Source: Procambarus clarkii
Lineage: Eukaryota; Arthropoda; Malacostraca; Decapoda; Cambaridae
DNA length: 64,000 bases
Assembly (NCBI RefSeq): GCF_040958095.1
Contig: NC_091214.1
Span: 10,201,371 to 10,265,370 of the forward strand
Reading direction: 5' to 3'
Below the pieces are notes generated by a model. That model made no database searches and was not told where the DNA came from. It saw nothing but the letters and a program-made list of their open reading frames with translations. This document shows positions 1-64,000 of the stretch, piece by piece. How positions within the stretch are numbered: the stretch's first letter is position 1; every line of letters begins with the position of its first letter. The translations under genes and the position numbers were made by a program.

Positions 1-3000
1 CACATATAAGTGCGATCAGGAAAAACAACAGAGTAGCCAACACCGTCCGCTGACTTAGACCCATCGGTGAAGACAGAAACGGAGCGGGAGTGAGAAGAAA
101 AGTGCTCGAGGAAAAGGGGTTTTAGAACCGTAGGAGGGGTAAAAGCTTTAGTGATACGGGTCAAGGATGTACAAAACCGCGGAAGAGGGACCCTCCACGG
201 GGGCAAAGAAGGAACAACACGAGGAGAAACATCAGAAATACGAACGGAAAGAGAATCCTGCAGGCGAGATAACCGGACAGAAAGAGGGAGGTGGTGAAGA
301 GGAACAGGAACCGCAGGAGGGGTAAAAGTTAAAGCACGACAGAGGCGAGAGGAAGGATGTTGCAAGGACCGCGCAAGATAGCGAAGACAGTAGCGATCAC
401 GGCGGTCCTGGAGAGACAGGAAGCCAGTGTCAACATACAAGCTAAGGACGGGAGTCGAACGAAAGGCACCAGAACTGAGGCGCAACCCAGTGTGGTGCAA
501 AGCATCAAGACGGCGAAGAGTAGAAGGAGAAGCAGACGAGTAAGCAGGGCAACCATAATCGAGCTTAGACAGGACGAGAGAGGAATGTAAAGCAAGGAGA
601 GTGCGCCTATCTGCCCCCCAAGAAGTATGGGACAAGACCCGAAGGAGGGTAAGGGCCTTAGAGCACTCAACACGGAGGTAAGAGATATGGGGAGACCAAG
701 ACAAACGAGTGTCAAGGAATAACCCCAAAAGCTTCGCGGAATCTTTGTATTCAAGGGGATGACCATAAAGTGACAAAGAGGGACGAAGAACAACCCGTTT
801 CCGCGTAAATGTCATGGCACAAGTCTTAGAAGTAGAGAACTTGAAGCCATGATCAGTGGCCCAAGACGACACGGCATCAATTGCAAGTTGAAGCCGGCGT
901 TGAAGGAGAGGCGAATCATCACCTTGACAACAAAGGGTAAGATCATCGACATAGAGAGCGGAGAAGACACCAGAAGGAAGAGAGGAAAGAAGACCATTGA
1001 GGGCAACCAGAAAAAGAGTAGTGCTCAGAACACTACCCTGGGGCACACCTTCGTATTACTGAAAAGAGGGAGAGAGAGCGGTACCAAGGCGCACCCGAAA
1101 GGAACGACGAGAGAGGAAGCTGCGGAGAAAGAGAGGGAGATGACCACGAAGGCCAAAAGAATGAAGTTGAGACAGGATATGATAACGCCAAGTGGTGTCG
1201 TAAGCCTTTTCCAGGTCAAAAAGGACGGCAACAACGGAGGTCTTCGCAGCAAAAGCAGTACGAATATAGACCTCCAAGTTCACCAGGACATCTGTCGTGC
1301 TGCGGCACTTGCGGAAACCAAATTGAGAAGGGGAGAGGAGGTGATGGTGTTCCAGGAACCACATCAGACGAACGTTAACCATACGTTCAAAGAGTTTGCA
1401 GACACAACTTGTGAGAGCAATAGGGCGAAAGTCCTTAGGGGAAGTACCCAGAGACCCCGGTTTGCGAACAGGGAGGACAACGGCATCGAGCCAGTCCTCA
1501 GGGACTGACAACGACTCCCAGATCCGATTATACAGACTCAGTAAATACTGAGACGTGCTCGGAGGGAGATGGCGAAGCATCTCATAATGAATACCATCGG
1601 AGCCCGCCGCCGTAGAACCGCAGAGGGCCAGGGCAGAACGAAGTTCAGAGAGAGAGAAGGGATCATTATAGGGAAGCTGAAGACGAGTGCAGAAATCTAA
1701 AGGACGAGACTCAAGGACAGGTTTATGTAGAAGGAAAGATTGGGGAAGATGAAGACCAGAGCTAACAAGAAAAGTGGGAACCCAGTTCGGAAGCGACCTG
1801 CAACGGGTCTGCCACAAGAGTATCATGGAGGTGAAGGACCGGTGAAACATCGGGAACGAACTTACCCGCTATCTTGCGGATACGCTTCCAGATCTGGGCC
1901 AGAGGGGTTTCGGACGTAATTGTTGAGACATACGATGCCCAACATTCACGTTTAGCCGTACGGATGGCCCTACGGGCCACCGCACTCGCTTTCCGAAAGA
2001 AAAGAAAAGAATCGGTCGTCTGCCTACAGCGGTGCCTCTTCCAGGCTGCACGCTTACAGCGGACAGCCCGAGCACAGTCCGCATTCCACCAGGGAACGCA
2101 CTTCCGTGGACCCCGAGAGGATGAGCGAGGAATAGAGCGGAGGGCAGCGTTGAAGACAGTGTCATGAAAAAGGAGGAGAGCGCGAGAGAGAGGCAGAAGG
2201 GAGAGGTCAGAGAGAGCAGCACTGAGGGTAAATAGGGTCCAGTCTGCCTTAGCAAACTGCCACCTAGGGAAAGAGAGGGAAGGGCGAAAAGAGAAAAAGG
2301 AAACAAGGATGGGGAAATGATCACTTCCATGGAGGTCATCAAGAACCTGCCACGTGAAATCTAAGTAAAGAGAAGAAGAGCAGAGAGAAAGATCAAGACA
2401 AGAAAGGGTGCGAGTCCGAGAGTCCAAATGAGTGGGCTCACCAGAATTCAGAAGAGACAGGGAAGAAGATAGGAGAAACGGCTCAAGGAGGCGACCCCGG
2501 GTATTCGTCAGAACGTCACCCCAAAGAGAATGACGACAATTGAAGTCACCCAGCAGGAGCACAGGCTCCGGCAAGGAGTCTAGGAGGTGTTTCAAATCAG
2601 GAAGAGAGAGCGGGACACTCGGGGGGAGATAAATGGAACAAACTGTGTACCATTTCCCCACAAAGATACGAGCAGCAGAACAATGGAGAGGCGAAGGAAA
2701 AAGTAAAGGAACAAAGGGAACATCTGCACGAATCAAGAGAGCAGAAGAATTAGAAGCCCCAGCAATGGCTGGGGGGGGGGGGAGAGAAAGGAATAGCCAC
2801 GAAAACGACCAGGACGAGCACCAAGCATTGGCTCCTGGAGACAGACACAAAGGGGCGAAAACCGCGAAATCAGAAGTTGGAGTTCGAGGAAATTGGCGTA
2901 ATAACCTCGAACGTTCCATTGAAGAATGGACAACGACGAGAAGAGAAAGGACAAAAACAGAGAACAAGGAAGAAACAAAGGTGAAAGAGCAACAGAGCAC

Positions 3001-3007
3001 GTTAAAG
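1..3007 (-). pseudogene. LINE ORF2 polyprotein: endonuclease - reverse transcriptase - RNase H (partial, broken)
   Basis: Encodes the enzymes for target-primed reverse transcription. Order on the minus strand: APE-type endonuclease (opening ILQWNVRG near 2900; LLLGDFNCRHSLWGD near 2520-2560; SDHFP near 2300), RT (RPIALTSC, FRKCRSTTD, LFDLEKAYDTT; VPQGSVLS near 1040; catalytic YVDD near 945), then RNase H opening with FTDGSK at about 51-72. Lesions: a frameshift in a G12 run (2771-2782), another near 1765, and a TAA at 1056-1058 just before VPQGS. Downstream of that stop the frame is open to position 1. No ATG lies between the ORF1 stop and the endonuclease start in the ORF2 frame, so the initiation point is unclear. 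RNase H continues off the left edge. Confidence 0.88.
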
Positions 3008-4972
3008 AATATCAGGGTCGGGATCAGGGTCAGCAAAGTCAGGGTTAGGGGGCATGGGTAAACTGAGCAAAGACGGAGGGAAGGAAACGGGAGAACAGAT
3101 CAGAGGTGGGCGGGCGGGGTCCGGAGGAGGAGGAGGAAGAGGAGGAGACAACGGAGAGGAGCAGGCAAGGACAGCAGTAGGAAGAGGGGGAGTAGAAAGA
3201 GGGGAGCGCACCCCAGCAAGAGCAGCAACCGAAAGGGAAGCAGGGGCCAAAGAAACCTCCATAGCAGGAACAGGGGGCGCAACCACTGAAACGGGAGGGG
3301 AAGGAGCAACAGAGCCAGAAGTAGGAGCTAAGGAAGAAAGCGAAGCCTTCTTACCCGCCGGGGAAGAGGAAGGAGAGGAGCCAGGCTTACGCTTCTGACT
3401 TAAAGAGACAGGTGTCCCAGCAACTACGTACCGGGCAACGGATTCCAGTGTCTCAACAGGAGAAGCCGAACGAGAGCACACACGACGGCCGTTAGGAGAG
3501 CGATGGACATCCACCTGCACCGACAGGCGGCGGGGAGAGCCGATAGATGGAGGAAGAGGATGGGAAGGAGGATCGGAGGGGGACGAGGAAGAAGACACAG
3601 GAGACATGACAGACCGGGTTGAAAGAAGGGGAACCCCAGACAGAGGACCAGGAGGGGGACCCCTCGGGAAAGAACTCAAAGGAACAGAGGAGGGGGCAGT
3701 GGGCGTATCAGGGTCCAAGGCCCGGAAACGGTTGAGAGTCTGAGGAAGGGGGGAAGGACGAGGAGAGGAAGAGCGCAACACGCGAGCATAAGAGATGTTA
3801 GTATAAGGCGGGAGCCGGCGAACCTGGCGCCTCGCCTCAGGAAAAGACAAACGCTCCCGGTGCTTCAGGTTAAGGACGGCCGCCTCAAGCTTGTAATGGA
3901 CACAGGCACGGGAGAACGTAGGATGGGCCTCACCGCAGTTGAGGCAGCGAGCTTGGGGAGAAGTGCACTCCGACTTAGAGTGACCTTCACTCCCACACAA
4001 AGGACAGAGAGAGACAGTCCCAGAGCAGCGGAGGGCACCATGCCCAAACCTCCAGCACTTATTACAAAGTCGAGGAGAAGGAATATACTCTTGGACAGAG
4101 CACCTAGCACCAGCAAGAATGACAGAGGATGGAAGGGTCCTACCATCAAAGGTGATCTTCACAACGCGAAGGGGTTGACGGCGACGACCACGAGGGGGAC
4201 GAGTAAACGAGTCAACCTGGAGGACAGAATGGCCTTGGGCATCAAGGATATGCCGAATATCATCGTGGCAATCCTGCAGATTCCGAACACCGGTTGCAAC
4301 ATGGGGTGGGAGGAGAATAGTGCCAACACTGGAATTCATCTGAACGTTCTTGGAGACCCGAACAGGGATCTCGCCAAGGCAAGATAAGGCAGCCAAGCGG
4401 GAAGCCGCATCCTGAGAAGGAGCAGCAACGACACGTGTACCGAGACGAGTGGGGTTGAAAGTAACACACGCATCCACGGAATCTACAAGATGCCGATGGA
4501 GGGAGAAATCGTCAGGAGGCGCAGAATCAAGAGGGAGGAGATCAAAGTATTTGGCCCATGAAGCAGGACCAAACAAGGCCTGATACGCATCAGCACGGGA
4601 AGGAATCGAGCGAGTGCGGTTGGGGCGCGAACGGCGTTGAGAACCCCTAGAGAGAGAGGGGTCAAAAGGCGCAGTAGTCACAACGAAAGACTTAGCCACA
4701 CCAGGGGACGAAGTGGTCACCACCGGGGGCTGGAGGCTCGACCCAACCTCAGAGGAGGGAGGGGAGCTGGGGGAAGAAGTCAGGACGGTCAAAGGAGGAG
4801 CAAGGTCGGGGCCCAACGCAGCGGGAGCTACAGAGCCTGGTCTTCCAATACAGGCCGACTCGGGGGCTTGGTCGCCCACACCACGAGCCTGAGAGGGTAC
4901 AACGGAAACATTCAACGACATAGAGACGAAAAGTGACAAATTCATCCACGAATGTGCCCCCATACCCACCAT
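3002..4972 (-). CDS. LINE ORF1 gag-like nucleic-acid-binding protein
   Basis: 656-residue open frame with ATG at 4970-4972. ORF1 proteins coat LINE RNA and form the ribonucleoprotein. The middle third (roughly residues 130-290) has the layout of an RRM-like or pre-knuckle region ending in YIPSPRLC. Three zinc knuckles follow: CNKCWRFGHGALRC and CPLCGSEGHSKSEC (both CX2CX4HX4C) and a variant CLNCGEAHPTFSRAC. The N- and C-terminal thirds are Ser/Pro-rich and probably disordered. The last residues are a PDPDPD run. Unlike ORF2 in the same element this frame is intact. ORF2 begins in another frame within about 30 bases of the ORF1 stop. Confidence 0.85.
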   Translation of the reverse strand: MVGMGAHSWMNLSLFVSMSLNVSVVPSQARGVGDQAPESACIGRPGSVAPAALGPDLAPPLTVLTSSPSSPPSSEVGSSLQPPVVTTSSPGVAKSFVVTTAPFDPSLSRGSQRRSRPNRTRSIPSRADAYQALFGPASWAKYFDLLPLDSAPPDDFSLHRHLVDSVDACVTFNPTRLGTRVVAAPSQDAASRLAALSCLGEIPVRVSKNVQMNSSVGTILLPPHVATGVRNLQDCHDDIRHILDAQGHSVLQVDSFTRPPRGRRRQPLRVVKITFDGRTLPSSVILAGARCSVQEYIPSPRLCNKCWRFGHGALRCSGTVSLCPLCGSEGHSKSECTSPQARCLNCGEAHPTFSRACVHYKLEAAVLNLKHRERLSFPEARRQVRRLPPYTNISYARVLRSSSPRPSPLPQTLNRFRALDPDTPTAPSSVPLSSFPRGPPPGPLSGVPLLSTRSVMSPVSSSSSPSDPPSHPLPPSIGSPRRLSVQVDVHRSPNGRRVCSRSASPVETLESVARYVVAGTPVSLSQKRKPGSSPSSSPAGKKASLSSLAPTSGSVAPSPPVSVVAPPVPAMEVSLAPASLSVAALAGVRSPLSTPPLPTAVLACSSPLSPPLPPPPPDPARPPLICSPVSFPPSLLSLPMPPNPDFADPDPDPDIL

Positions 4973-5640
4973 GGAGCCACAATTAGAGGCAGGACACCCA
5001 ACAGGAAGCTATCGCCGATCATGCCGGGGCCCCCTAGGGGTGCGTCGTGAGTATACGCCCCACAAACGCCACCTTAAGAACCGTCAGTCTGTCGAGATCG
5101 GGTTCAGCGATGAAAGGGGGATTGACAATAAAAGGTTCCCCTCGCTCGAGACGTCAGGTACTACAGTTCTACGGGTGCAAGAGTATGCCTCCTCAAGCAC
5201 CCGGGCGTCAAAATAGAAGAAGTCCAAAGAAATAATCCAAAACAAGCAAAAGGTCGGCAGGAAACGACAAGCAGATAGGAGAAGAGGGGGGAGAAAAACG
5301 AAACATAAGGAAAAGGAAAAGCGATCCGGCACAATTGGAGAAGACAGCAGCAGGAGTGCAAGGCCAGAAAAGGACAGAGGACTGCCCAACGGAGCATCAC
5401 ACTCCGGCAGCCGTCCACCAAGCCCCCTCACGACGCCAACGGGTCGGAAGGGGAGGGGGAGACTAGGAAGAAGTAAACTAGGATAAGCAAGACTGTGCAA
5501 GCACTATGCATAGCTAGAATGAACTATACTAAGATGGTTTAAGCTGGGCTAGGCTAGGATAAGCTAGGCCATGCAGGGTCCCGGTTGACCAGTGGAGTCT
5601 AATGGTCTAACCTTCTAGCTAGTTTGCTGACCTAAGAGTG
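4973..5640 (-). other. 5' leader of the LINE and its upstream flank
   Basis: Upstream of LINE ORF1 the sequence stays purine-rich on the plus strand to about 5500 and is probably the element's 5' UTR and internal promoter region. Around 5520-5580 there is a short low-complexity stretch built on ctaggctaggataagctagg. No gene is seen; the short ORFs here are shadows. Confidence 0.4.
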
Positions 5641-6418
5641 TAAATCCCTAGCCCCTAACTTGCTGCAATATTATTATAAAATAAATATTACTTATTATAA
5701 TCTTAAATACTAAATACCTGGATAACACAGGTGGCCTGTTGTTGTGTTGATTTAGGGGCGACGATGATCGTGGGATCGGATGCGCCCCACAGGTGGCCTG
5801 CACCATGTTTTTTAAGGAGTCCAATCTCATAACATAAACAAATCTGTGCATTCGTACACAAACAGAGACCGGTGGTTATTCGAACACTTAAAATTCTTTT
5901 ACTTAAAATAATAACAATTAGATTAATAATAATTAACATAATTTTTACTCAAGATTCACAAAAATCATTAACACTATTTTAAAAGAAAATTTAAAAGACA
6001 TCTAAAAACAGATATACAGACTTTATGTGATATTTATTTCAACATTATATATTAATAGAATGTTGTAACTATTATTTTTAAATATTAGGTAGTTATTAGC
6101 TCCGTATATCGCATATAAACGTTGCAAAACGATTTTAGATTGAATTAACACATTACACATTTAAAAAAATCATCTTTGCAATGAATTACTCCTAAAACGT
6201 TTTTAAATACAGTGATAAATTGTGTCAAACATTGCATAATAATATTTACAACAAGGTGCATGACAACGATACGAAGAGGCGTGATTTCAACAGGATATGT
6301 GGGGTTGTCACAAAATTCTGATTTTAATTATAAAGTAGTTTTCACAATGTATTTTAACATAATTATGAAGCAGTTGAACTACCAAATTGTTTTGTTTTAT
6401 AAATGAATAATGTTAAAT
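5641..6418. other. AT-rich stretch without a gene
   Basis: No coding signal. A GC-richer island at 5730-5815 contains a 34-36 bp motif (5738-5773) that recurs in inverted orientation at 57364-57397 with about two mismatches, suggesting a dispersed repeat. The rest is plain AT-rich DNA up to the gypsy target site. Confidence 0.5.
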
Positions 6419-6422
6419 AGCT

Positions 6423-7118
6423 TGTGATGGAAAAAAAGAAGCGTAGGTGTTCGGCAGTCCTCCTAATGGCTGGTGTCAATGCCAATCACATTTACAAAAG
6501 AAAAGTTGACTGCGTGGCTGTTGCCTCCTGTGGTTAAGTAAGGGAAAACACGCAAAACAAATCGTATGAACAATGAAACTTTAATTAACTTGAAAACAAA
6601 TATGAACAAAGACAATCCCTTGGCTATGTACAGTGCAAACAAACAAGATTATAAAGTAAAAAAATAACAAAAAATAAAATAGTGGTTACGTTACTCTACA
6701 ATGAATAAAGACAAAAAATGAATTATCAGGTGCTGAGAATATTTGCTGGCTAAACACATCCAGTATTACACAGAGCGTATATTGGATAGGTGTGTCAGCT
6801 TTGAGAGCACAGAATATTCTAAATCCAATGGCTTGTACACGCTCAGTCATCAGCTATGTAGATGGTGCTGAAGTGGAGTGCAGACGGCGATCCACCAATG
6901 GGACGCGTGCTGGCTGGAAGTGGTGGTTTGGTGATCAACGAAGGTGGAGGGGGGGAGGTGGAGAGCGAGTGTCTGATACGTATGCGCCCTGGCAGAAACG
7001 TATTTTACTCAATATGTACTACACTTGCTTGTAGTATCTAGATGTTGTAGATGTACTGAAGTAACATGATGATAGGAAAGAGATGGCCAAATCCCTCTTG
7101 AAGGAGATTATCGTAACA
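6423..7118 (-). repeat. 3' LTR of the Gmr1-like element
   Basis: Matches 13087-13787 along its length with roughly two dozen differences by eye, mostly transitions, so about 96-97% identity. The plus-strand ends are TGTGATGG and GTAACA, giving TG...CA termini on the minus strand. It lacks a 6-bp duplication present in the 13087 copy. Flanked on the left by the target-site copy AGCT. Confidence 0.92.
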
Positions 7119-7140
7119 GCTCTCCCCCAAAGCCTGCTCT
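7119..7140 (-). promoter_or_regulatory. Polypurine tract of the Gmr1-like element
   Basis: On the minus strand GGGGGAGAG lies directly before the 3' LTR start TGTTACG, the expected place for the plus-strand priming tract. It lies just downstream of the pol stop at 7147-7149. Confidence 0.7.
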
Positions 7141-7146
7141 TACGGG

Positions 7147-9835
7147 TTAAGTTACTTCAGTGGGTGGTGTAGAGGTAGGAGTAGCTGTCTCTACCTTGTA
7201 GACTCTGGAGAGGGCGTCGGCTATGCTGTTGTCCGTACCCTTGATGAAGTAGATCTCCAGATTAAAATTCTGCAAGTACAGAGCCAAGCATAGAAGACGC
7301 TGATTGCTGAATTGGGCCTGTTGAAGGAACCACAGGGGATTGTGGTCCGAGTAGATGGTAATAGACCGATTCCCTTGTAGGTAAGGTTCGAAATGTTGCA
7401 GATTCAGGACGATGGAGAGGAGTTCCTTTTCTATAGTGCTATAGTTCTTTTGATGGGCTTCAACTTGTAGCTGTAGTAGCTGACAGGAAGAACCTCCTCG
7501 CCTCGTTGTTGCATTAGGACGCCCCCGGTGTCGGTACCACTGGCGTCGACATTGATGATGAAGGGCTTCGTAATATCTGGAGAGGTGAGAATGGGATCAG
7601 AACATAGCAAAGATTTAAGTTGTTCAGAGGTAACGGTCTGTTGAATGGTCCAATGATACCGTTGCTTGGGGCTGGTCAGATTAATCAATGGTGGCGCTAC
7701 CGTACTTAAGTTCTTCACAAACCTACAATAGTAAGATGCAAGTCCAAGGAAGCGCAGGAGCTGCTTCCTGGTCGTAGGTTGTGGGTAATGCTGAATGGCT
7801 TGAGTGTGAATTGTTAAAGGAGCTATGCTGCCACTCCCTATCACATGACCCTGATAATGCACTTTACCTTTGGCAAAGGTGGACTTGCCCAAGTTGATGG
7901 TAAGGCCGGCTGTCAGGAGCTTGAAGAGCAATCGTTGCAGCTGGAGCAGATGTTCGCTCCAGGTGTTGGTTGCCACAACGATATCATTCAAGTAGGTGTG
8001 ATCTAGGCCGTAGATGACGCGGTTGACAGCTCGCTGGAAGGTGGCCGGGGCGTTACACAGTCCAAAAGGAAGGCGTTCATATCAGTATAGGCCAAAAGGA
8101 ATGGTGAAGGCAGATATTTCCTTAGCTCTCTTTGTCAGGCTGATTTGATAATAGCCCTTTAACAAATCAATTTGGGATAAATAATTTGCATTACCTACTG
8201 CGTCAAGGATATCGTCTATACGTGGTAAAGGATAAGCATCCTTGACGGTCACAAGGTTTAGTTTCCTATAATCGGCACAAAGCTGTACTTTACCGTGCGG
8301 TTTCGGTACTAAGATGCAGGGTGAGGCCCAAGGGGACTCACAAGGGGTGGCCAGCCCATGATCCAGAAGGTATTGTACTTCAGCACGCATAACTTCCTTT
8401 TTGTATGGGCTGATACGGTAGAAGGGTTGACGAATCGGCCGGGTAGCAGGAAGCAGCTGGATGTCGTGCTGAACCACATTACACTCCTGGGGATCATCGC
8501 TGAACAACTTCTGATGTTCTTGAAGAACTTTGATGAGAGGAGCACTATTACAGTCCTGTAAATATTTAGGAAGATCATTAAGGATTTCCGAGTTGGAAAG
8601 CACTGACTCAGAGTCAGTGCTTTCCGGAGGAGAAGCAGGGAAGGTCTCACTGTGGAGGTATGGATCTTTGAAAGTGGAGAATGATATTAGCACAGTGGGA
8701 GGCATACCTTTATACTCCTTTAGAATATAGACGTGGCACAACTGGGTCCTCCGCCGCCTATCTGGAGTCTCAAGAACGTAGTTGTGGTTGTTTCTGCACT
8801 CCTTGATGCGGTAGGGTCCTGAAAACTTGTTTTGCAATGGAGAACCTGGGATAGGAAAATATGCCAACACGAAGTCTCCTGGTTTAAATTTCCTGATTTT
8901 GCTGCCTTGGTCAAAATGAGTCTTCATCCTATCTTGAGCTTTCAATAGATTGTCATTAGCAAATTTACGTACTCTCTCTAGAATGTGCTTTAAGTTTTGA
9001 AGAAACTGGGGCACATTCTGAGGGTCACTGAAGGTGGCATTACGTAGAGAATCTTTCAAAGCTTTGAGAGGAGTACGGCACTTACGTCCGTAGAGCATCT
9101 CATAAGGAGATACTCCTAGAGACTCATTTGGGAGACTTCTGAAAATGCACATGATGATGTCAAGTTGTTTATCCCAGTCCTTCATGGTTTCATTGCAAAA
9201 TTTCTTAAGGAGTGATATTATCGTTTGGTGACTACGTTCAAGAGAACCCTGTGAAGCAGGATGATAGGGGCTGGACAATACCTGAGTGATGTTGAATTCT
9301 TCCTGTGTCTTCTTGAAGAGATCACTGGTGAAGTTGGTGCCACAGTCACTTTGAATCTCCCGAGGAAATCTATATTGGGTAAAGATCTTCAATAGTTGTC
9401 TTACCACCGTAGCAGCCGTAATGTTCTTTACAAGAACTGCTATGGGGAATCTGGTGGTTCGAAACAGGATGGTTAGTATATAAGCGTTGCCAGAACTGCT
9501 CCGGGGTAAAGGACCAACACAGTCTATGATGAGTCTGTGGAAAGGTTCCGCAGGCACCTGGATAGGAATTAAAGGAGCCTTGGGAATCAGGATGTTAGGT
9601 TTACCTGCCATCTGACATGTATGACACTGTTGCACATAACTTTTGACGTCCTTAACCATACCTGGCCAGTAGTAGTCTTGTCTGGTTACGTGATAGGTTT
9701 TGTTAAAACCATAGTGAGAAAGCGCTCCGTGGGCCAGGTGTAGAATATCGGGCCGTAGGCTGATGGGAACTACTAGTTGGTCGATATTAGCTCAATCGTC
9801 ATCCTCCGTCAGCTTACTGGGTAACTCAAGGCTTA
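7147..9835 (-). pseudogene. pol: pol part 2: integrase - RT - RNase H (integrase upstream of RT)
   Basis: Minus-strand order: integrase H2C2 zinc region (ending CHTCQ near 9610), DDE core with LIIDCVG, QSDCGTNF and GSLERSHQ, a GPY/F-like region (NKFSGPYRI near 8830), RT (SPWASPCILVPKP; ADYRKLN; IDLLKGYYQI), then RNase H (IEKELLSI near 7420, ending IADALSRV near 7195) and stop TAA at 7147-7149. Lesions: TGA near 9790, TGA at 8082-8084 inside the RT, a frameshift near 7443, and the YxDD box reads YLND near 7990, losing a catalytic aspartate. The 5' side is split from the protease part by a LINE fragment at about 9836-10204. Confidence 0.9.
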
Positions 9836-10204
9836 CTCAAGGTAACCTGTGGTTACCTTGAGGTTACCTTGAGGTGCTTCTGGGGCTTAGCGTCCCCGCG
9901 GCCCGGTCGTCGACCAGGCCTCCTGGTTGCCGGACTGATCAACCAGGCTGTTGGACGCGGCTGCTCGCACCCTGACGTATGAGTCACAGTCTGGGTGATC
10001 AGGTATCCTTTGGAGGTGTTTATCCAGTTCTCTCTTGAACACTGTGAGGGAATTGCCAGTTATGTCCCTTATGTGTAGCGGAAGCGTGTTGAACAGTCTC
10101 GGGCCTCTGATGTTGATAGAGTCCTCTCTCAGAGTACCTGTTGCACCTCTGCTTTTCAACGGGGGTATTCTGCACATCCTGCCATGTCTTCTGGTCTCAT
10201 GTGA
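9836..10204 (-). mobile_element. 5'-truncated LINE 3' end nested in gypsy pol
   Basis: Encodes on the minus strand the C-terminal tail of a LINE polyprotein (RGPRLFNTLPLHIRDI, a WN.LP-type tail) within an open frame at 9887-10177, followed by a 3' end with a short tandem motif ggttaccttga (about 9849-9873). It interrupts pol between the protease and integrase parts: LENQLLYRS is readable just right of it and LVVPISLRPDILH just left. Clear target duplications were not found, so the borders are approximate. The tail looks like a repeat abundant in decapods (recall, not searched). Confidence 0.75.
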
Positions 10205-10805
10205 TGTTAGAGCAAGAGTAGAGTAGAGCGGTAGAGCAACTGATTCTCTAGGAAGAACCCAGGGATACTGTCAGATTGAGTCTCAGCCTGGAAGAATAAT
10301 GGTGTTAATGAAGGATCCTCCCTCTGTAACTTACGGAATGCCAACATAGTAAGATTCGGGGTAGATTCTGATGGTCTTGAGGGACAGCGGTAGCAGCAGA
10401 GTCAGCTGGTTGCGGGCGTGCAGCTTGCGCATGGGTGGTCACCAAAACCAGAGGAGAGACTTCATCACTTTCTTGGACCTCTGCTGGAACATACTTCAAG
10501 ATGGGGTTGTCCACTACAGAGTCACACACCTGGGATTTGTCCATGATGATCAGGTTGGAAGGTTGCAGATCTTCGGCCAAGTCGTTGCCCAGGAGAAGTT
10601 GCACTCCAGACATGGGAAAAGGCTTTTCCCTGATGGCGACTTGAACTTCACCGGTCACGAAAAGACAATCCAGGTGGACTCTGGCGAGTGGATACGGAGT
10701 GGTAGCAGTGAGGTCAGTGATAAGGACGGTTTCCCCGGTGTAGGTGATGTTAGGCACAGTCGATTTCAATATTATTGACTGAAGAGCCGCTGTGTCCCTC
10801 AAGAT
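10205..10805 (-). pseudogene. pol part 1: retropepsin-like protease region
   Basis: Minus-strand frame following the gag knuckle. LRDTAALQS near 10790 occupies the place of the LxDTGA active-site motif (DTA rather than DTG), and VQLLLGNDLA near 10580 matches the later LLGxD motif. A frameshift near 10345 separates the annotated frame from the linker toward integrase, whose end is readable up to the nested LINE at 10204. Protease processes the gag-pol polyprotein. The DTA variant may reflect decay or a tolerated change. Confidence 0.72.
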
Positions 10806-12182
10806 CTACAATTTGAAACGTCCCTTCGAATCTGTACTGTTGACAGAGACAGTTCCAGGGTACAGGTGTTTGCTGAAGAGAGAAAGATCATTAACAGGAA
10901 CACCAACATTCATCACAGGCTTACCGGACTTAGGAGGAGTCGGTTTGGGTTTAGGAGTTTCACTATAGCCTTTGTATTGGGCTTTCCCACATTTATCTAT
11001 GGTATGTCCATAGAGCTTGCAATACTTACAATACAATTGAGAGCGTGCTGATCTGTACTTACTTTGTCATAACTATACCAAGACTTCTTACTGGAAGGTG
11101 GTTCTGGTGTTAGCCGGTGGATGAGGCTGTAGGTGTCAGCCGACGTTGCACATCTGATGTAGTTGGTTTCTTCTTTGTCTGCTAAATATAAACGGATGGA
11201 AGGGGGAGCAAGTCTAAAGAATTCCTCAACTAGAATGAGGTTGACAAGCTCTGAAAATGTAGAGACATGTGCTGCTTCCAGCCATTTCATGAAATATCTT
11301 TTCTTAGTATTGGCAAATTCTAAAAAGGTGGTGGTACTTGCCTTTAGATAATCACGGAATTTTCGTCTGTAGCTTTCGGTGGAGAGAAGGTAGGCGTCCA
11401 AAACTGCTTGTTTTAGGGGTCTGGTAGTCATTCTCAGACGCTAAGGTACTGAGAGTAATCGCAGCTCTACCTGTGAGATGCACTCTGAGAAGGGTAGACC
11501 ATTGATCTTCAGGCCAGCTAAGTTTTTCAGCTAGGGCCTCAAAAGTAGTAAAAAACACATCTTTCTCTGTCTCAACGAATGGTGGAATTAACTTACTTGC
11601 ATGGGAGACATTAAAGCTTACGGGAAGACTAGCTGTAGCTTGTTGGCGCTGAGTGTGGTGTGTAGTTTCCAAGTTGAGTTCTTGTTGACGATATGCTAGA
11701 ACACTCTCAGCTTGCTTCTTATCGTGCTCACGTTGCATCTCCAGCTGAAGTTTTCTTGCTTCTAGCTGTTCCCTCTCACGCTCTCGTTGTAGGGCAGCCT
11801 CGCGTTCCTTTAGGGCCGCCTCGCGTTCCTGTTCTTCTTTCTTTATGGCAGCCTCACGTTCCCTTATCTGGAGAGCTTCTTTCTGTTGTTGTAGAGCTTC
11901 TTTTTGTTGTTCCTGCTCTATTTTTGCTAGTTCGAGCTTTAACTTCATAGCTGACAGAGCATGTCTATCTGCAATTGAATAGTTTTCGTGAGAATCAGAG
12001 TCTATAATTCCTTCATCTAAGAGGTGGTCCAAGATGATGTTGTGCAAGTCACTTTTATTGGCTCCATGGGGAACATCTAGGTGATACTTATGTGCTAGAG
12101 TTTGTAATTCTGTCTTTCTGGCACGAATTCAGTTCCCTACTTCACTGGCTGGATCACTACGAAATGCTAAAAGACGAAACAT
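10806..12182 (-). pseudogene. gag: gag: coiled coil, SCAN-like capsid, CCHC knuckle
   Basis: Starts at ATG 12180-12182 (near MFRLLAFRSDPA) with an in-frame TGA at 12129-12131. A Glu/Lys/Gln-rich segment with heptad-like repeats (about 11700-11950) predicts a long coiled coil. The region from about 11600 to 11090 reads like a capsid/SCAN fold: PFVETEKDVFFTTFEALAEK, then LILVEEFFRLAPPSIRLYL, the last closely following the SCAN pattern of a Leu-rich helix ending in F.....P. One zinc knuckle CKYCKLYGHTIDKC follows near 11030. Frameshifts occur near 11420 and 11030. An in-frame TAG (10806-10808) separates gag from protease; it could be a readthrough site but decay is as likely. Confidence 0.82.
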
Positions 12183-13086
12183 TTTGAGATAGCAAATAAA
12201 TGTACAGCGAATATACCTGTGATATAATAAGTGTCAGTAATAGGATGACGTGGCAACTGGTAACTATCCCGTGGAAATTTAATCGTTAAAAATTAACGTT
12301 AATATTAGATGTTAAATATTAGTCAATCAAAATCGCAGGAAATCTTGTACCCGGTACTCAATATAAGAGAATAAGGGCAAGAAAATCCTACTAAATAAAT
12401 GAAACCGATAGTTTCGAAAACAAATGAAACTTTTAATTGTTTCAAAAGTGAAAGCGTAGTCCAAGAATGTAGGGATACCTTGCTGGGTCTCTATAGGACA
12501 GAAGCAAAGGGTTTCCTACTTAACTATATGATACTTACAGAATTAGCGTTCTTTGTGCTCTGAAAAAAGAAAGCTAATTCCCTACCTGAGTAAATATTAT
12601 CATCTCTGACCGACGTTTAGGGGTGCGAGTGTCAACTGGTGACGAGAACTGTTGTTCAGGTCCCAACTCAACAGCATACTCCGTGCTAGAGGAAGTATGG
12701 CGCTCTGTATCTTTCTTTGGTCGGATTGCACAAGATAGGGTGCGTGGCCCGAAGACAAACCAAAGTACCAGGGTACCAAAATGATGATCTGCCTGAATTT
12801 GAGAAATATTCTAGGGACGAAAAAGGTGGAATACACGAGTAATAACACTGAGTGATGGACGACCAATTAAGAGAGTGACTGAGGCCTCCAGTCACCACGT
12901 AATCCACAGTTATCCAACACTCACAATATGTTACCCTCGAAATGCACAAAATACACAGCACCATATAAATATTAAAAGTTATGAAAATATTGAATAGCAA
13001 CTGTATCAATGCCAAGTACACTTACCACAAATTGATGTTCTAATACTAGTACCTGAGTGAGGCCTCCCGGACAGGCCCCCATTAAA
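12183..13086 (-). other. Untranslated leader of the Gmr1-like element
   Basis: About 900 bases between the gag ATG and the 5' LTR with no convincing ORF. The part from 12520 to 13086 recurs at the start of every tandem unit. A primer-binding site should abut the LTR at 13086. The minus strand there has TGGGGGCCTGTCCGGG after a 5-base gap; it begins with TGG as expected but I cannot assign a tRNA. Confidence 0.6.
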
Positions 13087-13787
13087 TGTGAAGGAAAAAA
13101 GAAGCGTAGGTGTTCGGCAGTCCTCCTAATGGCTGGTGTCAATGCCAATCACATTTACAAAAGAAAAGTTGACTGCGTGGCTGTTGCCTCCTGTGGTTAA
13201 GTAAGGGAAAACACGCAAAGCAAATCGTATGAACAATGAAACTGAAACTTTAATTAACTTGAAAACAAATATGAACAAAGACAATCCCTTGGCTATGTAC
13301 AGTGCAAACAAACAAGATTATAAAGTCAAAAAATAACATAAAATAAAATAGTGGGTTACGTTACTCTACAATGAATAAAGACAAAAAATGAATTATCAGG
13401 GGCTGAGAATATTTGCTGGCTAAACACATCCAGTATTACACAGAGCGTATATTAGATAGGTGTGTCAGCTTTGAGAGCACAGAATATTCTAAATCCAATA
13501 GCTTGTACACGCTCAGTCATCGGCTATGTAAATGGCGCTGAAGTGGAGTGCAGACGACGATCCACCAATGGGACGTGTGCTAGCTGGAAGTGGTGATTTG
13601 GTGATCGACGAAGGTGGAGGGGGGAGGTGGAGAGCGAGTGTCTGATACGTATGCGCCCTGGCAGAAACGTATTTTACTCAATATGTACTACACTTGCTTG
13701 TAGTATCTAGATGTTGTAGATGTACTGAAGTAACATGATGATAGGAAAGAGCAGGCCAAATCTCTTTTGAAGGAGATTGTCGTAACA
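13087..13787 (-). repeat. 5' LTR of the Gmr1-like element (inside unit A)
   Basis: Full-length partner of the 6423-7118 LTR, ending GTAACA and followed by target copy AGCT at 13788-13791. It has a private 6-bp tandem duplication near 13243 that is absent from the 3' LTR and from the copies in units B, C and D. As the 5' LTR it should carry the promoter, firing leftward into the leader. Confidence 0.9.
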
Positions 13788-13791
13788 AGCT

Positions 13792-14932
13792 ATATACATA
13801 ACAGTAAAATAATGACACCTACAATTAATGATAACTAGAAAATAGTAATTGGTAACTCCATCTGAACGAAAACTTAATACCAAATTTCTTAGATGTTTTT
13901 CGTAATATAAAGATTGACAGTAAAATATCTTATTCATTATGGAGTAATTAACAACAAAATAAACTTTATTTTCATTGCAGAACATATATCAGAGCATACT
14001 AGTGACTCTGGCATTTAAAATAGTGTTATTTTTAAACAATTCGGTTGTAAACCCACAGAACCGCCTACGCGCCGAATACAACATGGTATATAATTCATTA
14101 CTTTAAATTCCATAAATAATCATTAATAATTTTCGGCAGCTATCGAGGTACTCCATAGGTAAATTCCTGTACTCTAACAAGATGCTACTTGCTGTTTAGT
14201 TGTTTAAATTCTTGGAAAATCGTAATGACCAGCGACATAAAATATAACAAGGAAATAGTAGCTGGTAACTGCAGGTGAACAAAAAATTTAATTCCAAATT
14301 GGTTAGATGTTTTCCTAAATATAAAGATCGACCTGAAGGAATTTTATGAATTATGGATTAATTAAGCAAAAAAACGTTTTTGCTTAATTTTACTTGAAGA
14401 ACAGAAATCAGAGAATAGTTAGTGAGTATATTTATATTGTATAATGGGAGAAAGCCCCTGGTAGCCACGAATTAAAATAGATGTAATTATCAAGAAAATA
14501 ACGTCCAAAAACAGCCGTAGGGACAAACGGCATATGATGACGTTACTTCTAAGAGGACAGGTTGCTTGTTCTAGCTTGCTAAGCATTTGCGGTATCTTTG
14601 GGGGTGCTCCGCCGGAACCCCCAAAGTGATAAGCCTGCAGATAGGTAAGATATATTACCATGAATTGTAATTAGTGTAAATTCAAATATTGCAACTATCA
14701 ATTGCTAACTATATAGATGTAACTATTAATTGTAATTGATTGAATACTTTAACATTATAATGATTATTCATTATAATTATTCTTTAATACTTTATTGTTA
14801 TGCATTAGTCACTAATTATTTATCATTCACCCTAATTAGCTATTTGATTCATTAAAAATAATTGCTTATCATTATACTATTTGTTATTATTATATTATTT
14901 ATTATATAATTATAATCATTTATTATTAATAT
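13792..14932. other. AT-rich flank with a diverged direct duplication
   Basis: No gene. Two related segments, about 13836-13990 and 14245-14420, share an ordered series of matches (ggtaact, ccaaatt, ttagatgtttt, aatataaagat, attatgga.taatta, cagagaa/cagagca), so this is an old internal duplication, now strongly diverged. Short ORFs here recur in all units only because the DNA was copied. Confidence 0.5.
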
Positions 14933-15160
14933 AAGAACATAAGAACATAAGAACAAAGGCAACTGCAGAAGGCCTATTGGCCCATACGAGGCAGCTCCTA
15001 TTTATAACCACCCAATCCCACTCATATACTTGTCCAACCCGCGCTTGAAACAATCGAGGGACCCCACCTCCAGCACGTTACGTGGTAATTGGTAATCAAC
15101 AACCCTGTTACTGAAACAGTATTTACCCAAGTCTTTCCTAAATCTAAACTTATCCAATTT
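14933..15160 (-). mobile_element. CR1-like LINE 3' end with octamer tail
   Basis: Read on the minus strand it encodes the end of a LINE polyprotein (KFRFRKDLGKYCFSNRVVDY, then a FKRGLDKYMSG-like tail) followed by a short 3' UTR ending in repeats of the octamer TTATGTTC. Tandem octamers at the 3' end are typical of CR1-group LINEs. It begins with aagaacataagaac on the plus strand. Copies occur at 29474-29701, 38532-38759 and 47971-48198. Confidence 0.75.
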
Positions 15161-15263
15161 ATACCATATATATATATAATTTATACCATATATATATTAA
15201 TATATTATTTATTATTATTAATTTATTATTTATTATTAATTTATTATTTACTATTATAAAATA
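15161..15263. repeat. AT minisatellite, 18-bp unit
   Basis: A run of tata followed by copies of an 18-bp unit aatttattatttattatt. Units A, C and D carry two copies (the last a variant with tttacta); unit B carries four (about 29757-29840). This makes it a natural copy-number marker inside the array. Confidence 0.8.
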
Positions 15264-15602
15264 AACAAGTCCCCAATCTGAGCGCGTTTTCTTCCAGCCG
15301 CAGAAAACAGGAACATATGTGGAAGCTTTGGGACCGTTACGATGAAAAACAGATAAGCACCTCGCAGTTCCTCGAGGAATGTTCGCGTTTTATCCCAGAA
15401 AGTTCCTGAACTAGAATTAGAAAACAGCAGTCCGATTCCTGGTTGTTATTTTTCTTAAGCTAGTTGTAAATGATAATGTAAAAAATAGCCATTGAGGTCT
15501 GATTAACACTTTATGACCATATTATCTATGTTTTCCTCCACTACTCAAAAGTTGAGTATGGGGTGCATAATAAATTAGCCTCGCCTTCAGTGGCACCTTT
15601 GG

Positions 15603-15738
15603 GCCGGATTCAGGAAGGTACTTACGAAGGTTTTTCCTCTTAGCTAAGAGCGTTTTCCGTCTTAGCGCCTTCGTGGCGGCTACGTCCGTATTCAATTAAC
15701 TACCCTAAGTGGAAAAATCTTCGTAAGTTCATTCCGGG
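15603..15738. mobile_element. Foldback MITE (~136 bp)
   Basis: The ends are inverted relative to each other: ccggattcagg...cttacgaaggtttttcc on the left and ggaaaaatcttcgtaag...ccgg on the right. Such short palindromic elements with ccggattcagg-type ends are non-autonomous DNA transposons. Copies begin near 30180, 39202 and 48641. No transposase is present. Confidence 0.6.
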
Positions 15739-16124
15739 ATTTAAGTGTGGTTTCGACCACTCGTAGCTTTACGTAAACTGGATATAAGTCATTTTTTCTC
15801 TACTACATAACACTGGGATCGATTTATGATATTGGAACATGACCAAAATATTATAGCTGGTGAATCTAGTGAAGAGTAATCCTTCGTGTTAGTTATATAT
15901 GCATTCTCTGCTTGAAACTTGAAGTAAATATGTGTTTGATGATAGTAGAATTAGTTTTATAATAGCAAGATATTATACCAGTAGTTATTAAGTAAATAAA
16001 CACTGGTGAACATGAAATATGAGAGAAGGTGATGAGCCCTGCCTGATGGGATCATTTACTATCACCAAATGCCCCTGTTCACCTAGTAGTAAGGGTGTAC
16101 CTTAGCTATACATACCCATTTCTT
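15739..16124. other. Stretch with nothing recognised
   Basis: Mixed-composition sequence between the MITE and the next LINE tail. No ORF with codon structure, no repeat recognised other than its recurrence in each unit. Confidence 0.4.
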
Positions 16125-16530
16125 TTATTTATTATTTATTTATTTATTTATGCATATACAAGAATGTACATAAGGAATGTGAGGATACAATTATGGTAAT
16201 TACAGTCTTGTAAAGCCACTAGCACGCGCAGCGTTTCGGGCAGGTCCTTAATCTAAGAAAATTTTAAGGAGGTAAATACTTGCAAAATTTATAGACAAAA
16301 AAATGATAACAGATTACATGGAATGAAAAAAAAAAAGATGAGAGAAAATTATAGGTACAGTATATTAAAGCACATAGGTAGCTATGATTGATTGCAATGA
16401 CAGCTTAAAATGGTAGTTGACAACAAATTGGTAGGCACAATACAGCAGAAACAATATAAGATTGATTGCAATGACAGCTTGAATGGTAGTTGACAAAAAT
16501 TGGTAGTCACAATACAGCATATGGCTAGCA
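16125..16530 (-). mobile_element. LINE-2-type 3' UTR fragment
   Basis: Begins with tttattta repeats, then carries the gtaaagccactag...gcgtttcgggcagg core on the minus strand also seen in the LINE-2 3' UTR at 19190-19530. It includes an internal direct repeat of about 60 bp (gattgattgcaatgacagctt... at about 16386 and 16459). No coding part remains, so it is a severely 5'-truncated insertion. Copies occur in units B, C and D. Confidence 0.7.
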
Positions 16531-16984
16531 CATGGCTATGGCTATTTCTAATTTATTTAGTTTGGTTTTATTTTGAAATTAAATCTGGGTGAGACATAAA
16601 ATAAAAATATGCTGCACAAATGATGTTAGGTAAGGAAGAGGGTAAAAATGTCAAAAACTTTATTCATTGAATACTTAAAGCTATAATTATGACTATATAG
16701 ACTACTAAAAAAGAGAGAGGGAAGTAGGGGTCCAAGACCTCTTCCTGTTATACAATTTGGGTGTGGAACAAGTAATTATCAAAAGAAGGCACCATGCCGG
16801 GAAGGCTATGTAGCAGTAAGGCAGTGAGGTGAGGCAGCTACTTATTTGAGAAATGCTTATTTTATTTACCTTATAAGCTGAGGCAACTTATTTTATTTGA
16901 GGAATACTCAGCTGATTCCTCTACATTTAGCATGGAACAAATTTGTGTCCAAGACCTCTTTCTGTTACTCAATTTGGCTGTGTG
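16531..16984. other. Non-coding flank with short direct repeats
   Basis: No gene. A motif aagaaggcaccatgccgggaaggctatgtagca near 16780 recurs near 17455, on the far side of the LINE fragment at 16985-17437, and gtccaagacctctt recurs near 16730 and 16947. In unit C this region is broken at 40237 by a LINE insertion. Confidence 0.45.
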
Positions 16985-17437
16985 TAACCAAACTAGAAGT
17001 GCTCTACAAATCAAGGGACCCAGAATGTGGAATGACCTCCCAAATCAGGTCAAAGGCTGTACCTCTCTCAACCAGTTTAAGAGTTAAACCAAGTACTGCC
17101 TAATTAACTCCATGTAACCTAACTTACCTCCTAAATGTCAACCCATGTCTTGCTATTTTTTAAACAACGCTGTTCACCAACATGTGCAATTGCTGATTTA
17201 TGCTATGTTAACCCCCTTTTTGTATTTTTTATTCCTTCTTTCAACACAATTTATACCTAATCTCGATTGCTATTAAGTTTTAGTCTGTGTTTTTTCCCCC
17301 CACACCTTGCCCGAAATGCTATGAGTATTAGTGGCTTTAGGTATTGTATGTACTAGCTCTGCCTATAAATCCAACATTATGTTTGTAAATCAACTGTATG
17401 TACTTTTCCTGAATAAAATGTATTTATTATTTATTTT
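16985..17437 (+). mobile_element. 5'-truncated CR1/L2-like LINE, plus strand
   Basis: Starts in the polyprotein tail (SALQIKGPRMWNDLPNQVKG), has an in-frame stop, and ends with a 3' UTR of about 330 bp closing at tgaataaaatgtatttatt. The tail is clearly related to the C-terminus of LINE-1 at 20587 but from another subfamily. Copies: about 31561-32013, 41013-41465, 50024-50476. Confidence 0.78.
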
Positions 17438-18333
17438 TTAATCAGTAAAGTATTAAAAGAAGGCACCAAGCTGGGAAGGCTATGTAGCACCATTGTGTGT
17501 AACAATAAACCAAATTTTTTTTAACAAATAATGCACCTGTATGAGAAAACAAATCCTGTCAGCTGTAAAAATATTGATGCAGTTATTTAAATGAAAAATA
17601 TAATGAAAGAAATATTACTGGTTTATTTTTATCCTATCTTTTTGTACTGTACAGTATATCCAAGGAAGTGAAAAATTAAGACATAATGCACAATTTAATG
17701 AATGATTAGCATGGATTAGCAGTTCAAAAGAAATATGACTTGTATTACATATCAACATGAGATCTTAATGATCCATGGTCAACATGATTTAATAAGGATA
17801 ATACAGTACTGTATTTGTAATAATACAAACTATAATTTAAAATCTTTATTACTGATTTTTTTTTAGTAAGAAGATTAGGTATACACAGCAATGTGCTGCT
17901 ACCCTATTCTATATGGAATATTACACAGTGTAGATAAAAAACTAGCTATAAGTTTATCTAATACTCCCATCTCACAGGATGGTTAGACATACTGTACATG
18001 GAATCAATTTAGAAAATACCAGCCTCAATACAAAAAACAAATCAACTCTGACTAAACAACTCTAAGCAATTTTCACAAGAGGTAAGCACTGAATCATGGA
18101 AACATTATATTATAATTACTCTTACCAGTTTCTACAAAACTCCTCTCAAACAATGTATTTTTAAACATGTTTAGGTATACACAGCAATGTGCTGCTTAAA
18201 ATTCCCTATTCTGTATAAAGGACCACACAGTGTAGATCAAAAACCAGCTACAAGCTCACCCAACATCCTCACCTCACAGGATGGCCAGTCATACATGGAA
18301 TTAGGAGAGAACAAAATACTTAATGCTGATCTA
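17438..18333. repeat. Non-coding region with a 137-bp direct duplication
   Basis: Two copies of one segment, 17876-18012 and 18172-18308, both starting ttaggtatacacagcaatg and both ending around acatggaat, about 75-80% alike by eye and 296 bp apart start to start. The right copy leads into a LINE tail fragment, so the segment may be the 3' UTR of that LINE. No ORF is credible; the short ORFs here exist only because of the array copies. Confidence 0.55.
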
Positions 18334-18510
18334 TTAGCCTCCACTGGCAAAATCTGGGTGCAGCACAAGAATATCTTCCAATATTCCTGAGTGTATGAAG
18401 TAATTACAGAGCTCAAAGTACCTCATACCATTTGGTATGAAGTCACTGATAACAGGACAATCACAGATATAGTGTTGGAGAGTATGTTCTCTCAAGTAGG
18501 ACTGAAAACA
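18334..18510 (-). pseudogene. C-terminal fragment of an R1/I-type LINE polyprotein
   Basis: Minus-strand peptide containing EHTLQHYICDCPVISDF and ELCNYFIHSGILEDIL. A His-Cys pattern of the form LxHYxxxCPxxxxF is the usual zinc-knuckle-like tail after RNase H in R1/I-type LINEs, the group of the element at 1-5520. Copies occur at 32904, 42355 and 51367 onward. Identification rests on pattern recognition only. Confidence 0.55.
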
Positions 18511-18516
18511 GATGTT

Positions 18517-18661
18517 TTTTTCCACCAAGAGGGCAATAAACCCATGGAACCGCCTACCCGCTGAAGCCGTAAATGCCAAATTCCAACTAAAAAATAACAT
18601 TAATTCAATTGGCGGGCCCTTTAACAAGCCGCCGGCTTTCTGTCCTCTTCGAAGTCACTAG
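18517..18661 (+). pseudogene. LINE polyprotein tail fragment, plus strand
   Basis: Plus-strand frame reading INPWNRLPAEAVNAKFQLKN and ending in LRSH then TAG at 18659-18661. The WNRLP...A.F pattern is a common LINE C-terminal signature, as in the other tails here. It faces the minus-strand fragment at 18334-18510, so two unrelated LINE tails abut tail to head. A weaker relative (aacccacagaaccgcctacgc) lies near 14050. Confidence 0.5.
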
Positions 18662-18775
18662 ATAGTTAGTGGCCATTGGGTAAATTCAGTAAATATATAC
18701 AATAATTGTCAGCGCATCTTCCGAGCAACAAGGACAGCTACACAGTATCTCTTAGAATTACGTAGGTAAACAACA

Positions 18776-19121
18776 AATGTAACATATTTGTTTACTACAA
18801 TGTCGGTGCTGGCTGTAGAAGTTGAAAAAACATTGTTTTACTTCGAAATATACTAATTTTATAAGAAAATTCGACGTAAATAGGACGCAGTAGAGCTCCT
18901 ATAAGCCAGCGCTAAATCTTCAATATGAAGAATGTTGCTGCTCTCTGATTGGCCAAACGAAACACAGTAGTGACCTCTATCGGCACGCAGGTGAACCAAC
19001 AATTTTCTTCCTAAGTATACCTTATTGAATCGTACCTAAGCATCTTCTTAGGGCGCACTTAGGAACCTTCGTAGCAAACCCACTTACGAAGAAATACACA
19101 GAGCTTCCTGAATCTAGGTCC
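18776..19121 (+). repeat. Inverted-repeat arm 1 (DNA-transposon-like end)
   Basis: 346 bp matching, in inverted orientation, 23139-23486 in spacer X. The terminus facing right reads cttcctgaatctaggtcc, similar to the ccggattcagg end of the MITE at 15603, so this is probably one end of a non-autonomous DNA transposon. Copies: 33346-33691, 42797-43142, 51809-52154. No transposase is visible. Confidence 0.7.
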
Positions 19122-19189
19122 TTGTTTCTAAATGTGTTACAAACTCACACTGTATCTTGTGCTACCCACCCCGTCAACTCAAATTTTAC

Positions 19190-20295
19190 TACAATATATT
19201 TATTTATTTATTTATTTATATATATACAAGAAGGTACATTGGGATTGTGAGGATACATATAACATAGTAATTACATTCTTGTAAAGCCACTAGTACACAC
19301 AGCGTTTTGGGCAGGTCCTTAATCTAAGAAAATTTTAAGTAGGTAAATACTTGCAAAAATTATAACAGTTACATAGCAAGAAAAAAAATCAGAGAAAAAA
19401 TGTAGGTATATTAAAGCACATAGGTAGCTCAGATTGATTGCAATGACAGCTTGAATGGTAGTTTAACAAAAACTTAGCAGGCACAATACAGCATATGGCT
19501 AGCACATAAAAGAATACAGCAATGAACACAATGATAAAGTTGTTTGGATTAAGTACATAAAAATTAGGAGATTGGGTAACACTAGATACAGAGCAAATTT
19601 AAAGCTCAGTGTAGGAAACTACGAAGATGAAATTAGGTACTTTTTGTTTTTGTTTTTAAATGAGGCATTTTGATAGCTTTGATAGTTTGTTTGATAGCTT
19701 TTCAATTCACTAGGGAGTGAGTTCCATAGACTAGGTCCCTTAATTTGCATAGAGTGTTTACACAGATTAAGTTTGACCCTGGGGATATCAAAGAGATATA
19801 TATTTCTGGTGTGGTAATAATGGGTCCTATTACATCTGTCCAGGGAGAGTTTCAGAGCATGGTTTGCATTTAAGAACAGGGTTTTGTAAATGTAGTTGAC
19901 ACAAGAGAATGTGTTGAGGGAGTTAATATTTAGCAAGTTAAGGGATTTAAACAAGGGGGCTGAGTGTTGTCTGAAAGCAGAGTTTGTTATTATAGTGATA
20001 GCAGATTTTTGCTGGGTGATGATAGACTTAAGATGGTTTTCAGTGGTAGACCACCATGCACAAATACCATAATTAAGATAGGGATAAATTAGTGCATAAT
20101 ATAGTGAGAGGAGAGCAGAGTTAGGAACATAATATCTTATTTTGGAGAGTATACCAACTGATTTAGAGACTTTCTTGCTTATGTGTTGAATGTGGGTGCT
20201 GAAGTTGAGTCTCTTGTCTAGGAATAGGCCAAGAAACTTTCCATCATTTTTATTACTGATGTTAATGTTGTCTATCTGTAGCTGAATTGCATTCA
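19190..20295 (-). mobile_element. LINE-2 (CR1/L2-like), 3' part
   Basis: The 3' UTR is at about 19190-19618 (ending in tttattta repeats); the C-terminal 225 codons of the RT polyprotein are at 19619-20295. The latter include DGKFLGLFLDKR, YLNYGICAWWS and IKGPSLWNSLP. The reading frame is open but the 5' side is cut at 20295 by LINE-1 and resumes at 22796 (GSKSS on that side joins directly to NAIQLQ here). Copies: 33760-34865, 43211-44316, 52223-53328. Confidence 0.85.
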
Positions 20296-22795
20296 TAATA
20301 ATAATAATAATAATAATAATTTATATTTAGGTAAGGTACATACATACAATAAATTTTTACAAAGATTGGTTGACTTATAGGTAGAGCTAGTACATACAAT
20401 GCCTAAAGCCACTATTACGCAAAGCGTTTCGGGCATGATAAACTTAAATGACAAGCTTAATACTAATTGAGCATAATGAGTAGAATGAAAACATAGATGA
20501 AAAAGCAGCACAAATACAATTATGTCGACAAACAGCGCTCTTTAAAGAAAAACAGACATTGGTTGACAATAGAAGGGTAAGGTAGGTTACAGGGAATTTA
20601 TTAGGTATAGCTTCGTTTTTAACTTAAACTGGTTGAGAAAGGTACAGTCTTTAACATGGTTGGGAAGGTCATTCCACATTCTGGGCCCCTTGATTTGTAG
20701 AGCATTTCTAGTTTGATTAAGTCGTACTCTAGGAATATCAAAACTGTATTTATTTCTGGTGTGGTTCTCATGGGTTCTGTTACAACCTTCTATGAAGCTT
20801 TTGAGATCAGGATTGGCATTATAGTTTAGCGTTTTATATATGTATACTACACATGAGAGAATGTGCAGTGACTTAATGTCTAACATATTCAGAGATTTGA
20901 GTAGGGGTACCGAGTGATGTCTGGGGCCAGAATTGGATATTGTCCTAATAGCAGCTTTGTGTTGAGTAATTAGAGGACGTAAGTGATTTTGGGTAGTAGA
21001 GCCCCAAGCACAAATACCATAGTTGAGATATGGATAGATAAGGGAGTAATAGAGAGTCACCAGGGCAGGGCGTGGTACATAATATCTGATCTTAGAAAGA
21101 ATGCCCACAGTTTTTGAAACTATTTTTGATATGTTTAGAATGTGCCCCTGGAAATTCAGCTTGTGGTCAATGAGAATGCCAAGGAATTTGCCATCTAATT
21201 TGTTACAAATTTGGGTATTGTTTATTTTGAGATTTATTTGATTAGAGGATTTATTGCCAAACAGAATATAGAAAGTTTTGTCAAAGTTAAGGGTGAGTTT
21301 GTTGGCAGTTAGCCACAGATGGACTTTATTTAGCTCAGTATTTACTGTGGCATTTAGAGCAAGGGGATCAGGACTGGAGTAAATGAATGTTGTGTCGTCA
21401 GCAAATAGAATTGGTTCGAGGTGTTGGGAGGCATTTGGAAGGTCATTAATGTAGATGAGAAAGAGGAGAGGGCCAAGTATGCTGCCCTGGGGAACACCAA
21501 TGTTGATGGGTAGGGTGGGAGAAATTGTATTATTCACAGGAACATATTGGAGCCTGTCAGTAAGGTAGGTTTTGAGGTATTGTAGGGAGTGTCCTCTGAC
21601 TCCATAATGATGTAATTTAAGAAGAAGCTTTTGGTGGTTGACAGTATCAAAAGCTTTACGCAGGTCCACAAATAACCCAACAGGGAACTCATTTTTATCA
21701 AGAGCTGTATGAATCGAGTTAAGCATACTAATAAGTGCATCGTTAGTGCTTTTTTTGGGTCTGAAGCCATATTGGCAAGGGCTAAGTATATTGAGTTTGG
21801 CTAGATATGAGTAAAGCTGCTTATAGATTAGTTTTTCAAAATTTTTTGACAAGTTTGGCAGGATTGATATAGGTCTGTAGTTGTTAACATCTGTGAGATC
21901 ACCACATTTGTGGACAGGCGTTACTCTCGCTTTTTTTAGAATATCTGGAAAGGTTTGGAGTTCAAGTGACTTGTTGAAGAGCAAAGCAATAGCAGGGGCT
22001 AAAGATCTGGAGGCTTTTTTGTAAATTAAAGTTGGTATCTCCTCAAGGGCACCACACTTGGTTTTAAGGGAAAGGATTATCTCATTGACGTCAGTGGAAT
22101 TAATAGGCTTTAGGTACAGAGACTGTGGATAGTTACCTGTAAGATAGTCCTTAATGTCAGTACTGGAAGATGGAATATCATTTGCAAGGGATGAACCAAT
22201 GGAAGAGAAGAACCTATTGAACTCAATAGCAGAATCAGAGGCTGAAAGCTGACCATCGTTATGAGACAGGAGAGTCGGTTTGTTATTTAAAGACTTCTTT
22301 GATCCCAATATTTGTGAAATTGTTCTCCAAGTTTGTTTAATGTTGCTCTTTATTTGGGTAAATTTATCTTCGTAGTATTTAGTTTTGGCTCGTCTAATTA
22401 TCTTAGATAGCAATAATGAGTAATTCTTTGAGAATTCTGTGGAGACAATTCCTAACCTATACTTCTTCTCAAGGTCATGTTTTTTATTAATAGATTTAAG
22501 TATTCCCTTTGTAAGCCAGGGATTGTTAAGCCTTTTGGTTGTGACTTGTTTTGTAAGCATAGGACAGTGAGTATTATAAAGGCTAAGAGTTTTTTGAAGA
22601 AAAGATTGCACTGCTAGGTTGATGTCCTCTATGTTACCTAACTCGGACTCCCAGTTGACATTATCAGCAGCAGTTATAAAATTGTCAATAGCAGTTTCAT
22701 TGTGTAGTCTAAAACGTATCTCTCTTGACTCAAGAGGTGGTTTGCTAATGTTAGTTAAGAGAAATGTGGGGTAATGGTCTGTAGTGCTATCGGTG
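20296..22795 (-). mobile_element. LINE-1 (CR1/L2-like), 5'-truncated, nested in LINE-2
   Basis: 2,500-bp minus-strand insertion. The 3' end is an (aat)n run at 20296-20320; the 5' end at 22795 stops inside the endonuclease domain. A 4-bp duplication ATTC flanks it (20292-20295 and 22796-22799). Removing it restores the LINE-2 frame, which dates LINE-1 as the younger of the two. Its RT frame is uninterrupted, so it was recent when the array formed. Confidence 0.9.
20587..22795 (-). CDS. LINE-1 ORF2 fragment: endonuclease end + complete reverse transcriptase
   Basis: About 735 codons without a stop. It opens with the last endonuclease motif (TTDHYPTFLL), then a linker, then all RT blocks: [59 protein letters not shown], the catalytic FADD near 21405, and thumb/C-terminal motifs LNYGICAWGS and IKGPRMWNDLP. 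In life such a protein copies LINE RNA at a nick. Being truncated upstream and with no start codon of its own, this copy cannot make the whole protein. It is the best-preserved RT of the window and the reference for the derived copies in B, C, D and X. Confidence 0.9.
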
Positions 22796-23138
22796 ATTCG
22801 ATGATTTGCTTCCAAATAAAATGTAGTAGGTCTTTTCTATGTTAGTGTTAGTTTGTTAGTTGACGTCCATAGGTGGATTTTTTTTAGTTCATTATTCACA
22901 ACATTATTTAGTGTATATGGGTTTGGGTCTGAATAGATGAGGGTAGTATCATCAGCAAACAATATAGGTTTAAGAATGTTAGAGACATTAGGCAGATCAT
23001 TGATATATATAAGAAATAGAAGAGGTCCTAAGATGCTGCCCTGTGGCACGCCAACGGTTATTTTTAGAGTGGAAGAGGTTGTATCTTTGATGGTTACACA
23101 TTGGTGTCTGTCACTAACATAGGATCGGATATAGTCCA
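22796..23138 (-). pseudogene. LINE-2, 5' part of the interrupted RT
   Basis: Minus strand: IRSYVSDRHQCVTI, VPQGSILGPLLFLIYINDLP, FADDTTLIYSDP, NKLTLT, then a one-base lesion (stop TAG) before TYYILFGSKSS, where LINE-1 was inserted. Upstream it ends abruptly at 23138 against inverted-repeat arm 2. FADD is intact. Confidence 0.85.
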
Positions 23139-23486
23139 GGACCTAGATTCACGAAGCTCCATGTATTTCTTCGTAAGTAGGTATGCTACGAAGGTTCCTA
23201 AGTATGCCCTAAGAAGATGCTTAGGTGCAATTCACGTAGGTCCACTTAGGAAGATATTTGTTTCTTCACCTGCGTGCCGATAGAGGTCACTACTGTGTTT
23301 CGTTTGACCAATCAGAGAGCAGGCAACATTCTTCATATTGAAGATTTAGCGCTGGCTTATCTGAGCTCTACTGCCTCCTATTTACCGTGAATTTTCTTAT
23401 AAAATTAGTATATTTCGAAGTAAACCTATGTTTTTTCAACTTCTACAGCCAGCACAGACATTGTAGTAAACAAATATGTTACATTT
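23139..23486 (-). repeat. Inverted-repeat arm 2
   Basis: 348 bp, the reverse complement of arm 1 at 18776-19121 with scattered differences; begins ggacctagattcacgaag. It abuts LINE-2 on the left. On the right it is interrupted at 23487 by the LTR below: the equivalent place in arm 1 continues without a break. Confidence 0.75.
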
Positions 23487-25455
23487 TGTGGGAGTATGTC
23501 TCCCAAGATTCTCCCACAGCTGACTTGAATGGCTCATTGCAGTGCACCAACTTCGTGCACAAGGCCCTATCTTTTAACCCTGGATAGTGACCTGGCATGT
23601 TGGGTATCTCCAGAATGCCCACTTAACCAGGAACACTTTCATAATACGGAAGCCGCCGTATGTCCAGGCAGGAAGTAGATACAGGGAGTTAAGCATACTT
23701 GCCACCAAGGGTCAGTGAGTACATTGGCTGGGCCAGAGTGAGAGTAGAGGGGAGACGCCAACGACCGTCTGACCTCTGGGATCAACCGGCATGATGAAGA
23801 ATAACAGCTATGACGTGGTAGTGACGTGTTCATGACGTAACTCCTGCTACTGATCATCGAACGGTCAATATGATTGGTTCCCGCTCATTTGCTGCAATGC
23901 TATTGGTCAAATTGTAACTCTTTTTGTGTTGTGTGCCACAAGATGCTCTGAGCTTCAGGAAACAGCATTCTTGTGAGGGAACTCTTGCATAGAGGACGTG
24001 TCCTGTTCTGTCTTACGGCCAATAGATAGAACACTGTCTATTCTTCACCATCAAGTTAACTCAGCGTCTCTGCAGTATACCAGACACTCGCCCAGAATCA
24101 CGAGTGTGAATATATTGTTCAGAAGCCTAAAGTGACAAATCTCCAGAGCGAAACAGACTGGTATCAGGTAATCCCTGGTGACAAAGATCGTTGTGAGTGA
24201 CTTAGAGTGAACTAAGGCAGTGCCGCCGCCTAAGTAACCTGTGTGTGACTTTACCACAAATATACCTGCATGGTACTACAGCTGCCGCCAGCCGATACTC
24301 GTCCCGAGCGTGTACCTCAATACATCAGTACCTCGAGGCGCCCGCCGCCCTCACTGTTCCACGTGATGTCACCACCTTACTCACCGCCAGTGCCAGTGTG
24401 TGTCCACGTGTATCTGTCTGTTAAGCATACAGCACACCCTCCTGCAGTACCCCCGTGTCAAGTACGGATTGTGAGAAGCCTGTCGTCAATGGTCTCACGT
24501 CAGAATGAGCGCCCAGCTGTCAGGCCACCTACGAGTTCTTGCATAAATGTGCCTGAGTGAGTGAGTGAGTAAAGAGAGGTACCTTATCTGTAAGTACAAG
24601 ATCTTGTCATTGTTTTATTGTGTCTGTGTTGATCTGAGGAATCAACCACAGTTCTCACCTTCTCATACCTGTCACAGGTTATAGGTGGATCGACGGTGTA
24701 TGCGTGTTTATCTGTGTGGTATCACGGCATTTTACTCGTCTGTGAATGTGAGCTTCACATACACCACACATTTAGTTATTGTGTGTGATTATTAATTTGC
24801 ATGTTATTGCCTGTCCCATTGAAAGTGCCATTGTGTTTATTGCATATCATCATTAACGAGTATCCGGTTGGAACTCTTGTGATCCCTTTGCATACAGGCA
24901 GTTAGGTTGCTGTGTTAATGATTGGCTGTCAACTGTGTTAAGTTAGGTGTTTCGCCACGAGTGGATACGAGTCGATTAGCCAGACGTCAAGAGTCTCGAT
25001 AACGCAACCATAGCTTTGCTGACGCCAATCTAAAGTAAATCAAGCACCCTTTGTATTAGTGGTTAAGTTAGTAAATAAACTACTGTTAAGCTTTATGCGG
25101 TGTTTCCGTTGAACCACTTCTGAATACTGCCAATATTACTCAAGCCTTCAGCTCTAGTTGTCTTCAACACCGAGTTGCCTAATTCACTAAACTATAAATG
25201 TGATGAGGACCCTAGGAGTCCCTTAAAGTGTAAAATCATTGAGGAGATTCCAACGATCAACGTGGAGCAGGACCAGGTGAGGCTAGTCTCAGAAGAGACC
25301 CTCACGGACTCTAACTCGACCTTGCTCCCAGGACCTGTACGGTTGCTCTCGTAGTTTCTATTCTGCTAATTCCGACAGTTTCGTGAAGCGTCTGCCACAT
25401 GTACATTGGCGACGTACGCATTGCAGTCGTGAAAGTAAAAAAGAAAACCCCCACA
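23487..25455 (+). repeat. Long 5' LTR (1,969 bp) of a second LTR retrotransposon
   Basis: Starts TGTGGGAG and ends CCCCCACA, so the ends are the inverted pair TGTGGG/CCCACA. It is followed two bases later by a tRNA-Lys-type primer-binding site. The left edge interrupts arm 2, proving insertion. A candidate polyadenylation signal AATAAA is at about 25073. No long ORF lies inside. No second LTR lies in the window, so the right limit relies on the CA end and the PBS. The clade is unknown (BEL/Pao and gypsy both possible). Confidence 0.72.
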
Positions 25456-25457
25456 TC

Positions 25458-25475
25458 TGGCGCCCAACGTGATTG
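25458..25475 (+). promoter_or_regulatory. Primer-binding site, tRNA-Lys type
   Basis: TGGCGCCCAACGTG directly after the LTR (2-base spacer). This matches the first 14 bases of the familiar PBS complementary to the 3' end of tRNA-Lys(1,2); the match stops there. Confidence 0.75.
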
Positions 25476-25546
25476 GCTTAGTTGGAACCTATGAGCTAGG
25501 TTGTACGGTAAAATTTCGCACTTAAATTTTCTCTGAAAATTCAAAA

Positions 25547-25745
25547 GTGACAAGCAGTATTCAGAGGATGTTTAACACCTTGTTAGGTACACACACCGCC
25601 AGTATGTCTGAGTGTGTAGAGTACAAACAGCACTACCTGCATCTTCACCTGGCCTTGACCGCTCGTAGACCTGACGACTACGACACTCTTACTGAGCAAG
25701 AGTGTAAGGAACGAGTGGAACAGCACATGAGGCCATGGAAGAGGT
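25547..25745 (+). pseudogene. gag start of the second LTR element (truncated)
   Basis: Open frame of about 66 codons downstream of the PBS; an ATG lies at 25569-25571 (MFNTLLG), and the frame extends a little upstream of it. It is acidic/basic mixed, with LALTARRPDDYDTLTEQ. It is cut at 25745 by the (aat)n end of LINE-1b. I do not recognise the family; gag is inferred from position. Confidence 0.45.
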
Positions 25746-27066
25746 GATAATAATAATAATAATAATTTTTATTTAGGTAAGGTACATACATAAAGAGATT
25801 TTACAATGTTTGTTGGCTTTATAGATAGAGCTAGTACATACAATGCCTAAAGCCACTATTACGCAAAGCATTTCGGGCAGGAAAAACATTAATGACTAAA
25901 GCTTAAACTAATGGGTAAAAAGAATAAAATGTGTTGAGTACAAATAAAAATAGAGGTAAAAGAGGGGGGAACATTGTTGAAAAAGCAGCACAAATACAAT
26001 TACAAATTATTACAGAAAATTACATTCAAACAGCGTTGATTTGAAAAAAACAAAACAAAAAAAGCATACATGGGTTGACAACAGAGGGGTAAGGTAGGTT
26101 ACAGGGAATTTATTAGGTATTGCTTCGTTTTTAACTTAAACTGGTTGAGAGAGGTACAGTCTTTAACATGGTTGGGAAGGTCATTCCACATTCTGGGCCC
26201 CTTGATTTGTAGAGCATTTCTGGTTTGATTAAGTCGTACTCTAGGAATATCAAAACTGTATTTATTTCTGGTGTGGTGCTCATAGGTTCTGTTACAACCT
26301 TCTATGAAGCTTTTGAGATCGGGATTGGCATTATAGTTTAGCGTTTTATATATGTATAATACACATGAGAGAATGTGCAGTGACTTAATGTCTAACATAT
26401 TCAGAGATTTGAGTAGGGGTACCGAGTGATGTCTGGGGCCAGAATTGGATATTGTCCTAATAGCAGATTTGTGTTGAGTAATTAGAGGACGTAAGTGATT
26501 TTGGGTAGTAGAGCCCCAAGCACAAATACCATAGTTGAGATATGGATAGATAAGGGAGTAATAGAGAGTCACCAGGGCAGGGCGTGGTACATAATATCTG
26601 ATCTTAGAAAGAATGCCCACAGTTTTTGAAACTTTTTTTTATATGTTTAGAATGTGTCCCTGGAAATTCAGCTTGTGGTCAATGAGAATGCCAAGGAATT
26701 TGCCATCTAATTTGTTACAAATTTGGGTATTGTTTATTTTGAGATTTATTTGATTAGAGGATTTATTGCCAAACAGAATATAGAAAGTTTTGTCAATGTT
26801 AAGGGTGAGTTTGTTGGCAGTTAGCCACAGATGGACTTTATTTAGCTCAGTATTTACTGTGGCATTTAGAGCAAGGGGATCAGGACTGGAGTAAATGAAG
26901 GTTGTTTTGTCAGCAAATAGAATTGGTTTGAGGTGTTGGGAGGCATTTGGAAGGTCATTAATGTAGATGAGAAAGAGGAGAGGGCCAAGTATGCTGCCCT
27001 GGGGAACACCAATGTTGATGGGTAGGGTGGGAGAAATTGTATTATTCACAGAAACACATTGGAGCC
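25746..27066 (-). mobile_element. LINE-1b: second LINE-1 copy, array junction partner
   Basis: The 3' end (aat)n is at 25746, the 3' UTR to 26098, and RT C-terminal coding at 26099-27062. It has a one-base frameshift in a T run near 26636. The second catalytic aspartate is lost (FADK instead of FADD near 26912). It differs from LINE-1 at diagnostic sites: aatgtgtccctgg, caatgttaag, ggtttgagg, cagaaacac. At 27066 it joins directly, mid-gene, to the gypsy leader (27067), the junction that defines the tandem array. Confidence 0.88.
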
Positions 27067-27633
27067 TTAACTATATGATACTTACAGAATTAGCGTTCTT
27101 TGTGCTCTGAAAAAAGAAAGCTAATTCCCTACCTGAGTAAATATTATCATCTCTGACCGACGTTTAGGGGTGCGAGTGTCAACTGGTGATGAGAACTGTT
27201 GTTCAGGTCCCAACTCAACAGCATACTCCGTGCTAGAGGAAGTATGGCGCTCTGTATCTTTCTTTGGTCGGATTGCACAAGATAGGGTGCGTGGCCCGAA
27301 GACAAACCAAAGTACCAGGGTACCAAAATGATGATCTGCCTGAATTTGAGAAATATTCTAGGGACGAAAAAGGTGGAATACACGAGTAATAACACTGAGT
27401 GATGGACGACCAATTAAGAGAGTGACTGAGGCCTCCAGTCACCACGTAATCCACAGTTATCCAACACTCACAATATGTTACCCTCGAAATGCACAAAATA
27501 CACAGCACCATATAAATATTAAAAGTTATGAAAATATTGAATAGCAACTGTATCAATGCCAAGTACACTTACCACAAATTGATGTTCTAATACTAGTACC
27601 TGAGTGAGGCCTCCCGGACAGGCCCCCATTAAA

Positions 27634-28328
27634 TGTGAAGGAAAAAAGAAGCGTAGGTGTTCGGCAGTCCTCCTAATGGCTGGTGTCAATGCCAATCACA
27701 TTTACAAAAGAAAAGTTGACTGCGTGGCTGTTGCCTCCTGTGGTTAAGTAAGGGAAAACACGCAAAGCAAATCGTATGAACAATGAAACTTTAATTAACT
27801 TGAAAACAAATATGAACAAAGACAATCCCTTGGCTATGTACAGTGCAAACAAACAAGATTATAAAGTCAAAAAATAACATAAAATAAAATAGTGGGTTAC
27901 GTTACTCTACAATGAATAAAGACAAAAAATGAATTATCAGGGGCTGAGAATATTTGCTGGCTAAACACATCCAGTATTACAGAGAGCGTATATTAGATAG
28001 GTGTGTCAGCTTTGAGAGCACAGAATATTCTAAATCCAATAGCTTGTACACGCTCAGTCATCGGCTATGTAAATGGCGCTGAAGTGGAGTGCAGACGACG
28101 ATCCACCAATGGGACGTGTGCTAGCTGGAAGTGGTGATTTGGTGATCGACGAAGGTGGAGGGGGGAGGTGGAGAGCGAGTGTCTGATACGTATGCGCCCT
28201 GGCAGAAACGTATTTTACTCATTATGTACTACACTTGCTTGTAGTATCTAGATGTTGTAGATGTACTGAAGTAACATGATGATAGGAAAGAGCAGGCCAA
28301 ATCTCTTTTGAAGGAGATTGTCGTAACA
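27634..28328 (-). repeat. Gmr1-like LTR in unit B
   Basis: 695-bp copy without the 6-bp duplication of unit A. It is accompanied by 567 bp of leader but no gag or pol, so it is a duplication fragment rather than a solo LTR from recombination. Its promoter, if alive, would read into the leader and on into LINE-1b in the sense direction. Confidence 0.9.
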
Positions 28329-31300
28329 AGCTATATACATAACAGTAAAATAATGACACCTACAATTAATGATAACTAGAAAATAGTAATTGGTAACTCC
28401 ATCTGAACGAAAACTTAATACCAAATTTCTTAGATGTTTTTCGTAATATAAAGATTGACAGTAAAATATCTTATTCATTATGGAGTAATTAACAACAAAA
28501 TAAACTTTATTTTCATTGCAGAACATATATCAGAGCATACTAGTGACTCTGGCATTTAAAATAGTGTTATTTTTAAACAATTCGGTTGTAAACCCACAGA
28601 ACCGCCTATGCGCCGAATACAACATGGTATATAATTCATTACTTTAAATTCCATAAATAATCATTAATAATTTTCGGCAGCTATCGAGGTACTCCATAGG
28701 TAAATTCCTGTACTCTAACAAGATGCTACTTGCTGTTTAGTTGTTTAAATTCTTGGAAAATCGTAATGACCAGCGACATAAAATATAACAAGGAAATAGT
28801 AGCTGGTAACTGCAGGTGAACAAAAAATTTAATTCCAAATTGGTTAGATGTTTTCCTAAATATAAAGATCGACCTGAAGGAATTTTATGAATTATGGATT
28901 AATTAAGCAAAAAAACGTTTTTGATTAATTTTACTTGAAGAACAGAAATCAGAGAATAGTTAGTGAGTATATTTATATTGTATAATGGGAGAAAGCCCCT
29001 GGTAGCCACGAATTAAAATAGATGTAATTATCAAGAAAATAACGTCCAAAAACAGCCGTAGGGACAAACGGCATATGATGACGTTACTTCTAAGAGGACA
29101 GGTTGCTTGTTCTAGCTTGCTAAGCATTTGCGGTATCTTTGGGGGTGCTCCGCCGGAACCCCCAAAGTGATAAGCCTGCAGATAGGTAAGATATATTACC
29201 ATGAATTGTAATTAGTGTAAATTCAAATATTGCAACTATCAATTGCTAACTATATAGATGTAACTATTAATTGTAATTGATTGAATACTTTAACATTATA
29301 ATGATTATTCATTATAATTATTCTTTAATACTTTATTGTTATGCATTAGTCACTAATTATTTATCATTCACCCTAATTAGCTATTTGATTCATTAAAAAT
29401 AATTGCTTATCATTATACTATTTGTTATTATTATATTATTTATTATATAATTATAATCATTTATTATTAATATAAGAACATAAGAACATAAGAACAAAGG
29501 CAACTGCAGAAGGCCTATTGGCCCATACGAGGCAGCTCCTATTTATAACCACCCAATCCCACTCATATACTTGTCCAACCCGCGCTTGAAACAATCGAGG
29601 GACCCCACCTCCAGCACGTTACGTGGTAATTGGTAATCAACAACCCTGTTACTGAAACAGTATTTACCCAAGTCTTTCCTAAATCTAAACTTATCCAATT
29701 TATACCATATATATATATAATTTATACCATATATATATTAATATATTATTTATTATTATTAATTTATTATTTATTATTAATTTATTATTTATTATTAATT
29801 TATTATTTATTATTAATTTATTATTTACTATTATAAAATAAACAAGTCCCCAATCTGAGCGCGTTTTCTTCCAGCCGCAGAAAACAGGAACATATGTGGA
29901 AGCTTTGGGACCGTTACGATGAAAAACAGATAAGCACCTCGCAGTTCCTCGAGGAATGTTCGCGTTTTATCCCAGAAAGTTCCTGAACTAGAATTAGAAA
30001 ACAGCAGTCCGATTCCTGGTTGTTATTTTTCTTAAGCTAGTTGTAAATGATAATGTAAAAAATAGCCATTGAGGTCTGATTAACACTTTATGACCATATT
30101 ATCTATGTTTTCCTCCACTACTCAAAAGTTGAGTATGGGGTGCATAATAAATTAGCCTCGCCTTCAGTGGCACCTTTGGGCCGGATTCAGGAAGGTACTT
30201 ACGAAGGTTTTTCCTCTTAGCTAAGAGCGTTTTCCGTCTTAGCGCCTTCGTGGCGGCTACGTCCGTATTCAATTAACTACCCTAAGTGGAAAAATCTTCG
30301 TAAGTTCATTCCGGGATTTAAGTGTGGTTTCGACCACTCGTAGCTTTACGTAAACTGGATATAAGTCATTTTTTCTCTACTACATAACACTGGGATCGAT
30401 TTATGATATTGGAACATGACCAAAATATTATAGCTGGTGAATCTAGTGAAGAGTAATCCTTCGTGTTAGTTATATATGCATTCTCTGCTTGAAACTTGAA
30501 GTAAATATGTGTTTGATGATAGTAGAATTAGTTTTATAATAGCAAGATATTATACCAGTAGTTATTAAGTAAATAAACACTGGTGAACATGAAATATGAG
30601 AGAAGGTGATGAGCCCTGCCTGATGGGATCATTTACTATCACCAAATGCCCCTGTTCACCTAGTAGTAAGGGTGTACCTTAGCTATACATACCCATTTCT
30701 TTTATTTATTATTTATTTATTTATTTATGCATATACAAGAATGTACATAAGGAATGTGAGGATACAATTATGGTAATTACAGTCTTGTAAAGCCACTAGC
30801 ACGCGCAGCGTTTCGGGCAGGTCCTTAATCTAAGAAAATTTTAAGGAGGTAAATACTTGCAAAATTTATAGACAAAAAAATGATAACAGATTACATGGAA
30901 TGAAAAAAAAAAAGATGAGAGAAAATTATAGGTACAGTATATTAAAGCACATAGGTAGCTATGATTGATTGCAATGACAGCTTAAAATGGTAGTTGACAA
31001 CAAATTGGTAGGCACAATACAGCAGAAACAATATAAGATTGATTGCAATGACAGCTTGAATGGTAGTTGACAAAATTGGTAGTCACAATACAGCATATGG
31101 CTAGCACATGGCTATGGCTATTTCTAATTTATTTAGTTTGGTTTTATTTTGAAATTAAATCTGGGTGAGACATAAAATAAAAATATGCTGCACAAATGAT
31201 GTTAGGTAAGGAAGAGGGTAAAAATGTCAAAAACTTTATTCATTGAATACTTAAAGCTATAATTATGACTATATAGACTACTAAAAAAGAGAGAGGGAAG

Positions 31301-34188
31301 TAGGGGTCCAAGACCTCTTCCTGTTATACAATTTGGGTGTGGAACAAGTAATTATCAAAAGAAGGCACCATGCCGGGAAGGCTATGTAGCAGTAAGGCAG
31401 TGAGGTGAGGCAGCTACTTATTTGAGAAATGCTTATTTTATTTACCTTATAAGCTGAGGCAACTTATTTTATTTGAGGAATACTCAGCTGATTCCTCTAC
31501 ATTTAGCATGGAACAAATTTGTGTCCAAGACCTCTTTCTGTTACTCAATTTGGCTGTGTGTAACCAAACTAGAAGTGCTCTACAAATCAAGGGACCCAGA
31601 ATGTGGAATGACCTCCCAAATCAGGTCAAAGGCTGTACCTCTCTCAACCAGTTTAAGAGTTAAACCAAGTACTGCCTAATTAACTCCATGTAACCTAACT
31701 TACCTCCTAAATGTCAACCCATGTCTTGCTATTTTTTAAACAACGCTGTTCACCAACATGTGCAATTGCTGATTTATGCTATGTTAACCCCCTTTTTGTA
31801 TTTTTTATTCCTTCTTTCAACACAATTTATACCTAATCTCGATTGCTATTAAGTTTTAGTCTGTGTTTTTTCCCCCCACACCTTGCCCGAAATGCTATGA
31901 GTATTAGTGGCTTTAGGTATTGTATGTACTAGCTCTGCCTATAAATCCAACATTATGTTTGTAAATCAACTGTATGTACTTTTCCTGAATAAAATGTATT
32001 TATTATTTATTTTTTAATCAGTAAAGTATTAAAAGAAGGCACCAAGCTGGGAAGGCTATGTAGCACCATTGTGTGTAACAATAAACCAAATTTTTTTTAA
32101 CAAATAATGCACCTGTATGAGAAAACAAATCCTGTCAGCTGTAAAAATATTGATGCAGTTATTTAAATGAAAAATATAATGAAAGAAATATTACTGGTTT
32201 ATTTTTATCCTATCTTTTTGTACTGTACAGTATATCCAAGGAAGTGAAAAATTAAGACATAATGCACAATTTAATGAATGATTAGCATGGATTAGCAGTT
32301 CAAAAGAAATATGACTTGTATTACATATCAACATGAGATCTTAATGATCCATGGTCAACATGATTTAATAAGGATAATACAGTACTGTATTTGTAATAAT
32401 ACAAACTATAATTTAAAATCTTTATTACTGATTTTTTTTTAGTAAGAAGATTAGGTATACACAGCAATGTGCTGCTACCCTATTCTATATGGAATATTAC
32501 ACAGTGTAGATAAAAAACTAGCTATAAGTTTATCTAATACTCCCATCTCACAGGATGGTTAGACATACTGTACATGGAATCAATTTAGAAAATACCAGCC
32601 TCAATACAAAAAACAAATCAACTCTGACTAAACAACTCTAAGCAATTTTCACAAGAGGTAAGCACTGAATCATGGAAACATTATATTATAATTACTCTTA
32701 CCAGTTTCTACAAAACTCCTCTCAAACAATGTATTTTTAAACATGTTTAGGTATACACAGCAATGTGCTGCTTCCCTATTCTGTATAAAGGACCACACAG
32801 TGTAGATCAAAAACCAGCTACAAGCTCACCCAACATCCTCACCTCACAGGATGGCCAGTCATACATGGAATTAGGAGAGAACAAAATACTTAATGCTGAT
32901 CTATTAGCCTCCACTGGCAAAATCTGGGTGCAGCACAAGAATATCTTCCAATATTCCTGAGTGTATGAAGTAATTACAGAGCTCAAAGTACCTCATACCA
33001 TTTGGTATGAAGTCACTGATAACAGGACAATCACAGATATAGTGTTGGAGAGTATGTTCTCTCAAGTAGGACTGAAAACAGATGTTTTTTTCCACCAAGA
33101 GGGCAATAAACCCATGGAACCGCCTACCCGCTGAAGCCGTAAATGCCAAATTCCAGCTAAAAAATAACATTAATTCAATTGGCGGGCCCTTTAACAAGCC
33201 GCCGGCTTTCTGTCCTCTTCGAAGTCACTAGATAGTTAGTGGCCATTGGGTAAATTCAGTAAATATATACAATAATTGTCAGCGCATCTTCCGAGCAACA
33301 AGGACAGCTACACAGTATCTCTTAGAATTACGTAGGTAAACAACAAATGTAACATATTTGTTTACTACAATGTCGGTGCTGGCTGTAGAAGTTGAAAAAA
33401 CATTGTTTTACTTCGAAATATACTAATTTTATAAGAAAATTCGACGTAAATAGGACGCAGTAGAGCTCCTATAAGCCAGCGCTAAATCTTCAATATGAAG
33501 AATGTTGCTGCTCTCTGATTGGCCAAACGAAACACAGTAGTGACCTCTATCGGCACGCAGGTGAACCAACAATTTTCTTCCTAAGTATACCTTATTGAAT
33601 CGTACCTAAGCATCTTCTTAGGGCGCACTTAGGAACCTTCGTAGCAAACCCACTTACGAAGAAATACACAGAGCTTCCTGAATCTAGGTCCTTGTTTCTA
33701 AATGTGTTACAAACTCACACTGTATCTTGTGCTACCCACCCCGTCAACTCAAATTTTACTACAATATATTTATTTATTTATTTATTTATATATATACAAG
33801 AAGGTACATTGGGATTGTGAGGATACATATAACATAGTAATTACATTCTTGTAAAGCCACTAGTACACACAGCGTTTTGGGCAGGTCCTTAATCTAAGAA
33901 AATTTTAAGTAGGTAAATACTTGCAAAAATTATAACAGTTACATAGCAAGAAAAAAAATCAGAGAAAAAATGTAGGTATATTAAAGCACATAGGTAGCTC
34001 AGATTGATTGCAATGACAGCTTGAATGGTAGTTTAACAAAAACTTAGCAGGCACAATACAGCATATGGCTAGCACATAAAAGAATACAGCAATGAACACA
34101 ATGATAAAGTTGTTTGGATTAAGTACATAAAAATTAGGAGATTGGGTAACACTAGATACAGAGCAAATTTAAAGCTCAGTGTAGGAAA

Positions 34189-34866
34189 CTACGAAGATGA
34201 AATTAGGTACTTTTTGTTTTTGTTTTTAAATGAGGCATTTTGATAGCTTTGATAGTTTGTTTGATAGCTTTTCAATTCACTAGGGAGTGAGTTCCATAGA
34301 CTAGGTCCCTTAATTTGCATAGAGTGTTTACACAGATTAAGTTTGACCCTGGGGATATCAAAGAGATATATATTTCTGGTGTGGTAATAATGGGTCCTAT
34401 TACATCTGTCCAGGGAGAGTTTCAGAGCATGGTTTGCATTTAAGAACAGGGTTTTGTAAATGTAGTTGACACAAGAGAATGTGTTGAGGGAGTTAATATT
34501 TAGCAAGTTAAGGGATTTAAACAAGGGGGCTGAGTGTTGTCTGAAAGCAGAGTTTGTTATTATAGTGATAGCAGATTTTTGCTGGGTGATGATAGACTTA
34601 AGATGGTTTTCAGTGGTAGACCACCATGCACAAATACCATAATTAAGATAGGGATAAATTAGTGCATAATATAGTGAGAGGAGAGCAGAGTTAGGAACAT
34701 AATATCTTATTTTGGAGAGTATACCAACTGTTTTAGAGACTTTCTTGCTTATGTGTTGAATGTGGGTGCTGAAGTTGAGTCTCTTGTCTAGGAATAGGCC
34801 AAGAAACTTTCCATCATTTTTATTACTGATGTTAATGTTGTCTATCTGTAGCTGAATTGCATTCAT
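34189..34866 (-). pseudogene. LINE-2 RT C-terminus in unit B
   Basis: 225-codon open stretch identical to the one at 19619 except one residue (VSKTVG for VSKSVG). It is followed upstream by the LINE-1 (aat)n end exactly as in unit A. Confidence 0.88.
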
Positions 34867-35156
34867 AATAATAATAATAATAATAATAATTTATATTTAG
34901 GTAAGGTACATACATACAATAAATTTTTACAAAGATTGGTTGACTTATAGGTAGAGCTAGTACATACAATGCCTAAAGCCACTATTACGCAAAGCGTTTC
35001 GGGCATGATAAACTTAAATGACAAGCTTAATACTAATTGAGCATAATGAGTAGAATGAAAACATAGATGAAAAAGCAGCACAAATACAATTATGTCGACA
35101 AACAGCGCTCTTTAAAGAAAAACAGACATTGGTTGACAATAGAAGGGTAAGGTAGG

Positions 35157-36124
35157 TTACAGGGAATTTATTAGGTATAGCTTCGTTTTTAACTTAAACT
35201 GGTTGAGAAAGGTACAGTCTTTAACATGGTTGGGAAGGTCATTCCACATTCTGGGCCCCTTGATTTGTAGAGCATTTCTAGTTTGATTAAGTCGTACTCT
35301 AGGAATATCAAAACTGTATTTATTTCTGGTGTGGTTCTCATGGGTTCTGTTACAACCTTCTATGAAGCTTTTGAGATCAGGATTGGCATTATAGTTTAGC
35401 GTTTTATATATGTATACTACACATGAGAGAATGTGCAGTGACTTAATGTCTAACATATTCAGAGATTTGAGTAGGGGTACCGAGTGATGTCTGGGGCCAG
35501 AATTGGATATTGTCCTAATAGCAGCTTTGTGTTGAGTAATTAGAGGACGTAAGTGATTTTGGGTAGTAGAGCCCCAAGCACAAATACCATAGTTGAGATA
35601 TGGATAGATAAGGGAGTAATAGAGAGTCACCAGGGCAGGGCGTGGTACATAATATATGATCTTAGAAAGAATGCCCACAGTTTTTGAAACTATTTTTGAT
35701 ATGTTTAGAATGTGCCCCTGGAAATTCAGCTTGTGGTCAATGAGAATGCCAAGGAATTTGCCATCTAATTTGTTACAAATTTGGGTATTGTTTATTTTGA
35801 GATTTATTTGATTAGAGGATTTATTGCCAAACAGAATATAGAAAGTTTTGTCAAAGTTAAGGGTGAGTTTGTTGGCAGTTAGCCACAGATGGACTTTATT
35901 TAGCTCAGTATTTACTGTGGCATTTAGAGCAAGGGGATCAGGACTGGAGTAAATGAATGTTGTGTCGTCAGCAAATAGAATTGGTTCGAGGTGTTGGGAG
36001 GCATTTGGAAGGTCATTAATGTAGATGAGAAAGAGGAGAGGGCCAAGTATGCTGCCCTGGGGAACACCAATGTTGATGGGTAGGGTGGGAGAAATTGTAT
36101 TATTCACAGAAACACATTGGAGCC
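35157..36124 (-). pseudogene. Hybrid LINE-1/LINE-1b RT fragment at the B/C junction
   Basis: 316-codon stretch from MNNTISPTLP to the C-terminus, with intact FADD. It shares the change IIYYVP (for IRYYVP) with units C and D but not A or LINE-1b. The markers caaagttaag and ggttcgagg are LINE-1 type; the final cagaaacacattggagcc is LINE-1b type. The exchange point therefore lies between 35986 and 36110. Confidence 0.85.
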
Positions 36125-36691
36125 TTAACTATATGATACTTACAGAATTAGCGTTCTTTGTGCTCTGAAAAAAGAAAGCTAATTCCCTACCTGAGTAAAT
36201 ATTATCATCTCTGACCGACGTTTAGGGGTGCGAGTGTCAACTGGTGATGAGAACTGTTGTTCAGGTCCCAACTCAACAGCATACTCCGTGCTAGAGGAAG
36301 TATGGCGCTCTGTATCTTTCTTTGGTCGGATTGCACAAGATAGGGTGCGTGGCCCGAAGACAAACCAAAGTACCAGGGTACCTAAATGATGATCTGCCTG
36401 AATTTGAGAAATATTCTAGGGACGAAAAAGGTGGAATACACGAGTAATAACACTGAGTGATGGACGACCAATTAAGAGAGTGACTGAGGCCTCCAGTCAC
36501 CACGTAATCCACAGTTATCCAACACTCACAATATGTTACCCTCGAAATGCACAAAATACACAGCACCATATAAATATTAAAAGTTATGAAAATATTGAAT
36601 AGCAACTGTATCAATGCCAAGTACACTTACCACAAATTGATGTTCTAATACTAGTACCTGAGTGAGGCCTCCCGGACAGGCCCCCATTAAA

Positions 36692-37386
36692 TGTGAAGGA
36701 AAAAAGAAGCGTAGGTGTTCGGCAGTCCTCCTAATGGCTGGTGTCAATGCCAATCACATTTACAAAAGAAAAGTTGACTGCGTGGCTGTTGCCTCCTGTG
36801 GTTAAGTAAGGGAAAACACGCAAAGCAAATCGTATGAACAATGAAACTTTAATTAACTTGAAAACAAATATGAACAAAGACAATCCCTTGGCTATGTACA
36901 GTGCAAACAAACAAGATTATAAAGTCAAAAAATAACATAAAATAAAATAGTGGGTTACGTTACTCTACAATGAATAAAGACAAAAAATGAATTATCAGGG
37001 GCTGAGAATATTTGCTGGCTAAACACATCCAGTATTACACAGAGCGTATATTAGATAGGTGTGTCAGCTTTGAGAGCACAGAATATTCTAAATCCAATAG
37101 CTTGTACACGCTCAGTCATCGGCTATGTAAATGGCGCTGAAGTGGAGTGCAGACGACGATCCACCAATGGGACGTGTGCTAGCTGGAAGTGGTGATTTGG
37201 TGATCGACGAAGGTGGAGGGGGGAGGTGGAGAGCGAGTGTCTGATACGTATGCGCCCTGGCAGAAACGTATTTTACTCAATATGTACTACACTTGCTTGT
37301 AGTATCTAGATGTTGTAGATGTACTGAAGTAACATGATGATAGGAAAGAGCAGGCCAAATCTCTTTTGAAGGAGATTGTCGTAACA
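36692..37386 (-). repeat. Gmr1-like LTR in unit C
   Basis: 695-bp copy, same limits as in unit B, flanked on the right by agctatatac as in the original insertion. Confidence 0.9.
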
Positions 37387-40236
37387 AGCTATATACATAA
37401 CAGTAAAATAATGACACCTACAATTAATGATAACTAGAAAATAGTAATTGGTAACTCCATCTGAACGAAAACTTAGTACCAAATTTCTTAGATGTTTTTC
37501 GTAATATAAAGATTGACAGTAAAATATCTTATTCATTATGGAGTAATTAACAACAAAATAAACTTTATTTTCATTGCAGAACATATATCAGAGCATACTA
37601 GTGACTCTGGCATTTAAAATAGTGTTATTTTTAAACAATTCGGTTGTAAACCCACAGAACCGCCTACGCGCCGAATACAACATGGTATATAATTCATTAC
37701 TTTAAATTCCATAAATAATCATTAATAATTTTCGGCAGCTATCGAGGTACTCCATAGGTAAATTCCTGTACTCTAACAAGATGCTACTTGCTGTTTAGTT
37801 GTTTAAATTCTTGGAAAATCGTAATGACCAGCGACATAAAATATAACAAGGAAATAGTAGCTGGTAACTGCATGTGAACAAAAAATTTAATTCCAAATTG
37901 GTTAGATGTTTTCCTAAATATAAAGATCGACCTGAAGGAATTTTATGAATTATGGATTAATTAAGCAAAAAAACGTTTTTGCTTAATTTTACTTGAAGAA
38001 CAGAAATCAGAGAATAGTTAGTGAGTATATTTATATTGTATAATGGGAGAAAGCCCCTGGTAGCCACGAATTAAAATAGATGTAATTATCAAGAAAATAA
38101 CGTCCAAAAACAGCCGTAGGGACAAACGGCATATGATGACGTTACTTCTAAGAGGACAGGTTGCTTGTTCTAGCTTGCTAAGCATTTGCGGTATCTTTGG
38201 GGGTGCTCCGCCGGAACCCCCAAAGTGATAAGCCTGCAGATAGGTAAGATATATTACCATGAATTGTAATTAGTGTAAATTCAAATATTGCAACTATCAA
38301 TTGCTAACTATATAGATGTAACTATTAATTGTAATTGATTGAATACTTTAACATTATAATGATTATTCATTATAATTATTCTTTAATACTTTATTGTTAT
38401 GCATTAGTCACTAATTATTTATCATTCACCCTAATTAGCTATTTGATTCATTAAAAATAATTGCTTATCATTATACTATTTGTTATTATTATATTATTTA
38501 TTATATAATTATAATCATTTATTATTAATATAAGAACATAAGAACATAAGAACAAAGGCAACTGCAGAAGGCCTATTGGCCCATACGAGGCAGCTCCTAT
38601 TTATAACCACCCAATCCCACTCATATACTTGTCCAACCCGCGCTTGAAACAATCGAGGGACCCCACCTCCAGCACGTTACGTGGTAATTGGTAATCAACA
38701 ACCCTGTTACTGAAACAGTATTTACCCAAGTCTTTCCTAAATCTAAACTTATCCAATTTATACCATATATATATATAATTTATACCATATATATATTAAT
38801 ATATTATTTATTATTATTAATTTATTATTTATTATTAATTTATTATTTACTATTATAAAATAAACAAGTCCCCAATCTGAGCGCGTTTTCTTCCAGCCGC
38901 AGAAAACAGGAACATATGTGGAAGCTTTGGGACCGTTACGATGAAAAACAGATAAGCACCTCGCAGTTCCTCGAGGAATGTTCGCGTTTTATCCCAGAAA
39001 GTTCCTGAACTAGAATTAGAAAACAGCAGTCCGATTCCTGGTTGTTATTTTTCTTAAGCTAGTTGTAAATGATAATGTAAAAAATAGCCATTGAGGTCTG
39101 ATTAACACTTTATGACCATATTATCTATGTTTTCCTCCACTACTCAAAAGTTGAGTATGGGGTGCATAATAAATTAGCCTCGCCTTCAGTGGCACCTTTG
39201 GGCCGGATTCAGGAAGGTACTTACGAAGGTTTTTCCTCTTAGCTAAGAGCGTTTTCCGTCTTAGCGCCTTCGTGGCGGCTACGTCCGTATTCAATTAACT
39301 ACCCTAAGTGGAAAAATCTTCGTAAGTTCATTCCGGGATTTAAGTGTGGTTTCGACCACTCGTAGCTTTACGTAAACTGGATATAAGTCATTTTTTCTCT
39401 ACTACATAACACTGGGATCGATTTATGATATTGGAACATGACCAAAATATTATAGCTGGTGAATCTAGTGAAGAGTAATCCTTCGTGTTAGTTATATATG
39501 CATTCTCTGCTTGAAACTTGAAGTAAATATGTGTTTGATGATAGTAGAATTAGTTTTATAATAGCAAGATATTATACCAGTAGTTATTAAGTAAATAAAC
39601 ACTGGTGAACATGAAATATGAGAGAAGGTGATGAGCCCTGCCTGATGGGATCATTTACTATCACCAAATGCCCCTGTTCACCTAGTAGTAAGGGTGTACC
39701 TTAGCTATACATACCCATTTCTTTTATTTATTATTTATTTATTTATTTATGCATATACAAGAATGTACATAAGGAATGTGAGGATACAATTATGGTAATT
39801 ACAGTCTTGTAAAGCCACTAGCACGCGCAGCGTTTCGGGCAGGTCCTTAATCTAAGAAAATTTTAAGGAGGTAAATACTTGCAAAATTTATAGACAAAAA
39901 AATGATAACAGATTACATGGAATGAAAAAAAAAAAGATGAGAGAAAATTATAGGTACAGTATATTAAAGCACATAGGTAGCTATGATTGATTGCAATGAC
40001 AGCTTAAAATGGTAGTTGACAACAAATTGGTAGGCACAATACAGCAGAAACAATATAAGATTGATTGCAATGACAGCTTGAATGGTAGTTGACAAAAATT
40101 GGTAGTCACAATACAGCATATGGCTAGCACATGGCTATGGCTATTTCTAATTTATTTAGTTTGGTTTTATTTTGAAATTAAATCTGGGTGAGACATAAAA
40201 TAAAAATATGCTGCACAAATGATGTTAGGTAAGGAA

Positions 40237-40665
40237 TGACCTTCCCAACCATGTTAAAGACTGTACCTCTCTCAACCAGTTTAAGATAAAAACTAAACAC
40301 TACCTAATAAATTCCCTGTAATCTACCTCACTCCTCTATTGTCAACCCATGTCTGTTATTTTCTTTTTTTTTTTCTTTTTTTTTAATCAACACTGTTTGT
40401 CAACCTATTGTATTTGTGCTGCTTTTTCAGTCATGTTCCCCCTTTTTTTTTATCTTTATTTGTATTTGTTCTCAACATCTTTTATTCTTTATGCTCAATT
40501 AGTATTAAGTTCTAGATATTAATGTTTTTTCTTGCCCGAAACGCATTGCGTAATAGTGGCTTTAGGCATTGTATGTACTAGCTCTATCTATATATCAATC
40601 CTTTAATGTAACATCACTTGTATGTATATACCTTACCTGAATAAACATCTGAATCTGAATCTGAA
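40237..40665 (+). mobile_element. Unit-C-specific 5'-truncated LINE insertion
   Basis: Present only in unit C; units A, B and D read taaggaagagggtaaaaatg across the empty site. It starts in the LINE-1-type polyprotein tail (tgaccttcccaaccatg), carries a ~320-bp 3' UTR including the gcccgaaacgc...gcgtaatag core, and ends with tandem tctgaa hexamers. No target duplication longer than the shared gaa is seen. This pins a transposition event to after the duplication that made C. Confidence 0.9.
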
Positions 40666-43639
40666 GAGGGTAAAAATGTCAAAAACTTTATTCATTGAAT
40701 ACTTAAAGCTATAATTATGACTATATAGACTACTAAAAAAGAGAGAGGGAAGTAGGGGTCCAAGACCTCTTCCTGTTATACAATTTGGGTGTGGAACAAG
40801 TAATTATCAAAAGAAGGCACCATGCCGGGAAGGCTATGTAGCAGTAAGGCAGTGAGGTGAGGCAGCTACTTATTTGAGAAATGCTTATTTTATTTACCTT
40901 ATAAGCTGAGGCAACTTATTTTATTTGAGGAATACTCAGCTGATTCCTCTACATTTAGCATGGAACAAATTTGTGTCCAAGACCTCTTTCTGTTACTCAA
41001 TTTGGCTGTGTGTAACCAAACTAGAAGTGCTCTACAAATCAAGGGACCCAGAATGTGGAATGACCTCCCAAATCAGGTCAAAGGCTGTACCTCTCTCAAC
41101 CAGTTTAAGAGTTAAACCAAGTACTGCCTAATTAACTCCATGTAACCTAACTTACCTCCTAAATGTCAACCCATGTCTTGCTATTTTTTAAACAACGCTG
41201 TTCACCAACATGTGCAATTGCTGATTTATGCTATGTTAACCCCCTTTTTGTATTTTTTATTCCTTCTTTCAACACAATTTATACCTAATCTCGATTGCTA
41301 TTAAGTTTTAGTCTGTGTTTTTTCCCCCCACACCTTGCCCGAAATGCTATGAGTATTAGTGGCTTTAGGTATTGTATGTACTAGCTCTGCCTATAAATCC
41401 AACATTATGTTTGTAAATCAACTGTATGTACTTTTCCTGAATAAAATGTATTTATTATTTATTTTTTAATCAGTAAAGTATTAAAAGAAGGCACCAAGCT
41501 GGGAAGGCTATGTAGCACCATTGTGTGTAACAATAAACCAAATTTTTTTTAACAAATAATGCACCTGTATGAGAAAACAAATCCTGTCAGCTGTAAAAAT
41601 ATTGATGCAGTTATTTAAATGAAAAATATAATGAAAGAAATATTACTGGTTTATTTTTATCCTATCTTTTTGTACTGTACAGTATATCCAAGGAAGTGAA
41701 AAATTAAGACATAATGCACAATTTAATGAATGATTAGCATGGATTAGCAGTTCAAAAGAAATATGACTTGTATTACATATCAACATGAGATCTTAATGAT
41801 CCATGGTCAACATGATTTAATAAGGATAATACAGTACTGTATTTGTAATAATACAAACTATAATTTAAAATCTTTATTACTGATTTTTTTTAGTAAGAAG
41901 ATTAGGTATACACAGCAATGTGCTGCTACCCTATTCTATATGGAATATTACACAGTGTAGATAAAAAACTAGCTATAAGTTTATCTAATACTCCCATCTC
42001 ACAGGATGGTTAGACATACTGTACATGGAATCAATTTAGAAAATACCAGCCTCAATACAAAAAACAAATCAACTCTGACTAAACAACTCTAAGCAATTTT
42101 CACAAGAGGTAAGCACTGAATCATGGAAACATTATATTATAATTACTCTTACCAGTTTCTACAAAACTCCTCTCAAACAATGTATTTTTAAACATGTTTA
42201 GGTATACACAGCAATGTGCTGCTTCCCTATTCTGTATAAAGGACCACACAGTGTAGATCAAAAACCAGCTACAAGCTCACCCAACATCCTCACCTCACAG
42301 GATGGCCAGTCATACATGGAATTAGGAGAGAACAAAATACTTAATGCTGATCTATTAGCCTCCACTGGCAAAATCTGGGTGCAGCACAAGAATATCTTCC
42401 AATATTCCTGAGTGTATGAAGTAATTACAGAGCTCAAAGTACCTCATACCATTTGGTATGAAGTCACTGATAACAGGACAATCACAGATATAGTGTTGGA
42501 GAGTATGTTCTCTCAAGTAGGACTGAAAACAGATGTTTTTTTCCACCAAGAGGGCAATAAACCCATGGAACCGCCTACCCGCTGAAGCCGTAAATGCCAA
42601 ATTCCAGCTAAAAAATAACATTAATTCAATTGGCGGGCCCTTTAACAAGCCGCCGGCTTTCTGTCCTCTTCGAAGTCACTAGATAGTTAGTGGCCATTGG
42701 GTAAATTCAGTAAATATATACAATAATTGTCAGCGCATCTTCCGAGCAACAAGGACAGCTACACAGTATCTCTTAGAATTACGTAGGTAAACAACAAATG
42801 TAACATATTTGTTTACTACAATGTCGGTGCTGGCTGTAGAAGTTGAAAAAACATTGTTTTACTTCGAAATATACTAATTTTATAAGAAAATTCGACGTAA
42901 ATAGGACGCAGTAGAGCTCCTATAAGCCAGCGCTAAATCTTCAATATGAAGAATGTTGCTGCTCTCTGATTGGCCAAACGAAACACAGTAGTGACCTCTA
43001 TCGGCACGCAGGTGAACCAACAATTTTCTTCCTAAGTATACCTTATTGAATCGTACCTAAGCATCTTCTTAGGGCGCACTTAGGAACCTTCGTAGCAAAC
43101 CCACTTACGAAGAAATACACAGAGCTTCCTGAATCTAGGTCCTTGTTTCTAAATGTGTTACAAACTCACACTGTATCTTGTGCTACCCACCCCGTCAACT
43201 CAAATTTTACTACAATATATTTATTTATTTATTTATTTATATATATACAAGAAGGTACATTGGGATTGTGAGGATACATATAACATAGTAATTACATTCT
43301 TGTAAAGCCACTAGTACACACAGCGTTTTGGGCAGGTCCTTAATCTAAGAAAATTTTAAGTAGGTAAATACTTGCAAAAATTATAACAGTTACATAGCAA
43401 GAAAAAAAATCAGAGAAAAAATGTAGGTATATTAAAGCACATAGGTAGCTCAGATTGATTGCAATGACAGCTTGAATGGTAGTTTAACAAAAACTTAGCA
43501 GGCACAATACAGCATATGGCTAGCACATAAAAGAATACAGCAATGAACACAATGATAAAGTTGTTTGGATTAAGTACATAAAAATTAGGAGATTGGGTAA
43601 CACTAGATACAGAGCAAATTTAAAGCTCAGTGTAGGAAA

Positions 43640-44317
43640 CTACGAAGATGAAATTAGGTACTTTTTGTTTTTGTTTTTAAATGAGGCATTTTGATAGCTT
43701 TGATAGTTTGTTTGATAGCTTTTCAATTCACTAGGGAGTGAGTTCCATAGACTAGGTCCCTTAATTTGCATAGAGTGTTTACACAGATTAAGTTTGACCC
43801 TGGGGATATCAAAGAGATATATATTTCTGGTGTGGTAATAATGGGTCCTATTACATCTGTCCAGGGAGAGTTTCAGAGCATGGTTTGCATTTAAGAACAG
43901 GGTTTTGTAAATGTAGTTGACACAAGAGAATGTGTTGAGGGAGTTAATATTTAGCAAGTTAAGGGATTTAAACAAGGGGGCTGAGTGTTGTCTGAAAGCA
44001 GAGTTTGTTATTATAGTGATAGCAGATTTTTGCTGGGTGATGATAGACTTAAGATGGTTTTCAGTGGTAGACCACCATGCACAAATACCATAATTAAGAT
44101 AGGGATAAATTAGTGCATAATATAGTGAGAGGAGAGCAGAGTTAGGAACATAATATCTTATTTTGGAGAGTATACCAACTGTTTTAGAGACTTTCTTGCT
44201 TATGTGTTGAATGTGGGTGCTGAAGTTGAGTCTCTTGTCTAGGAATAGGCCAAGAAACTTTCCATCATTTTTATTACTGATGTTAATGTTGTCTATCTGT
44301 AGCTGAATTGCATTCAT
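43640..44317 (-). pseudogene. LINE-2 RT C-terminus in unit C
   Basis: Same 225 codons as in unit B, including VSKTVG. Upstream (aat)n is shortened. Confidence 0.88.
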
Positions 44318-44595
44318 AATAATAATAATTTATATTTAGGTAAGGTACATACATACAATAAATTTTTACAAAGATTGGTTGACTTATAGGTAGAGCTAGT
44401 ACATACAATGCCTAAAGCCACTATTACGCAAAGCGTTTCGGGCATGATAAACTTAAATGACAAGCTTAATACTAATTGAGCATAATGAGTAGAATGAAAA
44501 CATAGATGAAAAAGCAGCACAAATACAATTATGTCGACAAACAGCGCTCTTTAAAGAAAAACAGACATTGGTTGACAATAGAAGGGTAAGGTAGG

Positions 44596-45563
44596 TTACA
44601 GGGAATTTATTAGGTATAGCTTCGTTTTTAACTTAAACTGGTTGAGAAAGTTACAGTCTTTAACATGGTTGGGAAGGTCATTCCACATTCTGGGCCCCTT
44701 GATTTGTAGAGCATTTCTAGTTTGATTAAGTCGTACTCTAGGAATATCAAAACTGTATTTATTTCTGGTGTGGTTCTCATGGGTTCTGTTACAACCTTCT
44801 ATGAAGCTTTTGAGATCAGGATTGGCATTATAGTTTAGCGTTTTATATATGTATACTACACATGAGAGAATGTGCAGTGACTTAATGTCTAACATATTCA
44901 GAGATTTGAGTAGGGGTACCGAGTGATGTCTGGGGCCAGAATTGGATATTGTCCTAATAGCAGCTTTGTGTTGAGTAATTAGAGGACGTAAGTGATTTTG
45001 GGTAGTAGAGCCCCAAGCACAAATACCATAGTTGAGATATGGATAGATAAGGGAGTAATAGAGAGTCACCAGGGCAGGGCGTGGTACATAATATATGATC
45101 TTAGAAAGAATGCCCACAGTTTTTGAAACTATTTTTGATATGTTTAGAATGTGCCCCTGGAAATTCAGCTTGTGGTCAATGAGAATGCCAAGGAATTTGC
45201 CATCTAATTTGTTACAAATTTGGGTATTGTTTATTTTGAGATTTATTTGATTAGAGGATTTATTGCCAAACAGAATATAGAAAGTTTTGTCAATGTTAAG
45301 GGTGAGTTTGTTGGCAGTTAGCCACAGATGGACTTTATTTAGCTCAGTATTTACTGTGGCATTTAGAGCAAGGGGATCAGGACTGGAGTAAATGAAGGTT
45401 GTTTTGTCAGCAAATAGAATTGGTTTGAGGTGTTGGGAGGCATTTGGAAGGTCATTAATGTAGATGAGAAAGAGGAGAGGGCCAAGTATGCTGCCCTGGG
45501 GAACACCAATGTTGATGGGTAGGGTGGGAGAAATTGTATTATTCACAGAAACACATTGGAGCC
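44596..45563 (-). pseudogene. Hybrid LINE-1/LINE-1b RT fragment at the C/D junction, FADK
   Basis: 316-codon stretch. From the C-terminus up to at least 45153 it carries LINE-1 markers (aatgtgcccctgg, IIYYVP). From 45294 onward it carries LINE-1b markers (caatgttaag, gttgttttgtcagc giving FADK, ggtttgagg, cagaaacac). The exchange lies between 45153 and 45294, distinct from that in unit B. The FADK change removes a metal-binding aspartate. Confidence 0.87.
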
Positions 45564-46130
45564 TTAACTATATGATACTTACAGAATTAGCGTTCTTTGT
45601 GCTCTGAAAAAAGAAAGCTAATTCCCTACCTGAGTAAATATTATCATCTCTGACCGACGTTTAGGGGTGCGAGTGTCAACTGGTGATGAGAACTGTTGTT
45701 CAGGTCCCAACTCAACAGCATACTCCGTGCTAGAGGAAGTATGGCGCTCTGTATCTTTCTTTGGTCGGATTGCACAAGATAGGGTGCGTGGCCCGAAGAC
45801 AAACCAAAGTACCAGGGTACCAAAATGATGATCTGCCTGAATTTGAGAAATATTCTAGGGACGAAAAAGGTGGAATACACGAGTAATAACACTGAGTGAT
45901 GGACGACCAATTAAGAGAGTGACTGAGGCCTCCAGTCACCACGTAATCCACAGTTATCCAACACTCACAATATGTTACCCTCGAAATGCACAAAATACAC
46001 AGCACCATATAAATATTAAAAGTTATGAAAATATTGAATAGCAACTGTATCAATGCCAAGTACACTTACCACAAATTGATGTTCTAATACTAGTACCTGA
46101 GTGAGGCCTCCCGGACAGGCCCCCATTAAA

Positions 46131-46825
46131 TGTGAAGGAAAAAAGAAGCATAGGTGTTCGGCAGTCCTCCTAATGGCTGGTGTCAATGCCAATCACATTT
46201 ACAAAAGAAAAGTTGACTGCGTGGCTGTTGCCTCCTGTGGTTAAGTAAGGGAAAACACGCAAAGCAAATCGTATGAACAATGAAACTTTAATTAACTTGA
46301 AAACAAATATGAACAAAGACAATCCCTTGGCTATGTACAGTGCAAACAAACAAGATTATAAAGTCAAAAAATAACATAAAATAAAATAGTGGGTTACGTT
46401 ACTCTACAATGAATAAAGACAAAAAATGAATTATCAGGGGCTGAGAATATTTGCTGGCTAAACACATCCAGTATTACACAGAGCGTATATTAGATAGGTG
46501 TGTCAGCTTTGAGAGCACAGAATATTCTAAATCCAATAGCTTGTACACGCTCAGTCATCGGCTATGTAAATGGCGCTGAAGTGGAGTGCAGACGACGATC
46601 CACCAATGGGACGTGTGCTAGCTGGAAGTGGTGATTTGGTGATCGACGAAGGTGGAGGGGGGAGGTGGAGAGCGAGTGTCTGATACGTATGCGCCCTGGC
46701 AGAAACGTATTTTACTCAATATGTACTACACTTGCTTGTAGTATCTAGATGTTGTAGATGTACTGAAGTAACATGATGATAGGAAAGAGCAGGCCAAATC
46801 TCTTTTGAAGGAGATTGTCGTAACA
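46131..46825 (-). repeat. Gmr1-like LTR in unit D
   Basis: 695-bp copy, same limits as the copies in B and C; one substitution near its left end (gaagcatagg instead of gaagcgtagg). Confidence 0.9.
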
Positions 46826-49800
46826 AGCTATATACATAACAGTAAAATAATGACACCTACAATTAATGATAACTAGAAAATAGTAATTGGTAACTCCATC
46901 TGAACGAAAACTTAATACCAAATTTCTTAGATGTTTTTCGTAATATAAAGATTGACAGTAAAATATCTTATTCATTATGGAGTAATTAACAACAAAATAA
47001 ACTTTATTTTCATTGCAGAACATATATCAGAGCATACTAGTGACTCTGGCATTTAAAATAGTGTTATTTTTAAACAATTCGGTTGTAAACCCACAGAACC
47101 GCCTACGCGCCGAATACAACATGGTATATAATTCATTACTTTAAATTCCATAAATAATCATTAATAATTTTCGGCAGCTATCGAGGTACTCCATAGGTAA
47201 ATTCCTGTACTCTAACAAGATGCTACTTGCTGTTTAGTTGTTTAAATTCTTGGAAAATCGTAATGACCAGCGACATAAAATATAACAAGGAAATAGTAGC
47301 TGGTAACTGCAGGTGAACAAAAAATTTAATTCCAAATTGGTTAGATGTTTTCCTAAATATAAAGATCGACCTGAAGGAATTTTATGAATTATGGATTAAT
47401 TAAGCAAAAAAACGTTTTTGCTTAATTTTACTTGAAGAACAGAAATCAGAGAATAGTTAGTGAGTATATTTATATTGTATAATGGGAGAAAGCCCCTGGT
47501 AGCCACGAATTAAAATAGATGTAATTATCAAGAAAATAACGTCCAAAAACAGCCGTAGGGACAAACGGCATATGATGACGTTACTTCTAAGAGGACAGGT
47601 TGCTTGTTCTAGCTTGCTAAGCATTTGCGGTATCTTTGGGGGTGCTCCGCCGGAACCCCCAAAGTGATAAGCCTGCAGATAGGTAAGATATATTACCATG
47701 AATTGTAATTAGTGTAAATTCAAATATTGCAACTATCAATTGCTAACTATATAGATGTAACTATTAATTGTAATTGATTGAATACTTTAACATTATAATG
47801 ATTATTCATTATAATTATTCTTTAATACTTTATTGTTATGCATTAGTCACTAATTATTTATCATTCACCCTAATTAGCTATTTGATTCATTAAAAATAAT
47901 TGCTTATCATTATACTATTTGTTATTATTATATTATTTATTATATAATTATAATCATTTATTATTAATATAAGAACATAAGAACATAAGAACAAAGGCAA
48001 CTGCAGAAGGCCTATTGGCCCATACGAGGCAGCTCCTATTTATAACCACCCAATCCCACTCATATACTTGTCCAACCCGCGCTTGAAACAATCGAGGGAC
48101 CCCACCTCCAGCACGTTACGTGGTAATTGGTAATCAACAACCCTGTTACTGAAACAGTATTTACCCAAGTCTTTCCTAAATCTAAACTTATCCAATTTAT
48201 ACCATATATATATATAATTTATACCATATATATATTAATATATTATTTATTATTATTAATTTATTATTTATTATTAATTTATTATTTACTATTATAAAAT
48301 AAACAAGTCCCCAATCTGAGCGCGTTTTCTTCCAGCCGCAGAAAACAGGAACATATGTGGAAGCTTTGGGACCGTTATGATGAAAAACAGATAAGCACCT
48401 CGCAGTTCCTCGAGGAATGTTCGCGTTTTATCCCAGAAAGTTCCTGAACTAGAGTTAGAAAACAGCAGTCCGATTCCTGGTTGTTATTTTTCTTAAGCTA
48501 GTTGTAAATGATAATGTAAAAAATAGCCATTGAGGTCTGATTAACACTTTATGACCATATTATCTATGTTTTCCTCCACTACTCAAAAGTTGAGTATGGG
48601 GTGCATAATAAATTAGCCTCGCCTTCAGTGGCACCTTTGGGCCGGATTCAGGAAGGTACTTACGAAGGTTTTTCCTCTTAGCTAAGAGCGTTTTCCGTCT
48701 TAGCGCCTTCGTGGCGGCTACGTCCGTATTCAATTAACTACCCTAAGTGGAAAAATCTTCGTAAGTTCATTCCGGGATTTAAGTGTGGTTTCGACCACTC
48801 GTAGCTTTACGTAAACTGGATATAAGTCATTTTTTCTCTACTACATAACACTGGGATCGATTTATGATATTGGAACATGACCAAAATATTATAGCTGGTG
48901 AATCTAGTGAAGAGTAATCCTTCGTGTTAGTTATATATGCATTCTCTGCTTGAAACTTGAAGTAAATATGTGTTTGATGATAGTAGAATTAGTTTTATAA
49001 TAGCAAGATATTATACCAGTAGTTATTAAGTAAATAAACACTGGTGAACATGAAATATGAGAGAAGGTGATGAGCCCTGCCTGATGGGATCATTTACTAT
49101 CACCAAATGCCCCTGTTCACCTAGTAGTAAGGGTGTACCTTAGCTATACATACCCATTTCTTTTATTTATTATTTATTTATTTATTTATGCATATACAAG
49201 AATGTACATAAGGAATGTGAGGATACAATTATGGTAATTACAGTCTTGTAAAGCCACTAGCACGCGCAGCGTTTCGGGCAGGTCCTTAATCTAAGAAAAT
49301 TTTAAGGAGGTAAATACTTGCAAAATTTATAGACAAAAAAATGATAACAGATTACATGGAATGAAAAAAAAAAAAGATGAGAGAAAATTATAGGTACAGT
49401 ATATTAAAGCACATAGGTAGCTATGATTGATTGCAATGACAGCTTAAAATGGTAGTTGACAACAAATTGGTAGGCACAATACAGCAGAAACAATATAAGA
49501 TTGATTGCAATGACAGCTTGAATGGTAGTTGACAAAAATTGGTAGTCACAATACAGCATATGGCTAGCACATGGCTATGGCTATTTCTAATTTATTTAGT
49601 TTGGTTTTATTTTGAAATTAAATCTGGGTGAGACATAAAATAAAAATATGCTGCACAAATGATGTTAGGTAAGGAAGAGGGTAAAAATGTCAAAAACTTT
49701 ATTCATTGAATACTTAAAGCTATAATTATGACTATATAGACTACTAAAAAAGAGAGAGGGAAGTAGGGGTCCAAGACCTCTTCCTGTTATACAATTTGGG

Positions 49801-52651
49801 TGTGGAACAAGTAATTATCAAAAGAAGGCACCATGCCGGGAAGGCTATGTAGCAGTAAGGCAGTGAGGTGAGGCAGCTACTTATTTGAGAAATGCTTATT
49901 TTATTTACCTTATAAGCTGAGGCAACTTACTTTATTTGAGGAATACTCAGCTGATTCCTCTACATTTAGCATGGAACAAATTTGTGTCCAAGACCTCTTT
50001 CTGTATCTCAATTTGGCTGTGTGTAACCAAACTAGAAGTGCTCTACAAATCAAGGGACCCAGAATGTGGAATGACCTCCCAAATCAGGTCAAAGGCTGTA
50101 CCTCTCTCAACCAGTTTAAGAGTTAAACCAAGTACTGCCTAATTAACTCCATGTAACCTAACTTACCTCCTAAATGTCAACCCATGTCTTGCTATTTTTT
50201 AAACAACGCTGTTCACCAACATGTGCAATTGCTGATTTATGCTATGTTAACCCCCTTTTTGTATTTTTTATTCCTTCTTTCAACACAATTTATACCTAAT
50301 CTCGATTGCTATTAAGTTTTAGTCTGTGTTTTTTCCCCCCACACCTTGCCCGAAATGCTATGAGTATTAGTGGCTATAGGTATTGTATGTACTAGCTCTG
50401 CCTATAAATCCAACATTATGTTTGTAAATCAACTGTATGTACTTTTCCTGAATAAAATGTATTTATTATTTATTTTTTAATCAGTAAAGTATTAAAAGAA
50501 GGCACCAAGCTGGGAAGGCTATGTAGCACCATTGTGTGTAACAATAAACCAAATTTTTTTTAACAAATAATGCACCTGTATGAGAAAACAAATCCTGTCA
50601 GCTGTAAAAATATTGATGCAGTTATTTAAATGAAAAATATAATGAAAGAAATATTACTGGTTTATTTTTATCCTATCTTTTTGTACTGTACAGTATATCC
50701 AAGGAAGTGAAAAATTAAGACATAATGCACAATTTAATGAATGATTAGCATGGATTAGCAGTTCAAAAGAAATATGACTTGTATTACATATCAACATGAG
50801 ATCTTAATGATCCATGGTCAACATGATTTAATAAGGATAATACAGTACTGTATTTGTAATAATACAAACTATAATTTAAAATCTTTATTACTGATTTTTT
50901 TTTAGTAAGAAGATTAGGTATACACAGCAATGTGCTGCTACCCTATTCTATATGGAATATTACACAGTGTAGATAAAAAACTAGCTATAAGTTTATCTAA
51001 TACTCCCATCTCACAGGATGGTTAGACATACTGTACATGGAATCAATTTAGAAAATACCAGCCTCAATACAAAAAACAAATCAACTCTGACTAAACAACT
51101 CTAAGCAATTTTCACAAGAGGTAAGCACTGAATCATGGAAACATTATATTATAATTACTCTTACCAGTTTCTACAGAACTCCTCTCAAACAATGTATTTT
51201 TAAACATGTTTAGGTATACACAGCAATGTGCTGCTTCCCTATTCTGTATAAAGGACCACACAGTGTAGATCAAAAACCAGCTACAAGCTCACCCAACATC
51301 CTCACCTCACAGGATGGCCAGTCATACATGGAATTAGGAGAGAACAAAATACTTAATGCTGATCTATTAGCCTCCACTGGCAAAATCTGGGTGCAGCACA
51401 AGAATATCTTCCAATATTCCTGAGTGTATGAAGTAATTACAGAGCTCAAAGTACCTCATACCATTTGGTATGAAGTCACTGATAACAGGACAATCACAGA
51501 TATAGTGTTGGAGAGTATGTTCTCTCAAGTAGGACTGAAAACAGATGTTTTTTTCCACCAAGAGGGCAATAAACCCATGGAACCGCCTACCCGCTGAAGC
51601 CGTAAATGCCAAATTCCAGCTAAAAAATAACATTAATTCAATTGGCGGGCCCTTTAACAAGCCGCCGGCTTTCTGTCCTCTTCGAAGTCACTAGATAGTT
51701 AGTGGCCATTGGGTAAATTCAGTAAATATATACAATAATTGTCAGCGCATCTTCCGAGCAACAAGGACAGCTACACAGTATCTCTTAGAATTACGTAGGT
51801 AAACAACAAATGTAACATATTTGTTTACTACAATGTCGGTGCTGGCTGTAGAAGTTGAAAAAACATTGTTTTACTTCGAAATATACTAATTTTATAAGAA
51901 AATTCGACGTAAATAGGACGCAGTAGAGCTCCTATAAGCCAGCGCTAAATCTTCAATATGAAGAATGTTGCTGCTCTCTGATTGGCCAAACGAAACACAG
52001 TAGTGACCTCTATCGGCACGCAGGTGAACCAACAATTTTCTTCCTAAGTATACCTTATTGAATCGTACCTAAGCATCTTCTTAGGGCGCACTTAGGAACC
52101 TTCGTAGCAAACCCACTTACGAAGAAATACACAGAGCTTCCTGAATCTTGGTCCTTGTTTCTAAATGTGTTACAAACTCACACTGTATCTTGTGCTACCC
52201 ACCCCGTCAACTCAAATTTTACTACAATATATTTATTTATTTATTTATTTATATATATACAAGAAGGTACATTGGGATTGTGAAGATACATATAACATAG
52301 TAATTACATTCTTGTAAAGCCACTAGTACACACAGCGTTTTGGGCAGGTCCTTAATCTAAGAAAATTTTAAGTAGGTAAATACTTGCAAAAATTATAACA
52401 GTTACATAGCAAGAAAAAAAATCAGAGAAAAAATGTAGGTATATTAAAGCACATAGGTAGCTCAGATTGATTGCAATGACAGCTTGAATGGTAGTTTAAC
52501 AAAAACTTAGCAGGCACAATACAGCATATGGCTAGCACATAAAAGAATACAGCAATGAACACAATGATAAAGTTGTTTGGATTAAGTACATAAAAATTAG
52601 GAGATTGGGTAACACTAGATACAGAGCAAATTTAAAGCTCAGTGTAGGAAA

Positions 52652-53328
52652 CTACGAAGATGAAATTAGGTACTTTTTGTTTTTGTTTTTAAATGAGGCA
52701 TTTTGATAGCTTTGATAGTTTGTTTGATAGCTTTTCAATTCACTAGGGAGTGAGTTCCATAGACTAGGTCCCTTAATTTGCATAGAGTGTTTACACAGAT
52801 TAAGTTTGACCCTGGGGATATCAAAGAGATATATATTTCTGGTGTGGTAATAATGGGTCCTATTACATCTGTCCAGGGAGAGTTTCAGAGCATGGTTTGC
52901 ATTTAAGAACAGGGTTTTGTAAATGTAGTTGACACAAGAGAATGTGTTGAGGGAGTTAATATTTAGCAAGTTAAGGGATTTAAACAAGGGGGCTGAGTGT
53001 TGTCTGAAAGCAGAGTTTGTTATTATAGTGATAGCAGATTTTTGCTGGGTGATGATAGACTTAAGATGGTTTTCAGTGGTAGACCACCATGCACAAATAC
53101 CATAATTAAGATAGGGATAAATTAGTGCATAATATAGTGAGAGGAGAGCAGAGTTAGGAACATAATATCTTATTTTGGAGAGTATACCAACTGATTTAGA
53201 GACTTTCTTGCTTATGTGTTGAATGTGGGTGCTGAAGTTGAGTCTCTTGTCTAGGAATAGGCCAAGAAACTTTCCATCATTTTTATTACTGATGTTAATG
53301 TTGTCTATCTGTAGCTGAATTGCATTCA
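52652..53328 (-). pseudogene. LINE-2 RT C-terminus in unit D
   Basis: 225 codons as in the other units; shares VSKSVG with unit A rather than the VSKTVG of B and C. Confidence 0.88.
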
Positions 53329-55709
53329 TAATAATAATAATAATAATAATAATTTATATTTAGGTAAGGTACATACATACAATAAATTTTTACAAAGATT
53401 GGTTGACTTATAGGTAGAGCTAGTACATACAATGCCTAAAGCCACTATTACGCAAAGCGTTTCGGGCATGATAAACTTAAATGACAAGCTTAATACTAAT
53501 TGAGCATAATGAGTAGAATGAAAACATAGATGAAAAAGCAGCACAAATACAATTATGTCGACAAACAGCGCTCTTTAAAGAAAAACAGACATTGGTTGAC
53601 AATAGAAGGGTAAGGTAGGTTACAGGGAATTTATTAGGTATAGCTTCGTTTTTAACTTAAACTGGTTGAGAAAGGTACAGTCTTTAACATGGTTGGGAAG
53701 GTCATTCCACATTCTGGGCCCCTTGATTTGTAGAGCATTCTAGTTTGATTAAGTCGTACTCTAGGAATATCAAAACTGTATTTATTTCTGGTGTGGTTCT
53801 CATGGGTTCTGTTACAACCTTCTATGAAGCTTTTGAGATCAGGATTGGCATTATAGTTTAGCGTTTTATATATGTATACTACACATGAGAGAATGTGCAG
53901 TGACTTAATGTCTAACATATTCAGAGATTTGAGTAGGGGTACCGAGTGATGTCTGGGGCCAGAATTGGATATTGTCCTAATAGCAGCTTTGTGTTGAGTA
54001 ATTAGAGGACGTAAGTGATTTTGGGTAGTAGAGCCCCAAGCACAAATACCATAGTTGAGATATGGATAGATAAGGGAGTAATAGAGAGTCACCAGGGCAG
54101 GGCGTGGTACATAATATATGATCTTAGAAAGAATGCCCACAGTTTTTGAAACTATTTTTGATATGTTTAGAATGTGCCCCTGGAAATTCAGCTTGGGGTC
54201 AATGAGAATGCCAAGGAATTTGCCATCTAATTTGTTACAAATTTGGGTATTGTTTATTTTGAGATTTATTTGATTAGAGGATTTATTGCCAAACAGAATA
54301 TAGAAAGTTTTGTCAAAGTTAAGGGTGAGTTTGTTGGCAGTTAGCCACAGATGGACTTTATTTAGCTCAGTATTTACTGTGGCATTTAGAGCAAGGGGAT
54401 CAGGACTGGAGTAAATGAATGTTGTGTCGTCAGCAAATAGAATTGGTTCGAGGTGTTGGGAGGCATTTGGAAGGTCATTAATGTAGATGAGAAAGAGGAG
54501 AGGGCCAAGTATGCTGCCCTGGGGAACACCAATGTTGATGGGTAGGGTGGGAGAAATTGTATTATTCACAGGAACATATTGGAGCCTGTCAGTAAGGTAG
54601 GATTTGAGGTATTGTAGGGAGTGTCCTCTGACTCCATAATGATGTAATTTAAGAAGAAGGTTTTGTGGTTTACAGTATCAAAAGCTTTACGCAGGTCCAC
54701 AAATAACCCAACAGGGAACTCATTTTTATCAAGAGCTGTATGAATCGAGTTAAGCATACTAATAAGTGCATCGTTAGTGCTTTTTTGGGGTCTGAAGCCA
54801 TATTGGCAAGGGCTAAGTATATTGAGTTTGGCTAGATATGAGTAAAGCTGCTTATAGATTAGTTTTTCAAAAATTTTTGACAAGTTTGGCAGGATTGATA
54901 TAGGTCTGTAGTTGTTAACATCTGTGAGATCACCACATTTGTGGACAGGCGTTACTCTCGCTTTTTTTTAGAATATCTGGAAAGGTTTGGAGTTCAAGTG
55001 GACTTGTTGAAGAGCAAAGCAATAGCAGGGGCTAAAGATCTGGAGGCTTTTTTGTAAATTAAAGTTGGTATCTCCTCAAGGGCACCACACTTGGTTTTAA
55101 GGGAAAGGATTATCTCATTGACGTCAGTGGAATTAATAGGCTTTAGGTACAGAGACTGTGGATAGTTACCTGTAAGATAGTCCTTAATGTCAGTACTGGA
55201 AGATGGAATATCATTTGCAAGGGATGAACCAATGGAAGAGAAGAACCTATTGAACTCAATAGCAGAATCAGAGGCTGAAAGCTGACCATCGTTATGAGAC
55301 AGGAGAGTCGGTTTGTTATTTAAAGACTTCTTTGATCCCAATATTTGTGAAATTGTTCTCCAAGTTTGTTTAATGTTGCTCTTTATTTGGGTAAATTTAT
55401 CTTCGTAGTATTTAGTTTTGGCTCGTCTAATTATCTTAGATAGCAATAATGAGTAATTCTTTGAGAATTCTGTGGAGACAATTCCTAACCTATACTTCTT
55501 CTCAAGGTCATGTTTTTTATTAATAGATTTAAGTATTCCCTTTGTAAGCCAGGGATTGTTAAGCCTTTTGGTTGTGACTTGTTTTGTAAGCATAGGACAG
55601 TGAGTATTATAAAGGCTAAGAGTTTTTTGAAGAAAAGATTGCACTGCTAGGTTGATGTCCTCTATGTTACCTAACTCGGACTCCCAGTTGACATTATCAG
55701 CAGCAGTTA
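53329..55709 (-). pseudogene. LINE-1 in unit D, running into the gap
   Basis: Same insertion as at 20296, with the same (aat)n and same LINE-2 site. The frame is broken by a missing base near 53739 and by several small changes clustered at about 54600-55010 (near 54602, 54659-54672, 54785, 54871, 54968 and 55000). From 55010 to 55709 it again matches unit A closely. The FADD box is intact near 54430. It is cut by Ns about 120 bp before the truncation point seen in unit A. Confidence 0.85.
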
Positions 55710-56209
55710 NNNNNNNNNNNNNNNNNNNNNNNNNNNNNNNNNNNNNNNNNNNNNNNNNNNNNNNNNNNNNNNNNNNNNNNNNNNNNNNNNNNNNNNNNNN
55801 NNNNNNNNNNNNNNNNNNNNNNNNNNNNNNNNNNNNNNNNNNNNNNNNNNNNNNNNNNNNNNNNNNNNNNNNNNNNNNNNNNNNNNNNNNNNNNNNNNNN
55901 NNNNNNNNNNNNNNNNNNNNNNNNNNNNNNNNNNNNNNNNNNNNNNNNNNNNNNNNNNNNNNNNNNNNNNNNNNNNNNNNNNNNNNNNNNNNNNNNNNNN
56001 NNNNNNNNNNNNNNNNNNNNNNNNNNNNNNNNNNNNNNNNNNNNNNNNNNNNNNNNNNNNNNNNNNNNNNNNNNNNNNNNNNNNNNNNNNNNNNNNNNNN
56101 NNNNNNNNNNNNNNNNNNNNNNNNNNNNNNNNNNNNNNNNNNNNNNNNNNNNNNNNNNNNNNNNNNNNNNNNNNNNNNNNNNNNNNNNNNNNNNNNNNNN
56201 NNNNNNNNN
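55710..56209. other. Assembly gap, exactly 500 N
   Basis: A run of exactly 500 Ns, a placeholder length rather than a measured one. Translated ORFs across it are artefacts. The true content probably includes the rest of unit D and possibly further units, so the array length is unknown. Confidence 0.97.
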
Positions 56210-56983
56210 AAAACATTGGGTGGGACGCGGAACATACACCTCTAGTTTGTGGAGGAAGCCGTTTAACCAAATCCTATCAGGGGGAACGTAGTCCAGAAAA
56301 GTAAGCAGGGCGGTGCCTGTATCACTCAGTTCTCCGTTCGTTCGTCGCATAAATTTTTTTATTTCATAGAGTGGGATGCCATTTGTGTCGAGTTGTGCCT
56401 TAATGTCTTCTGCGCTGATGTCTACAACATGCCGGATTACATATTTCACTAATCTGTCTCCTAGTGGTTTATAGCACCTAACTTTGTAACCACAGATGTC
56501 AGTAATGTTTGAAATCTCCAGTTCCGCGCTGTGTTTGTGATCCACTGCGATCAGGTTCTTTAGTTTGTTTGGTCTGATATCGTGCACGTCGATTCCGAAT
56601 TTGTGGGGAATGGCATTATATAGGATGCTTTGTGCCCTACTATTTCGGAAAATATTCTCATTTTCGCCCTCAAAAGCAATGATAAAGGTTTGTAACTCCG
56701 AAGAGCTTGGCCTACCTTGGTTGAGCGGTGGGTGTGGATATTGAGGCCGCGTGGCGTCGGCCTCATTTCTGTTTACCTCTGATAAATGGCGGCGCTTTGC
56801 CTCCAGTCTGTTTGCCTTACTATGGTGTTTGCTGTCTATGAATTCTCCTTCGGGGTCCTCTTCTATGACCGGGTGACGTTCAGGATTCAATTTTGTGGTA
56901 TGCAGTAATGGTTTTCCAACATCTTCTAAGGTATCGTCGATGGTTGTACGAGAGACGCCATGTGCGCCTCCAGCCGCCGCCAT
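56210..56983 (-). CDS. LINE ORF1 gag-like protein, C-terminus lost in the gap
   Basis: Open minus-strand frame with ATG at 56981-56983 and about 258 codons before the gap. The middle part (FIIAFEGENENIFRNS, YNAIPHKFGIDV, GYKVRCYKPLG) and the end YVPRPTQCF match the layout of LINE ORF1 proteins, in which YVPRPxxCF leads into the first CCHC knuckle. The knuckles would lie in the gap. N-terminal residues are Arg/Glu-rich. It is on the right strand to belong to a CR1/L2 or Jockey-type LINE, but it need not be LINE-1 of unit D, which is 5'-truncated in its sister copy. Confidence 0.75.
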
Positions 56984-57530
56984 GACACCGGCCACCTCCG
57001 CGGGAGCTCACTCAAAACACACCCAAACACGACCGCGTCCAACACGCAACCAACTTGCCCCTCAGGGCAAAATTTAAATGCAAAGTAGTGCATTCACCAT
57101 GGGAGCAATGTTTCCTTCAGAAAGTATATAAACGTGTACCATTATATTTTTATAAATAAATTGCAAGCATATTCTTTAATTTGAAAAAAAATGAGGAAAA
57201 CCTAAGACTTAAATGTAGAAAACCAGTTACAAACAAAAGTAAGAAGTAGGAAAAATAATGTGTGGCACCAGAAAGAACACTGGAACGCCTAGGTGAGCGT
57301 CGCCGCCATTATCACAACACGGGACGGTGAGTGTCCAGACATGAGCATAAAACCTTCCCACGTACGATCGTCGTCGTCCCTAAATCAACACAACAACCTT
57401 CCCACAAACTGCACCTATCATAAAGAAGAAGCCCACCATTGACCTTCAAGTGCCCACATCAAGTCTAACTCTACAACAGCCTAAGAAACAACACTCAAGC
57501 CTTGCCTAAGACTTAACATTGACGCCCCAC
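56984..57530. other. Upstream region of the zinc-finger gene
   Basis: The left part is the 5' flank of LINE ORF1. A TATA-like tatataa lies at about 57126. The stretch 57364-57397 is the inverted copy of the dispersed motif at 5738-5773. A 34-bp perfect direct repeat (57395-57428 and 57579-57612, aaccttcccacaaactgcac...) links this region to the start of the zinc-finger ORF. No other gene. Confidence 0.5.
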
Positions 57531-57558
57531 CGTGAGGCGTCACCCAGCATCAACACTC

Positions 57559-58383
57559 ATGCAGTCATCCGAGGAGAAAACCTTCCCACAAACTGCACCT
57601 ATCATAAAGAAGATGAAGACTCACCAGTGTCCAGAGTGTGGGAAGGTATTTACTCATATTGGAAATATGAAGCGTCACATGTTAGTGCATTCGGGTGAAA
57701 AACCTCATAAGTGTCCAGAGTGTGGTAAGGTATTCACTCGTCTTGGAAATATGAAGACTCACATGTTAGTGCATTCGGGTGGAAAACCTCATAAGTGTCC
57801 AGAGTGTGGGAAGAGGTTCAGACACCTTGGAAGTTTGAAGACTCACATGTTAGTGCATTTGGGTGAAAAACCGCATAAGTGTCCAGAGTGTGGGAAGGTA
57901 TTTACTCATATTGGAAATATGAAGCGTCACATGTTAGTGCATTCGGGTGAAAAACCTCATAAGTGTCCAGAGTGTGGGAAGGTATTTACTCATATTGGAA
58001 GTATGAAGCATCACATGTTAGTGCATTTGGCTGAAAAACCTCATAAGTGTCCAGAGTGTGGGAAGGTATTTACTCATCTTGGAAATATGAAGCGTCACAT
58101 GTTAGTGCATTCGGGTGGAAAACCTCAAAAGTGTCCAGAGTGTGGGAAGAGGTTCAGACACCTTGGCAGTATGAAGACTCACATGATGATGCACAATGAT
58201 GAAAGACCTTTTGAGTGTGATGAGTGTGGCAAAAGGTTTAGAGCTCGTGGCTCTATAATAAGTCACATGTCAGTACATACAGAAGAAAGGCTTTTTGAGT
58301 GTGATAAATGTGGCAGATTATACAAGTCACGTAACGGTATAAAAGCACACATGTTAGTGCATTTGAATGATAAACCTTCATGA
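57559..58383 (+). CDS. C2H2 zinc-finger protein, nine fingers, single exon
   Basis: I chose ATG 57559 (MQSSEEKTFPQ); the frame is open slightly upstream without an ATG. After a ~20-residue lead come nine CX2CX12HX3H fingers joined by mostly canonical HSGEKPHK-type linkers. Fingers 1-7 are near-identical 84-bp tandem repeats (CPECGKVFTHIGNMKRHMLVH type); 8 and 9 are more diverged (CDECGKRF, CDKCGRLY). Predicted DNA-contact residues (-1,2,3,6) are low in diversity: HGNR, RGNT, HGST, HGNR, HGSH, HGNR, HGST and so on. No KRAB, BTB or ZAD domain is seen, so it is either a short fingers-only gene or part of a larger one. Likely a nuclear DNA-binding protein. Confidence 0.8.
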   Translation: MQSSEEKTFPQTAPIIKKMKTHQCPECGKVFTHIGNMKRHMLVHSGEKPHKCPECGKVFTRLGNMKTHMLVHSGGKPHKCPECGKRFRHLGSLKTHMLVHLGEKPHKCPECGKVFTHIGNMKRHMLVHSGEKPHKCPECGKVFTHIGSMKHHMLVHLAEKPHKCPECGKVFTHLGNMKRHMLVHSGGKPQKCPECGKRFRHLGSMKTHMMMHNDERPFECDECGKRFRARGSIISHMSVHTEERLFECDKCGRLYKSRNGIKAHMLVHLNDKPS

Positions 58384-58470
58384 GTGTCCAGAGTTTTGGA
58401 AGAGATTCAGTCATCTTTGTAATATGAAAACTCACAAGATGGTGCATTTGGGTGATTGGTTAAACATTTT
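58384..58470 (+). pseudogene. Decayed tenth zinc finger after the stop
   Basis: One base out of frame from the gene above lies a tenth finger unit: ECPEFWKRFSHLCNMKTHKM. Its second metal-binding cysteine is Phe. An extra T at about 58380 creates the TGA that ends the gene, so the array was once longer. Confidence 0.75.
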
Positions 58471-58513
58471 GAGTGTGAGAGATAAATCGGAAAATGTTTT
58501 AAGTGTAATGTAT

Positions 58514-58519
58514 AATAAA
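58514..58519 (+). terminator. Polyadenylation signal AATAAA
   Basis: AATAAA about 130 bases after the zinc-finger stop, on the same strand, at the distance expected for a short 3' UTR. Chance occurrence is possible in AT-rich DNA. Confidence 0.4.
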
Positions 58520-59227
58520 GCACATATTAGTTCATTAACTTATAATACCATTTTTACAATTTTAAAATTGTTGGAAATTGTTAACTTTATCAGGAAAATA
58601 TCTTGCACTCTCCATAGCTGCAACCAATTATTTCATTATATATTTTTATACTGTTTTAGCTTACCCAATTCCATATACTGTATTCAAAAACATGGTGTTG
58701 CTATTTCACTATAACTTGTTTCTCACTCTCCAACCCCTGCCCTATTTTCCTTTCTGTCGTCATGATCGTGTATCTACAACTGGTACCAATTGTCTTCTTT
58801 GATATCTGTGTACCTCATAGCTTCCGTTCCACTTTCTTCTCTGCCACAGAACAAACGTGGCAATATTTCACAGCCACAGTGCTGGCATTGGCAGTGCCAT
58901 CACTGCCACCACAGTTGAAGGCTTGAAAGGAAGCCAAAAGCACTCTAGTTGATTTGTTAACTTTTAACTGTGGTTTTATATATATACTATTGTACTATTT
59001 TTATGAAATATTAAAATTATTTTTTTATTTTGCTTAATGACTGAGATATATAAATCATTAACAAATATATATAGACTGGAATTTATTTCAACTAAACCTC
59101 TTCATTTATATTTGCATCAGATATTTTTAGTAGTCTGACCTATCCACAGTAGTTATAGTGATCTAACCCCTGTATTATTGTGTGCATTAAGATAGATACT
59201 GATAAAAGGCTAACCTTAGTTCAGTAG
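58520..59227. other. Stretch with nothing recognised
   Basis: AT-rich sequence downstream of the zinc-finger gene. One GC-richer patch (about 58840-58925) has no ORF of substance. No repeat recognised. Confidence 0.4.
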
Positions 59228-59715
59228 TCATATTAGCCTGACTGGCATTTATAATTTTCTTTGTTGGAAAAATATATTTTCTCTAGCCCAACGATATATA
59301 GTAATATATATTACTCAGCTGTTATATAATATTTGCCAGACTGAGATATTTATGTTATAGCAGTTATATTATCCTGACTGACAATTATATTATCTTAACC
59401 TGCAATAATATTATACTGATTAGCAATTATATTACGTATATCCTGACTGAGAATTGCATTAGCTTGACTGGCAATTATATTAACCTGACTCAATTAAATG
59501 AGTCTGACTGGCAATTATATTACCCCCTGACTAGCAGTTATATTATCTTAACTAGCAGTAATATTACCCTGACTGGCAATTATATTAGCCTGACACTGGC
59601 AGCTACATTAGCGTGCTGGTAAATATATTATCCTGACACAATTATATTTGAATACTGGCAATTATATTATCTTATCTGACAATAATATTAGCCTGACTCT
59701 GCCACTTGTATTAAC
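59228..59715 (+). repeat. Degenerate minisatellite, unit ~20-25 bp
   Basis: About twenty imperfect copies of a unit close to ctgactggcaattatatta, with variants such as ttaactagcagtaatatta and ctgacaattatattatc. Unit length varies, and the clearest copies are at 59450-59600. It is not coding. Confidence 0.75.
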
Positions 59716-60008
59716 CCATTTTATAAAGTGACATTTTTCATTTATAGTATACTACCATGACTAGAATTTAAATTTTTTTTTTAGTATTTCATTGAATATA
59801 GTTAGCCTAGGCTTAATTACTGCTAGTATTTACATCAGATGTCTATATTTGCATTATTCTCAATATCTTTGATTAATAAGTATTTCTAACTATAAATTAC
59901 AGTGTAATGATTATTAATTTGTAGATATGTCTAAATTTAATCATTGCATAATTAGTGTGTATGATTATTATAGGCCTGTTTTACCAGGTATAAGAGTAGC
60001 CTTTATGG
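59716..60008. other. AT-rich stretch, nothing recognised
   Basis: No ORF, repeat or motif that I can support. Confidence 0.4.
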
Positions 60009-60464
60009 CAGGGTGGCCGAACTTGCTTACTGTAAGAGCTGCAAATGATAAACCTAAGATGTTTGAGAGCTGCAGGAGAACCATTTGAGAGCCACAGCTT
60101 CCTTACTGAATAATGTCAACAGTGTCTGCTGGCTATTTATTGATGATTTTAACTCATTTCACTTATTTTTCCTAAAGTCTGATTTAGGTGGATAATCATA
60201 TGAAAAGTTTTTGTGATTGGGTTCATACTGGCGTTTCAAGTTCTTGGCTTTGTAATGACTGAATGGCACTTGGCAAACAAGACACAAAGATTTACCTCCT
60301 TTAACTGTGTATGCAAACTTTGTTCCACAAGTATCGGAACTTTTTATATAGTCGTGCATTTCTTGCCTTGGATTCGGGTAGAAACTAATAGAATATTCAC
60401 ATTGTCAAGAATTTTTTACTAGCCACATATTAAAGGTCAAAGAGCTACGGTTTTTGCCGCCCTG
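60009..60464 (-). mobile_element. hAT-type transposon remnant with BED-finger fragment
   Basis: The ends look like short inverted repeats: CAGGGTGGCCGAAC on the left, CAGGGCGGCAAAAAC as the reverse complement of the right. Inside, a minus-strand frame (60159-60359) reads GKSLCLVCQVPFSHYKAKN then LKRQYEPNH, the layout of the BED-like zinc finger at the start of hAT transposases of the GTF2IRD2/ZBED kind. One expected His is Gln. Only ~66 codons remain and no 8-bp target duplication was found (flanks ctttatgg and tggccaaa). Confidence 0.6.
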
Positions 60465-60691
60465 TGGCCAAACCACGGCTTGCAATTTGTCATCTAGGCA
60501 AACCAAAACACTATAGTTTGTTTTGATTGGCAGTTTAGGTTCGTGTTGTGTTGATGGATGTGAATGTGAAGTTATTATTTGCTTATTTGCAATCATTGGC
60601 CCATATTATTTATAGATATAATATGGTGTAATACTTGACTCTTACCTATTACCTTTTAATTATATTACAGTATATAGAACTGGACGATTGT

Positions 60692-60995
60692 TTCAACATA
60701 AAAAGTCGCTGTCCACTCTCAGTAATTAGAAATGTTATAGAACTTACTTGGCAATTATCTCAACATACAAAGTAACTGGTCACTCACAGTAACTATATGT
60801 TATAGAACTTGCAGGAAACACTGTGCGTGTTAGTGACCTTACAAGAATGTAAAAATACCAATCTTATGTAATCTCACCAACCCATTGTACTTGCTTGTGA
60901 ATAAATTATTATTAATATTATTAATTTACTTGACAATTATCTTAACATACAAGGTCACTGTCCACCTACAGTAACAATATCTTATAGAACTTAGT
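60692..60995 (+). repeat. Three degenerate direct repeats split by a LINE tail
   Basis: Units of about 65-75 bp at roughly 60692-60752, 60753-60812 and 60925-60990, each with caacataaaaagtcgctgtc-like, cagtaa and ttatagaactta elements. Between the second and third sits a ~105-bp LINE 3' tail (about 60823-60930: atgtaatctcaccaaccca, then gaataaattattattaat), a severely truncated insertion. Confidence 0.55.
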
Positions 60996-61110
60996 TAACT
61001 CCTGTTAATAACATACATTATTGGTAACAATGGGATAATTAAGTTGAGGCACTAATAGGGTCAGTTTGTTAGATCACACAGGGAGAGGAATTTATTGAGG
61101 TTATCCTCGT

Positions 61111-61200
61111 GTGATAATACAGTGTGGCGTCAGGACCAATAAAAGCTCTCAATTAACGTTGGCATTCTGCAAGGGTAGCATACTTGGTCCACTCGTTTTT

Positions 61201-61264
<64 letters not shown>

Positions 61265-61527
61265 ATATATATAATATATATATATATATATAATCCAAAT
61301 ACCTTCATATTTTCTCTTCATCACATGAAGAAACAATCTTCATATTTTCTCACACGCTAACCCACTTATTCTAAATGACACGGTGCATACTGAACAAAAT
61401 TAAGTCCATTAAATTAACTGTTAACAAACTTACCCTTAACATCGACAAGACGTTTTACAGACTGGTAAGAAGGTTTTCTGGTTTTTGTTTGGTAAGAAGT
61501 TCAACAATCAAATTAATCTTAAGACTA
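61111..61527 (+). pseudogene. LINE RT fragment, plus strand, split by (TA)n
   Basis: Reads KGSILGPLVFLIYI, a damaged VPQGSILGPLLFLIYIND motif, directly into a (TA)n run at 61203-61291, then resumes with LTVNKLTLNIDKTFY and FGKKFNNQINLK. The FADD region between is missing or destroyed. It ends at 61527 against a palindromic MITE. Confidence 0.72.
61203..61291. repeat. (TA)n microsatellite, ~89 bp
   Basis: Almost pure TA dinucleotides with two short interruptions; sits where the RT motif FLIYI would be encoded by ttatatat. Confidence 0.95.
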
Positions 61528-61528
61528 T

Positions 61529-61667
61529 GATGACCAAACCACACACCAGAAGATGAGACGACAACATCCCGGTTCATCCTGGACCATGATAATATCGATT
61601 TGATAATGGTCCAGGACGGACCGAAATGTCGTCATCTCCTCATCTAATGGCGTGTGATTTGGTCATC
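61529..61667. mobile_element. Palindromic MITE (139 bp)
   Basis: Left arm 61529-61588 (gatgaccaaaccacac...ctggaccat) and right arm 61608-61667 (atggtccagg...ttggtcatc) are imperfect reverse complements with a ~20-bp loop. Mismatches are scattered, so the arms have aged. It resembles a foldback element common in decapods (recall, not searched). Confidence 0.75.
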
Positions 61668-62072
61668 TTCCCATCATTTTTATGGATAATGTTAACATTG
61701 TCTATCTGAAGTTGAATCTGATTTGATAATTTACTACCAAATAAACTGTGGAATGTCTTTTCTATGTTTAGTGTAAGTTTATTGGTTGACATTCATGAGT
61801 GGACTTTAATTCACTGTTGACAATATTATTTAGTGTGTGTGGGTAGGGTGAGAATAGACAATGGTAGTATCGTCTGCAAATAGTATAGGTTTAAGAATGC
61901 TAGAAACATTTGGCACATCATTGATGTATATAAGAAATGTGAGAGGTTCCAAGATGCTGCCCTGTGGCACCCCTATGTTCAAGTGAGTAAAGTAAGGACG
62001 GTTATGCTATTGATGACCACATGTACATGTCTGTCACTGAGATAGGAATGTATAGAGTCCAGAGCAATATAG

Positions 62073-62130
62073 TCTACCTCTTAAGAGGTAGAACAGCTTG
62101 TTGACAGAGCCCAAGTGCTCTGTCAACAAG
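62073..62130. repeat. Two adjacent perfect hairpins at a deletion point
   Basis: A 20-bp perfect palindrome at 62073-62092 (tctacctcttaagaggtaga), followed by a 14-bp perfect stem at 62097-62110/62117-62130 (cttgttgacagagc) with a 6-base loop. They lie exactly where LINE-2b loses its central RT part. Confidence 0.8.
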
Positions 62131-62358
62131 AATTAGGACAGTTGCCTGTGAGATTTGTAGTAACATGTGTCTGGGTCTCTGGGATTTTTCTGGCAAGGTT
62201 TGTTCCAATTGATGAAAAAAAGCTATTAAATTCAGTTGCAATATCTAAGTCTGTTGCAGGTGTGTAACCATCATTGGAGAGTTTTATCTGCTTGTTATGT
62301 GATTGTTGTTTAGACTCTAGGATGTTAGAGATGGCTTTCCATGTACTTTTCATATTTC

Positions 62359-62520
62359 ACTACACAAAGAAATCACAATAGCGTGATGCATCAAATGAAC
62401 AAATCCACAAGGGCCGTGACGAGGCCCTTATCCATGTCGTTGCTCAGTCGATTAAAGCAGTGTCTGGGATGCTCTCAGATGTAGGTTCAATCCTCGTCAC
62501 GGCCCTTGTGGATTTTTTCA
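62359..62520 (+). mobile_element. tRNA-like SINE with perfect inverted arms
   Basis: 162-bp insertion flanked by a 12-bp perfect target duplication ttttcatatttc (62347-62358 and 62521-62532). Inside, 24-bp perfect inverted arms (62401-62424 and 62492-62515, aaatccacaagggccgtgac...) enclose a tRNA-like core: box-A-like tgctcagtcgattaaagc at 62441-62458 and box-B-like ggttcaatcc at 62484-62493. The long target duplication fits LINE-driven retrotransposition. It resembles a tRNA-derived repeat common in decapods (recall). Not a functional tRNA. Confidence 0.75.
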
Positions 62521-62675
62521 TTTTCATATTTCCTTTTGCTTCTTTAAATCTATTCTCATAAAAGGAAGCTTTGGCTCATCATATTATATTGATAAGCATT
62601 GATGAGTATCTCTTAACTTCTTTTGTAATTAAGCCAATTCTATGTTTTGTTTCATATTCGTGTTTCTTGTTAATT

Positions 62676-63490
62676 ATAAATAAATAAATAAATGTTTATT
62701 TAGGTAAGGTACATACATCAAGAGATTTTACAAAGTTTGTTGGGTTAATAGATAGAGCTAGTACATACAATGCCTAAAGCCATTATTACGCAAAGCGTTT
62801 CGGGCAGGAAAAACATTAATGACTAAAGCTTAAAACTAATGGGTAAAAAGAATAAAATGTGTTGAGAAAAAATAAAAATAGAGGTAAAAGAGGGGGGGGG
62901 AACATGGTTGAAAAAGCAGCACAAATACAATTACAAATTATTACAGAAAATTACATTCAAACAGCGTTATTTTGAAAAAAAAAAAAAAAAAAACATGGGT
63001 TGACAACAGAGGGGTAAGGTAGGTTACAGGGAATTTATTAGGTAGTGCTTCATTTTTATCTTAAACTGGTTGAGAGAGGTACTGTCTTTAACATGGTTGG
63101 GAAGATCATTCCACATTCTGGGTCCCTTGATTTGAAGAGCATTTCTAGTATGATTAAGTCGTACTCTAGGAATATCAAAACTGTATTTATTTCTGGTGTG
63201 GTGCTCATGGGTTCTGTTACAACCTTCAATGAATCTTTAGAGGTCAGGATTGGCATTACAGTTCAGCGTTTTATATATGTATAATACACATGCAATGACT
63301 TAATATCTAACATATTCAGAGATTTGAGTAGGGGTACCGAGTGATGTCTGGGGCTAGAGTTGGATATTGTCCTAATAGCAGCTTTGTGTTAAGTAATTAG
63401 AGGACGTAAATGATTTTGGGTAGTAGAACCCCAAGCACAAATGCCATAGTTGAGATATGGATAGATGAGGGAGTAATAGAGTGTCACCAG
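62676..63490 (-). mobile_element. LINE-1c: third LINE-1 copy, nested in LINE-2b
   Basis: The 3' end is taaataaat repeats at 62676-62700, then the 3' UTR, then the polyprotein C-terminus (from about 63020) up to VTLYYSLIYPYLNYGICAWG near 63480, with several frameshifts. 4-bp duplication AATT (62672-62675 and 63519-63522). Between its truncated 5' end and LINE-2b lies ~28 bp of filler (63491-63518) within a 26-bp palindrome. Confidence 0.8.
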
Positions 63491-63690
63491 TAATTTGCAA
63501 TCAATTGCAATTGATTGCAATTGCTTTAAGTATGCCACTTGTGAGCCAAAGGTTTTAATCTTTTGGCAGTTTATATCCAATATGAATTTATATCCTGTGT
63601 ATTGTTGAGTTCAGATTCCCAGTTTATATTGTGAGGTGCATTTATGAGATTTCCTATCGCTGGTTTCCTAATTATTGGGAATGCTAAATT

Positions 63691-63825
63691 AATTAAATTA
63701 CTAAAATTTAATTAAAATTTGTATGCCTCCCAACCAGTTTAAAAGAGAGAGTGTAATAACAAAATAAATTCATAAATAATTTTTATTTATTTAAAAGTAC
63801 ATACAAATTTCAAAATTCAAAATCA
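63691..63825. other. AT-rich stretch
   Basis: Short low-complexity stretch; a fragment cctcccaaccagtttaaaag near 63727 resembles the NQFK tail codons of the LINE-1 family but is too short to classify. Confidence 0.3.
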
Positions 63826-64000
63826 AATTTTTATTCAGGAAAAGTACATACATAGATGATGAGTTACAAACATAATGTTGGATTTATACATACAGCTAGT
63901 ACATACAGTAACTAAATCCACTAATACACATAGCATTTTGGGCAAACATGCAAGATGAGTTACAAACAGAATGGTGGATTTCTAGTTTATATACAGGCTA
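63826..64000 (-). mobile_element. LINE 3' UTR, cut by window edge
   Basis: Begins tttattcaggaaaagtacat and carries the ctagtacatac...ccactaatacacatagcatt core on the minus strand. It closely resembles the 3' UTR at 17300-17437. The rest of the element lies beyond 64000. Confidence 0.7.

What the first reader, a model, noticed from the sequence alone, without database searches (positions are those of the whole stretch)
35157..45563. Two independent exchange points in hybrid LINEs at the ends of B and C
The B-end LINE switches from LINE-1 to LINE-1b markers between 35986 and 36110; the C-end LINE switches between 45153 and 45294. Both exchanges would delete the same 5,512 bp lying between LINE-1 (20296) and LINE-1b (25746) in the A+X unit. 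This is direct evidence for non-allelic homologous recombination between co-oriented LINE copies, at least twice, or once plus gene conversion.
Basis: partly seen in the sequence, partly recalled or inferred. Interest (0 to 1): 0.78.

Follow-up and report, generated by a model that had tools for sequence, protein, structure and literature searches.

The report
LINE repeats recombined inside crayfish array
Two neighbouring copies in a young tandem DNA array of a crayfish-like genome each lack the same 5.5-kb stretch because two similar retrotransposon copies recombined, with switch points at two different places, which is a well-known kind of genome rearrangement seen here in unusually clear detail.

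Summary
In LINE segments of 1,012 bp (97.6% identical), the B-end LINE carries 21 LINE-1 alleles, then 2 LINE-1b alleles (switch 35988-36109). The C-end LINE carries 16, then 7 (switch 45155-45293). D is LINE-1 at 23 of 23 markers. In a 4.03-Gb assembly the exact LINE-1 haplotype of 21379-21421 occurs only in A, B and D. The LINE-1b version occurs at three places: LINE-1b, C and one copy on contig C55. The array junction occurs only at the three unit borders. Against 17 dispersed copies, B and C carry alleles derived in LINE-1 and alleles derived in LINE-1b, so they are recombinant deletions, not ancestral forms. The array began by non-homologous joining of a Ty3 leader to the LINE-1b ORF with 2 bp of microhomology; the deletions came later by homologous exchange. 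Two exchanges are the simplest minimum. Two deletions, or one deletion plus a later exchange, remain unresolved: the one SNP that sets B and C apart outside the tract is ancestral. LINE-LINE NAHR is well known, so this is a new member of a known kind. Read-level proof is missing; the contig ends inside unit D.

The parts
6423..13787 (-). Ty3-like LTR retrotransposon; 3' LTR 6423-7118, 5' LTR 13087-13787, AGCT at 6419-6422 and 13788-13791. The array's left border (12519) lies inside it
   Evidence: LTR pair 95.8% identical; integrase domains above cut-off, RT at 29.4 bits against a cut-off of 29.6; flanks
12519..27065 (.). Unit A+X (14,547 bp), the undeleted unit, leftmost in the array
   Evidence: self-BLAST; junction sequence
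20294..22795 (-). LINE-1: 5'-truncated non-LTR element inserted in another LINE; exchange partner 1
   Evidence: RVT_1 1e-31; in L021 and L033 the alignments to 20293 and to 22796 abut with 3 bp overlap, that is, an empty site
25746..27067 (-). LINE-1b: second co-oriented LINE, cut at the unit border; RT motif FADD changed to FADK; exchange partner 2
   Evidence: alignment; D in 120 of the 120 listed homologs, of 6,751 found
27066..36123 (.). Unit B (9,058 bp), lacking the 5,512 bp
34864..36125 (-). Hybrid LINE at end of B
   Evidence: 21 LINE-1 alleles then 2 LINE-1b alleles
35988..36109 (.). Exchange interval of B: 122 bp identical in both parents
36124..45562 (.). Unit C (9,439 bp), lacking the 5,512 bp; carries its own 426-bp LINE insert
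44315..45564 (-). Hybrid LINE at end of C; carries FADK as LINE-1b does
   Evidence: 16 LINE-1 alleles then 7 LINE-1b alleles; haplotype at 3 places genome-wide
45155..45293 (.). Exchange interval of C: 139 bp identical in both parents
45563..55709 (.). Unit D: undeleted form as far as assembled; the contig ends inside its LINE-1
   Evidence: 23 of 23 LINE-1 alleles; continues 1.1 kb into X; 500 N follow
27057..27087 (+). Array junction LINE-1b / Ty3 leader, 2-bp microhomology CT; identical at 36115-36145 and 45554-45584
   Evidence: three places in the whole assembly, none elsewhere with up to 2 mismatches

Best explanation
A 14.5-kb segment was duplicated in tandem when a broken end inside LINE-1b was joined, with 2 bp of microhomology, to the leader of a Ty3 element. 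Inside the resulting array, co-oriented LINE-1 and LINE-1b then recombined homologously and deleted 5,512 bp, leaving one hybrid LINE per deleted unit. Two different switch points mean two exchange events as the simplest minimum (unless both are strands of one unrepaired heteroduplex). Either the deletion happened twice, or it happened once and a later crossover or conversion moved the switch point in one descendant unit; the first two rivals are these two sub-cases. Shown: the hybrids, their parents, the polarity, the single junction type. Inferred: homologous repair as the process, the joining mechanism, and the order of the second event.
For: Clean single switches at different places. Of 24 LINE-1/LINE-1b differences (23 substitutions, 1 indel), 17 dispersed copies show 8 to be derived in LINE-1, 15 in LINE-1b, and 1 (21145, 12 to 5) undecided. 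B and C both carry derived alleles of both parents. C has FADK like LINE-1b, where 120 of 120 listed homologs have Asp. LINE-1 haplotype: 3 exact places in 4.03 Gb (A, B, D). LINE-1b haplotype: 3 (LINE-1b, C, one on C55). Junction: 3. The exchanges lie in the 2nd and 3rd longest identical runs of the pair (139 and 122 bp). 97.6% identity over 1 kb fits what is reported for human LINE-LINE NAHR: 97-98%, with 96% as minimum, and no sharp length limit, though the molecularly confirmed events there had 4 kb or more (PMC4344489, passages).
Against: No reads, second assembly or other individuals were available. The assembly breaks inside unit D, and D has the most private SNPs (11 single-copy columns, against 3 in A, 4 in B and 9 in C, of which 5 in C are the LINE-1b tract). 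Of B's two LINE-1b-type alleles only 21545 is derived in LINE-1b, and 1 of 17 dispersed copies has it too; the other, 21540, is the family state. So in B the exchange rests on one derived SNP plus the junction and flanks. One site (21086) conflicts with the A+D grouping. The C55 copy could in principle be a donor for C. In a human survey most LINE-1-mediated events (60 of 96) were non-homologous (PMC9675761, passages).
Confidence: 0.85

Rival explanations
1. Sub-case 1. One deletion, then unit duplication, then a second exchange: C from a B-type hybrid by crossover with LINE-1b, or B from a C-type hybrid by conversion of at least 133 bp from LINE-1.
For: B and C are adjacent and both deleted; one crossover with LINE-1b turns a B-type unit into a C-type unit without a double event (inferred). 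Needs as many exchanges as two deletions.
Against: No derived SNP outside the tract unites B and C against A and D, and B-C is as distant as A-B.
Confidence: 0.45
2. Sub-case 2. Two independent deletions: the same LINE-1/LINE-1b pair recombined twice, in two units, at two points.
For: Different switch points. Star-like distances: B-C 7, A-B 7, A-C 6 SNPs outside LINE-1. The T shared by B and C at 34731/44182 is ancestral: in the 100 listed of 2,944 places only A and D have the other base.
Against: B and C are adjacent and both deleted, which one event plus unit duplication also gives. Needs as many exchanges as the alternative.
Confidence: 0.38
3. Assembly or polishing artefact: the assembler switched between LINE copies, or short-read polishing moved alleles.
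For: The contig ends in the array; D has excess, partly homopolymer-type, differences. LINE-1b's 3' flank occurs only once in the assembly (up to 3 mismatches), so D's own LINE-1b is unassembled.
Against: The hybrids sit between units with private variants of their own (B: 4 single-copy SNPs and a 36-bp expansion; C: 4 such SNPs outside the tract and a 426-bp insertion). There are two distinct switch points, and the haplotypes are nearly unique genome-wide.
Confidence: 0.1
4. B and C are the ancestral form, and the A+X unit arose by insertion.
For: None found.
Against: LINE-1 in A is a nested insertion, and two related host LINE copies show the empty site. B and C lack the host LINE's other half and carry derived alleles of both parents.
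Confidence: 0.01

Closest known systems
Human LINE-LINE-mediated NAHR (PMC4344489; passages read)
   Same: Directly oriented LINE copies of high identity (97-98%, 96% as minimum), exchange narrowed to an identical stretch between markers (80 +/- 53 bp excluding outliers there, 122 and 139 bp here), and crossover sites that vary at the same pair.
   Different: Patient CNVs with confirmed homology of 4 kb or more there (1 kb only by statistics); here 1 kb, inside a tandem array of a crustacean, with two products side by side in one assembly.
Hybrid L1Md_T at the mouse Abp duplication (PMC3669608; passages read)
   Same: A block-wise switch of parent-specific sites inside a hybrid LINE, read as the scar of NAHR.
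   Different: A duplication with one hybrid there; here deletions with two hybrids of different switch point.
CUP1 tandem arrays of yeast (PMC4232551; abstract and start of the introduction read)
   Same: The first duplication is non-homologous; homologous exchange can then change an existing array.
   Different: A copper-resistance gene array there; here no ORF of 130 aa or more other than LINE pieces lies in units B-D (exons not searched) and no function is apparent.
TE-mediated rearrangements in human genomes (PMC9675761; passages read)
   Same: Mostly deletions (445 of 493); homology-driven LINE-1 events join similar copies (median 93.5%); LINE-1 events have median length 4.5 kb.
   Different: Most LINE-1 events there were non-homologous (60 of 96). 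No tandem array context in the passages read.

Membership tests
NAHR between LINE copies | Two copies in direct orientation with at least about 96% identity over about 1 kb | tested here: met
   97.6% over 1,012 bp, same strand
NAHR between LINE copies | Product holds one hybrid copy with a single switch in an identical stretch and lacks exactly one spacer plus one copy | tested here: met
   B and C, 5,512 bp missing
NAHR between LINE copies | Marker alleles in the hybrid descend from the two named parents | tested here: met
   Alleles polarised with 17 dispersed copies; near-unique haplotypes. For B only one LINE-1b-derived SNP (21545) plus the junction
NAHR between LINE copies | Crossover rather than single-strand annealing or slippage; reciprocal product | not testable with these tools
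   Only one assembly held; no reads
Gene conversion | Tract bounded on both sides by recipient alleles | tested here: inconclusive
   The B/C difference fits conversion or crossover. Site 21086 in A is a one-site candidate inside a 166-bp identical run
Non-LTR retrotransposon (LINE) | Reverse transcriptase, dispersed copies, 3' tail | tested here: met
   RVT_1 1e-31; 17 fetched dispersed copies at 98.0-99.0%; (TTA)n tail on the minus strand
Non-LTR retrotransposon (LINE) | Endonuclease domain in the element | tested here: not met
   LINE-1 is 5'-truncated; only RVT_1 found

The most novel reading that the evidence does not exclude
The LINE-1/LINE-1b pair is a recurrent exchange site. The same 5.5 kb was deleted independently twice, and LINE-1b also converted LINE-1 of unit A at 21086, all while units A, B and C came to differ by only 6-7 SNPs in about 8 kb. 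Exchange at this pair would then keep pace with or outrun point mutation of the same kilobase. A still bolder variant: B and C are the two strands of a single crossover whose heteroduplex (133 to 394 bp) was never repaired.
Probability: 0.25. Interest if true: 0.5.

Novelty: new member of a known kind. Interest (0 to 1): 0.3.

Why it matters
It is a compact history, in one assembled sequence, of how a tandem array starts by non-homologous joining and is then trimmed by LINE-LINE exchange. The genome is a 4-Gb one rich in such elements: 4,075 first-look candidates for the 1.5-kb LINE query, of which only 40 were scored, and 2,944 places for a stretch of the host LINE. If the pair proves recurrent, the locus would allow the rate of LINE-mediated deletion to be measured by PCR in wild animals or in sperm.

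Tried and rejected
B/C as ancestral form: rejected. SNP 34731/44182 as proof that B and C share one deletion: I first leaned on it, then found it to be the ancestral base in close copies, so it is no evidence. A cruder protein count had pointed the other way: at that residue, among 61 of 120 distant homologs matched by a pattern, 33 have Ser (as A and D) and 15 Thr (as B and C). I give the close DNA copies more weight. Site 21086 as proof that B, C and D form a group: weakened, because the same base occurs at 17 other LINE places (20 exact matches in all). A right-hand end of the array: in 100 kb to the right only pieces of dispersed repeats match (547 bp at most), and LINE-1b's 3' flank occurs nowhere else (up to 3 mismatches). 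Copy E (62668-63490) ends before the exchange region and is about 8% diverged, so it did not help. Rfam at gathering threshold: nothing. tRNA: none. Crayfish papers: searches gave listings only, nothing on this locus. The host is judged a decapod, crayfish-like, from Ty3 relatives: among the named hits Palaemon 54%, Procambarus 66% (83% of the query) and 74% (50%), Macrobrachium 49% (fish and others also hit).

Full report
Observation. Self-BLAST shows a tandem array: A+X at 12519-27065, B 27066-36123, C 36124-45562, and D from 45563 to the contig end at 55709, followed by 500 N. B and C lack 5,512 bp that A has between homologous points of two co-oriented LINE segments, LINE-1 and LINE-1b (97.6% identical over 1,012 bp). 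At 23 substitution markers B reads LINE-1 x21 then LINE-1b x2, C reads LINE-1 x16 then LINE-1b x7, and D reads LINE-1 x23. The switches lie in 35988-36109 and 45155-45293. These are the third and second longest perfectly identical runs of the pair (166, 139, 122 bp). This is what homology-dependent exchange favours, but the three runs make up 427 of 985 bp, so it is no significant result.

Parents and polarity. The first genome search scored 40 of 4,075 first-look candidates in a 4.03-Gb assembly of 2,308 contigs. The 17 fetched dispersed copies (L004-L020, the best matches, 98.0-99.0% identical to LINE-1) served as outgroup. Of 24 differences, 8 are derived in LINE-1 (20639, 20766, 20847, 21122, 21285, 21388, 21417, 21540), 15 in LINE-1b (among them 21394, 21396, 21545), each on the word of at least 15 of 17 copies, and 21145 is undecided (12 to 5). 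B carries the LINE-1-derived alleles up to 21417, the family state at 21540 and the LINE-1b-derived allele at 21545, which 1 of 17 copies also has. C carries LINE-1-derived alleles up to 21122 and LINE-1b-derived alleles at 21394, 21396 and 21545. So C is a hybrid on several polarised sites, and B on one such site plus its junction and flanks. At protein level LINE-1b has Lys for the second Asp of FADD (Asp in the 120 listed homologs of 6,751 found), and C has the same change. The LINE-1 haplotype at 21379-21421 occurs exactly three times in the genome, in A, B and D. The LINE-1b haplotype occurs three times: LINE-1b, C, and one on contig C55. The last is a possible but distant alternative donor.

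Ancestral structure. LINE-1 (20294-22795) is inserted in another LINE. Two related copies of that host LINE, in L021 and L033, align to both sides with 3 bp overlap, that is, an empty site. B and C have lost LINE-1's 5' part and the rest of the host LINE, so they are the derived forms.

Origin of the array. The left border 12519 lies within a Ty3-like element with both LTRs (6423-13787, LTRs 95.8% identical, AGCT on both sides). The unit junction joins LINE-1b's ORF to the Ty3 leader, sharing only CT with the sequence that continues in LINE-1. This junction occurs three times in the assembly, at the three unit borders, and nowhere else with up to 2 mismatches. So one non-homologous joining founded the array (inference from these results), and the LINE deletions came later.

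One deletion or two. Outside LINE-1 the units differ by: A-B 7, A-C 6, B-C 7, A-D 12, B-D 15, C-D 14 SNPs. Of 30 two-state SNP columns over the whole unit, 27 are single-copy (D 11, C 9, B 4, A 3); 5 of C's 9 are the LINE-1b tract. The 3 two-against-two columns all group B with C, but two of these are the LINE-1b-type alleles of the exchange itself. The third, 20161/34731/44182/53194, is ancestral in B and C by DNA: in the 100 listed of 2,944 places of this host-LINE stretch only A and D have the other base, and the copies in L016, L021 and L033 agree. A protein count on distant homologs leaned the other way (Ser 33, Thr 15 of 61). So A and D most likely share a derived mutation, while B and C share none that sets them apart outside the tract. 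Site 21086 groups B, C and D against A, but its base also occurs at 17 other LINE places. It may have been present in the founding LINE-1, with A changed back by point mutation or by conversion from LINE-1b (tract within 20956-21121). Two LINE-LINE exchanges are the simplest minimum. One deletion plus a later exchange, and two deletions, remain about equally good.

Reservations. D has the most private SNPs, and in the LINE it shows single-base indels and clustered changes near the contig end. Of the 11 A-D differences in 20544-22676, 7 are private to D, 2 (21570, 21628) are changes in A, 1 (21842) is mixed in the family, and 1 is 21086. Six further D changes and A's change at 18586 are private by 6 of 6 dispersed copies each. 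LINE-1b's 3' flank occurs once in the assembly, so D's LINE-1b is not assembled. No unit copy continues in the 100 kb to the right. No reads or other individuals were available.

Comparison with the literature. Human LINE-LINE NAHR needs about 97-98% identity (96% at least), shows no sharp length limit, and has different crossover points at one pair (PMC4344489, passages). A hybrid L1 marks the latest Abp duplication in mouse (PMC3669608, passages). CUP1 arrays start by non-homologous recombination (PMC4232551, abstract and start of introduction). TE-mediated deletions are common in humans, though most LINE-1 events there were non-homologous (PMC9675761, passages). The finding is therefore a clear new example of a known process. 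I did not find this locus in print in the searches (listings), which say little about a single locus.

Noticed in passing
40237-40662: Private 426-bp insertion in unit C: the 3' end of a related LINE in + orientation with a CTGAAT-repeat tail; A and D show the empty site. It suggests recent activity of a related LINE family.
   Followed up: partly
55710-56209: 500-N gap directly at the end of unit D's assembled LINE-1; no unit copy follows in the window or the next 100 kb, so the array's true length and right border are unknown.
   Followed up: partly
54590-55025: Eight differences between D and A, three of them single-base indels, cluster near D's contig end, with none in the following 0.7 kb: local consensus errors, mixed copies or true divergence.
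   Followed up: partly
29732-29833: Unit B has a 36-bp expansion of an AT-rich minisatellite that is shorter in A, C and D.
   Followed up: no
57523-58383: C2H2 zinc-finger ORF with an array of 84-bp finger repeats (6.7 copies, 88% matches).
   Followed up: no
15601-19121: About 3.1 kb of the unit is itself a dispersed repeat, interrupted in the array at 16132-16543: the query 17200-18760 found 36 other places of over 1.2 kb at 97-99%; extent from six fetched copies.
   Followed up: partly
G000 contig C44, 0.56-4.10 Mb: Nine of the 17 other LINE places with the base of B, C and D at 21086 lie within about 3.5 Mb of one contig, hinting at a local cluster or burst.
   Followed up: no
G000 contig C55:24352044-24352086: One more exact copy of the rare FADK haplotype of LINE-1b, so a LINE variant without the catalytic Asp may have been copied.
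   Followed up: no
L031:7501-10000 (2.5 kb left of the window): Reads N: an assembly gap or a withheld stretch.
   Followed up: no
59360-59698 and 61203-61292: A 21-bp tandem repeat of 16 copies (66% matches) and a TA run of 46 copies.
   Followed up: no
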